Shown: one piece after another, positions 1 to 40,820 of the stretch
Layout: every line of letters starts with the position of its first letter
Numbering within the stretch: the first letter of the stretch is position 1
Assembly: GCA_026709365.1 (NCBI GenBank)
Contig: JAPOTD010000050.1
Span: 1-40,820 of the forward strand
Origin: Gammaproteobacteria bacterium
Lineage (GTDB): Bacteria > Pseudomonadota > Gammaproteobacteria > Pseudomonadales > Azotimanducaceae
DNA: 40,820 nucleotides
Direction: 5' to 3'
Made by a program: the position numbers and the translations under genes
Notes under the pieces: generated by a model
Database searches by the model: none
What the model saw: only the letters and a program-made list of their open reading frames with translations
Told to the model about the DNA's origin: nothing

Positions 1-237
1 TATGCCGACCTATTCGCCAACAACCACTTGGCCATAGATGATGCGGCCTACGACGGCTTGAAGGCCCATTTCAGCGAGGCGCAAGCAATGGAACTCGGCA
101 TGACCGTTGCTTTTTTCGTCGGCTTCGGCCGTCTCGCGGCCACCCTGAACATGACCGAGGAGCTGCCCGCCGCCTTTCAGGCCGAAACCGACACTCCCCT
201 CTCGCCTTGGAACGAAGAGGCGATCGTCGTCAGATAG
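1..237 (+). CDS. Carboxymuconolactone decarboxylase-like protein, C-terminal fragment
   Basis: The frame is open from the first base and ends at TAG 235-237, so the gene enters from the left and only about 78 C-terminal residues are visible. The residues resemble the second half of an AhpD/CMD-fold protein: an acidic helix, then a stretch MELGMTVAFFVGFGRLAATL, then a short tail (family match from memory). The CxxC or catalytic histidine of this fold would lie outside the window, so peroxidase and decarboxylase roles cannot be told apart. It points towards the convergent MFS gene, with only 4 bases between the stop codons. Confidence 0.6.
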   Translation, partial: YADLFANNHLAIDDAAYDGLKAHFSEAQAMELGMTVAFFVGFGRLAATLNMTEELPAAFQAETDTPLSPWNEEAIVVR

Positions 238-241
238 GCTG

Positions 242-1600
242 CTAGCCGGCGGCTGCGCCAGCCGCTCGCTGCTCCAACTGAGCCCGCAATGCCGCATGTC
301 TGGCTTCGGTGATGGGGTAGTTCCACACCACCGCCGCAGCCGCCAGGAAGAACACCGACGGCAACGTCGAGAACAGGAAGCGCAGGCCGAACAGCTCATC
401 GGGTCCGTTGACGGCTTCCGGATCGGCATTGAAGCCAAGGAAGGCCAAGCCGGTCAGGGCGATCCACGCACCCAGCGAGGCCGTCGCCTTGAAGGCGAAC
501 GACCAGGCGGAGAAGTAGGAGGCGGCGCGGTTCTCGCCGCTCTTCAGGGTGTCCAAGTCGATCACGTCGGCCTTCATGGAATTCGGCAAGGCGGCGGAAA
601 ATCCGCCTGCCGCAAAGCCCGTGGCCAGGGTGACCGGCAGCATCCACCAAAAGTCGCCTTCGCCGAGCAGCATGCAGAAGGGATGGGCGGCGGCAATGAT
701 GACGAAGCTGGCCACGTAGGCCCGGTGCTTGCCGATGCGCTTGGAAGCCCATACCCAGAACGGCACCGCCGCAAAGTTCATGCCGTAGAAGAACGTCAGC
801 ATGAAGATGGCCAGCTCCTCGGCGCGCAGCACGAACGCGATGAAGAAGACGTACAGCGGCGTGGTGATGGCCAGCGCCGTCTGGCTGATCATGAAGGTCA
901 GCACCAGCCGCTTGAACGGGCCGTTGGCCAGCATCAACTTCAAGCCCTGCCAAACAGGCAGGGCCGACGTCCGCGCCGCTTGGCGGTCCGGCACCCCGGT
1001 GACCGTGAGGAAGATGCAAATTGGCATCAACACCAGCATGGAGATCCCCACCACGGCAAGCACCCCGCGGCTGCCGCCGATGCCGAACAGCAGCAGCGCC
1101 AGCGCCGGCGCCAACTGCGCCACCAAGCTGCCGACCACGCCGGCCATGGAGCGCCAGCCGGTGATTCGGGAGCGCTCGTTGTAGTCCGACGACAGCTCCG
1201 CCGCCCATGCGTAGTAGGGGATCAGCACCATGGTGGTGCCCACCGACACGACCGCCATCCAGGTCAGCATGTGCAGGGCGCCGGCGCCGTCCGGCGGCAG
1301 GTAGAGCTGGTAGGTGCCCAGCATCACGACGGGCGTGGCCAACACCAGCCAAGGGCGGCGCCGCCCCCAACGGGTCTGCGTACGGTCGCTGATGTAGCCC
1401 ATCAGCGGATCGCTCACCATGTCGAACAACCGAACGCCCAAAATGATGTTGGCCGCCAGGGCCAAGGGCACGCCCATGTCGCTGGTGTAGAATTTCGGGA
1501 TGAACACGAGGGCCGGGAAAATCGACATCATCACCGGCAGGTCGGCCAGGCTGTAGCAGAACAGCGTCGAGCGCTTAAGTTTCGACGAATTGGTCTGCAA
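242..1600 (-). CDS. MFS transporter, GPH (sugar:cation symporter) family
   Basis: This is a polytopic inner-membrane transporter of about 450 residues with roughly 12 hydrophobic segments. The loop between helices 2 and 3 carries the GPH/MelB-type signature, seen as VSDPLMGYISDRTQTRWGRR. Family members carry glycosides, pentosides, hexuronides and related solutes with Na+ or H+; the substrate here is unknown. The frame extends to a GTG at 1651, but a TTG at 1600 is preceded by a strong GGAGGGG nine bases upstream, so 1600 is preferred. With the GTG, only 23 bases would separate it from the divergent NTF2-like gene. A second GPH transporter lies at 4519-6102. Confidence 0.85.
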   Translation of the reverse strand: MQTNSSKLKRSTLFCYSLADLPVMMSIFPALVFIPKFYTSDMGVPLALAANIILGVRLFDMVSDPLMGYISDRTQTRWGRRRPWLVLATPVVMLGTYQLYLPPDGAGALHMLTWMAVVSVGTTMVLIPYYAWAAELSSDYNERSRITGWRSMAGVVGSLVAQLAPALALLLFGIGGSRGVLAVVGISMLVLMPICIFLTVTGVPDRQAARTSALPVWQGLKLMLANGPFKRLVLTFMISQTALAITTPLYVFFIAFVLRAEELAIFMLTFFYGMNFAAVPFWVWASKRIGKHRAYVASFVIIAAAHPFCMLLGEGDFWWMLPVTLATGFAAGGFSAALPNSMKADVIDLDTLKSGENRAASYFSAWSFAFKATASLGAWIALTGLAFLGFNADPEAVNGPDELFGLRFLFSTLPSVFFLAAAAVVWNYPITEARHAALRAQLEQRAAGAAAG

Positions 1601-1674
1601 GATGCGCCGCCCCTCCACAGCAAGCCCATCGCCATGGTAGTCGATATCCACTGCGGACAGGAAGGACTCAATCC

Positions 1675-2499
1675 ATGACCTACGCGATCAATCCCCATCA
1701 AAGCTGGTTGGCCTTGGAGGCCGAGGCCGCGCGGGAAGGCAACCCTCGGCGCAAAGCCTTGATCACCGAGGTGCGCAATCACATGGAGCATGAAATCAAG
1801 GGGCGGCTGGAGGCCTTGATGGATACCCTGACGGCAAACCCGATCTACCATTTCTGGGGCAACGGCGAGCCGTCGGTGATCCAGGGCCGGGAGGCGGTGC
1901 GGGCGTTCTACGCCGGCATGTTCCAAACCGGCGGCCAGCAGTTCGAGGTGGTGGTGGACAAGGTCATCGCCAGCGACGACCACGTCATCACTGAAGGACA
2001 AGTGAAGCAGGTTCACAGGGGTGAGGCGTTGCTGGCCATGAACGTGACGAAGGTCGGCGACGCGGGCGTGCAGGGCGGCGACCTCTGGCTTGGCAGCGCC
2101 CAATTGGTGACGCTGTGGCCTGCCGACGCCGACGGCAAGCTGGTGGGCGAGGACATCTACTTCGGCGCCAGCCCCTTAGCCAACCTGCGCAAGATAAAGC
2201 CGAAGGACTTGCCGCCCTACTTCAAGCTTGAGGATGCTGAAAGGATGCAGGCCAAGACCAGATGCCTGCGGCCCCAAAGGAACCAAGGCAGGATGCGCTG
2301 GCCGGAGTTGACCAGCCGCAAGTCCGGGCAGCGCGCCGCCAGCGCCCGCAGGGCGATGCCCGCCTCCAGCCGGGCCAATTGGGCGCCCAAGCAGAAATGC
2401 ACCCCCAAGCCGAAGGACAGGTGGCGTTGCGCCGGCCGGTCCAAGGAGAACGTGTTGGGGTCATCCCAAACCGCGGGATCGCGATTGGCGGCGGCGTAG
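1675..2499 (+). CDS. NTF2-like (SnoaL-type) domain protein with antisense-extended C-terminus
   Basis: Residues 1 to about 180 look like a cone-shaped NTF2/SnoaL fold, with the pattern ALMDTLTANPIYHFWGNGEP, a GREAVRAFY helix and closing beta strands. Such proteins are small isomerases, hydratases or dehydratases, or steroid-binding proteins; no catalytic assignment is possible here. GGAAGGA lies 8 bases before the ATG. From about residue 182 the frame runs into the 3' end of the convergent P450 gene and the composition turns to Arg/Ala/Lys/Ser-rich, as expected of antisense reading. The real domain probably ended near 2220 and lost its stop. The neighbours (transporter, P450) suggest a catabolic role. 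Confidence 0.65.
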   Translation: MTYAINPHQSWLALEAEAAREGNPRRKALITEVRNHMEHEIKGRLEALMDTLTANPIYHFWGNGEPSVIQGREAVRAFYAGMFQTGGQQFEVVVDKVIASDDHVITEGQVKQVHRGEALLAMNVTKVGDAGVQGGDLWLGSAQLVTLWPADADGKLVGEDIYFGASPLANLRKIKPKDLPPYFKLEDAERMQAKTRCLRPQRNQGRMRWPELTSRKSGQRAASARRAMPASSRANWAPKQKCTPKPKDRWRCAGRSKENVLGSSQTAGSRLAAA

Positions 2500-3419
2500 T
2501 GCAGCATCACCTTGGCGTCCTTGGGGATGCGCACGCCATGCCGTTCCACCGCTCGGGTCGTTGAACGGTACAGCCCCAGCACCGGCGGGTCAAAGCGCAG
2601 GCTTTCCTCAAGCGCCCGATCAACCAAACCCGGCTCCGCCACAACCCGCTGCCAAAGCGCCGGGCGTTCCAGCAGCCGCCAGACGGCGTTGGTGATGAGG
2701 GAGGTGGTGGTCTCGTTGCCGCCCACCAGCAGTTGGTTGATGACGCTCAGGATTTCCTCGTCGGCCAGCCCCTTGCCCTCCTGCTGCGCCCGCACCAAGC
2801 CGTCAATCAGGTCGCCGCGGCCCGGCGCTGCCCGCCGCTCGCGGACCCGGGCGAGAATGTAGTTCGCCAAGTCAGCCAGCTCCGCGACGTAAGCCGATGG
2901 ATCAGCCGCGCCCATCGCCGCCACCGAAGCGTCCGACCAGCGCTTGAACAGATGCAGGTCGTCCGCCGGCACCCCCAGCATTTCGGCGATGACGATGACC
3001 GGCAAGGGAAACGCAAAAGCATCGTGCAAATCCCATTCACCTGCAGGGCACACATCGAGGAGCTGCTCCGCCAATTCCTCGACGCGGCCCCGCATGGCCT
3101 CAATGGCGCGGGGCGAGAACGCCTGCTGCACCAGGCTGCGGAAGAAGGTGTGCTGCGGCGGATTGGAAAGCATGCCGGCCGGCGGCGTGAAGCGCGGGCC
3201 CTGCCCGAACTCACTGGAGAAGGTGTCAATGTCGCGCAACGCCCATTGCACGTCGGCATGACGGGACAGCGTGTGGAACGGGGGGTCGAAGTCGGCGAAG
3301 CAATGCACGGGCCGTTCGGTCAGCAAGTGGGCGTAGGCCACGCTTGGCTCGTCCAGCACTGGCGGCTTGAAGGGATTGTAGTCGTCTGTCACGGCCATCT
3401 GCGCATCCCGCAGGTTCAT
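2217..3419 (-). CDS. Cytochrome P450 (bacterial class I type)
   Basis: This is a soluble heme monooxygenase of 400 residues, the usual bacterial length. All key motifs are visible: I-helix GGNETT at 233-238 (oxygen activation), EESLR at 271-275 (ExxR), and heme-binding FGLGVHFCLG at 336-345 with Cys343 as thiolate ligand. It would need a ferredoxin and reductase, which are not encoded nearby. The substrate is unknown. The last 20 residues extend slightly past the usual C-terminus. The 3' end overlaps the convergent NTF2-like frame by 283 bases. A second candidate start is the Met codon at 3398. Confidence 0.93.
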   Translation of the reverse strand: MNLRDAQMAVTDDYNPFKPPVLDEPSVAYAHLLTERPVHCFADFDPPFHTLSRHADVQWALRDIDTFSSEFGQGPRFTPPAGMLSNPPQHTFFRSLVQQAFSPRAIEAMRGRVEELAEQLLDVCPAGEWDLHDAFAFPLPVIVIAEMLGVPADDLHLFKRWSDASVAAMGAADPSAYVAELADLANYILARVRERRAAPGRGDLIDGLVRAQQEGKGLADEEILSVINQLLVGGNETTTSLITNAVWRLLERPALWQRVVAEPGLVDRALEESLRFDPPVLGLYRSTTRAVERHGVRIPKDAKVMLHYAAANRDPAVWDDPNTFSLDRPAQRHLSFGLGVHFCLGAQLARLEAGIALRALAARCPDLRLVNSGQRILPWFLWGRRHLVLACILSASSSLK

Positions 3420-3536
3420 CCCGACTATAGCCCAAGCAGCCGGGTGCTGCCTCTCTCCACGGGCATTGCGCAGCCAGCACCGCGCACGGCCAGTCCATTC
3501 ATCAGGAGAGCGTCTCCCCGGTCCTAGACCGCCAAA

Positions 3537-4001
3537 CTAGAACAGCCTCGGGTCGTACTCGAACCGGTCTATGCGAAAGATTGAAATCCGATCCGCATCC
3601 TCGTGCATGTGGTTCACCAGCAGGTTCCGGTCATTGGCATGGGCAATGGGGACGACCGCTGAAGGCACGCTCCACAGAGCAGCGGTCACGCCTTGAAGCC
3701 AAGCGTCACCCATGGATCGGGTCACCTGCGGCATGTTGCGCCAATCGTCGGGAACTTGGTCAGGGAGCAACGATTCGACGGCCACGTCGTCGGGCACCTC
3801 ATAGCAAACAAGCATGGTGTCGTCGGGCAGCAGCAGTGAGTCTTCTATGTGTACCAGTTTTTCCAGCACGCAAACCGCCGGTCCAGTGGAACAGTAGGTC
3901 GCTGGATGCCCCGGCGAGTTCCAGCGGCCTTCGTGGCTGCGTCCAAAGCCACCATCGAATCGGTTCGCGTAGTCCGCGCCGGACAGGCGCCATAAGCGCA
4001 T
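3537..4001 (-). CDS. RES-domain toxin
   Basis: This 154-residue protein fits the RES family, toxins that degrade or modify NAD+ in characterised relatives (MbcT, ParT). Visible family features are GRWNSPG at 25-31, the TYCS segment at 35-38, Glu47 in VLEKLVH, and a VPSAVVP segment with Ser114, which matches the Arg-Glu-Ser set that names the family. The start codon overlaps the antitoxin stop as TGATG (3999-4003), so the two are translationally coupled. The protein appears intact with no frameshift. The assignment rests on motif pattern and pairing. Confidence 0.9.
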   Translation of the reverse strand: MRLWRLSGADYANRFDGGFGRSHEGRWNSPGHPATYCSTGPAVCVLEKLVHIEDSLLLPDDTMLVCYEVPDDVAVESLLPDQVPDDWRNMPQVTRSMGDAWLQGVTAALWSVPSAVVPIAHANDRNLLVNHMHEDADRISIFRIDRFEYDPRLF

Positions 4002-4447
4002 CAGGACGGTGCGCCCCAGGCGATTCTCCGCAACACGTCCTCCACGATGCGAGCGCCCACCTGCGTTCGAATCAGATCGATCGGGCGCCGACCGCCCAAG
4101 ACGCGCAACTCCTTGTGCAGCCAGCGGCTGGCCTTGTCGGAATTGGCGAACGTCCTGTCCGCAAGCGCCATCGTCCGGGCCAGCCTGGCAGCGCGGTCCG
4201 ACTCATCAACTGTTAAGCGCTCGCCTTTGGCCCGCCGGTGCGACAATGTGCGAGGATTGATGACGAGCGTTGCGATTTCCTGGTCTGAAACACCGCCCGC
4301 GGAGAGCGCCGCCAAGGATTCCGGCCGAAAACCGGCTTCAACTGCCGCGACGAGGTCCGCATCCGTGCGAACTTCGCAGCCGATCGAATTGCAGCCGCCA
4401 AGGCGTTCGGCTGCAGCGCTTGCCAAGCTGAATCTCGCTTCTGTCAC
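4001..4447 (-). CDS. Xre/MbcA/ParS-type antitoxin (DUF2384)
   Basis: This 148-residue protein has an N-terminal Xre-like helical region (GVSDQEIATLVINPRTLSHR, about 51-70) followed by the DUF2384 toxin-binding domain (ADRTFANSDKASRWLH, then LIRTQVGARIVEDVL). It is the expected partner of the RES protein directly downstream and probably represses the pair. Translation starts at a GTG with GGAGG five bases upstream. Upstream of the start lie two ATTTGCC copies 22 bp apart, which may be its operator. Confidence 0.88.
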   Translation of the reverse strand: MTEARFSLASAAAERLGGCNSIGCEVRTDADLVAAVEAGFRPESLAALSAGGVSDQEIATLVINPRTLSHRRAKGERLTVDESDRAARLARTMALADRTFANSDKASRWLHKELRVLGGRRPIDLIRTQVGARIVEDVLRRIAWGAPS

Positions 4448-4467
4448 TTTCGCCTCCGATAGTGCGC

Positions 4468-4496
4468 ATTTGCCGCCAATATGTCAGCAATTTGCC
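4468..4496. promoter_or_regulatory. Direct repeat, candidate operator of the RES/Xre module
   Basis: ATTTGCC occurs at 4468-4474 and again at 4490-4496 in the same orientation, two helical turns apart, just upstream of the antitoxin GTG. On the minus strand a modest promoter (TTGCCT, 17 bp, CATATT) overlaps them. Binding of the antitoxin here is an inference from position. Confidence 0.35.
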
Positions 4497-4518
4497 AAAC
4501 AGGCAAGCGGCAGCAGTC

Positions 4519-6102
4519 TCAGTCGAGGGCGTTGCGTTGCTGTTCTTTTCCGTCCTGTCCGGCCCTGCGTGCCTGAGCCTCGATCTGCTGCTGGATCTCG
4601 GCGAGCCGAGCCTCGGTGAGTGGGTAATGCCACAGCAACGGCATGGCTACGAACTTGAGGATGGCGGGGATGATCGAGTAGGTCACGGCCAGCATCAGCA
4701 GCGCGAAGGCGCTGTTGGTGGTGTTGAAGGGGTCGGCCAGCGAATCGAAGCCAAACCAGATCACGACGTTGGCCCCGATCAGCAGTCCCAAGGCATAGGC
4801 CAGCTTGCGCACCATCAGCCAAATGGAAAAGTAGGCGCCGCCCTGCCGCTTGCCGGTGCGGGCGGAGTCCAGGTCCACCACGTCCGCCGCCATGGCGTAG
4901 GGCAGCGCCGAGAGGGCGCCGATGGCGGAGCCCTTGAAGCACATCACGGCGATGAAGAACAGGAACTTGCCGGTGGGAATGCCAGCGAAGTAGTCGAGCG
5001 TCGCCGCATAGGCCCCGTCGGGCAGGAACCGCAGCAGGTTCGCCACCTCGAACGTCTCGAACCAAGCCATCGGCGCCATCGCAATCAGGGGGATGAAGCA
5101 GGACCACAGGGCATACCAGCCGATGGCCGCCATGGTTGCGCGGTGCTTGCCGATGCGCCTTGAGAGCCGAAACCACAGCGGGATGGCGATGATCTGCGAG
5201 ATGAAGTAGGGCGCCAAGTAGAAGCCGTAGAGGTCGCCGGCCAGCAGCACGTGCTTGACGAAGAAGAAGCTCAAGGTGTTGGTCATCGCCGAGCCGATGG
5301 TGGAGAACAGGAAGATGATGAGCAGCCGACGGTACGGCTCGTTGGCCCAGGCGTGGCGGAAGCTCTCGCGGATGGGCAGCCGTTCCTGCCGGTGCTCCGC
5401 GAGCTTCGGTTCGGGCACGTTGAACAGGGTGTTGACGACCAGCACCGGCATCAGGATGACAATGGCGATCGACAGGAAGAACACGGCGTCCGCGGGCTTG
5501 GAGTAGCCCCAGAAGAAGATCACCGCGGGCACGAAGGCGCCAATCAGGTTGCCCGCCACGTTGAAGCCCTCGCGCCAACTCGTGATCAGGGTGCGCTCGT
5601 TGTAGTTCTGGGAGAGTTCCGCTCCCCAAGCACTGTATGGCACATCCTTGATGGTGGCGCCGACGAACAGCAGCACCAGGGTCGCCAGCAGGTAGGGGTA
5701 TCCGGAATTGATCTCCTGGCCGAACACGGAGACTGGCCCGAACTCGAACGGCGGCACCCAAAGCAGCCAGACGCCGATCAGGAACAGCGGCGTGCCCAAC
5801 AGGAAGAACGGCTTGCGGCGCCCCCAGCGGCTGCGGCTGCGGTCCGACAGGAAGCCGATGACCGGATCGGTGACGCCATCGAACGCCCTGGACAACATGA
5901 GCATCAGGCTGACAAACCCCAGGGAGAGCCCGAAGCCGTCCGCGTCGGCGTACACCGCGGGCAGATAGACCGCCAGCGGCAGCGTGGTCATCGACAGCGG
6001 CAGCGCCGGCGCTCCGTAGGCGGCCAGCACCCGCTTCGACAGCCGGGCCGGTTGGGACGAACCCCGTTGCTCCGCTGCGCCTTGCGCCATGTCTTTCCCC
6101 AT
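4519..6102 (-). CDS. MFS transporter, GPH (sugar:cation symporter) family
   Basis: This is a 527-residue inner-membrane transporter with about 12 helices. The family loop motif reads DGVTDPVIGFLSDRSRSRWG, and a second conserved motif, WGAELSQNYNERT, matches GPH transporters. The start at 6102 is chosen because GGAGGGG lies 5 bases upstream; the frame stays open to 6249 but that part is Arg-rich and lacks a ribosome site. The C-terminal tail is Gln/Arg-rich and cytoplasmic. It is divergent from two TonB receptors, so outer-membrane receptor plus inner-membrane symporter may form one uptake route. Substrate unknown. Confidence 0.88.
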   Translation of the reverse strand: MGKDMAQGAAEQRGSSQPARLSKRVLAAYGAPALPLSMTTLPLAVYLPAVYADADGFGLSLGFVSLMLMLSRAFDGVTDPVIGFLSDRSRSRWGRRKPFFLLGTPLFLIGVWLLWVPPFEFGPVSVFGQEINSGYPYLLATLVLLFVGATIKDVPYSAWGAELSQNYNERTLITSWREGFNVAGNLIGAFVPAVIFFWGYSKPADAVFFLSIAIVILMPVLVVNTLFNVPEPKLAEHRQERLPIRESFRHAWANEPYRRLLIIFLFSTIGSAMTNTLSFFFVKHVLLAGDLYGFYLAPYFISQIIAIPLWFRLSRRIGKHRATMAAIGWYALWSCFIPLIAMAPMAWFETFEVANLLRFLPDGAYAATLDYFAGIPTGKFLFFIAVMCFKGSAIGALSALPYAMAADVVDLDSARTGKRQGGAYFSIWLMVRKLAYALGLLIGANVVIWFGFDSLADPFNTTNSAFALLMLAVTYSIIPAILKFVAMPLLWHYPLTEARLAEIQQQIEAQARRAGQDGKEQQRNALD

Positions 6103-6234
6103 CGAGCCCCTCCGCCGCTCGAGGGCGCCGACGAAAAACGCCAGCCTCTCCCTCCACGAGGCCCAAGCATAGCGAACTCGAGCGCGCGTCGGGGAACGAA
6201 AGCCTCCCAGCCTCAATAGTGTCTCCATTTTCAA

Positions 6235-6262
6235 TTGGCAATCCGTCAAGAGTGACTATAAT
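6235..6262 (+). promoter_or_regulatory. Sigma70-type promoter of the first TonB receptor
   Basis: TTGGCA (6235-6240) and TATAAT (6257-6262) are separated by 16 bp. The predicted transcript would start near 6269, giving a leader of about 46 bases before the receptor ATG at 6315. This is the best-matching promoter in the window. Confidence 0.65.
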
Positions 6263-6314
6263 CGCCGCCTTTGGCCCACAGACTTGCAAAACCAATGACG
6301 CCAAGGAGTTGAAC

Positions 6315-8720
6315 ATGAAACGACCGCTCAGATACCGGCTGCCAATTCAAGGAGCCGCCGCCCTGCTTCTGGCATGGACTTCGGCAACGCCCGCATTGGC
6401 AGCGGGAGACGGCGTCATTGAGGAAATCATCGTCACGGCACGGCAGCAGCAGGAGACGCTGCAGGACGTGCCCGTCACCATCGCCGCGCTGACCGAGGAG
6501 GACATCGACCGCTACAACATCACCAATCTGGTCGATGCCGCCAAGATGGTGCCCAACATGCTGGTCGCACAAGGCGGGTCGGGCAACGGCGCCAACCTTC
6601 GCCTGCGCGGCGTGGGCTCAAGCTCCATCTCCGCCGCCTTCGACCAATCCGTCGCCATCAATCTGGATGGGGTCGTCGTCAACCGGGGCCGCTTCATCCA
6701 CAACTCCTACTTGGACATGGGGCAGCTGGAAATCCTCAAGGGCCCGCAGTCCCTGTACTTCGGCAAGAGCGCCACGGCTGGCGTGATATCGATAACCACG
6801 AACGATCCGGGGGACGAGTTTGAGCTCCAACTGTCCGCCGGCGCTGAAACGGAACACGACGGCATCAGCACGGAGATGATCGTCTCAGGGCCCCTATCCG
6901 ACACGCTGGGCGCACGGCTGGCCATCGGCTACATCGACAACGACGAGCTCGTGGAGAACTACGCCTTCGACAACAACCCGCTGGCTGCGACCAACGGCGC
7001 AGATGAATGGTTTGGCGACGAATCCCTCAACGCACGCTTCACGCTGGTGTGGGATCCCACCGACAGCCTGACCGCCAAACTGAAGTACAGCTACTCCGAC
7101 TACGAAAGCAGCGGCGGCATCATGTGGAGCGAATCCCTCTGCCCGGAAGGGTCGCCGCAACCCACTGGCATTCCCACCGCCGCCACCGCCTTCAGGCGCT
7201 TCCAAGCGGTTGACGACTGCAAGCTCAATGGCAAAAACAACCGCCTGCATCTCAACCCGGGGTTGCGCGCCGGACTACCGGAGGGCTTTGACAGCGGCCA
7301 GCAGGGCCTGGAACAAGAAACCGACCTGCTTTCCCTGCAGATTGACTGGCAACTGAGCGACACGCTCTCGTTAACGTCGATCAGCGCCTTGGTGGACTTG
7401 GATCATTGGGAATTGGACGACTACAGTGGCGGCGCCACCGTGTTTGGTGGCCTGCACAACAACCAGTACGAGTCATTCACTCAGGAATTTCGACTGGCCA
7501 GCGATTTTGAAGGCCCGTGGAACTTCCAGGCAGGCTTCTTCTACCAAGACGTTGAGCAGGTGTTCGACGCCTACCAATACGCATTCAACCTCGCGGTCAT
7601 GCCCAACATCTTTGCGGATCCGACGCAGCTGGTGGGGCCGGACCCAATCACCGGCAATGAATACGACTACAACAAGAAGCACAGCACCGACACTGAGGTC
7701 TATTCGGGCTTCCTGTCGCTGAGTTGGGACATCAATGATCGCACGGAGCTTACGTTCGGGACCCGTTACACGCATGAGGAAAAGGACGGCATCATCGAGA
7801 TACCCTACATCCATGCCGCCGCAGCCGCGTTCGGCTTTTCGGCACCCCCGCTGATCGATGGCCTGGAGTTCGACGACGACAATCTATCCCCGGAAGTCGC
7901 GCTCAGCTACGACCTCACCGGAAACCTCACTGTCTTTGGCGCCTACAAGCAGGGCTTCAAGTCGGGTGGCATCGACAACAGCGCCCTGCCGACCGCAGCT
8001 CTTAACCCAGCGCTCAATGGCGGAGACTTCAGCTTCCTGATCTACGAATCAGAGGAGGCCGAAGGTGGTGAAATCGGCTTCAAGAGCGACCTTCTGGACG
8101 GCAGCATGCGCCTGAACGGCACCGCCTTCCTCTACGAGTACTCAGACCTTCAGGTCCAGCTATTCGACTCCACCATCATTCAGTTCAGCACGTTCAACGC
8201 TTCCGCCTTGGAGACGACCGGCCTTGAGTTCGACATGCTGTGGCAGACGAACATTGAGGGCTTAAGCGTCAGGGGCGCGCTGGCATTGACCCAAACCGAG
8301 TACACGGACGACTTCATCACCGCAAACGAGGAAAACCTCAACGGTGAGGATCTGCGCAACAACGCGGATCTGACGGGCTACATCGGCACAACCTATGACT
8401 TCAGCCTATCGCCCAACTGGCGCATGAGCCTTTCGGCAGACGCCCGATTCAGCGACGACTACGCGCTCACCGACACACTGAACCCCTACGCCCAAGACAG
8501 CTTCTGGCTGCTGGACGCATCCGTTGAGCTGTACTCAGCGGATGAACGTCACGAGTTCAGCTTGATCGGGCGCAACCTGCTCGATGAAATCTACGGCGTG
8601 TCCGGGCAGTCGATTCCGGGCCGAATCGCGGCCAATCCGTCCTCACCGAACAATCTGGACCCTGGCATCAACACGCAGCTGGGCCGCACCTTGACGCTGC
8701 GCTACCGCTATACGCTCTAG
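6315..8720 (+). CDS. TonB-dependent outer-membrane receptor (paralog 1)
   Basis: This 801-residue outer-membrane active transporter has a signal peptide (Lys/Arg start, hydrophobic core, cleavage near ALAA), a TonB box-like EEIIVTAR, a plug domain (DVPVTIAALTEEDIDRYNIT, LKGPQSLYFGKSATAGVISI) and then a 22-strand barrel ending LTLRYRYTL. AAGGAG lies 6 bases before ATG 6315. An upstream in-frame ATG at 6219 would add 32 unrelated residues. It is closely similar along its whole length to the next gene. No carboxypeptidase-like N-terminal domain or SusD partner is present. The terminal residue is Leu where Phe is common in beta-barrels. The ligand is unknown. Confidence 0.95.
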   Translation: MKRPLRYRLPIQGAAALLLAWTSATPALAAGDGVIEEIIVTARQQQETLQDVPVTIAALTEEDIDRYNITNLVDAAKMVPNMLVAQGGSGNGANLRLRGVGSSSISAAFDQSVAINLDGVVVNRGRFIHNSYLDMGQLEILKGPQSLYFGKSATAGVISITTNDPGDEFELQLSAGAETEHDGISTEMIVSGPLSDTLGARLAIGYIDNDELVENYAFDNNPLAATNGADEWFGDESLNARFTLVWDPTDSLTAKLKYSYSDYESSGGIMWSESLCPEGSPQPTGIPTAATAFRRFQAVDDCKLNGKNNRLHLNPGLRAGLPEGFDSGQQGLEQETDLLSLQIDWQLSDTLSLTSISALVDLDHWELDDYSGGATVFGGLHNNQYESFTQEFRLASDFEGPWNFQAGFFYQDVEQVFDAYQYAFNLAVMPNIFADPTQLVGPDPITGNEYDYNKKHSTDTEVYSGFLSLSWDINDRTELTFGTRYTHEEKDGIIEIPYIHAAAAAFGFSAPPLIDGLEFDDDNLSPEVALSYDLTGNLTVFGAYKQGFKSGGIDNSALPTAALNPALNGGDFSFLIYESEEAEGGEIGFKSDLLDGSMRLNGTAFLYEYSDLQVQLFDSTIIQFSTFNASALETTGLEFDMLWQTNIEGLSVRGALALTQTEYTDDFITANEENLNGEDLRNNADLTGYIGTTYDFSLSPNWRMSLSADARFSDDYALTDTLNPYAQDSFWLLDASVELYSADERHEFSLIGRNLLDEIYGVSGQSIPGRIAANPSSPNNLDPGINTQLGRTLTLRYRYTL

Positions 8721-8764
8721 GAGGTTCTGAGACGAGGAGGCAATTTGACAACCTGCACAAGGTT

Positions 8765-8793
8765 ACCCGTAGCGCTCCAAGCGCCGCACGGGT
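8765..8793. repeat. Stem-loop between the two TonB receptor genes
   Basis: ACCCGT (8765-8770) pairs with ACGGGT (8788-8793), with inner GCGC/GCGC arms that could extend the stem. No T-run follows on either strand, so it is more likely an mRNA processing or stabilising structure than an intrinsic terminator. Confidence 0.4.
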
Positions 8794-8843
8794 ATCCTTC
8801 GAGCATCTTAGTTGAACGCTTTAATCCATTGGAGGGGAGAACC

Positions 8844-11294
8844 ATGCGAAAGCCGTTGCCGACTCTGGCGTTGCTGGCCTGCTTTGTGGCGGCAACGCCT
8901 GCGAGCGTCCTTGCCGCTGAAGGCGAGGTCATCGAAGAGATCATCGTCACCGCCCGCCAGCAAGCGGAAACCTTGCAGGACGTGCCGGTCACCATCGCCG
9001 CCCTGACCGAGGCAGACCTGGACCGCTACAACATCACCAATCTGGTGGACGCCGCCAAGATGGTGCCCAACATGGTGATCTCGCACGGCGGCTCCGGCAA
9101 CGGCTCAATCCTCAGGCTGCGCGGCATCGGCTCCAGTTTCATTTCAGCCGCCTTTGACCACTCCGTGGCCATCAACCTTGATGGCGTGGTGGTGAACCGG
9201 GGCCGATTCGTACACAACTCCTACATGGACATGGGCCAGTTGGAAGTTCTCAAGGGTCCGCAGTCCCTCTACTTCGGCAAGTCGGCCACCGCCGGCGTGG
9301 TATCGATCACCACCAACGATCCCGGCGACGAGTTTGAGATGGAGGCCAGCGGCGGCTATGAAACCGAACACGCGGGCATCTTCTCCGAATTCATCATCTC
9401 CGGCCCCCTAACCGACACCTTGGGTGCCCGCTTTGCCGCGGGCTACACCAAGAACGATGAGCTCTTCCACAACTATTCCGCGAGGAACGATGCCGCAAAC
9501 GCACCCATAACCGGGGCGGACGAATGGTACGGCGACGAGTCCCTGAACACGCGCCTCACCTTGGTGTGGGATCCGAGCGACACCTTTCAAGCCAAGCTCA
9601 AGTACAGCTATTCCGAGTACGACAACGAAGGCGCCGGCACGGCTTGGGCCGAGGAAGTCTGTCCCGAGGGCCGTCAGCAGCCCACGGCCATTCCTTCTGC
9701 AACAGCGGTTTTCGGCGTCTATCGAGGCGTGGACGACTGCAAGCTCAACGGCAACACCTCCAAACTGAACCTCCACCCTGGCCTGCGTGGCGGGTTGCCC
9801 AAGGGCTATGACGACGGCGAGCCTGGTCTGGACCAGGAAACCCACTTTCTGTCCCTGCGCATGGATTGGGACATAAACCCCGCTTTGACCATCACATCCG
9901 TCACCGGATGGGTGGATCTGCAGCATTGGGAGCTTGATGACTACAGCTACGGCGCCAGCGTTTTCGGCGGCCTGCACAACAACATCTACAAGAGCCTGTC
10001 GCAAGAGTTCCGCTTCGCGAGCAACTTGGACGGCCCCCTGAACTTTCAAGCCGGGCTGTTCTATCAGGACATCGAGCAGGAATTCGACGCCTACCAGTAC
10101 GCGTTCAATGCGCCGCTGCTGCCAAACATCTTCGGTCCAGCCTACGCCTTGGTTGGCGGCGACCCGGCGGCCATGATCATCGGCCCTGACCCGGTCACTG
10201 GATGGGAATACGACTACAACAAGCATCACTTTCTGGACACGGAAGTGTACTCGGTGTTCCTGGCCGCCTATTGGGACCTCAACGAACGCACTGAGATCAC
10301 CGCAGGCCTGCGCTACACAGACGAGGAAAAGGACGGGCGCATCGAGATTCCCTACCTCCATGCGGCAGCGATTCTGTTCGGCTGGGGCGCACCGCCCGTC
10401 ATCGACGAAGGCTTGGAATTCAAGGACGACCACCTCTCTCCCGAGGTGGCCATCAACTACTACCTCAACGACGACGTCAGCGTCTTCCTAGCCTACAAGC
10501 AAGGCTTCAAGTCCGGCGGCATTGACAACAGCGCCCTGCCGACGGCCGCTCTGCAGCCCACCAACCCGGAGTTCCCAGGCTTCCTGATCTACGAATCCGA
10601 AGAGGCCGAGGGCTTTGAAGCCGGCCTCAAGGGCCGCTTCATGGACGGCGCCCTGCGGCTGAACGCGACGGCGTTCACCTACGAGTACTCCGACCTTCAG
10701 GTGCAACTCTTCGATTCCTCGATCATCCAGTTCAGCACCTTCAATGCATCAGCCCTTGAAACCGAAGGCGTTGAATTCGATGCGCAGTGGAACACCGGCA
10801 TTGAAGGGCTGACCCTACGCGGTTCTTGGGCATGGACAGACACCTCCTACACCGAGGACTTCATCAACGCGACGGGCCAAAACCTCAAGGGCCAAGACGC
10901 CGCCGGCAACGCTGATTTCACCGGATACATCGGCGCCTCCTACGACTTGGCGGTCGGCAACGACTGGCGGCTCAGCCTGTCAGCCGATGCTCGTTACACC
11001 GGCGACTACGGATACACCGCTACGTTGGATCCATTCAAGCAGGACAGCTTCTGGGTTCTCGATACAGCCATCAGCCTGTTTTCGGAAGACGGTCGGCATC
11101 AGTTCAATCTGATCGGACGCAACGTGACCGACGAGATTTACGTCGTTAGCGGCGGTGCCATACCGGGCCGCTGCCCCAACTTCAATCCGGGACCGCCACC
11201 TAGCTGCAACGACACTGGCCCCAACAGCCTCGACCAAGCGGCGACCACGCCACTAGGCCGGACTTTCAGCCTGCAGTACCGTTACACGCTCTAA
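8844..11294 (+). CDS. TonB-dependent outer-membrane receptor (paralog 2)
   Basis: This 816-residue receptor has the same architecture as its upstream neighbour: signal peptide cleaved near VLAA, TonB box EEIIVTAR, a plug with LKGPQSLYFGKSATAGVVSI, and a barrel ending FSLQYRYTL. GGAGGGG lies 6 bases before ATG 8844. Large blocks are identical in both proteins (for example YKQGFKSGGIDNSALPTAAL and FNASALET). Differences cluster in likely loops: an extra Gly/Ala/Met-rich piece before GPDPVTG and a Cys-Pro-rich insert near the C-terminus. The genes are tandem, about 120 bases apart, with no clear promoter between them, so a gene duplication with shared transcription is likely. Confidence 0.95.
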   Translation: MRKPLPTLALLACFVAATPASVLAAEGEVIEEIIVTARQQAETLQDVPVTIAALTEADLDRYNITNLVDAAKMVPNMVISHGGSGNGSILRLRGIGSSFISAAFDHSVAINLDGVVVNRGRFVHNSYMDMGQLEVLKGPQSLYFGKSATAGVVSITTNDPGDEFEMEASGGYETEHAGIFSEFIISGPLTDTLGARFAAGYTKNDELFHNYSARNDAANAPITGADEWYGDESLNTRLTLVWDPSDTFQAKLKYSYSEYDNEGAGTAWAEEVCPEGRQQPTAIPSATAVFGVYRGVDDCKLNGNTSKLNLHPGLRGGLPKGYDDGEPGLDQETHFLSLRMDWDINPALTITSVTGWVDLQHWELDDYSYGASVFGGLHNNIYKSLSQEFRFASNLDGPLNFQAGLFYQDIEQEFDAYQYAFNAPLLPNIFGPAYALVGGDPAAMIIGPDPVTGWEYDYNKHHFLDTEVYSVFLAAYWDLNERTEITAGLRYTDEEKDGRIEIPYLHAAAILFGWGAPPVIDEGLEFKDDHLSPEVAINYYLNDDVSVFLAYKQGFKSGGIDNSALPTAALQPTNPEFPGFLIYESEEAEGFEAGLKGRFMDGALRLNATAFTYEYSDLQVQLFDSSIIQFSTFNASALETEGVEFDAQWNTGIEGLTLRGSWAWTDTSYTEDFINATGQNLKGQDAAGNADFTGYIGASYDLAVGNDWRLSLSADARYTGDYGYTATLDPFKQDSFWVLDTAISLFSEDGRHQFNLIGRNVTDEIYVVSGGAIPGRCPNFNPGPPPSCNDTGPNSLDQAATTPLGRTFSLQYRYTL

Positions 11295-11327
11295 GATCGC
11301 GGCTCCCCGTCCGGTTGTTGCATTGTT

Positions 11328-11361
11328 CCGTGAGCGCCAAGTGAAACGCTGGCGCTCACGG
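11328..11361. terminator. 12-bp inverted repeat after the receptor pair
   Basis: CCGTGAGCGCCA (11328-11339) pairs perfectly with TGGCGCTCACGG (11350-11361) around a 10-base loop, 34 bases after the receptor stop. There is no T-run, so it could be a Rho-dependent or mRNA 3'-stabilising hairpin. Assignment as terminator is by position. Confidence 0.45.
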
Positions 11362-11431
11362 ACGCTTGCCGCGCTTCCTCGTCGTATTAGTTTGCTAGGC
11401 TGACCACATCACGCCGAAAACGCTGAAAGCC

Positions 11432-12601
11432 ATGACGTTCAACGCCGACCTCGCCCACCAAATCGCCCACGAGGACTCCCCTCGCGACAAAGCCCGGTAC
11501 TTCGAAGGCCGCGCACACGAAATCACCCAGTTTCATTACGGGCTGGCGGCTTCGGAAGACCGCGACCAAGCCGTCTTTCGCATCTATCAGGGCGCACCCG
11601 GCTGCGGCAAAACCTCACTCGCCGCCCATCTGGCGGAGACCACACAGGATGTCGTGTTCGTCAAGCTCTCGGATCGGCACTTGACTGATTTCACGGCCAT
11701 GATGGAACGCATCAAAAACGCCGCAGCCCAGCAGGATGGACGGTACGCCGTCACCGCGATGCATTGGACCGCAGCAGCCATCGAACGACTGGCAGGGCGG
11801 GCCTTGGCCGAGGAACTCCAAAGAGCGGCCCAGGATCACTCCACCGACGGACTGCGCTTCGTGCTGCACATCGACGAAGCCCATAGCTTGGGTGGCAACG
11901 CTCTTGACGTGCTCAAGGAACTGCATGTGGGCGGTCTCGGCGAAGCCGACCAAGTCCCTTGCGTCGTGGTGCTCACGGGCTTGGGGCATACCAAGGAGCA
12001 AATCAATCGCCATCCCGGCCTGACCCGGGCCGGAGATTCCGCTACCGTCAACATGACGGCGATGGCGGAGCGCGAATGTGTTGATTCCACCTGGAGGATG
12101 CTTGCCGAGCTAAACCCCGATGGAGACCCGTCGCAGGTATGGCGACCGCTGGCCAATCTGGCGGCAGAAGCCGCTTTCGGTTGGCCCCGACACTTGCTAA
12201 GCGCCCAAAAGGCCATCTGCGAAACGTTGCTTGAGGCGCATGGCAACGCCTTGGCGTTGGATCACAACGAAATCAATGCCCGCTGTGCCGAGCTCCGGGC
12301 CGAGTACTACGAAGAGCGAATGAAGGACGTGGTTGCGCCCGGTGGGGATAGCGAGTTGGCCAAACGGATCATCGCCCAACTCCCCAAACGGGCAGTTCGA
12401 GACTCCGATTGGCAGTTGGATGAATTTTGCGAACGGCAAGTCCGAAGGTTCTGGCCGTCAGACAGGCCTCTTCCCGATATCGAAAAAACACGGGAGTCAC
12501 TCAAAGGCAACGGCATCGTAGAGCGAAAGGACGGCGTTTGGGCACTGTCGATTCCCTCGATGGCCAATTGGGCGGCTCAACAACTGCAGGGGGTTCGCTG
12601 A
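11432..12601 (+). CDS. AAA-family ATPase with C-terminal winged-helix-like region
   Basis: This 389-residue P-loop ATPase has Walker A GAPGCGKT at 54-61, Walker B VLHIDEAH at 144-151, a sensor 1-like strand CVVVLTGLG at 177-185 and a sensor 2-like GWPRHLL at 250-256. The layout resembles Orc1/Cdc6-like or mobile-element AAA proteins that bind DNA. The last 70 residues (about 320-385) look like a winged helix with a closing ERKDGVWALSIPSM hairpin. No recognisable partner domain is present. It lies 293 bases upstream of hipB in the same direction. Function unknown; candidates are a DNA-bound regulator, a defence ATPase or a plasmid/ICE remnant. Confidence 0.75.
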   Translation: MTFNADLAHQIAHEDSPRDKARYFEGRAHEITQFHYGLAASEDRDQAVFRIYQGAPGCGKTSLAAHLAETTQDVVFVKLSDRHLTDFTAMMERIKNAAAQQDGRYAVTAMHWTAAAIERLAGRALAEELQRAAQDHSTDGLRFVLHIDEAHSLGGNALDVLKELHVGGLGEADQVPCVVVLTGLGHTKEQINRHPGLTRAGDSATVNMTAMAERECVDSTWRMLAELNPDGDPSQVWRPLANLAAEAAFGWPRHLLSAQKAICETLLEAHGNALALDHNEINARCAELRAEYYEERMKDVVAPGGDSELAKRIIAQLPKRAVRDSDWQLDEFCERQVRRFWPSDRPLPDIEKTRESLKGNGIVERKDGVWALSIPSMANWAAQQLQGVR

Positions 12602-12827
12602 CGCCCGGATGCGTCGCGGACGGCTGCGCGAAGGTGGCATGCCGAAGCAGTCTCGTCCTGCGTGCGGAGCACACATGGAGCACACAGGTTGATGTAAGTG
12701 AACAAGTAAGCCTTCATGCTCGCGGTTCCTCCCGTTGCTCGTTTCGACTGCTGGCATCTTCTTCGTGGTTTTCGATGACTGGATTGCCAATTGCGGGATC
12801 CAGTGCCTCTGACAATAGAAACGCAAC

Positions 12828-12837
12828 CCCGATCGGG
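12828..12837. promoter_or_regulatory. hipBA operator O1
   Basis: CCCGATCGGG is a perfect palindrome placed 10 bp upstream of the hipB -35 box. The same 10-mer recurs at 12877-12886, just after the -10 box. HipB-type antitoxins repress their own operon through paired palindromes, so these are the likely binding sites. Confidence 0.65.
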
Positions 12838-12847
12838 CAATTTCTGC

Positions 12848-12876
12848 TTGAAAGCCCCCCGACACTCGGCTAATAT
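12848..12876 (+). promoter_or_regulatory. hipBA promoter
   Basis: TTGAAA (12848-12853) and TAATAT (12871-12876) have a 17-bp spacer. Transcription would begin near 12883, inside the second operator, leaving a leader of about 12 bases before the hipB ATG. Confidence 0.6.
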
Positions 12877-12886
12877 CCCGATCGGG
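12877..12886. promoter_or_regulatory. hipBA operator O2
   Basis: This second perfect CCCGATCGGG copy directly abuts the -10 hexamer and covers the expected transcription start. Its centre is 49 bp from that of the first copy, on the same face of the helix to within a fraction of a turn, so a repressor bound to both could bridge the promoter. Confidence 0.65.
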
Positions 12887-12894
12887 AAACAAAC

Positions 12895-13110
12895 ATGACG
12901 CCAAAAGACATCGGCGAAGTCATTCGCCAAACCCGTAAGGCCCAGGGATTGCGTCAAGATCAACTAGCGGCCGCTGCCGGGGTCGGGCAGCGCTTTCTGG
13001 TCGAGCTAGAGGCCGGTAAATCGACCGCGCAGATCGGCAAGACGCTCAACGTCCTTAGCGCCCTCGGCTGCAACCTCACCATCAAAACCCCGAATGACGA
13101 CACGCCATGA
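12895..13110 (+). CDS. hipB: HipB-type antitoxin (Xre family)
   Basis: This 71-residue DNA-binding protein is almost entirely one Xre helix-turn-helix (QTRKAQGLRQDQLAAAAGVG, about 11-30; recognition helix to about residue 42), close to the Y4mF/HipB family. It would neutralise the HipA kinase and repress the operon at the two CCCGATCGGG sites upstream. Its stop overlaps the hipA start as ATGA (13107-13110), the usual coupling in hipBA operons. Confidence 0.92.
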   Translation: MTPKDIGEVIRQTRKAQGLRQDQLAAAAGVGQRFLVELEAGKSTAQIGKTLNVLSALGCNLTIKTPNDDTP

Positions 13111-14360
13111 CGAAGGCGTTAAGCGTTTGGTGGGAAGGAACCATCGTCGGGTCGTTCCAGTTCAACCGGCACGGCGAAGCGGTGTTCGCGTATTCAGAGG
13201 ACTGGATCTCAAGCACGGACCCGCGTCCGGTCTCGGTCTCGCTGCCACTGCGCAGCAAGCCTTTTTCGCGCCGAGCGAGCCGCCCGTTCTTTGAAGGTCT
13301 ATTGCCTGAAGAAGAGCAGCGCATTGCAGTAGCCAAAGCGCTCGGAATTTCGGAGCACAATGAATTCGGTCTTCTCGAAGCGCTAGGCGGCGAAGTTGCA
13401 GGGGCATTGACGCTTTGGCCGGAAGGAGAAGCACCGCCTGTTCCGGTCGCGCCAAACAGCCCGCCCAAGGTCATGAACGAAAGTGAACTGATCGATCTGC
13501 TCGACACGCTGCCGAGCCATCCCCTGCTCGCCGGCGATTCGGCCTTGCGCCTCTCATTGGCCGGGGCGCAGTCGAAACTGCCGGTTATCGCAACCGGCCA
13601 AGGAATCGCCTTGCCCCAATCCGGCGCACCCACGACGCACATTCTGAAACCAGTGAGCGAGCGCTTTCCCGGCATAACGGAAAACGAAGCCTTCTGCATG
13701 CGCTTGGCTCAGGACATCGGCTTGAACGTCGCGCCAGTCGAGATCAGGACCATCGGCAACCGACGGGTTTTATTGGTGGAGCGCTACGACCGCACGATGG
13801 TTGAAGGGCAAGTCCGCCGCCTGCACCAAGAGGACTTCTGCCAAGCCCTTGGCCTTCCCTCCAGCCGAAAGTACGCCGCCGAAGGCGGCCCCACACTTGG
13901 CGATTGCTTCGCGCTTGTGCGCCGGACGGCCACACGGCCGGCCAAGGACGTTCTTAAGCTTTTTGATGCGGCGGCATTCAACCTCATCATCGGCAACGCC
14001 GATGCTCACGGCAAGAACTTCAGCTTGCTCCATCGCCGCTCCAGCATTGAATTGGCGCCCTTGTATGATCTTGTCTGCACGGTCGCTTATCCGAACATCA
14101 GCCCTAAGATGGCAATGAAAATCGCGAAGCGCTCAACCTTGGATGCCATCAAGGCCACCGACTGGAAAGTTCTCGGAACGGATATCGGCATGACCGAACC
14201 CTACGTTCGCCGACGCGTGCTGCAACTAACTGATGCCGTGGAGGGCCATATGGAGAGCGCCACAGTGCCATTCAACTCCACGGATGCCGGTGCGGCAACA
14301 CTGAGCCGGATTACCGATAAAATCAGGGGCCGCATCGCCAACCTGCGACGAATTTGCTGA
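13107..14360 (+). CDS. hipA: HipA serine/threonine kinase toxin
   Basis: This 417-residue HipA-family kinase appears full length. Visible sites are Ser150 in the LSLAGAQSK P-loop (the autophosphorylated Ser position of E. coli HipA), Lys181 in ILKP for ATP, the catalytic GNADAHGKN at 296-304 with Asp299, and LYDL at 319-322 with the second metal-binding Asp321. In characterised members HipA phosphorylates glutamyl-tRNA synthetase and causes growth arrest; the target here is not known. Since all catalytic residues are kept, the toxin is probably active. Confidence 0.93.
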   Translation: MTKALSVWWEGTIVGSFQFNRHGEAVFAYSEDWISSTDPRPVSVSLPLRSKPFSRRASRPFFEGLLPEEEQRIAVAKALGISEHNEFGLLEALGGEVAGALTLWPEGEAPPVPVAPNSPPKVMNESELIDLLDTLPSHPLLAGDSALRLSLAGAQSKLPVIATGQGIALPQSGAPTTHILKPVSERFPGITENEAFCMRLAQDIGLNVAPVEIRTIGNRRVLLVERYDRTMVEGQVRRLHQEDFCQALGLPSSRKYAAEGGPTLGDCFALVRRTATRPAKDVLKLFDAAAFNLIIGNADAHGKNFSLLHRRSSIELAPLYDLVCTVAYPNISPKMAMKIAKRSTLDAIKATDWKVLGTDIGMTEPYVRRRVLQLTDAVEGHMESATVPFNSTDAGAATLSRITDKIRGRIANLRRIC

Positions 14361-14368
14361 CTCAGAAC

Positions 14369-14385
14369 GAGGGCGGGACGCCCTC
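14369..14385. terminator. Hairpin between convergent hipA and amidohydrolase genes
   Basis: GAGGGCG and CGCCCTC (14369-14375, 14379-14385) form a 7-bp GC stem with a 3-base loop directly after the hipA stop. No T-tract follows, so termination is likely but not certain. Confidence 0.4.
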
Positions 14386-14440
14386 GAGCCGGGCTCCGTT
14401 CGAGGCTGTCCCCGTCAGGGCGTTCGCCCCAAGTCGCCCA

Positions 14441-15505
14441 TCACAACCTCATCAGCCGTTCCGCATTCGGCGTCAAGGAAGCATCGAAGGCGGTCGCCGG
14501 GCTGCTGGGCGTATCCCAGCCGCCGAAGTTGGTGCCGAAAACCAGCCGTTCCCGGCCGACCGCCTCGACCAGCACATTGCGCGCCGCCTCCCCTTCCACG
14601 TGGGCGTCGTACCAGAGCTTGCGGGCCTCGTGGCGAAAGCCGCGCTCACGCACCGATTCCGGCGCCCAAGCCCGGAAACGCGCCATGCCCTCGTAGCGTC
14701 CCATCAGGAAGGGCAGCGCGCCGCCGCCATGGGAGATGCAGATGTCCACCTCCGGATGCCGCTCCAGCACACCGCCGAAAACGAGGTTCGCCACCGCCAA
14801 GGACTCGTCGTACGCATAGCCGACGATCAGGCCCAAGTCGAAGTGGCTCAAGCGCTCGTCCGCCGGCGGATTGGCGCCGTCCGTGGAGGCGGGATGCAGG
14901 AACAAGGGCACGTTCAAGGCGACCAGGGTGCGGTAGAAGTCGTCCAAGCGAGGGTCGTAAAGCGGAAAGGGGTAGTCGGTGCCGGTGTGGGCGGCGGTCA
15001 GGCCCAAGTCCCGCACGGCCCGCTCCAACTCGCGGCAGGCCGCCTCGGGATCCTGCATCGGCAGCGCCGCAGCGCCGAGCAGTCGGTGCGGGTGCTTCGC
15101 CACCACTTCGGCCATGGCGTCGTTGTGAACGCGGCAGAAGCGTTCGGCGATGTCCGCCTCGATGCCGTGGAACATGGTCAGCGGATTGGGCGACAGCAAT
15201 TGCAGGTCGATGCCGAGCTGGTCCATCAGCGCCAAGCGCTTGTCCACGTCCATGAAAACCGTGCCCCGGTAGGCCATGGGCTCCATCCGGTAGGCGCCGA
15301 TGCGGAAGTAAGGCACGCCGTCGTCATCCACCGCCAGCTCGGGGCCATAGGATCCCGCCACGCCGAAGCCCTGCTCCAGCACGATGTGGGCGTGCAGGTC
15401 GATTATGCGGGCTTTCGGTTCGTTGGCCTTCGACCCCTTGGAGTTGGCCTGGCGCCCAACTTGCCCCTGCCCGGAACCGTCCGCCCGGTGTTCGGGGGCG
15501 CTCAC
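14441..15505 (-). CDS. Amidohydrolase family 2 protein (ACMSD-like)
   Basis: This 354-residue TIM-barrel metal enzyme is of the group holding aminocarboxymuconate-semialdehyde decarboxylase and gamma-resorcylate decarboxylase. The HxH metal pair lies in IIDLHAH near the N-terminus; FLHPAS and ISHGGGALPFLMGR supply the other histidines. The expected GxDxP metal/catalytic Asp is replaced: the segment reads VFGTNFGGWD, with Asn at the usual Asp position. The start is a GTG; the first 32 residues are a polar extension. It lies 12 bases after the ABM-family gene and is likely cotranscribed, suggesting ring-cleavage or decarboxylation steps. Confidence 0.88.
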   Translation of the reverse strand: MSAPEHRADGSGQGQVGRQANSKGSKANEPKARIIDLHAHIVLEQGFGVAGSYGPELAVDDDGVPYFRIGAYRMEPMAYRGTVFMDVDKRLALMDQLGIDLQLLSPNPLTMFHGIEADIAERFCRVHNDAMAEVVAKHPHRLLGAAALPMQDPEAACRELERAVRDLGLTAAHTGTDYPFPLYDPRLDDFYRTLVALNVPLFLHPASTDGANPPADERLSHFDLGLIVGYAYDESLAVANLVFGGVLERHPEVDICISHGGGALPFLMGRYEGMARFRAWAPESVRERGFRHEARKLWYDAHVEGEAARNVLVEAVGRERLVFGTNFGGWDTPSSPATAFDASLTPNAERLMRL

Positions 15506-15517
15506 TGCGGCAGCGCC

Positions 15518-15877
15518 CTAGCCCTTGCCGCCGAAAAAGGCATCGGCTTCCCGGGGCTGCCCTGCCGAGTCGTAAACCGGCTCATCGTCGGCGACCCGAT
15601 ACATCCGGTTCCAGTTGCTGACGATGCCGTGCCTGCCCAGCACCGTCTTCATGTCCTCATAGTTGCGGTGCTTGAAGTGGGCCGCCAAGGTGGGGGCGTC
15701 GTCCCAGAGCTCATAGACCTGGATGCGGGTCGGCACGCAAGGGTCGGCGGCAAAGCAGTAGGCTTGGCAGCCGGGCTCCTCATCCCGAGTGGCCTTCTGC
15801 ACCGGCCCGGTTTCCAGCACCGCTTGGTCGCGGTCGGCTTGGGTGGCAAAGTCGATCATGGCGGCAACAACGATCAT
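15518..15877 (-). CDS. ABM-domain monooxygenase (YgiN-like)
   Basis: This 119-residue protein has the ferredoxin-like alpha/beta fold of antibiotic-biosynthesis/quinol monooxygenases: MIVVAAMIDF opening strand, EEPGCQAYCF, VYELWDDAPTLAAHF and a final helix. Members oxidise phenols and quinols without cofactor, usually as dimers; others detoxify electrophiles. GGAG lies a few bases upstream of the ATG. It is the first gene of a pair with the amidohydrolase. Confidence 0.82.
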   Translation of the reverse strand: MIVVAAMIDFATQADRDQAVLETGPVQKATRDEEPGCQAYCFAADPCVPTRIQVYELWDDAPTLAAHFKHRNYEDMKTVLGRHGIVSNWNRMYRVADDEPVYDSAGQPREADAFFGGKG

Positions 15878-15945
15878 GGGGTCTCCTTTTCCGCATGGGC
15901 TGCGCTGGCCTTAGACCAAGCTGCAATCGGTTTCAGCATACAACG

Positions 15946-16092
15946 TCAAGCGGCGACTTGTCCGGCCAGCCCCGCAATGCGGGCGGCGGGATGCACGGAG
16001 ATGCGCCCATCAAGCGCATGGGCCTCATCGCGGGGAGACAAAACCCACAGGTAGTCGAGCCCCAAGTCGTCAAGCGCCACCCGGTTGGCCAA
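15946..16092 (-). CDS. Possible 48-residue ORF or gene remnant after djlA
   Basis: A minus-strand frame from TTG 16092 to TGA 15946 encodes a protein-like sequence (DDLGLDYLWVLSPRDEAHAL, then ISVHPAARIAGLAG). It begins 11 bases after the djlA stop and has no ATG and no clear ribosome site. It could be the C-terminal scrap of a lost gene. I do not recognise it. Confidence 0.25.
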   Translation of the reverse strand: MANRVALDDLGLDYLWVLSPRDEAHALDGRISVHPAARIAGLAGQVAA

Positions 16093-16103
16093 CGATCAGG
16101 GGT

Positions 16104-16919
16104 TCAGCCGCTGGTCGCCCTGCGCGACATGATCAAGTCGTAGGACGCCTTGATTTCGGCGGTGCGCTCCGTTGCCGCCCGCATCATGTCTTCCGGCAAC
16201 CCCTTGGAGACCAGCTTGTCCGGATGGTGCCGACTGATCAACCGCCGGTAGGCGCGCTTGATTTGGGCGTCGCTGTCCGAGGGAGAGACGCCAAGGGCCT
16301 GGTAGGCGCCGTCAATGTCGGCGCGACTCGCCGATTGGCTGGAGGACTGTCCTCCGGCGCTCCAGCGCGCGCGTCCCGCCATGCCGGCCACCAGCGCCTC
16401 CACCTGCCGAAACGCTGCTTCCGGGATGCCCAAGCGTCCGGCAATCTCGTGCAGCACGCTGCGTTCAGCGGCCCCGACCTCCCCGTCCGCCCAAGCCGCC
16501 GACATCTGGATTTGCAGGAACACGAACTTCAGCTGGGCCGCCCGCCCATAGGCTGCTTGGAAGGCATCGAGCGCATCCGCCAAATCGAAGTCCGGCGCCT
16601 TTCCGGTTCGGAACATGGCGCGGGCCTCCGCCCGGCGCGCCTCACTCATGCGCAGCTGGTCCATCACCGACTCGGCGGCGCGAATCTCCTCCGCCGACAC
16701 TCGGCCGTCGGCCTTGCACAGGTGGCCCATGACCGCAAAGGTGGTGTTGAAGAAGGTGGCGTGATCCCGGGTTCGGCTGAATCCGCCACCAATGCCGCCG
16801 CCAGCGCCCACCCGACTCGAGTCCACCAGATGGCCCAGGACCAAGCCCACCAGCGCGCCGACCGGCCCGCCAACCACAAAACCGAGGACGCCCCCGATGA
16901 CCTTGCCGCTAATGCCCAC
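16104..16919 (-). CDS. djlA: Membrane-anchored DnaJ-like co-chaperone DjlA
   Basis: From the GTG at 16919 this gives 271 residues, the same length as E. coli DjlA. It has a Gly-rich N-terminal membrane segment (GKVIGGVLGFVVGGPVGALV), a TerB-like helical domain (FAVMGHLCKADGRVSAEE, about 65-180) and a C-terminal J domain with HHPDK. It stimulates DnaK at the inner membrane. The frame extends 39 codons upstream but that part does not resemble the family, so the GTG is preferred. It stands alone between the amidohydrolase pair and an SDR gene. Confidence 0.9.
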   Translation of the reverse strand: MGISGKVIGGVLGFVVGGPVGALVGLVLGHLVDSSRVGAGGGIGGGFSRTRDHATFFNTTFAVMGHLCKADGRVSAEEIRAAESVMDQLRMSEARRAEARAMFRTGKAPDFDLADALDAFQAAYGRAAQLKFVFLQIQMSAAWADGEVGAAERSVLHEIAGRLGIPEAAFRQVEALVAGMAGRARWSAGGQSSSQSASRADIDGAYQALGVSPSDSDAQIKRAYRRLISRHHPDKLVSKGLPEDMMRAATERTAEIKASYDLIMSRRATSG

Positions 16920-17078
16920 GAGACGCTCTAAAGCCTTTGGATGGAAAGAACAAGCGTCACTCGCAACGGGGGCTGCACCCCCCAAAGCCGGCGCGAACCC
17001 GGCACGCGCTTGCAGCGGGAGGGCTTCTCCGCACAAGGGGGTTCCGTACCCGGACGGCGCGCCGCCATTGCACGGAAT

Positions 17079-17825
17079 CTAGAGCCCGCCCGTGACGTAC
17101 AGGCATTGGCCCGTGATCCAGCCCGCGGCCGGCGAGGCCATGAAAACGACGGCGTGGCCGATGTCCTCAGGTGCGCCAAGGCGGCCCAAGGGGACGCCAA
17201 TGAGCTTCTCCACCGGCTTGCCGGCGGGGAAGTTGGTGGACTGGTTGAAGTTCTCGGTGGGAATCGGGCCGGGCGCGACGGCGTTGACGCGGATCTTGGG
17301 CGCCAACTCCGCAGCCAACGTCTGCGTGAGGCTGTTCACCGCCGCCTTGGAGGCGCCGTAAGGACCGTTCTTGAGCTGCGCCCCCATGGCGGCTCTGGAG
17401 GAGATGTTGATGATGCTGCCGGAGTCCATGGCCTCGGCCGCCCGCACCGCGCCCATCCACACCGCCTTGAGATTCAGGTCGAGCTGCGCATCCCAGCGAT
17501 CTTCCGGGGTGCGGGTGAGATAGCGGGGCGTGGCGTCAGGCAGCCCGCCCGCGTTGTTGACCCAGATGCGCAAATCGCCCAGCTCCCGGGCTGCGGCGAT
17601 GAGCGGCTCCAACTGCTCGCCTTCGGTCACGTCCGCTGGCACCACCTCAGCCCGCCGCCCCATGGCGCGAACCGCGTCCGCCACCTGCTCAAGGTCCGCC
17701 CGCGTTCTTGCGCTGACCACGACGTCGGCACCAGCCTCGGCCAGACACAGGGCAATGCCCCGGCCGATGCCCTTGCCGGCCCCGGTGACCACGGCCACCT
17801 GTCCGTCCAATCGAAATGCATTCAT
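17079..17825 (-). CDS. Short-chain dehydrogenase/reductase
   Basis: This 248-residue classical SDR has TGAGKGIG at 14-21 (NAD(P) binding), VNNAGG near 89-93, IINISS near 138-143 (catalytic Ser) and YGASK at 156-160 (Tyr/Lys). The overall pattern is close to 3-oxoacyl reductases and hydroxysteroid dehydrogenases of the FabG/HdhA group; the substrate is not deducible. It is divergent from the P450-SDR-yjbQ operon with about 210 bases between starts. The final GQCLYVTGGL is the usual SDR C-terminus. Confidence 0.92.
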   Translation of the reverse strand: MNAFRLDGQVAVVTGAGKGIGRGIALCLAEAGADVVVSARTRADLEQVADAVRAMGRRAEVVPADVTEGEQLEPLIAAARELGDLRIWVNNAGGLPDATPRYLTRTPEDRWDAQLDLNLKAVWMGAVRAAEAMDSGSIINISSRAAMGAQLKNGPYGASKAAVNSLTQTLAAELAPKIRVNAVAPGPIPTENFNQSTNFPAGKPVEKLIGVPLGRLGAPEDIGHAVVFMASPAAGWITGQCLYVTGGL

Positions 17826-17839
17826 CAGTTGTCGCCACT

Positions 17840-17867
17840 ATGACAGGTTAGCCTTTTACACTATATT
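17840..17867 (+). promoter_or_regulatory. Candidate promoter of the P450-SDR operon
   Basis: ATGACA (17840-17845), 16 bp, TATATT (17862-17867) precede the P450 gene by about 170 bases in an AT-richer patch of the divergent intergenic region. Moderately good match to sigma70. Confidence 0.45.
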
Positions 17868-18034
17868 GAGTGCCAATGCCTTGTTGATCGCACCCGTTTT
17901 CCTGATCGCGGGAACTTGGTCGCAGGAAAGCTCGCCAACCAGCCGAGTCAGCCTCGACCACCTTCTTCTCGCCGGCATGAGGCACCATGTCGTTGGCTGC
18001 CGCCTTCCTCGCAGCCCGACCGGAGGTTCACCAG

Positions 18035-19330
18035 ATGACGCAACTGGCCGACTACAACCTGATGGAGGATGGCACCCGGGAGTGCCCCTTCCCCTATTTC
18101 AAGGCCATCCGGCAAGATGCCCCGGTTTACTTCATGCCGGAACTGGCCGCCTGGTACGTTTCGCGCTACGAGGACTTGCGCTACGTCAAGAAGCACCCGG
18201 AGCTGTTCTCCAACAACATCCATGAATTCGGCGCATCCAGGGGGCGGGTCCGCGACATCGCCGAAAGCTACCGCAGCGAGCATGGCTGGGCGCGGGTCTC
18301 CACCCTGCAGCGCACCGACCCGCCAGTGCATTCAAAGTACCGCAAGCTCATCAACCACGCCTTCACGGTGAAGCGCATCCGCGCCATGACGCCCTACGTG
18401 GAGACGGTGGTCAACGACCTCATCGACGCCTTCATTGACCGCGGGGAGTGCGACTTCGTGCGGGACTTCGCCATCCCCCTGCCCTGCACGGTCATCGCCG
18501 ACCAACTCGGTGTGCCGCGGGAGAGTATCTGGCAGCTCAAGACTTGGTCCGACGCCATGCTGGCGCCCGGCGGCGGCTTCGTTGACGAGGCCGAAGCCGT
18601 TGAGTGCGGCAAGTTGGTGGTGGAGGCGCAGCGCTTCTTCGCCAGCGTCATCGAGGACCGACGCCGCGAGCCGCGCGACGACATCATCTCCGACTTGGCC
18701 CACGCCCGGGTGGTCGATGAGCGCTGCGCCCCCGGCGAGGAGCGCGGTTTGGACATGCACGAGTTGATGGATCTGCTCGACCAACTGCTGACCGGCGGCA
18801 ACGAGACCACCACCAACGCCATCGGCTCGGCGCTGATGCTGCTGCTGCAGCGGCCAGGCACCATGGAACGGATGCGTGACGATGCCAAGCTAATGCGCAA
18901 CTTCATCGAGGAGTCGCTGCGCTTCGAGACGCCGGTGATCCACCTGTGGCGAGCCGTCACCCAGGACACCGAACTCGGTGGCGTCCCGCTGCCCAAGGGC
19001 GCGAACTTGGCCTTGGGCTACGCCTCCGCCAATCGCGACGAGGCGGTGTTCGAGGACGGCGAAACCTTCGATATCGCCCGAACCAAGGCAGGCGCCCATC
19101 TTGCCTTTGGCTCCGGCCCGCACCACTGTCCCGGCGCGGCACTGGCCCGGCAAGAGATGTTCTCCACATTCACTGTCTTGCTGCACAGGCTCAGGAACAT
19201 CCGTCTCAAGGATGCGCAGGACGCCTTCGAACATGTTCCGAGCAGCTTCCTGCGCGGGCTCAAGCGGCTCGAAATCACCTTCGACGTGCGCAACCGGAAC
19301 GCTTACCGGCCCGGCGCCTCGGCATACTGA
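18035..19330 (+). CDS. Cytochrome P450 (bacterial class I type)
   Basis: From ATG 18035 (GGAGG 8 bases upstream) the protein has 431 residues. Motifs: I-helix GGNETT from residue 254, EESLR at 292-296, heme-binding FGSGPHHCPGAALAR with Cys365. The two His before the Cys are unusual but seen in some CYP families. No ferredoxin gene lies nearby. It is followed 3 bases later by an SDR, so alcohol produced by hydroxylation could be oxidised by its neighbour (inference). An earlier in-frame start at 17987 lacks a ribosome site. Confidence 0.93.
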   Translation: MTQLADYNLMEDGTRECPFPYFKAIRQDAPVYFMPELAAWYVSRYEDLRYVKKHPELFSNNIHEFGASRGRVRDIAESYRSEHGWARVSTLQRTDPPVHSKYRKLINHAFTVKRIRAMTPYVETVVNDLIDAFIDRGECDFVRDFAIPLPCTVIADQLGVPRESIWQLKTWSDAMLAPGGGFVDEAEAVECGKLVVEAQRFFASVIEDRRREPRDDIISDLAHARVVDERCAPGEERGLDMHELMDLLDQLLTGGNETTTNAIGSALMLLLQRPGTMERMRDDAKLMRNFIEESLRFETPVIHLWRAVTQDTELGGVPLPKGANLALGYASANRDEAVFEDGETFDIARTKAGAHLAFGSGPHHCPGAALARQEMFSTFTVLLHRLRNIRLKDAQDAFEHVPSSFLRGLKRLEITFDVRNRNAYRPGASAY

Positions 19331-19333
19331 CGC

Positions 19334-20227
19334 ATGGTGCGCTTAGCCGACAAACGCATGGTGATCACGGGCTCATCCCGGGGGCTGGGCCGAGGCTTCG
19401 CCAAGGCTTGCGCCGCTGCAGGCGCGTCGGTCGTCGTCAATGGCACCAACGAAGCGGCGCTCAACGAAACCGCCGAGGCCATCCGTGCCGCTGGCGGCAA
19501 GGTGGCGGCGGTACAGGGCTCGGTGGCGCAGCCGGCAGTCGCCCAAGCGTTGGTGCGCACCTGCATCGAGAGTTTTGGCGGCATCGACGTGATGGTCAAC
19601 AACGCCGGCATCGTGCGCGACCGAACCCTGCTGAAAATGGCCGTCGAGGAATGGGACGCCGTCATTGAAGTGCATCTGCGCGGCGCCTTCCTCTGCACCC
19701 GGCAGGCGGCGCTGGCCATGCGCGAAGCGGGCGGTGGCCACATCATTCAGGTCATCTCCGCCTCGGCCTTGGCCGGCGGCTTCGGCCAAGGCAACTACGC
19801 TGCCGCCAAGGAAGGCATGATCGGCCTGATGCGCACCGCACTGCTTGAGCTCAACCGCTTCAACATCCGCAACAACGCCCTCTGGCCCGTCGGCCAGACC
19901 GACATGACCGAAGTGGTCTTTGAGCGGGCACGGGCCGCTGCGGCCCAACGGGGCGAGCCGCCGCCGGATCCGGTGGCCTTGGGCTTCGGCACGCCGGAGG
20001 AAGTGGCCGCCGGCTTGGTGTGGCTCGCCAGCGACGGCGCCGCCCACTTCAACGGCCAGATCATGACCTTCAACGGCCGCAAGACCGGGCTGTGGACCCA
20101 CCCTGCGGAGCGGCACGCCGCCTTCCGCGACACGCCTTGGACAGCAGATGACTTGGATGCCTACTACACGGGCGTCCAACCGCTGCCAGTCAACGCCCCG
20201 GTGCGCACACCACCCGCCGGGAAGTGA
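19334..20227 (+). CDS. Short-chain dehydrogenase/reductase (MFE-2-like)
   Basis: This 297-residue SDR has TGSSRGLG at 12-19, VNNAGIVRDRTLLKM near 88-102, Ser142/Ser144, and YAAAK at 155-159. The NNAGIxRDR and VHLRGAF segments resemble the hydroxyacyl-CoA dehydrogenase part of multifunctional enzyme type 2, which suggests beta-oxidation of a side chain or fatty acid (family knowledge). The C-terminal 50 residues (WTHPAERHAAF, ADDLDAYYTG) extend past the core fold. It is likely cotranscribed with the P450. Confidence 0.9.
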   Translation: MVRLADKRMVITGSSRGLGRGFAKACAAAGASVVVNGTNEAALNETAEAIRAAGGKVAAVQGSVAQPAVAQALVRTCIESFGGIDVMVNNAGIVRDRTLLKMAVEEWDAVIEVHLRGAFLCTRQAALAMREAGGGHIIQVISASALAGGFGQGNYAAAKEGMIGLMRTALLELNRFNIRNNALWPVGQTDMTEVVFERARAAAAQRGEPPPDPVALGFGTPEEVAAGLVWLASDGAAHFNGQIMTFNGRKTGLWTHPAERHAAFRDTPWTADDLDAYYTGVQPLPVNAPVRTPPAGK

Positions 20228-20253
20228 TCGCCCAAGCGAGCCGAGGGCTTCCC

Positions 20254-20664
20254 GTGAACCTGAAGCTGAACCTGCGGGGGCAAGGCCGGGGCTTAAGCGA
20301 CATCACCCAGAAAGTGGCGGCGGCAGTGCGCGGCTGCGGGGTGCGCGACGGGCTCGCCACCCTCTACATCCGCCACACGTCGGCCAGCCTGCTCATTCAG
20401 GAAAACGCCGACCCCAGCGTTCAGCGCGACTTGGAGCGCTGGCTGAACCGGCTGGTGCCGGAGGATGACGGCCTCTACACGCATACGGCGGAAGGGCCGG
20501 ACGACATGCCTGCGCACATCAAGTCGGCGTTGACGGCCATCAGCCTGTCCATTCCCGTAGTGGACGGCGAACTCGCCTTGGGAACCTGGCAGGGCATCTT
20601 CCTGTGGGAGCACCGCCACCGTCTCCGCGAACGGCAGTTGCTGATCAACGTGCTTGGGGAATAA
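20254..20664 (+). CDS. YjbQ/UPF0047 family protein
   Basis: This small cytoplasmic protein matches the YjbQ (UPF0047) family: GLSDITQKV, then LYIRHTSASLLIQENADPSV, a GPDDMPAHIKS turn and a closing GTWQGIFLWEHR. The conserved His and Asp/Glu form a metal or phosphate site; E. coli YjbQ has weak thiamine-phosphate synthase activity, but the physiological role is unsettled. The GTG at 20254 has GAGGG 6 bases upstream; a GTG at 20224 overlapping the SDR stop (GTGA) is the alternative. Confidence 0.88.
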   Translation: MNLKLNLRGQGRGLSDITQKVAAAVRGCGVRDGLATLYIRHTSASLLIQENADPSVQRDLERWLNRLVPEDDGLYTHTAEGPDDMPAHIKSALTAISLSIPVVDGELALGTWQGIFLWEHRHRLRERQLLINVLGE

Positions 20665-20715
20665 CGGATCGGGAATCGCGTTGCAACTCCCCCTTCGGTC
20701 TGCCACCATGCCTCC

Positions 20716-21330
20716 ATGAACAAGGCTACAGCAACCTCACAACAGACAGCCGACGCCATCCTGCTCGCCACGCGCCCCCCGCAAGGCTGCTGGAATGAAA
20801 GCGACTATCTCTGGCTCACTGATCGCTGCAACCGCCTAATTGAATTCGCAGACGGTTTCATCGAGGAGCTTCCTGTGCCTACCGATTCACACCAATCAAT
20901 TCTCCTCTTCTTGTTCCGAATGTTCGATCAACGCGTCCTCACTGCAGGCGGCGTTGCGCTTGTCGCGCCGTTGCGACTGCGCATCCGCGAGAATAGATTT
21001 CGCGAACCCGATCTGATGCTGCTTCAAGACGCCAAAGACCCCCGCAGACAGGATCGGTATTGGCTCGGTGCCGACCTCGTCGCCGAGGTGGTCAGCCCGG
21101 ACGACCCGGAGCGCGACTACGTTCGCAAGCGTGCCGACTACGCCGAAGCCAGCATACCCGAGTATTGGATTGTGGATCCAGGCCAGCAGGAAGTTACCAT
21201 CCTGACACTCGGCGAGGATGGCTACATCGACCGCGCCCCGCTCGGACTTGGCGATCTCGCCACGTCTTCCGTTCTAGAGGGATTCTCTGTCGCCGTATCC
21301 GCCTTGTTCGATGCAGTCAGCGCTAGCTAA
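20716..21330 (+). CDS. Uma2 family (DUF820) putative nuclease
   Basis: This 204-residue protein has the PD-(D/E)xK-like fold of the Uma2 family: REPDLMLL with Asp99, LVAEVVSPDD with Glu124, then RKRADYAEASIPEYWIVD with Lys138. The family is abundant in cyanobacteria and scattered elsewhere, and its role (nuclease or other) is not established. No Shine-Dalgarno is evident. It is a single gene with low-GC flanks and may be recently acquired. Confidence 0.88.
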   Translation: MNKATATSQQTADAILLATRPPQGCWNESDYLWLTDRCNRLIEFADGFIEELPVPTDSHQSILLFLFRMFDQRVLTAGGVALVAPLRLRIRENRFREPDLMLLQDAKDPRRQDRYWLGADLVAEVVSPDDPERDYVRKRADYAEASIPEYWIVDPGQQEVTILTLGEDGYIDRAPLGLGDLATSSVLEGFSVAVSALFDAVSAS

Positions 21331-21584
21331 ACCCCTGATTAGCCCTAGTTCGATAGCAGCCGATTCACCCCGTCAAGTGAACCCAACGCGAGGAGTCGAC
21401 AGCTGCTAGAAGAAAACGCTTCCCAAGCAAACCACGCCTCTAATTTCAGACAAAGCATCTTCTCTTTCGTGTCTCTTGCAAAGAGTAAGGAATCGCTTGT
21501 ATGCCTTGGGGCTGGAAAGTTCGGCTAGCGATGCGCACGGTCCAAATTTCCTTTGTGTATCCCACTTGAGCTACCGCTCACCAA
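21331..21584. other. Intergenic region, nothing recognised
   Basis: These 254 bases between convergent Uma2 and aldolase genes are less GC-rich than the coding sequence around them. No convincing frame, hairpin with T-tract, tRNA or repeat was found by eye. Confidence 0.5.
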
Positions 21585-22475
21585 TCAAGTGTTCGCCGCC
21601 TCAAAAATGCTGGCAATCGAGTCATCGAGTGCCTCGTTGAAGGCCGCGTCGGATTGCTGGGCGGCCAAGCCCTCGGTGAGGGCTCGGGAGAAGCTCGCGG
21701 TCATGCCGTTTTGGCGGGACAGGCGGGCGTTGGACTCCGCCCGGCGGTAGCCGCCGGAGAGAGCGGCCACGCGCAGCACGTTGGGGTGGCCCACGCATTC
21801 AGCATAGAGGTTGTCGAAGTCGGGCAGCGTGAGCTTGAGGATCACCTGGCCAGCGGTCAACGCATTGAGTTCCTTGACAATCAACACCTTGAGCAAAACC
21901 TCGGCACCCGGCTTGTCGTCGCAGTGGATGTCCATTTCCGGCTCGACGATGGGCACTAGGCCAGCCGCTAGAATTCGCTTGGCAATCTCGAACTGCTGGC
22001 TGACCACCGCTTCGATCCCGTCGGCGTTGAACCGCTTGATGACCGAGCGCATCTTGGTGCCGAAAATGCCCTTGGCCTTGGCGCGCTCGAGCAGGGCGTC
22101 GAGTTCCGGCATGGGCTTCATCACTTGGGCGCCGTGCCGCTCCTCCGCCAAGCCCTTGTCCACCTTCAGGAACGGAACGATCCGCTTGCGCTGCCACAGG
22201 TAGGCCGCTGAGCCAAGCCCCTCGACCTCCCGGTCCATGGTGTCCTCGAACAGGATGGCGCCCAGAATGCGCGTCGAGTCGAAAGCCGGGCTGGTCACAA
22301 TGCGGGTGCGCATGGCATGGACGAGGTCGAACATTTCCGCCTCGTTCGACCAAGCGCTTGCCTCAACGCCATACACGCCCAAGGCTTTGGGCGTGCTGCC
22401 GCCGCTCTGGTCAAGGGCGGCAATGAAGCCCGGACGGGCGCGAATGATGTCCAGTTGTTCTGCGGTGTTGCTCAC
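21585..22475 (-). CDS. Fructose-bisphosphate aldolase, class I
   Basis: This 296-residue Schiff-base aldolase matches the short bacterial class I form. Landmarks are ALDQSGGSTPKAL at 20-32, PFLKVDKG at 101-108, IVEPE at 176-180, and Lys214 in VILKLTLPDF as the Schiff-base lysine. It cleaves fructose 1,6-bisphosphate in glycolysis and forms it in gluconeogenesis. The start is a GTG with GAGG six bases upstream. It is third in a same-strand series after the PPOX and PQQ dehydrogenase genes, 46 bases from the latter. Confidence 0.93.
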   Translation of the reverse strand: MSNTAEQLDIIRARPGFIAALDQSGGSTPKALGVYGVEASAWSNEAEMFDLVHAMRTRIVTSPAFDSTRILGAILFEDTMDREVEGLGSAAYLWQRKRIVPFLKVDKGLAEERHGAQVMKPMPELDALLERAKAKGIFGTKMRSVIKRFNADGIEAVVSQQFEIAKRILAAGLVPIVEPEMDIHCDDKPGAEVLLKVLIVKELNALTAGQVILKLTLPDFDNLYAECVGHPNVLRVAALSGGYRRAESNARLSRQNGMTASFSRALTEGLAAQQSDAAFNEALDDSIASIFEAANT

Positions 22476-22520
22476 GGTGTTCCTCTTCAGGTTTTCGATT
22501 CGGCATCCAGCCCATTCCGC

Positions 22521-24446
22521 TCAGGGCAGGCTGTAGGCCATCAGGTAGTCGCCGGCCGGCGAAGGCGACGTGAAGTGGCCGCCGGCGGCGATGACGACGA
22601 ACTGCTCGCCGCCCGAGACGTAGGACATCGGCACGGCATTGCCCGTGGTGGGCAGTTCGTCGCTCCAGAGTTCCTCCCCGGTTTCGGTGCCAAAGGCCCG
22701 AAACCGCCGGTCGGCAGTGGCCGCAATGAAGGTCAGCCCGCTGCCGGTCACCATCGGGCCGCCCATCTGCATGGTGCCGAAGCCGCTCAGCAGGGAGAGC
22801 GGCCAAGGCGCCATGTGCCTTAGGCTGCCGAACGGCACCTGCCAGACGATCTCGCCAGTCGACAGGTCCACCGCTGCAAGCGTGCTCCAGGGTGGCTTGG
22901 TGCAAGGTGCCCCCCAAGGCGACACGAAAGGTGCCATGACCGTGCAATAGGGCGATCCGTGCTGCGGAAAGCCCACGTCCTTGCCGCATTCATCTTGGGG
23001 CACCAAGCGCACGACCATGCCCACGTGCTTGGTATCGGTCACCATCAGCCCCCGCTCCGGGTCCACCGCCGGGGAGCCCCAATTCTGGCCGCCGATGTTG
23101 GAGGGATACATCACGGTGCCCCGCTCCGTCAGCGGCGTGTAGATGGGGCCGGTGGTGAGTTCCTCGAGCGCCTTGCGGCAACGGCCCCGGTCCCAGAAAG
23201 TGAATCCCCAAGCGTCACCCGGGGAGATGCCCAACTGGTGCAGGGGCTGCGGCCTGATCGGGAACGGCTGGGTGGGACTTAAGTACTCACCGGGCACGGC
23301 CCCGGCCTGCGGCACCTGACGCTCCTCCACCGGATGCAGCGGCCGACCCGTTTCCCGGTGCAGCACGAAGGTCATGCCCATCTTGGTGACCTGCACCACC
23401 GCCGGGCTGGTCACGCCGTCGATGGTCACGTCAACCAGGGTTGGCTGCGCCGGAACGTCGAAATCCCAGACATCGTGGCGCACGGTTTGGTAGTGCCAGG
23501 CCACCTCGCCGGTAGATCCATCCAGGGCCACCACCGAGCTGGAGTAGTGGTCCAGGTCGCCGCCGCGGTCGCCGCCATAGTAGTCGGGCGAGGAATTGCC
23601 AGTGGGCACGATCACTAGGTTGCGCTCCGCGTCCACGGAAATGGTGGACCAGACGTTGGTGGTGCCGGCGGTGAAGTTGCCTTCGGCATCCACCGGCGGC
23701 TTGCCCGGCGGCACCGGGTTCCAACCCCAGGCAAAGGCGCCGGAGCGCAGGTCGTAGGCGCGCACCACGCCCGAGGGCACGTCGGGGCGGAAGGAGTCGA
23801 GCACGTAGGCGCCGGTGACCAGCTTGCCGTGGATGATGGCCGGGGCGCTGGTGATGCCGTATTCGCGGGCGCCGTGCTCCGTAAGCCCCACCGTCAGGTC
23901 GATCTCGCCGTTGTCTCCAAATCCGGCGCAGCGCTGGCCGCTGGCGCCGTCCAAGGCCAGGATGCGGCCGTCCAAGGTGGGCAGGATGATGCGATGGGCG
24001 CAGGCATCCCCGGGCTGCGCCTGGGGATCGATCCAGCTGCTCACCGCCCGGCAATTGGTGAGGTGCTCCAACTCCATGTTGACCTCGGGGTCGAAGCGCC
24101 AGCGCTCCTCGCCGGTGCGCGGATCGAGCGCGAAAACCCGGTTGAAGGGCGTGCAGTAATAGAGCGTGTCCTCCACCACGATGGGCGTGTTGACGAACCC
24201 CGAAGCCGGCTGGCCCTCGGCGTCGAAGCCTTCCACACCGGAGATCACGCCCGCCCGAAAGTCGCCGGAGCGATGGGTCCAAGCCAGTTCAAGCTGACTG
24301 ACGTTGTGCGGCGTGATCTGCGCCGCCGACGTGTAGTGACCGCCGCCGGCGGCGCCGCCGTAGGCGGGCCATCCGACGGTCTGGCCAACTGCCGCGAACG
24401 GGCAGGCCAGCAGCGCCGCCACGGCGATGAGCCGGGACATCATCAT
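22521..24446 (-). CDS. PQQ-dependent quinoprotein dehydrogenase (glucose dehydrogenase-like)
   Basis: This periplasmic eight-bladed propeller enzyme of about 641 residues has a signal peptide (MMMSRLIAVAALLACPF) followed directly by the catalytic domain: GHYTSAAQITPHNVSQLELA, GEERWRFDP, HDVWDFDVPAQPTL, and NWGSPAVDPERG. The sequence is closest to the periplasmic domain of Gcd, but the five-helix membrane domain of E. coli Gcd is absent. Electrons must therefore go to a separate carrier. An ATG triplet at 24440-24446 gives alternative starts; a TTG lies at 24455. PQQ synthesis genes are not in the window. Confidence 0.9.
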   Translation of the reverse strand: MMMSRLIAVAALLACPFAAVGQTVGWPAYGGAAGGGHYTSAAQITPHNVSQLELAWTHRSGDFRAGVISGVEGFDAEGQPASGFVNTPIVVEDTLYYCTPFNRVFALDPRTGEERWRFDPEVNMELEHLTNCRAVSSWIDPQAQPGDACAHRIILPTLDGRILALDGASGQRCAGFGDNGEIDLTVGLTEHGAREYGITSAPAIIHGKLVTGAYVLDSFRPDVPSGVVRAYDLRSGAFAWGWNPVPPGKPPVDAEGNFTAGTTNVWSTISVDAERNLVIVPTGNSSPDYYGGDRGGDLDHYSSSVVALDGSTGEVAWHYQTVRHDVWDFDVPAQPTLVDVTIDGVTSPAVVQVTKMGMTFVLHRETGRPLHPVEERQVPQAGAVPGEYLSPTQPFPIRPQPLHQLGISPGDAWGFTFWDRGRCRKALEELTTGPIYTPLTERGTVMYPSNIGGQNWGSPAVDPERGLMVTDTKHVGMVVRLVPQDECGKDVGFPQHGSPYCTVMAPFVSPWGAPCTKPPWSTLAAVDLSTGEIVWQVPFGSLRHMAPWPLSLLSGFGTMQMGGPMVTGSGLTFIAATADRRFRAFGTETGEELWSDELPTTGNAVPMSYVSGGEQFVVIAAGGHFTSPSPAGDYLMAYSLP

Positions 24447-24474
24447 CCCAGCCAACCGATTCCGATTGCGGCGG

Positions 24475-25068
24475 TCAACGGGGCGGCAATCCGCGCTTGG
24501 CGCGCTCCGCGTTCATCCGCTCCTTGTCCACCGGCAGGCGTTCGCCGAGCTGGTCCTCGGAGATGGTGCCTGCCATGTGGGCCTGGGCCTTGCCGCCGTT
24601 GTACATGATCCTCTTCACCGGCGTCACCGCCAAAATGACCCGCAGCGGCGAATCGAGCAGGTTGTTGAAGAACGCCTCCCCCTCCGGGCTGTCCGGGTTC
24701 AGCTTCCTCGAAAGGGCGGCATAGAACCAAGCCTTGGTGTCGTCGTCGTCAAAGAACTCGCCAGTGCCCTTGAAGGTAATGGCCCCGCTCGGCAAGCTCC
24801 CCGATGCGCCTTCGGGGTAGCCTCGGCTGCTGACGTTCACGGAAACCCGGTTGTCCCGGCGAATGGCGGCGGCGCGGTGCCGGTGTGCGGCAAAGGTGAT
24901 CCAAATCTTCCCCTCATGCCAAACAAAGGCATGGGTGACGCCCACCGGCCAACCGTCCTTGGTGGCCCACATGAGAACGCACTCCTCGGAATGGGTCATC
25001 AATTGATCCACTTCCGCATCGGAAAACGGATAGATGGAGACGATTTCGTGGTCATGGGTCTGCGCCAT
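24475..25068 (-). CDS. Pyridoxamine 5'-phosphate oxidase-fold protein
   Basis: This 197-residue split-barrel flavin/F420/heme-binding protein has SEECVLMWATKDGWPVGVTH as the first strands and HRHRAAAIRRDNRVSVNV as the middle. Family members oxidise or reduce small molecules, but many are uncharacterised. ATG 25068 is chosen because GGGAGGAG lies just upstream; the frame extends to 25110. The tail (KERMNAERAKRG) is basic and probably unstructured. It precedes the PQQ dehydrogenase gene by 28 bases. Confidence 0.8.
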   Translation of the reverse strand: MAQTHDHEIVSIYPFSDAEVDQLMTHSEECVLMWATKDGWPVGVTHAFVWHEGKIWITFAAHRHRAAAIRRDNRVSVNVSSRGYPEGASGSLPSGAITFKGTGEFFDDDDTKAWFYAALSRKLNPDSPEGEAFFNNLLDSPLRVILAVTPVKRIMYNGGKAQAHMAGTISEDQLGERLPVDKERMNAERAKRGLPPR

Positions 25069-25210
25069 GGGCTCCTCCCTGTTGGCATCGAGTGGTGAGG
25101 TCTCGCTCAAGGGAAAAGGTTAACACCGAGTGCGCCGCTTGGGGTAGATCAGGATCGGACATGCCGATTGGCCTGAAGACGACGAAGTCGCTCGGCGAGA
25201 CGAACCCGCA

Positions 25211-26506
25211 TCAGCGCTGGAAAAGCCCGAAGGTCTCGATGTGGGCCGTCTGGGGGAACAGGTCGTAAACAGTGACCTCAGCCAGGTTGAAGCCGAGGTC
25301 CGCCAGCTGGCGCGCATCGCGGGCGAAGGTGACTGGATTGCAGGATACGTAGGCAAGTCGGTCGGTGCGATCAGCGAGCGCTTCCACCAGCGCCGAGCCC
25401 AGCCCGGAGCGAGGGGGATCCACCAGCACGGCACCAAGCCGGGCAGGCAACTCGGGCGCTTGGTACAAGTCCGCAACGGCAAATTCACAACGTCCGCTCA
25501 AGACATTGAGGGCGGCATTGCGCTGGGCTCGCTTAATGCAGCCCGCGTCGCCCTCCAACCCCAGAACCCGATGGCCGCGCCGAGCCAAGGGCAGGGAAAA
25601 ATTGCCGATGCCGCAGAACAAGTCGGCGGTCAGGCCCTTGGGCGGCCCCAATGACCGCACGACGTCAGCCACCAAGCGCTGGTTGAGCGCGAGATTGACC
25701 TGGGTGAAATCGGACGGGTGAAAGTTCAAGTGCAGCCCGAAAGCCGGGATGGCGTAGCCCAGCTGCTGGGTCCGACCGATTGGTGCCGCGAGCAGGGCGG
25801 CGGTTTCCGGCCCTCCAGATTGAGTGAGGAGCGCAACCTGGAAGCGCAGGGCAAACCGCCGCAGCGCTTCCAAGTCACCAGCCTCGAACGGGCGCAAGTG
25901 CCGCAGCACCAAGGCGCAGCCGTCATCCCCCGCCGCCACTTCGATCTGCGGCACGGCGTCGCGTACGCTCAAGCCGTTCACCAGCGCCTTCAAGGGCTCG
26001 ATCAGGCGGCCGAGGCGGGGGGCGAGCACCAAGCAGTCCGCCATGCGGGCCACCCGATTGCTCAAGTGCTCGCGAAAGCCGATGAACGGCGCATCGCCAA
26101 CCAGCCGAACGCCCAGCCGCGCCTTGGTGCGGTAGTGGTAGCTCGGCCCCGCCACCGGCGGGCGGAGCCGCTCCGCCGCGACGCCGACGGCGTCCAACAA
26201 TTCAAGCAGGCGCGCTTGCTTGGCGGCGAGTTGGGCTGCGCCCTCCATGTGCTGCACCGCGCAGCCGCCGCAGCGGGGGAACAGCGGACAGGGCGCCGGA
26301 TGCCGGGCGGGGCTGGCGAGGAGCACCGCATCGGCCTCGCCCCACCACTCGCCGCGCCGGCGGCGCAGCAGGCGCACCCGCACGCATTCGCCCGGCAGGG
26401 CGTTCTTGACCCGAACCATGCGTCCATCGATCTCGCCCAGCCCCCGGCCATCAGCGTCAACGCCGGTGATCCGCAGTTCGACAAACTGGGGCAGACGCCG
26501 GGCCAC
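25211..26506 (-). CDS. rlmD: 23S rRNA (uracil-1939-C5)-methyltransferase RlmD
   Basis: This 431-residue enzyme has an N-terminal TRAM domain (about 10-65), a 4Fe-4S site with Cys73, Cys79, Cys82 and Cys158, an AdoMet domain with DLFCGIGNFS near 295-304, VDPPRSG at 362-368 and the catalytic Cys389 in YVSCNP. It methylates U1939 of 23S rRNA. The spacing CxxxxxCxxC matches RlmD rather than RlmC. It begins 10 bases after the recO stop, so it is in the same transcription unit as recO. Confidence 0.96.
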   Translation of the reverse strand: MARRLPQFVELRITGVDADGRGLGEIDGRMVRVKNALPGECVRVRLLRRRRGEWWGEADAVLLASPARHPAPCPLFPRCGGCAVQHMEGAAQLAAKQARLLELLDAVGVAAERLRPPVAGPSYHYRTKARLGVRLVGDAPFIGFREHLSNRVARMADCLVLAPRLGRLIEPLKALVNGLSVRDAVPQIEVAAGDDGCALVLRHLRPFEAGDLEALRRFALRFQVALLTQSGGPETAALLAAPIGRTQQLGYAIPAFGLHLNFHPSDFTQVNLALNQRLVADVVRSLGPPKGLTADLFCGIGNFSLPLARRGHRVLGLEGDAGCIKRAQRNAALNVLSGRCEFAVADLYQAPELPARLGAVLVDPPRSGLGSALVEALADRTDRLAYVSCNPVTFARDARQLADLGFNLAEVTVYDLFPQTAHIETFGLFQR

Positions 26507-26516
26507 CTGCGCTGCC

Positions 26517-27221
26517 TCAGATTCCGCGGCGGTAGAGCCGGCGGCTCATCAAGGGTTCCGGGCCCAGATGGTCGGCAAGCAGGGCACGGAAGATCCGCTT
26601 GGCGAAGCGGCGGGTTTCCGCTGCCTCGAAGCAACCGGCGGCAATGGCCTTGAGCGCCGCCCCAGGGTAGCCTTCGCCGTCGGGACCGGCGATGAAGCCC
26701 GCTTCCGGCGACACCCCGTACCAAGCGGCCTCGTCGATGCCTTCGCCAGTTGCCGCATCACGGCTGAAGTCGAGGCCGTAGCCAAGCTCCTCAAGGAGCA
26801 GCTTCTCGAATTGGCGCAGGCACGATTCAATCTCCTCAACGCCATCCACTTCGGTCAAAGCGCCCATCGCCCACTCCACCCCGCCAAACAGGCGCGGCGC
26901 GGACTCCCATTCCCGAGTCAGGCGCACGACCAACTCCGCCATGTAGTAGGCCGAAGCCACGCGGTTGCCGGTAAACCAGCGGGCTTCGGCCAAGTCAAAG
27001 CGGTTCAGGGACACCAGGGCGCCCCGGCCCGAACAGCTCAGCAAGCCTTGGTAAAAGGGCTGCAGGCTGGCACCGCCGCGATTGCGCCCGACGCGGCGCG
27101 CACCCCGTGCAACGGCGGCGATGCGGCCGTGGGAGGCGGTGAGAAACTGCACGATGAGGCTCGACTCCCGGTAGGCGCGGGTGTGCAGCACGATGGCCTG
27201 CTCATCCTGAATTCGGTTCAC
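26517..27221 (-). CDS. recO: DNA repair protein RecO
   Basis: About 234 residues from the GTG at 27221. The N-terminal OB fold (IVLHTRAYRESSLIVQFLT, then HGRIAAVARGARR) and the helical C-terminus match RecO, the RecF-pathway annealing and RecA-loading factor. The zinc-binding cysteines found in many Firmicute RecO proteins are absent, as in other gammaproteobacterial forms. The frame reaches 27281 but residues before the GTG do not fit the family. In most relatives recO follows era directly; here about 2 kb has been inserted between them. Confidence 0.94.
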   Translation of the reverse strand: MNRIQDEQAIVLHTRAYRESSLIVQFLTASHGRIAAVARGARRVGRNRGGASLQPFYQGLLSCSGRGALVSLNRFDLAEARWFTGNRVASAYYMAELVVRLTREWESAPRLFGGVEWAMGALTEVDGVEEIESCLRQFEKLLLEELGYGLDFSRDAATGEGIDEAAWYGVSPEAGFIAGPDGEGYPGAALKAIAAGCFEAAETRRFAKRIFRALLADHLGPEPLMSRRLYRRGI

Positions 27222-27397
27222 GAACTTAAGCGTTCCCAAAGCGAGGGAATGGCCTGCCCCTTCACGGCCTGTTGATGGCATTGGGACTTATCAGGAATGG
27301 CTGGCATGCAACCCCCTTGCAAGAGGTTCAGGCCCCGATGAGCGGCTTGGGATTGACGAACTCCACACCCCAAAAGGGTTTGAGCGCCAAGAGGTCA

Positions 27398-27712
27398 TCA
27401 CGCAGGCGGCGTCAGTGCGCGCACGACCGCGTCCGGCTCATGATCGATCACCGTCAGCAAAACGCGCGCCGCCCGGTCGGGAACCCGGCGCCCCTGCTCC
27501 CAGTCTTGAATGGCGCGCGCATCCAGCCCGAAACGCTCAGCAAACTTTTGTCGACTCAGCCTCATCCGCTTGCGCAGGGCTACGATCCGCTCAGCCGCAG
27601 GTTCGTCCACAATTCGGCAGGGCAATGCCGTCTCGCCTCGCACATGGGCGAGCACTTCGCCCAGCGCCGTCTCTATCTCGCTGCCGGCTTCCGTGCGTTC
27701 TTCTGCCATCAT
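27398..27712 (-). CDS. Orphan Xre-type regulator (HigA/NadS-like antitoxin)
   Basis: This 104-residue protein has a C-terminal helix-turn-helix (RLSRQKFAERFGLDARAIQD at 51-70, WEQGRRVP to 78) and an acidic N-terminal segment, like antitoxins paired with HigB/RelE toxins. In that group the toxin gene normally precedes the antitoxin. Just upstream a reading frame of about 25 codons ends in TGA overlapping this ATG, but no full toxin is present. The start of that frame falls at the target duplication of the MITE-like element at 27791. The module may have been disrupted or is regulatory only. Confidence 0.75.
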   Translation of the reverse strand: MMAEERTEAGSEIETALGEVLAHVRGETALPCRIVDEPAAERIVALRKRMRLSRQKFAERFGLDARAIQDWEQGRRVPDRAARVLLTVIDHEPDAVVRALTPPA

Positions 27713-27786
27713 CCTTGCATCTCCATTTCCCCGCAGGCGTCTTCGGACGGCAGCTTGCCAATGGTGCGCTCATAGGTTCGCGTGAC

Positions 27787-28051
27787 TTAGGGAGCCTCTG
27801 ATTAAGTCCCGTTCGTTCAGCGCTTCACTGCTTGAGGATGGAAATAACCCCGCGATGATGGAGCGCAACATCCTCGGGCGGAGCGGAATTCGGGCCGCGG
27901 GCGTCGTGAAGCGCCCTTCGGGAGCGCCTGTGGGGTGCGCTGGCGGCGTTGCGGCTCATTGTGTGGGGCCTGCCACACGGCTTCGCCGCGCCTTGCCAGC
28001 ACACCCCACAGGCCGCTCTGAACTTCCGGGACTTAGTCAGAGGCTCCTTAG
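27787..28051. mobile_element. MITE-like element with TTAG target duplication
   Basis: Left end 27791-27811 and right end 28027-28047 are terminal inverted repeats matching at 20 of 21 positions; each begins GGAGCCTCTGA. They are flanked by TTAG (27787-27790 and 28048-28051), a 4-bp target duplication of the YTAR kind known for IS5-type elements. The 257-bp body has no transposase; it contains a nested inverted repeat (27927-27944 with 27995-28012, 17 of 18) and so can fold into one long hairpin. Its parent transposase is not in the window. Confidence 0.8.
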
Positions 28052-28097
28052 AGATTCATCGGATGCATTCTGCGGCATTGCCGCACGATCAGCAAGA

Positions 28098-28180
28098 CGC
28101 GCACCCGCGAGGCGGGCGCGTTGGCGTTTCGCGGCGCGAAACCCCGCTACCGTTGCGCGGGTCAGGTTCCGAATTGTTTG
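28098..28180 (-). repeat. Two-hairpin intergenic repeat, copy A
   Basis: Read on the minus strand: leader CAATTCGGAACCTGACCCG, hairpin 1 with arms GGGGTTTCGC / GCGAAACGCC (28136-28145, 28123-28132, one mismatch), then hairpin 2 GCGCCCGC / GCGGGTGCGC (28098-28120). A further perfect palindrome TGCGGCATTGCCGCA lies beside it at 28071-28085. It lies between the MITE-like element and the sprT-like gene. Confidence 0.75.
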
Positions 28181-28242
28181 CGAGCCTGCACAGACTGCTG
28201 CGGCAGGCCTCGGCTTGAGAGCGCGGCCTGACAGCCCATCGT

Positions 28243-28941
28243 ATGATGGCTTCCATGACCCGCCGCCCCTACCCTCCCATCACTGCCGACTTCCCCGGCG
28301 CCGCCTATCCGGTGGGCAGCCGAGTGCGCTTTGAGCATGGCGGCAGCGCCATCACTGGCACCGTCGCTTCCCTGAAGCGCCGCCAAGCGCTGGTCCACAG
28401 CAGCCAAGGACGTTGGAACGTGCCTTACGGTCTATTGGAACTGGTGGAGCGCTCGGTGGCCGGCGACTGTTCACTGGCCGAAACGGAAACGCTGGCCAAC
28501 GAACTCCTCAGGCATCACAAGGCCGCCAGCGGCTTGGGCAACGAGTGGCGCTTCGGCTTCGACCTCGCCCCTTCACGGGCTGGCGTCTGCAAGTATGGTG
28601 AGCGGCGTATCGACCTCTCGGTGAGCTTCTGCCTCCGGGCCAGCCGGGCGGAGCTCACCGACACCATCCTGCACGAGATCGCCCATGCCATCGTCGGCAA
28701 GGCGCACAACCATGACGCTGTCTGGGCCGACAAGGCGCGCGAGATCGGCTGCACCGGCGAGCGCACCCATGCGGTACGCCACACCGCAGCCCGCTGGGCC
28801 GGGGAGTGCGGCTGCGGAAAGCGCTGGTTTCGCCAGCGCCTAAGCCGCAAGATCGCCAACGGGGCGCGTTGCCCCAAGTGCCAAGGCGAAATTCGCTGGC
28901 AGCGCCACGACGGTGAAGTGAGCGCGCCACCTCCCAAGTAG
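28243..28941 (+). CDS. SprT-like zinc metalloprotease-domain protein
   Basis: This 232-residue protein has an N-terminal small beta domain (GSRVRFEHGGSAITGTVASL, about 26-45), a SprT-like domain with the zinc site HEIAH at 144-148 and a third ligand in HNHDAVW near 157, and a C-terminal zinc ribbon (Cys189, Cys191, Cys210, Cys213). SprT/Spartan relatives degrade DNA-protein crosslinks in eukaryotes; bacterial SprT is poorly known. It is longer than E. coli SprT because of the N-terminal domain. A second start is the ATG at 28255. It lies in the insert between era and recO, on the opposite strand. Confidence 0.85.
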   Translation: MMASMTRRPYPPITADFPGAAYPVGSRVRFEHGGSAITGTVASLKRRQALVHSSQGRWNVPYGLLELVERSVAGDCSLAETETLANELLRHHKAASGLGNEWRFGFDLAPSRAGVCKYGERRIDLSVSFCLRASRAELTDTILHEIAHAIVGKAHNHDAVWADKAREIGCTGERTHAVRHTAARWAGECGCGKRWFRQRLSRKIANGARCPKCQGEIRWQRHDGEVSAPPPK

Positions 28942-29051
28942 CTGTCAGAGGAACCCATCCGGGGGGCAGCGCCTTCTTGGCATCACCCCCCCGTTTCGCG
29001 GTTTCGAGATCGAATGCGACCGGGTTCCAATCCCCAACCCGTTCAAAGTAG

Positions 29052-29079
29052 GTCCGCACGATGCCCCTTCTGTGCGGAC
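29052..29079. terminator. Perfect 8-bp hairpin between convergent genes
   Basis: GTCCGCAC (29052-29059) pairs with GTGCGGAC (29072-29079) around a 12-base loop. It lies between the convergent sprT-like and era genes and may terminate either; no T-run follows. Confidence 0.4.
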
Positions 29080-29082
29080 TCA

Positions 29083-29158
29083 GAAACATATCGAACTAGC
29101 CTGAGCTGCGAGCGCGGAGTTTCGCGCAGCGAAACTCCATCCGCGACCGTCAGGTCGC
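29083..29158 (+). repeat. Two-hairpin intergenic repeat, copy B
   Basis: Leader GAAACATATCGAACTAGCC, hairpin 1 GGAGTTTCGC / GCGAAACTCC (29116-29125, 29129-29138, perfect, 3-base loop), then hairpin 2 GCGACC / GGTCGC (29143-29148, 29153-29158, perfect, 4-base loop). It lies between the sprT-like gene and era. Confidence 0.8.
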
Positions 29159-29231
29159 ACCTTCTCAGTTTCCATGAACCAGTTGGGATTCTCCTGACTG
29201 AGGACGCATTCCAACAGACCGTTCGAGGGTG

Positions 29232-30134
29232 TCAACGTCTCCCATCGAGACCTAGGCTGCGCAGCGCGGCGGGGCTGTCCGACCAGCCGCTGCGCACCTT
29301 CACCCAGAGATGCAGCATGACCTGGCGGCCCAGCATGCGTTCGATGTCCAGGCGCGCCTCCCGACCGATGGACTTGAGCTTGCCGCCGTCCTTGCCGATG
29401 ACGATGCGCTTCTGGCCAGCGCGCTCGACCAGGATTTGCGCGTGGATGTCCACCACCGCCGAGCCTTCATTGAAGGACTCCACCACCACTGCGGTCCGAT
29501 GCGGCAATTCATCGCCCAACCGGCGCATGAGCTTTTCGCGGATCAGCTCGCCGGCCAGAAAACGCTCGCTTTCGTCGGTGAGCTGGTCGGCGGCAAAGAG
29601 GTGCGGCCCCGCGGGCAGGCTTCGGAACACCAACGCGCGAAACTCGGCAACGCCCTCGCCGCCCAAGGCCGAGACCGGCATGATTTCCGCAAACAGGCCC
29701 GTGGCGCCAAGCCGTTCCATCGCCGGCAGCAAGCGGGTCTTGTCGCTCAGCAGGTCAATCTTGTTGATGAGCGCGAACGCAGGCTTCTCCGCCCACTCAA
29801 CTTGCCGGATGACCCACTCATCGCCATCGGTCAGGCGGTCACGGTCGAGCACCAGGACAATCAGGTCGGCATCGCCGAAGGCCGCCCTGGCGTGACCCAC
29901 CATGCTGCGGTTGATCGCCCGCTTGACGCGCCGGTGCAGACCCGGCGTATCGACGTAGATCGCCTGGCCTGCGCCTTCGGTGTCAATGCCGATGAGGTTG
30001 CGTCGGGTGGTCTGCGGCTTGCGGGAGGTGATGCTGAGCTTCTCGCCAAGCACCCGGTTCAGCAGGGTGGACTTGCCGACGTTGGGCCGTCCGACAATGG
30101 CAACGGTGCCGCAGCGATCAGTCCCCTTCGTCAT
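29232..30134 (-). CDS. era: GTPase Era
   Basis: This 300-residue ribosome-assembly GTPase has G1 GRPNVGKST at 15-23, the G2 region QTTRRN, DTPG, NKID and the VSA G5 motif, followed by a C-terminal KH domain with VIGKDGGKLKSIG. It binds 16S rRNA near its 3' end. The start overlaps the rnc stop by 17 bases. Upstream codons open to 30347 are rnc sequence in another frame. Its usual downstream partner recO is displaced. Confidence 0.97.
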   Translation of the reverse strand: MTKGTDRCGTVAIVGRPNVGKSTLLNRVLGEKLSITSRKPQTTRRNLIGIDTEGAGQAIYVDTPGLHRRVKRAINRSMVGHARAAFGDADLIVLVLDRDRLTDGDEWVIRQVEWAEKPAFALINKIDLLSDKTRLLPAMERLGATGLFAEIMPVSALGGEGVAEFRALVFRSLPAGPHLFAADQLTDESERFLAGELIREKLMRRLGDELPHRTAVVVESFNEGSAVVDIHAQILVERAGQKRIVIGKDGGKLKSIGREARLDIERMLGRQVMLHLWVKVRSGWSDSPAALRSLGLDGRR

Positions 30135-30822
30135 CGGCCTCGATCCGGTCGAGCAGTTCGGCGGCCGCGCGCTTTTCCGCCTCCTTGCGGCTGGCGCCCT
30201 CCGCCGTTGCCGAAAGCCCCAGCTCAGCGACTTCGCAGGAGACAATGAAGCGCGGCGCATGCCGTGCGCCGGCCTCCTCCACGATTCGGTAAACCGGCAG
30301 GGGCAAGGCCCGCCCTTGAGCAAACTCCTGCAACGCCGACTTGGCATCCTTGGCCTGCGCTGCCGTCAAGCCGGTCAGCCGGTCGCCGAGCAAGTGAACC
30401 ACAAGCGCCCGGGCCGCCTCCACGCCGCCATCCTCATGCACGGCGCCGATGAGGGCTTCAACCCCATTGGCTAGGACGGACGCACGGCGAAAGGCACCGG
30501 AACGCATCTCGCCGATGCCGAAGCGCATGGGGTCGCCCAAGGCCAGCGCATGGCCAATCTCCGCCAACGTGCCCTGCTGGACCAGCGCCGCCCGGGCCAG
30601 CGTCAGGCCGCTCTCCGCCTCGCCGGGATGCTCTCGATGCAGGTGGGCGGCGACGACGTAGCCGAGCACCGCATCGCCGAGGTACTCCAAACGCTCGTTG
30701 TTGCCGTCCGGCGAAACGCTCTTGTGGGTCAGGGCGCGAATGAGCAGGCGCTCATCGGCAAATCGATAGTTCAGCGCGCGTTGCAATCGATCAAGCTGCG
30801 CGGCACTGGGGCGGTCAGCCAC
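30118..30822 (-). CDS. rnc: Ribonuclease III
   Basis: This 234-residue double-strand-specific RNase has signature NNERLEYLGDAVLG at 41-54 (Glu43 and Asp50 as metal ligands), the second acidic site near 117-126 (VLANGVEALIG; Glu122), and a C-terminal double-strand RNA-binding domain (DAKSALQEFAQG, then AEGASRKEAEKRAAAELL). The Asp that E. coli has at 114 appears as Asn119 here. It overlaps lepB by 8 bases and era by 17, typical of a coupled lepB-rnc-era operon. Confidence 0.96.
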   Translation of the reverse strand: MADRPSAAQLDRLQRALNYRFADERLLIRALTHKSVSPDGNNERLEYLGDAVLGYVVAAHLHREHPGEAESGLTLARAALVQQGTLAEIGHALALGDPMRFGIGEMRSGAFRRASVLANGVEALIGAVHEDGGVEAARALVVHLLGDRLTGLTAAQAKDAKSALQEFAQGRALPLPVYRIVEEAGARHAPRFIVSCEVAELGLSATAEGASRKEAEKRAAAELLDRIEADDEGD

Positions 30823-31669
30823 GGATGAGGGCGGCTGCGGCTTGGTTCAGGCCGGGTGTACCGGAGCCGGGCTGCGCCGCCGTCCGCGTCAGCCATTGGT
30901 TGCGCCCAAAGGTCGGCAGCTTGAAGCCGGGCTCCTTGTGTACCCAAATGGCAACCGCCTTGCCGACGATCTTGGCTTCGGACACGTACTTCCAACGGCG
31001 GCTGTCGTCGCTGCGGTCGCGGTTGTCCCCCATCACGAAGTAGGCACCCTCGGGCACCGTCCACTCGCCGTTGCGGTCGCCGACCGGATAGCGATGGGTG
31101 GTGTGCGTCCCGCCGCCCAAGGACTCCTGGTAGGCTCGAACCGGCACTGCGGCACCGCCAATGACGTCATAGAACTCGCGCACGAACTCATACTCCGCCC
31201 GTTCGCCGTTGATGTGCAGCGCCTTGTCCTCATAACGGATGCGGTCGCCGGGCAGGCCGATGACCCGCTTGATGAAGTAGCGCGAGTCGTGGGGGGGGAT
31301 GAACACCATGATGTCGCCCCGTTGCGGCTCACCGACCTCGATGATCTTGGTGCCGAGCACCGGCAGGCGGATGCCGTAGGCGTACTTGTTGACCAGAATG
31401 AAGTCGCCCACCTCCAAGGTGGGCAACATGGACTCGGAAGGTATCTGGTAGGGCTCGGCGAGGAAGCTGCGCAGAGCCAGCACCAGCAGCAGAACCGGAA
31501 AGAAGGAGCGGGCGTACTCGACGACCATCGGCTCCTTGTCCGGCTGCTCCGCGTCCTGCGCGGAGCGCGCCGCCAAGCGACGCGGCTTCAGCACCCAAGC
31601 GTCCAGCAGCCAGATGCCCCCGCTGATCAGCACGGCCCAAGTGAGCACCAAGGGAAAGTCGATGTTCAT
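30815..31669 (-). CDS. lepB: Signal peptidase I
   Basis: This 284-residue inner-membrane serine protease has an N-terminal transmembrane segment (VLTWAVLISGGIWLLDAWVL), a second at about 53-71, catalytic Ser80 in PSESMLPT, Lys134 in KRVIGLPGD and the box VMGDNRDRSDDSR. It removes signal peptides from exported proteins, including the many predicted in this window. It lies downstream of lepA with about 90 bases between and overlaps rnc. Confidence 0.97.
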   Translation of the reverse strand: MNIDFPLVLTWAVLISGGIWLLDAWVLKPRRLAARSAQDAEQPDKEPMVVEYARSFFPVLLLVLALRSFLAEPYQIPSESMLPTLEVGDFILVNKYAYGIRLPVLGTKIIEVGEPQRGDIMVFIPPHDSRYFIKRVIGLPGDRIRYEDKALHINGERAEYEFVREFYDVIGGAAVPVRAYQESLGGGTHTTHRYPVGDRNGEWTVPEGAYFVMGDNRDRSDDSRRWKYVSEAKIVGKAVAIWVHKEPGFKLPTFGRNQWLTRTAAQPGSGTPGLNQAAAALIRG

Positions 31670-31761
31670 GCCCTATTGTATCCTGCCGATCCGCATCCTT
31701 CGCCGCGCTGCTGGCGCTGCGGGTTGCCCGGCAACCCGATCAAGCCGCCGCGGGCGGTGCG

Positions 31762-33555
31762 CTAGCGTTCAACCTTGAGCGCGGCGAGAAACGCATCCTG
31801 GGGGATCTCCACCCGGCCGAGCTGCTTCATGCGCCGCTTGCCCGCCTTCTGCTTTTCCAAGAGCTTCTTCTTGCGCGTGACGTCGCCGCCATAGCACTTG
31901 GCGGTGACGTTCTTGCGCAGCGCCTTGACGGTCTGGCGAGCCACGATCTGGCCGCCGACGGCAGCCTGAATGGCGACATCGAACAGTTGCCTCGGAATCA
32001 GCTCCTTCATCTTCTCCGCCAACTGGCGGCCACGGCTCTGGGCTTGGCTGCGATGCACGATCATCGCCAACGCATCGACCCGCTCGCCATTGATGAGCAT
32101 GTCGAGCTTGACCAGGTTGGACGCCTCGAAGCGGTCGAAGCCGTAGTCCAAGGACGCAAAGCCGCGGCTGACGGACTTCAGCTTGTCGAAGAAGTCCATC
32201 ACCACTTCGCTCATGGGCAGCTCCCAGGTCATCGACACCTGGCCGGATGAGAACTGCATGCTCCTCTGCACCCCCCGCCGTTCAACGCAAAGGCTGATCA
32301 CATTGCCAACGTGGTCCTGGGGCGTGAGGATGTTGACGGCCGCAATCGGCTCGCGGACCTCGGCGAACTGGGGCGGCAACCGCGAGGGGTTGTCCACCCG
32401 GCTGGCCTTGCCGTCCACGCCAATCACTTCGTAAACCACCGTCGGCGCCGAGGTGATGAGGTTCAGGCCGTACTCCCGCTCCAGCCGCTCCTGCACGATC
32501 TCCATGTGCAGGAGGCCAAGAAAGCCGCAGCGAAACCCGAAGCCCAAGGCGTCGGAGGTTTCAGGCTCGTAGAACAGCGAGCCGTCATTCAGGCTCAGCT
32601 TGGCCAAGGCCTCGCGAAAGTCCTCGAACTGCTCGGAGGCGACCGGAAACAGGCCTGCGTAAACCTGCGGCTTCACCTCGGCGAAGCCGGGCAGCTGAAA
32701 CACCTCCTGATGCCGCGCAGGCGCGATCGTGTCGCCCACTGGGGCCCCGCGGATGTCCTTGATGCCGGCCACGATGAAACCCACTTCCCCGGCCGCCAGA
32801 CTTTCCGCCACTTGCCGTTTCGGCGTGAAGCAACCGACTTGATCGACGCCGTGAACCTGCCCCGTTGACTTGACCGCGATCCGATCCCCAGCCGCGACCC
32901 GGCCCGCCACCACCCGCACTAGGGAGACGATGCCGAGATAGTTGTCGAAACAGGAGTCGATGATCAGCGCCTGCAAGGGCGCATCCGGATCGGCGGCGGG
33001 CGGGGGAATGCGGCGCACCAAGCTGGCCAGCAGCTCCGGCACCCCAGCCCCGGTCTTGGCGCTGACCAACAGCGCGTCATCCGCCGGCAAGCCGATGATC
33101 TCCTCGATTTCACGCGCGGCGGCCGCGGGGTCGGCTTGGGGCAGGTCGATCTTGTTCAGCACCGGCAGCACTTCCAGCCCCTGTTCGATGGCCGTGTAGC
33201 AGTTGGCCACCGACTGCGCCTCCACGCCTTGGGCGGCATCCACGACCAGCAAGGCCCCTTCGCAGGCCGCCAAGGAGCGTGACACCTCGTAGGTGAAGTC
33301 CACATGCCCCGGCGTGTCGATGAAGTTGAGCTGGTAGGTGCGTCCGCCTTCGGCCCGGTAGTGCAGCCGAACGCTTTGCGCTTTGATGGTGATGCCCCGC
33401 TCACGCTCCAGATCCATGGAATCGAGCACTTGGTCGGCCATCTCCCGATCGGTCAGGCCGCCGCAGTGCTGGATCAGGCGGTCCGAGAGGGTTGATTTGC
33501 CGTGATCGATGTGGGCTATGATCGAGAAGTTGCGAATGTGGTCGGCGGTGGGCAA
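31762..33555 (-). CDS. lepA: Elongation factor 4
   Basis: This 597-residue back-translocating GTPase has AHIDHGKS at 14-21, [15 protein letters not shown] and the LepA-specific C-terminal domain with the lysine-rich [17 protein letters not shown]. It binds ribosomes and can reverse faulty translocation. The start used is a TTG at 33555, since the next downstream candidates would remove part of the P-loop; the conserved [10 protein letters not shown] starts at residue 7. The ribosome site is weak. Confidence 0.96.
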
Positions 33556-33644
33556 AACGGAGCGGCTTCCCTACTTGGGCGGACTCGACGGCGCCAACCC
33601 ACGGGCACCGATGCCGGCCACCAAGCTGCGCCCCGCCAAGGCGG

Positions 33645-35021
33645 TCACTCCGGAACGCTCAACGGCACGAAGGTCTGAACGCCGCCGCGCACGATCAGCA
33701 CCGGCACGCGCCGGCCTTTCGGCAGGGTCTTGGCGATCGCGCGGAAGGCCTGCTGGTTCTCGACTGTTTGATGGTTGAGGCGGGTGATGATGTCGCCGGC
33801 TCGAATGCCGGAGTCCGCAGCCGGGCCGGTTGACTGGACCACCCGCACGCCCCCCTTGAGCTCGAAGCGGCTGAGCGCCGCTTCCGGCACGTCCTCCAGC
33901 ACCAAGCCAAGGCTTGAGGGCTCGTCGGGAGTGCCTTGGCCGACGCTCCCCTCACCCTCAATGTCAGGCAGCTCGCCGACCTTGACCTTGAGCTTGAGGC
34001 GCTCGCCGCCGCGCATGACGGCCACGCCAACCTCGCTGTTCGCCGCGGTGCGGCCCACGTAGTGGGGCAATTCGCTGGAACGCTCGATGGGCTGGCCGTC
34101 GAATTCAATGATGACGTCCCCGGCCTGCAGCTCGCTTTGATCAGCCGGACCGCCCGGAGCCACTTCGCTGATGAGCGCGCCGTGGGGACGCTCCAAACCG
34201 AAGCTCTCCGCCAACTCGCGGCTGACTTCCTGGATGACGACGCCGAGCCAGCCTCTGGAAACCCTCCCACTGCTCTTGATCTGCTCGACCACCTCCATGG
34301 CCACGTCAATGGGTATGGCGAACGACACGCCCATGAAGCCGCCCGACCTGGAGTAGATCTGCGAATTGATGCCCACCACTTCGCCATCCAAGTTGAACAA
34401 CGGACCTCCGGAGTTGCCCGGATTGATGGCCACGTCGGTCTGGATGAAGGGCACGTAGTTCTCGTTCTGCTCCGTAGGCAGGCTGCGCCCCTTGGCGCTG
34501 ACGATGCCCGCGGTGACCGAGTAGTCGAAGCCGAACGGCGAGCCGATGGCCAGCACCCATTCGCCGACATCCAAGTCTTCGGAACGGCCCATGCGCACCG
34601 TCGGAAGGTTGTCAGCCTCCACCTTGAGCAAGGCCAGATCCGATCGCCGGTCGGTGCCCACCACCTCAGCTTTCAGTTCCCGCCGATCAGCGAAACGCAC
34701 CAGTATCTCGTCGGCATCCTCAACAACATGGTTGTTGGTCAGCACGTAGCCATCCTCGGAAATGACGAAGCCGGAGCCCAATGAACGCGGACGCACGCGG
34801 GGCGTTGGCGGCTGCTGCGGCGGGAACCGGCGGAAGAACTCCTCGATGCCGCGCCCGTCAAAGCGCCGGTCGCGCTCGTCCTGCCGCCGCGTGGTGCTGA
34901 CGTTGACCACCGCTGCGGCATTATCCTCCACCAATTCAGTGAAATCCGGCAGTTCGGCCGCAGCGCCAAAGCCCGCGGCCAGCAGCAACCCTGCTGTCGT
35001 CAATGCGATTCGTCGTATCAC
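33645..35021 (-). CDS. mucD: Periplasmic serine protease MucD/DegQ
   Basis: This HtrA-family protease of about 458 residues has a signal peptide, trypsin-like domain with LTNNHVVEDADE (His98), RSDLALLKV (Asp128) and INPGNSGGPLF (Ser204), then two PDZ domains. In Pseudomonas MucD restrains the AlgU response and degrades misfolded envelope proteins. The chosen GTG at 35021 follows AAGGA; the frame stays open to 35075. It is the last gene of the rpoE-mucABC-D group and precedes lepA by 89 bases. Confidence 0.95.
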   Translation of the reverse strand: MIRRIALTTAGLLLAAGFGAAAELPDFTELVEDNAAAVVNVSTTRRQDERDRRFDGRGIEEFFRRFPPQQPPTPRVRPRSLGSGFVISEDGYVLTNNHVVEDADEILVRFADRRELKAEVVGTDRRSDLALLKVEADNLPTVRMGRSEDLDVGEWVLAIGSPFGFDYSVTAGIVSAKGRSLPTEQNENYVPFIQTDVAINPGNSGGPLFNLDGEVVGINSQIYSRSGGFMGVSFAIPIDVAMEVVEQIKSSGRVSRGWLGVVIQEVSRELAESFGLERPHGALISEVAPGGPADQSELQAGDVIIEFDGQPIERSSELPHYVGRTAANSEVGVAVMRGGERLKLKVKVGELPDIEGEGSVGQGTPDEPSSLGLVLEDVPEAALSRFELKGGVRVVQSTGPAADSGIRAGDIITRLNHQTVENQQAFRAIAKTLPKGRRVPVLIVRGGVQTFVPLSVPE

Positions 35022-35064
35022 CAATCGTTCCTTCGCTTGTGGCGGTGAGTGAATGGATTGCAGG

Positions 35065-35382
35065 CTAGGAGCCAAGGCTTAAACGGAAGCGCCTGCCTCC
35101 GGCAACAACGCACAACAACGGCGCAGCACCTGCCAAGGCCCAGAACGGCTGGTCGTCGGCAAGGGCATAAGTGCCCGCAGCACTGCAAAGCAGCAGGAGC
35201 AGGGGCACGCCGAAGAACAGCAACGCCGCTTGGGCCAACCCTCGGTTGACGTCTTGCTGAGGCGAAACGCCGCCTCCCTCCGGATTGAGGTCATCCGGCA
35301 CCCGCCTTGGACCAAGGGCACACGGACAACCGACGCAACCACCTTGGCAAGCGGCAATCAGTTCGCTGCCTTGGCTGAACAT
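35065..35382 (-). CDS. Reduced MucC/RseC-like membrane protein
   Basis: This 105-residue protein sits where mucC/rseC lies in related genomes. It keeps the family outline: a clustered Cys motif near the N-terminus (Cys12, Cys16, Cys19, Cys21) and two hydrophobic segments (about 48-72 and 79-97), the first beginning AQAALLFFGVPLLLLL. It is shorter than the roughly 150-residue RseC of E. coli, lacking the opening beta segment and the C-terminal tail. RseC affects sigma-E activity and SoxR reduction. The identification rests on position and layout, not on clear sequence identity. Confidence 0.6.
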   Translation of the reverse strand: MFSQGSELIAACQGGCVGCPCALGPRRVPDDLNPEGGGVSPQQDVNRGLAQAALLFFGVPLLLLLCSAAGTYALADDQPFWALAGAAPLLCVVAGGRRFRLSLGS

Positions 35383-35397
35383 CGGCTGACGCCTGCT

Positions 35398-36387
35398 CTA
35401 GTCATGATACATTGACCGGGCAATCCTGCGCACCGTGGGCTCCGGCAACTCGCCGACCAACGTCACTTGGGCACGGCGCCCCAACGGGCCGGGGACGAAC
35501 TCGGTGACGGCAACGGTTGCGCCGCGGCGGGTGGCCGCCGCATGGGCCTTGGCTTGGGCGTGGCGCTCATCTTCAACATAGATGGAAAACGCCGCCAGAC
35601 CATCGGTGTACATTAGGGTGTTGACCATCTCGGCCCGGTTTTGGGGGTAGCAGACACTGGACGATGCCATGGAGAATCCAGCGGGTACCCAGCCTGCGCG
35701 CCACCGGACGCGAGCCTCGTCCGCATCCGCCTCAGCGCCCCCGGACTGCGCATCCACCGACGCCAAGGCCCCCTCGTGCCGACCCGGTTCCAGCGCCGAG
35801 GGATCAACCCCATCGCCAATCTCGATCTGCGTGAACTGAAAGACCTCCAAGCGCGAGCCGTGCCGGTCAACCAGTTCGGAACGCAGCAGCAAGCGGTGCT
35901 CAGGGTCCAGCCACAACCGGTGCCCGTAGCGGTCACTGTCGTTGGGCATCACGGCAACGCCCTGCGCCAAACGGCCGGCGACTCGGCCAACGCCAAGATC
36001 GGAGATGACGTAATGCTCTGAAACGCGGTCAAAGGGGCTGGTGAAGGCCCGGGCGAAGGGGCCTGACGCAATGCCGCGGCTGAGTTCCACCAGGTTGTCG
36101 CCCGGCATGAGCACCCGGGTGACCTCATTGCCCCGGCGAATGATCTCCCTCGGCGCCCCGTTCAGGTGCACCAAACGCTCCCGCTGCTCGCCATCCACGA
36201 CCATGTGGACAATGCGCAAGGTGGCGACATCCTGCCCAGTGAAGTAGCTGAACACGCCATCGTAGTTGAGGTCCATGAAGGCCCGGTTCATGTCCGCCAG
36301 CCAGCTCGGGGGAGCGCCCCAAGCCAAAGCCGGAGCCAACAAGCCCACGACCAGCCGCAAAACCACGCCAAGGCACATCAAGGTCAC
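35398..36387 (-). CDS. rseB: Sigma-E regulatory protein MucB/RseB
   Basis: This 329-residue periplasmic protein has a signal peptide (cleavage near AWGA) followed by the RseB large domain (FSYFTGQDVATLRIVHMVVD, then REIIRRGNEVTRVLMPGDN) and a smaller C-terminal domain. It binds the periplasmic part of MucA/RseA and blocks its cleavage until envelope stress is sensed. The start overlaps the mucA stop by 4 bases (ATGA-type), in keeping with cotranslation. Confidence 0.94.
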   Translation of the reverse strand: MTLMCLGVVLRLVVGLLAPALAWGAPPSWLADMNRAFMDLNYDGVFSYFTGQDVATLRIVHMVVDGEQRERLVHLNGAPREIIRRGNEVTRVLMPGDNLVELSRGIASGPFARAFTSPFDRVSEHYVISDLGVGRVAGRLAQGVAVMPNDSDRYGHRLWLDPEHRLLLRSELVDRHGSRLEVFQFTQIEIGDGVDPSALEPGRHEGALASVDAQSGGAEADADEARVRWRAGWVPAGFSMASSSVCYPQNRAEMVNTLMYTDGLAAFSIYVEDERHAQAKAHAAATRRGATVAVTEFVPGPLGRRAQVTLVGELPEPTVRRIARSMYHD

Positions 36388-36926
36388 TCCCGCTCGAAAG
36401 TCACGAGCTTGGCGAAGACGCCCACATCCGGCTGTTTGGCAGCCTTCTGCTGCATGTGGTGCAGCAGGTAAACGTCAACGTTGCGCGCTTCAGACGGTAG
36501 CTGGCCGGGCAGTGCCACGGGTGGATCCAAGTCGGTTGGACGGGCGGCGGACTCGGGCAGCGCCACCGGAGCCCGGTCACCGCCAAAGGTGGCCAAGTAG
36601 GTCGCGGCGACCATTGCCAAGGCAACCGCCGACACCGCGGCCCAAGCGGTCAATCGCCGTGCGTTCCACCGGTGCCCCGGCCCGGCTTGACGCACCGGGG
36701 AATCGGCGGCGGAAGCATCGCTCAGTCCAGCCCAAACCCGGTCCGCACGGTCTGGCCCCGCTGGCACAACATCGTTGTGGAGCGCGGCTGAAACCAGCTG
36801 CCAACGATTCCAGACCTTGCGCAACTCGGCGTCGCGCCGCACCTCATCAAGCACACGGCGAACTTCAAAGGCATTGGCCTCCCCGTCCATGACAGCGGAG
36901 AGCGACTCCCGCAATTGCTCTGACAT
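36384..36926 (-). CDS. rseA: Anti-sigma-E factor MucA/RseA
   Basis: This 180-residue inner-membrane protein has the RseA N-terminal domain that holds the sigma factor (SEQLRESLSAVMDGEANAFE), a single transmembrane segment (TAWAAVSAVALAMVAATYLA), then a periplasmic tail. ATG 36926 fits the family start; a TTG 33 bases upstream is less likely. It is separated from rpoE by an unusually long 334-base gap. Confidence 0.93.
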   Translation of the reverse strand: MSEQLRESLSAVMDGEANAFEVRRVLDEVRRDAELRKVWNRWQLVSAALHNDVVPAGPDRADRVWAGLSDASAADSPVRQAGPGHRWNARRLTAWAAVSAVALAMVAATYLATFGGDRAPVALPESAARPTDLDPPVALPGQLPSEARNVDVYLLHHMQQKAAKQPDVGVFAKLVTFERE

Positions 36927-37260
36927 GACCCTAGCCAACCATCCCGGCGCCCATTCCAAAGTCCATCCCAGTGAGAGCCTCCTTTCAAGCCCAAATTATA
37001 AGACCCAAATTGCGGCGCATGGTTCACCAGCGCCAGCGACTGCCGACACTGGTTTCAGCGCCGGGGAAGGAGGTTACCAAATCAAACCGCCTTTGTGCCC
37101 AATCACATTGTCCAAGGCCTGCACTTTGCCGGCCACCGCCATCGAGCAAGTCCCAGCAGGTGCGTTTCGCAGCGCCTGCGGAAACCGGCGCCCTTGCCTG
37201 GCCACCTTCGTCCCGTGCACCGCGGGTGCTCGCCCACTTGCCGGTCTATGCCTCGTTGGG
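36927..37260. promoter_or_regulatory. 334-base gap between rpoE and mucA with candidate promoter
   Basis: In many relatives these two genes nearly touch. On the minus strand GAACC (37025-37021) is followed after 17 bases by TCTTA, which resembles a sigma-E type promoter (GAACTT, 16, TCTGA), and TATAAT lies at 37000-36995. A strong AAGGAGG is followed by a short frame of 11 codons (ATG 36970 region to TAG) ending 4 bases before the mucA ATG. No longer gene was recognised. Confidence 0.4.
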
Positions 37261-37839
37261 CTATCGGTCCAACAAGTGGCCGATGCGACGATCCACCGCT
37301 TCCCGGGCACGGAAGATGCGCGAACGCACCGTGCCCAGCGGGCACTCCATGATGACGGCGATCTCCTCGTAGGTTAGCCCCTCGAACTCCCGCAGGGTGA
37401 GTGCGCTGCGCAGATCATCAGGCAAGGACGCCACGGCTTGCTCTATCGCTTCGGCCAGCTCGTCCCTGGAGGCCGCCGCTTCCGGACCCTCGGCTTCAAC
37501 GAGCCGACCCCCGCCGTCCATGGACTGGGCCTCCTCGGCGGCAATGTCCACGCCCGGCGGACGTCGGCTCTTCGCGATCTGGTGGTTGTGCGCGGTGTTG
37601 ATCGCGATGCGGTAAAGCCAAGTGTAGAACGCACTGTCGCCACGGAACTTGGAAAGGGCGCGAAAAGCCCTGATGAATGCCTCCTGGGCCACATCCTCGA
37701 CGTCCTCCGGATTTCGGATATGGCGCGCGACCAAGCTGCGGATCTTTTGCTGATGGCGTCCGAAGAGCAAATTGAATGCGGCTCGGTCACCCTGCTTGAC
37801 GCGGGACACCAACTCCTTGTCCGTCTCGTCTGCGCTCAT
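37261..37839 (-). CDS. rpoE: RNA polymerase sigma-E factor (RpoE/AlgU)
   Basis: This 192-residue ECF sigma factor has region 2 (PEDVEDVAQEAFIRAFRAL, FYTWLYRIAINTA) and region 4 (LPDDLRSALTLREFEGLTYE, CPLGTVRSRIFRARE). It directs the envelope-stress regulon and is held at the membrane by MucA with MucB. ATG 37839 gives the usual AlgU/RpoE length. It is divergent from nadB with 399 bases between, which hold repeat copy C and a set of short direct repeats. Confidence 0.96.
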   Translation of the reverse strand: MSADETDKELVSRVKQGDRAAFNLLFGRHQQKIRSLVARHIRNPEDVEDVAQEAFIRAFRALSKFRGDSAFYTWLYRIAINTAHNHQIAKSRRPPGVDIAAEEAQSMDGGGRLVEAEGPEAAASRDELAEAIEQAVASLPDDLRSALTLREFEGLTYEEIAVIMECPLGTVRSRIFRAREAVDRRIGHLLDR

Positions 37840-37908
37840 TGCCGACCCCAAACCGCACTGCTGTTGCGGGCGGCATTGTGCTCGCAAACGGCGGCGCTTG
37901 CCAGACTG

Positions 37909-37997
37909 CGCCTCTCGCCCAAGGGGCGAGAGGCGGTTGGAGTTTCGCTGGCGCGAAACTCCGCACCCGTTGCTTGGGTCAAGTTCCGATATGTTTC
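37909..37997 (-). repeat. Two-hairpin intergenic repeat, copy C
   Basis: Read on the minus strand: leader AAACATATCGGAACTTGACC, hairpin 1 GGAGTTTCGC / GCGAAACTCC (37953-37962, 37939-37948, perfect, 4-base loop), then hairpin 2 CGCCTCTCGCCC / GGGCGAGAGGCG (37909-37920, 37924-37935, perfect 12 bp, 3-base loop). It ends 69 bases upstream of the rpoE ATG and reads towards rpoE. Confidence 0.82.
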
Positions 37998-38115
37998 TTA
38001 GGCCCGCGCACCGAACGCGGCCCCTCGGCATGGGAGCGGACTGGAGTCTGGCCGTCACGAAATCCCGCCCCAAGCAGCGCAGGCGTTTTTCCGGCTTAAG
38101 CCGGATGGATGTTAG

Positions 38116-38157
38116 TCTTCACGAAGCGCCATTCACGAAGCATCATTCACGAAGCAT
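38116..38157. repeat. Three 14-bp direct repeats upstream of nadB
   Basis: TCTTCACGAAGCGC, then CATTCACGAAGCAT twice without gap (38116-38129, 38130-38143, 38144-38157), about 80 bases before the nadB start. The first is partly palindromic around CTTC-AC-GAAG. They could be an operator array or simple repeat drift. Confidence 0.55.
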
Positions 38158-38238
38158 CATGGGGGAAACCACGGTTGGCTGTTGATCGAGCACCGCAAAC
38201 GGCTTGCGAAGGATGGCTTCAACGAGGTTTGACGGCTT

Positions 38239-39864
38239 ATGACCCAACGATTCCCCACTGACGTTCTCATCATTGGCGGCGGCGCGGCCGGCCTGTCCGC
38301 GGCACTGAGCTTGGCGCCGGACGCTCGGGTGACCGTGCTCTGCAAGGACCGGGCTGAGGCCAGCGCCTCCCAATGGGCCCAGGGCGGCGTGGCGGCGGTA
38401 ACGGACCCGGAGGACAGCATCGAGGCCCACTGCCGGGACACCATCACCGCCGGCGCCGGGCTTTGCGATGGGGAGATCGTCCAGTTCACGGTCTCCCAAG
38501 CAAGCCGAGCGGTCGATCGCCTGCGCAGCCGGGGCGTGACGTTCGACTCGGTGGGCAACGAACTGGACCTGACCCGCGAAGGCGGCCATTCGTTTCGGCG
38601 CATCCTGCACGTGGCGGATGCCACCGGAGCGGCCGTCGTGGCCACCCTGACCGAGCGCGCGCTGGACCACCCCAACGTCGAGCTGTTCAACGACCGGGTG
38701 GCCATCGACCTGATCAACCTAAGCAAGCTGGGCCGTCACGGCAACCGCTGCGCCGGAGCCTATGTCCTCAACCGCAGCACCGGGCGGGTTGAGGTGTTCC
38801 AAGCCCGTTTCGTGGTGCTGGCTACCGGCGGCGCTAGCAAGGTGTACCTATATACCAGCAACCCGGACGGCAGCACCGGAGATGGCATCGCCATGGCTTG
38901 GCGGGCGGGCTGCCGCATCGCCAACATGGAGTTCATCCAGTTCCACCCCACCTGCCTCTACCACCCGCACGCCAAGTCGTTCCTGATCTCCGAAGCCGTG
39001 CGCGGCGAGGGCGGCGTGCTGACGCTGCCGGACGGCGCCCGCTTCATGCCCAACTTTGATGCCCGGGCGGAACTCGCGCCGCGGGACATCGTGGCCCGGG
39101 CCATCGACCATGAGATGAAGCGCTTGGGCGCGGACAGCGTCTTCATCGACATCAGCCATCGACCCAAGGATTTCGTCGAGGAGCGCTTCCCAACCATCGC
39201 CCGACGCTGCCGGGAACTTGGCTACGACATCACGCAGGAGGCGGTGCCCGTAGTGCCAGCGGCCCACTACACCTGCGGCGGCGTCGTGGTGGACGGAACT
39301 GGCCGCACCGACATCCCCGGCCTGTACGCCATCGGTGAAGTGGGCTGCACGGGCCTGCACGGCGCCAATCGGCTGGCCAGCAACTCCCTGCTCGAATGCC
39401 TGGTGTTCGCAGATGCCGCCGCCGAAGCCATTCGTGCACAGCTTGACCATTCCCACACCGCTGTCGAGCCCCCCCAATGGGACGAAAGCCAAGTCACGGA
39501 TTCCGACGAGGACGTGGTCATCGCCCACAACTGGGACGAACTGCGCCGCTTCATGTGGGACTACGTGGGCATCGTGCGCACCAACAAGCGCCTGCAGCGG
39601 GCCCTGCACCGCGTCAACCTGCTCAAGCAGGAGGTCCACGAGTACTACAGCCACTACCGGGTGAGCAACGACTTGATCGAGCTGCGCAACCTGATCGACG
39701 TCGCCGACCTCATCATCCGCTCGGCGCTGCTGCGCCGCGAAAGCCGTGGCCTGCACTTCAACTTGGACTACCCGGAAACAGCGACCGAGGCCAAGGACAC
39801 CATCCTGTTCCCTGGTTCGATTGAGCATCTCGACCTGATGCGGCCCCAAGCGGAACAGCGGTAG
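38239..39864 (+). CDS. nadB: L-aspartate oxidase
   Basis: This 541-residue FAD enzyme has a dinucleotide motif (GGGAAGLS at 13-20), the active-site region [23 protein letters not shown] and a C-terminal helical domain. It oxidises aspartate to iminoaspartate in NAD synthesis. The pairing with divergent rpoE and convergent sdhE-cptA is conserved in Gammaproteobacteria. GAGG lies 11 bases upstream of the ATG. Confidence 0.96.
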
Positions 39865-39877
39865 CCCGCAACCCCGG

Positions 39878-40204
39878 CTATTGGTCCTCGGAGCAGGCGG
39901 CCTTCAAGTCCCGGCGCAGGCGGGCGAACGCCTGCGCACTGACTTCGTCGCGATAGACCCGCATGGTTCGGCCAAAAAAGCGGGGGGCTCCCCCATTCCA
40001 AGTGACGCAGAAGCGGGACAGGCGCACCCAACGCACTGGCTGGGGAAATTCCAAGTCAATATCCGCGGACGGGCGCAGCAGCCACAGCCAGAGCGCCATC
40101 AGCGCCCCTCCGGCATTGCCAAACCAAGTCCATCCGCCAGCCACCGCAACGGCGAACTGGGCAACCCAAACCGACCAGCGCAGACGGGCGGGCAGCAACG
40201 TCAT
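39878..40204 (-). CDS. CptA/YgfX-like inner-membrane protein
   Basis: This 108-residue protein has two N-terminal hydrophobic segments (WVAQFAVAVAGGWTWFGNA, then ALMALWLWLL) and a short cytoplasmic domain (FCVTWNGGAPRFFGRTMRVY), as in YgfX. It overlaps sdhE by 4 bases (ATGA), the standard sdhE-ygfX arrangement. In E. coli the protein affects cell shape via MreB and FtsZ, but that role is not certain here. Confidence 0.82.
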   Translation of the reverse strand: MTLLPARLRWSVWVAQFAVAVAGGWTWFGNAGGALMALWLWLLRPSADIDLEFPQPVRWVRLSRFCVTWNGGAPRFFGRTMRVYRDEVSAQAFARLRRDLKAACSEDQ

Positions 40205-40458
40205 GGCTGATCCCGGCCAAAGCGCCGGATCAGGCCGACAATGCGGGCCAAATGCGGCTCGTCAGGTTCGGACCGGCCCTGAAGCCAATCGTGGAGCTGC
40301 CAGTCCTCCCTCTCCAGAAGCCGGGCATAGGCTTGCCGGTCCGCGTCCGGCAACGCCTTGAAGCCGCGCTCGAAAAACGGCACCAACTTGAGTTCGACTT
40401 CGGTCAGACCCCGACGGCTGCGCCAGTAAAGGGCGCCGATTGCCTCCTTCCCTGCCAT
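40201..40458 (-). CDS. sdhE: Succinate dehydrogenase flavinylation factor SdhE
   Basis: This 85-residue protein has the RGxxE motif (YWRSRRGLTEVELKLVPFFE), which is needed for attaching FAD to SdhA, and a typical helical tail (LLEREDWQLHDWLQG). Start 40458 follows GGGAG by 7 bases; the frame extends further upstream into repeat E. It is cotranslated with the CptA-like gene. Confidence 0.92.
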   Translation of the reverse strand: MAGKEAIGALYWRSRRGLTEVELKLVPFFERGFKALPDADRQAYARLLEREDWQLHDWLQGRSEPDEPHLARIVGLIRRFGRDQP

Positions 40459-40529
40459 GTGCAAACTCCCATCCATCACGCCGTCCGGGCTTAAGGCGCG
40501 CATCGGCCGTCTTGCCGCCCAACGGACCC

Positions 40530-40580
40530 GGAGTTTCGCGCCAACCCAACCCCAAGCGCAGCGGCGCAGTGGGTGCGCCA
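40530..40580 (+). repeat. Two-hairpin repeat, truncated copy E
   Basis: GGAGTTTCGC (40530-40539) is followed by GCC and a partly matching AACCCAACCCC tail, with the GCGAAACTCC arm missing. It lies in tandem, same orientation, just upstream of copy D. Confidence 0.55.
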
Positions 40581-40591
40581 CCTAAGCGGGC

Positions 40592-40673
40592 TAAGATACA
40601 TTTCGAAGCTTGGCCCAAGCCAAGTGCGCAGAGTTTCGCGCCAGCGAAACTCCAACCCACCCGCTTCGCGGGT
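40592..40673 (+). repeat. Two-hairpin intergenic repeat, copy D
   Basis: Leader AAGATACATTTCGAAGCTTG, hairpin 1 GAGTTTCGC / GCGAAACTC (40631-40639, 40644-40652), then hairpin 2 ACCCGC / GCGGGT (40659-40664, 40668-40673). The leader itself can form CTTGGC / GCCAAG. It lies upstream of sdhE in the opposite orientation. Confidence 0.8.
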
Positions 40674-40746
40674 GCGCCTGTGCAGGTGCCACACTCGTGC
40701 ACTATCCGGAGATACCATGCACTGGAGACTGGATGGTCAGGTCTGC

Positions 40747-40779
40747 TTTTACAGGCGGCTTTTTTGCGATGCTGTAAAA
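40747..40779. repeat. 8-bp inverted repeat near the right end
   Basis: TTTTACAG (40747-40754) pairs with CTGTAAAA (40772-40779). The loop contains a run of six T. No gene could be recognised in the last 140 bases, though a Cys/Arg-rich frame from ATG 40717 is open to the window end. Confidence 0.35.
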
Positions 40780-40820
40780 CCACGAGGGTGCATTTCATGG
40801 CCTGTGTGGCCCCTGAGGGG

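Follow-up and report, generated by a model that had tools for sequence, protein, structure and literature searches.

A Dispersed Two-Hairpin Repeat Upstream of Sigma70-Like Promoters in an Azotimanducaceae Genome: A Possible Promoter-Homing Mobile Element

Introduction

A 40,820-nt contig (JAPOTD010000050.1, assembly GCA_026709365.1; hereafter the window, meaning the whole stretch of DNA analyzed) from a gammaproteobacterium of the family Azotimanducaceae carries several copies of a short repeat with two hairpins, and the locus raises the question of what kind of element this is and how its copies came to stand where they do. A sequence-only reading had described four copies and a truncated fifth as a dispersed, structured family, and proposed either a REP/BIME-type element moved by a RAYT transposase or a regulatory or stabilizing RNA motif.

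Structure and Copy Number of the Repeat

The repeat is ∼95 bp long and is comprised of, in this order, a leader (∼46 bp), a first hairpin (HP1; a 10-bp stem with a GNA or GNNA loop), a spacer (A[A/T] plus 0–2 bases), and a second hairpin (HP2; a stem of ∼6–13 bp, drawn from a few recurring modules). Copies are dispersed across the 3.7-Mb genome: the exact HP1 occurs in 152 places, vs. 0 for a reversed-pattern control, which bears out both the proposed family and the expectation that further copies would be found. The analyses cover 96 of the 152 exact copies, within a set of 116 oriented copies that includes degenerate ones; copies without AA or AT after HP1 (17/152) were excluded, and genes were called with a crude custom script.

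Forms with and without the leader both occur, as do head-to-tail tandems of ∼90 bp. The leader, first estimated at ∼35 bp, is longer and has a sharp start (leader base 1–3 in 72 of 88 leader copies); given this common start, frequent 5′ truncation of the kind seen in retroposition was dropped from consideration, and so was a third hairpin within the leader (paired in 77.1%, vs. 78.2% when shuffled). Leader sequences diverge strongly among copies, and the amplification is therefore not very recent. Conservation of HP1 is far above that of the leader, in part because HP1 also served as the search key by which copies were selected.

HP2 is paired in 78 of 94 copies (vs. 1.8 in shuffles) while its sequence differs, as originally described. 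Covariation, the explanation first offered, accounts for part of this: within one HP2 length class, flanking cells are paired in 162/168 cases (1000 shuffles: mean 150.5, maximum 157), but most of the variety reflects swapping among the few modules. The claim that all copies are intergenic does not extend to the genome, since 2 of the 75 copies checked lie within called genes.

Copies in the Window

The whole copies span 28100–28190 (A, minus strand), 29073–29158 (B, plus), 37909–38010 (C, minus), and 40585–40674 (D, plus), with the following features:

28061–28095, minus strand: promoter-like block directly 3′ of copy A (TTGCTG, 17 bp, CAGAAT), kept in relative G137 without the element
28100–28120, minus strand: copy A, HP2
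28123–28145, minus strand: copy A, HP1, with one mismatch
28146–28190, minus strand: copy A, leader
29073–29115, plus strand: copy B, leader
29116–29138, plus strand: copy B, HP1
29143–29158, plus strand: copy B, HP2
37871–37905, minus strand: rpoE upstream block, kept without the element in relatives G137, G033, and G057
37909–37935, minus strand: copy C, HP2
37939–37962, minus strand: copy C, HP1
37963–38010, minus strand: copy C, leader
40530–40547, plus strand: decayed copy at the sdhE site (HP1 reduced to its 5′ arm and some of the loop)
40585–40629, plus strand: copy D, leader
40630–40653, plus strand: copy D, HP1
40658–40674, plus strand: copy D, HP2
40679–40707, plus strand: possible promoter 3′ of copy D, recognized by eye only; any downstream gene lies beyond the window

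A model built from 79 copies scores A–D at 71.6–84.4 bits, vs. 8.1 bits for the best non-overlapping match in the window, in agreement with the four copies as first placed, although these scores are high partly by construction because A–D are among the training copies. The HP1 stem first reported as common to all copies does not apply to copy A, whose stem is GGGGTTTCGC/GCGAAACGCC, with its one mismatch. The truncated fifth copy has one arm left and scores weakly in the same model (8.0 bits, E 0.34); it is backed by its position, as G057, G033, and G137 have a fuller copy there beside sdhE.

Position Relative to Promoters

HP2 commonly ends 2–8 bp before the −35 of a sigma70-like promoter, with element and promoter co-oriented. 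In 46 of 97 copies a −10-like TANNNT follows HP2 at a distance of 20–36 bp. Mononucleotide shuffles give 14.0 (maximum 25) and dinucleotide shuffles 8.2 (maximum 16), and neighboring windows of equal width contain it in 4, 11, and 4 of 97; the other 51/97 copies lack it at the expected distance. There is no TANNNT excess on the other side of the element (9/92, vs. 11.3 shuffled), and the signal is weaker in the copies of relatives (13/47 vs. 5.8, shuffle maximum 13) and in the leaderless copies of this genome (7/21 vs. 3.1, maximum 9). Of 69 copies, 61 are followed by a gene on their own strand (50/58 sites with neighboring copies counted once, p = 1.6e-8), and within same-direction gene pairs 26 copies are co-directional with the genes and 1 is opposed. 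Copy B breaks this rule: it is followed by a gene on the other strand, a sprT-like gene and era converging there. A fixed insertion sequence such as TTGAC was considered and dropped, the offset of TTG after HP2 ranging from 2 to 8.

The promoters are present in relatives without the element; the element therefore does not supply the −35, and was rejected as its source. The rpoE block, for example, is kept without the element in 3/3 testable relatives. Of 46 empty-site comparisons, 37 were uninformative and 9 could be aligned on either side close to the element; clean cases number 2, the site of copy A and that at the dehydrogenase promoter of L141, both against G137. In an ortholog comparison from which matches below 77% identity and one partial match (L235) were dropped (45/48 kept), the 42/45 block starts are on their own no proof of insertion, because conservation among relatives often ends near the −35 even at sites without the element. 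Where orthologous promoters carry copies, HP2 can differ between genomes at one promoter (ftsK, grpE, and Zn-ADH orthologs), and at the sdhE site the HP2 of G057 differs from that of G033 and G137. The element is confined to one family in the samples searched, with 0/281 other genomes of the order carrying it, and copy C had no match in plasmid and phage collections. Within the genus, the exact HP1 is present in 6 genomes and absent from 3.

Hairpin Loops and Strand

On the element strand, the HP1 loop, 3 or 4 nucleotides long, reads GNA or GNNA in 86/96 copies of this genome and 40/47 of relatives, vs. 1/96 and 0/47 on the other strand. For HP2, this loop type shows no clear strand preference here (25/86 on the element strand, 18/86 on the other), but it does favor the element strand in relatives (29/47 vs. 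1/47). GNA/GNNA loops are described as a stable type of DNA hairpin (PMC4686876), and the strand argument draws on this stability together with the loop counts; calculated folding energies of the DNA do not discriminate between the strands. Common descent could also be the source of the loop conservation.

Discussion

We give about an even chance to the explanation that the repeat is a non-autonomous mobile element built on DNA hairpins, which docks on the upstream side of promoters. HP1 would function in hairpin form on one of the DNA strands, where a trans-acting enzyme would recognize it, and insertion would be guided by the footprint of RNA polymerase and sigma, at its upstream edge, and not by a sequence, since the −35 offset varies by several bp. 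Promoters of core genes (rpoH, alaS, rpoZ, ftsK, grpE, rpmB, and rpoE) tolerate the element, so its effect on transcription may be mild or insulating. The more specific proposal is tentative: a mobile element homing to sigma70 promoters, which would dock where promoter-bound RNA polymerase has its upstream edge, insert in a single orientation in the form of a single-stranded hairpin, and rely on a mobilizing enzyme, its second hairpin being exchangeable. No transposase or other mobilizer was found for the element.

The main rival, which we consider rather unlikely, is a selected promoter insulator or cis-regulatory element, in which selection retains copies of any origin solely at places where the promoter is shielded or tuned by a GC-rich hairpin, or by a bound protein, just upstream of the −35. 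Such selection would fit the sharp position and single orientation, the conservation of HP1 over the leader (with the selection effect noted above), and the differing HP2 modules that stay paired at one site across genomes. A hairpin also abuts the conserved promoter block in 8 of 45 promoters from relatives, vs. 7/124 control windows, and two of the eight (rpoH in G137 and G033) are without HP1. Three points speak against it: no regulon is apparent among the downstream genes seen; for 8 of the 12 promoters that were compared, every relative lacks an adjacent HP1 copy in this orientation; and an HP1 loop of either 3 or 4 nucleotides would be odd if the site were bound as a palindromic duplex.

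A REP/BIME-type element whose RAYT was lost from this genome, or is missing in the assembly, is improbable. The copy number, the palindromes, and the single-strand loop preference are all what such an element would show; Y1_Tnp matches are found in 7/10 family genomes with copies, vs. 1/3 without, and this genome is only 95.7% complete. Yet the search for a RAYT (Y1 transposase) gene that the sequence-only reading had called for gave no Y1_Tnp match in this genome, nor in G092, which has 33 copies, whereas G130 has two matches and no copy of the element, and HP1 was absent, even with 3 mismatches allowed, from all 15 Y1 loci retrieved for other genomes. GTAG occurs within 8 bases before HP1 in only 6/116 copies, and neighboring pairs 30–300 bp apart are head-to-tail in 18/19 cases and inverted in 1/19. 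Placement is also opposite to that in a survey that puts short palindromic repeats mostly at gene 3′ ends, with REPs mostly between convergent or same-direction genes (PMC3733652): here, 5 of 63 copies with both neighbors called lie between convergent genes. The RAYT proposal is not supported here.

The RNA alternative, a motif or terminator for upstream transcripts, is highly improbable. Copies B, C, and D fold better as RNA than their shuffled versions (z −2.8 to −4.9), but copy A does not (z −0.26), and Rfam at gathering thresholds yields 0 matches in the window. Moreover, 31/57 copies (both neighbors called, downstream gene on the same strand) lie between divergent genes, the printed copies show by eye no T run after HP2 and a −35-like sequence instead, and the GNNA loops are mostly GNYA, only 6/41 in this genome being of the RNA-type GNRA. 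A regulatory or stabilizing RNA, as first suggested, is likewise disfavored, because the element, being upstream of the promoter and often between divergent genes, is outside the downstream transcript, and because the HP1 loops are of DNA type.

A promoter-docking mobile element would have partial counterparts among known systems. Like REP/BIME/REPIN elements with RAYT (TnpA-REP), it consists of short, many-copy palindromes, probably recognized as single-stranded hairpins, that spread without genes of their own; unlike them, it is without the conserved GTAG/CGTC tag (of which only GTAG was counted), has no RAYT found in the genome, and combines two different hairpins in fixed order, upstream of promoters rather than at gene 3′ ends. 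MITEs are small, non-autonomous insertions with terminal inverted repeats and target duplication. The two clean empty sites in a relative resemble MITE insertions, but no terminal inverted repeat was seen at the element ends, no consistent target duplication was found (L141 has a possible 3-bp CGG repeat), and the orientation is fixed relative to promoters. Integron attC sites are recognized via their single-strand fold while their sequence varies, a likeness to the present element, with which no cassette was seen. Correia repeat enclosed elements of Neisseria are likewise small, non-autonomous repeats able to affect neighboring genes, but are described as bearing an inverted repeat and able to generate promoters (PMC2649163), whereas the promoter here is already present in relatives without the element. 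A literature search with the string GGAGTTTCGC gave no title on such a repeat among the matches listed, and in one on palindromic repeats or insertions at promoters, no title describes such placement among the titles and abstract openings returned.

If true, the finding would point either to bacterial transposition guided by RNA polymerase or to a promoter insulator that has been acquired repeatedly, and the element could help to locate promoters from sequence in these uncultured bacteria.

Structure and Copy Number of the Element

The element is a structured repeat of about 95 bp that has a defined orientation relative to genes, lies beside promoters, and is present or absent next to promoters that stand without it. 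The sequence-only reading had reported a dispersed family with two hairpins and a covarying second stem, and its four longer copies in the window (A to D) were confirmed, with the following boundaries and accompanying features:

28100-28190, minus strand, copy A
29073-29158, plus strand, copy B
37909-38010, minus strand, copy C
40585-40674, plus strand, copy D
40530-40547, plus strand, decayed half copy at the sdhE site
27788-28050, separate inverted-repeat element of ∼263 bp (its inverted ends, 36 nt long, are 83% complementary)
6252-11294, pair of neighboring TonB-dependent receptor genes (stretches 72-81% alike)

More copies occur in the genome containing the window (a 3.70-Mb draft in 144 contigs), where the exact pattern of the first hairpin (HP1) was found 152 times and the reversed pattern 0 times; the form of HP1 with a three-base loop, allowing up to three mismatches, occurs in 142 places. 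For the analysis of anatomy, we collected 116 oriented copies from the fetched loci of this genome and the window, defined as HP1 with at most two mismatches followed by AA or AT. A leader matching GTGCGGGCTCAGAAACATATCGGAATCTGACCCAAGCAACGAGCGC precedes HP1 in 88 of the 114 copies with sufficient upstream sequence (0/114 when shuffled), and also in 10 of 54 copies from relatives. HP1 is followed by A[A/T], usually 0-2 further bases, and then the second hairpin (HP2). As proposed, HP2 stays paired: 78/94 copies (1.8 in dinucleotide shuffles) carry a perfect stem 6 bp or longer, while its 5' arm takes 19 distinct forms, dominated by CGCGCCCGC, CGCCTCTCGCCC, CGCGACC, and CGCACCCGC. Covariation was borne out within the CCCGC/GCGGG class, whose flanking positions are paired in 162/168 cells (shuffled mean 150.5, maximum 157). 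Another copy directly follows HP2 in 12 of 109 HP2-bearing copies, and neighboring pairs 30-300 bp apart are arranged head-to-tail in 18 of 19 cases.

Read on the element strand, the HP1 loops are GNA (45), GNYA (35), or GNRA (6), the last being the loop favored by RNA hairpins; these account for 86 of the 96 exact copies in this genome, vs. 1/96 on the other strand. The relatives show the same preference for GNA/GNNA-type loops (40/47 vs. 0/47). HP2 loops show no clear strand preference in this genome (25/86 vs. 18/86) but do prefer the element strand in relatives (29/47 vs. 1/47). DNA mini-hairpins with GNA or GNNA loops on G-C stems are described as unusually stable (PMC4686876). The HP1 loop pattern could be attributable in part to common descent.

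Gene Context and Promoter Adjacency

Among 75 fetched copies examined in context, two lie within called genes, 69 lie outside genes with a called downstream gene, and four have no downstream call. The downstream gene is on the element's strand for 61/69 copies, at a median distance of 90 bp (50/58 with neighboring copies counted once, p = 1.6e-8). Where both neighbors were called (63 copies), 31 copies lie between divergent genes, 26 between same-direction genes and pointing with them, one against them, and five, including copy B, between convergent genes. The eight downstream proteins scanned with NCBIfam include RpoH, ribosomal protein L28, AlaS, RpoZ, and GrpE, as well as FtsK and a membrane pyrophosphatase (both from fragments and below cut-off) and YceD (well below cut-off); rpoE is located after copy C. 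The remaining downstream genes were judged by inspection, and together the genes after the element form no obvious single regulon.

Promoter motifs were counted in 97 copies that have HP2 and no tandem copy behind it. TANNNT occurs 20-36 bp past HP2 in 46/97 copies, compared with 14.0 in mononucleotide shuffles (maximum 25) and 8.2 in dinucleotide shuffles (maximum 16), and in 4, 11, and 4 copies when equally wide windows are placed at 0-16, 37-53, and 52-68 bp. Counts are highest at offsets 25-29 (7, 7, 9, 6, and 6), and those of TTG at offsets 2-8 (49 occurrences), which together give the geometry of a sigma70-type promoter beginning directly after the element. The opposite side of the element yielded 9/92 (shuffled 11.3). 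The motif occurs in 38/76 leader-bearing copies (shuffled 10.7, maximum 20) and in 7/21 copies without a leader (shuffled 3.1, maximum 9).

Orthologous Promoters and Empty Sites

We compared 12 element-bearing promoters with 45 orthologous promoters from four relatives (G137, G033, G057, and G092). The conserved block starts 0-11 bp past the end of this genome's HP2 in 42/45, although the alignment start could not be earlier; because of this limit, and because conservation among the relatives often stops there too, empty sites are the stronger evidence. When the site of copy A was added (46 comparisons), nine gave a two-sided alignment near the element and the other 37 were uninformative. Two empty sites close within 0-3 bp, both against G137: the site of copy A and locus L141, where the flank in this genome ends 49 and 47 bp before HP1, respectively. 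Those at rpoH (L012), alaS (L150), and grpE (L162) are less clean. In G137, G033, and G057, the three relatives with a long enough contig (that of G092 is too short), the block upstream of rpoE is kept without the element.

At 8/12 promoters, an adjacent same-orientation HP1 copy is absent from every relative compared, while at the ftsK, rpmB, grpE, and Zn-ADH promoters some relatives carry a copy with different HP2 modules or spacing. The sdhE site has one HP2 in G057, another in G033 and G137, the decayed half copy in the window, and no element in G092 and G076. These patterns indicate that part of the copies were inherited, whereas others look like new arrivals, and that HP2 has been exchanged or re-acquired.

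By eye, a different long inverted repeat precedes the conserved promoter block upstream of ftsK in G057 (L206), and other palindromes too may gather there. Also by eye, window positions 28942-29231, past a sprT-like gene and holding copy B, align in part with a longer stretch of G137 (L178) and look like a decayed stretch. The element at 27788-28050 lies between the promoter block at the site of copy A and a gene with an HTH_3 match, whose antitoxin-like match is below cut-off. It is missing from the same place in G137 (by eye), a similar end sequence occurs downstream of the copy at L158, and the element probably represents a MITE family of its own. The TonB-dependent receptor pair is, judging from sequence likeness, a tandem duplication.

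Distribution

Exact HP1 occurs in 20/200 family genomes and 3/37 genera: 6/9 genomes of the host genus (this genome included), to which G092 also belongs, 4/9 of g7, and 10/16 of g37, with 1-2 copies each in the last. In an order-level draw of 293 genomes (12 from the family, 281 outside), it was found in this genome only. Among the matches listed, a 1.7-Mb spirochaete draft (JAIRZA) has at least 66 exact HP1 palindromes, whose surroundings differ in the loci inspected (from L056, L059, L062, L082, and L110). Copy numbers of 1-3 were found in at least eight further drafts (spirochaete, actinobacterial, or Lachnospiraceae), and at least two gammaproteobacterial drafts have one and two.

Possible Mobilization and Retention

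Movement by a RAYT transposase, one origin suggested earlier, is not supported, given that this genome has no Y1_Tnp match, that all 15 fetched Y1 loci lack HP1 (at up to three mismatches), and that G092 has 33 HP1 copies and no Y1_Tnp, while G130 has two Y1_Tnp matches and no HP1 copy. Y1_Tnp is present in 7/10 family genomes with HP1 copies and 1/3 without. RAYT-like genes of relatives at L122 and L125 lie amid repeats reading EGGTPS in several frames, which suggests another REP family.

Under targeted insertion, HP1 would be recognized as a single-strand hairpin by a trans-acting enzyme that moves the element, and promoter-bound polymerase would direct it to its sites. The chief rival reading is that selection favors the hairpin as an insulator. 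Targeted insertion and selective retention fit the data here alike, and both may operate.
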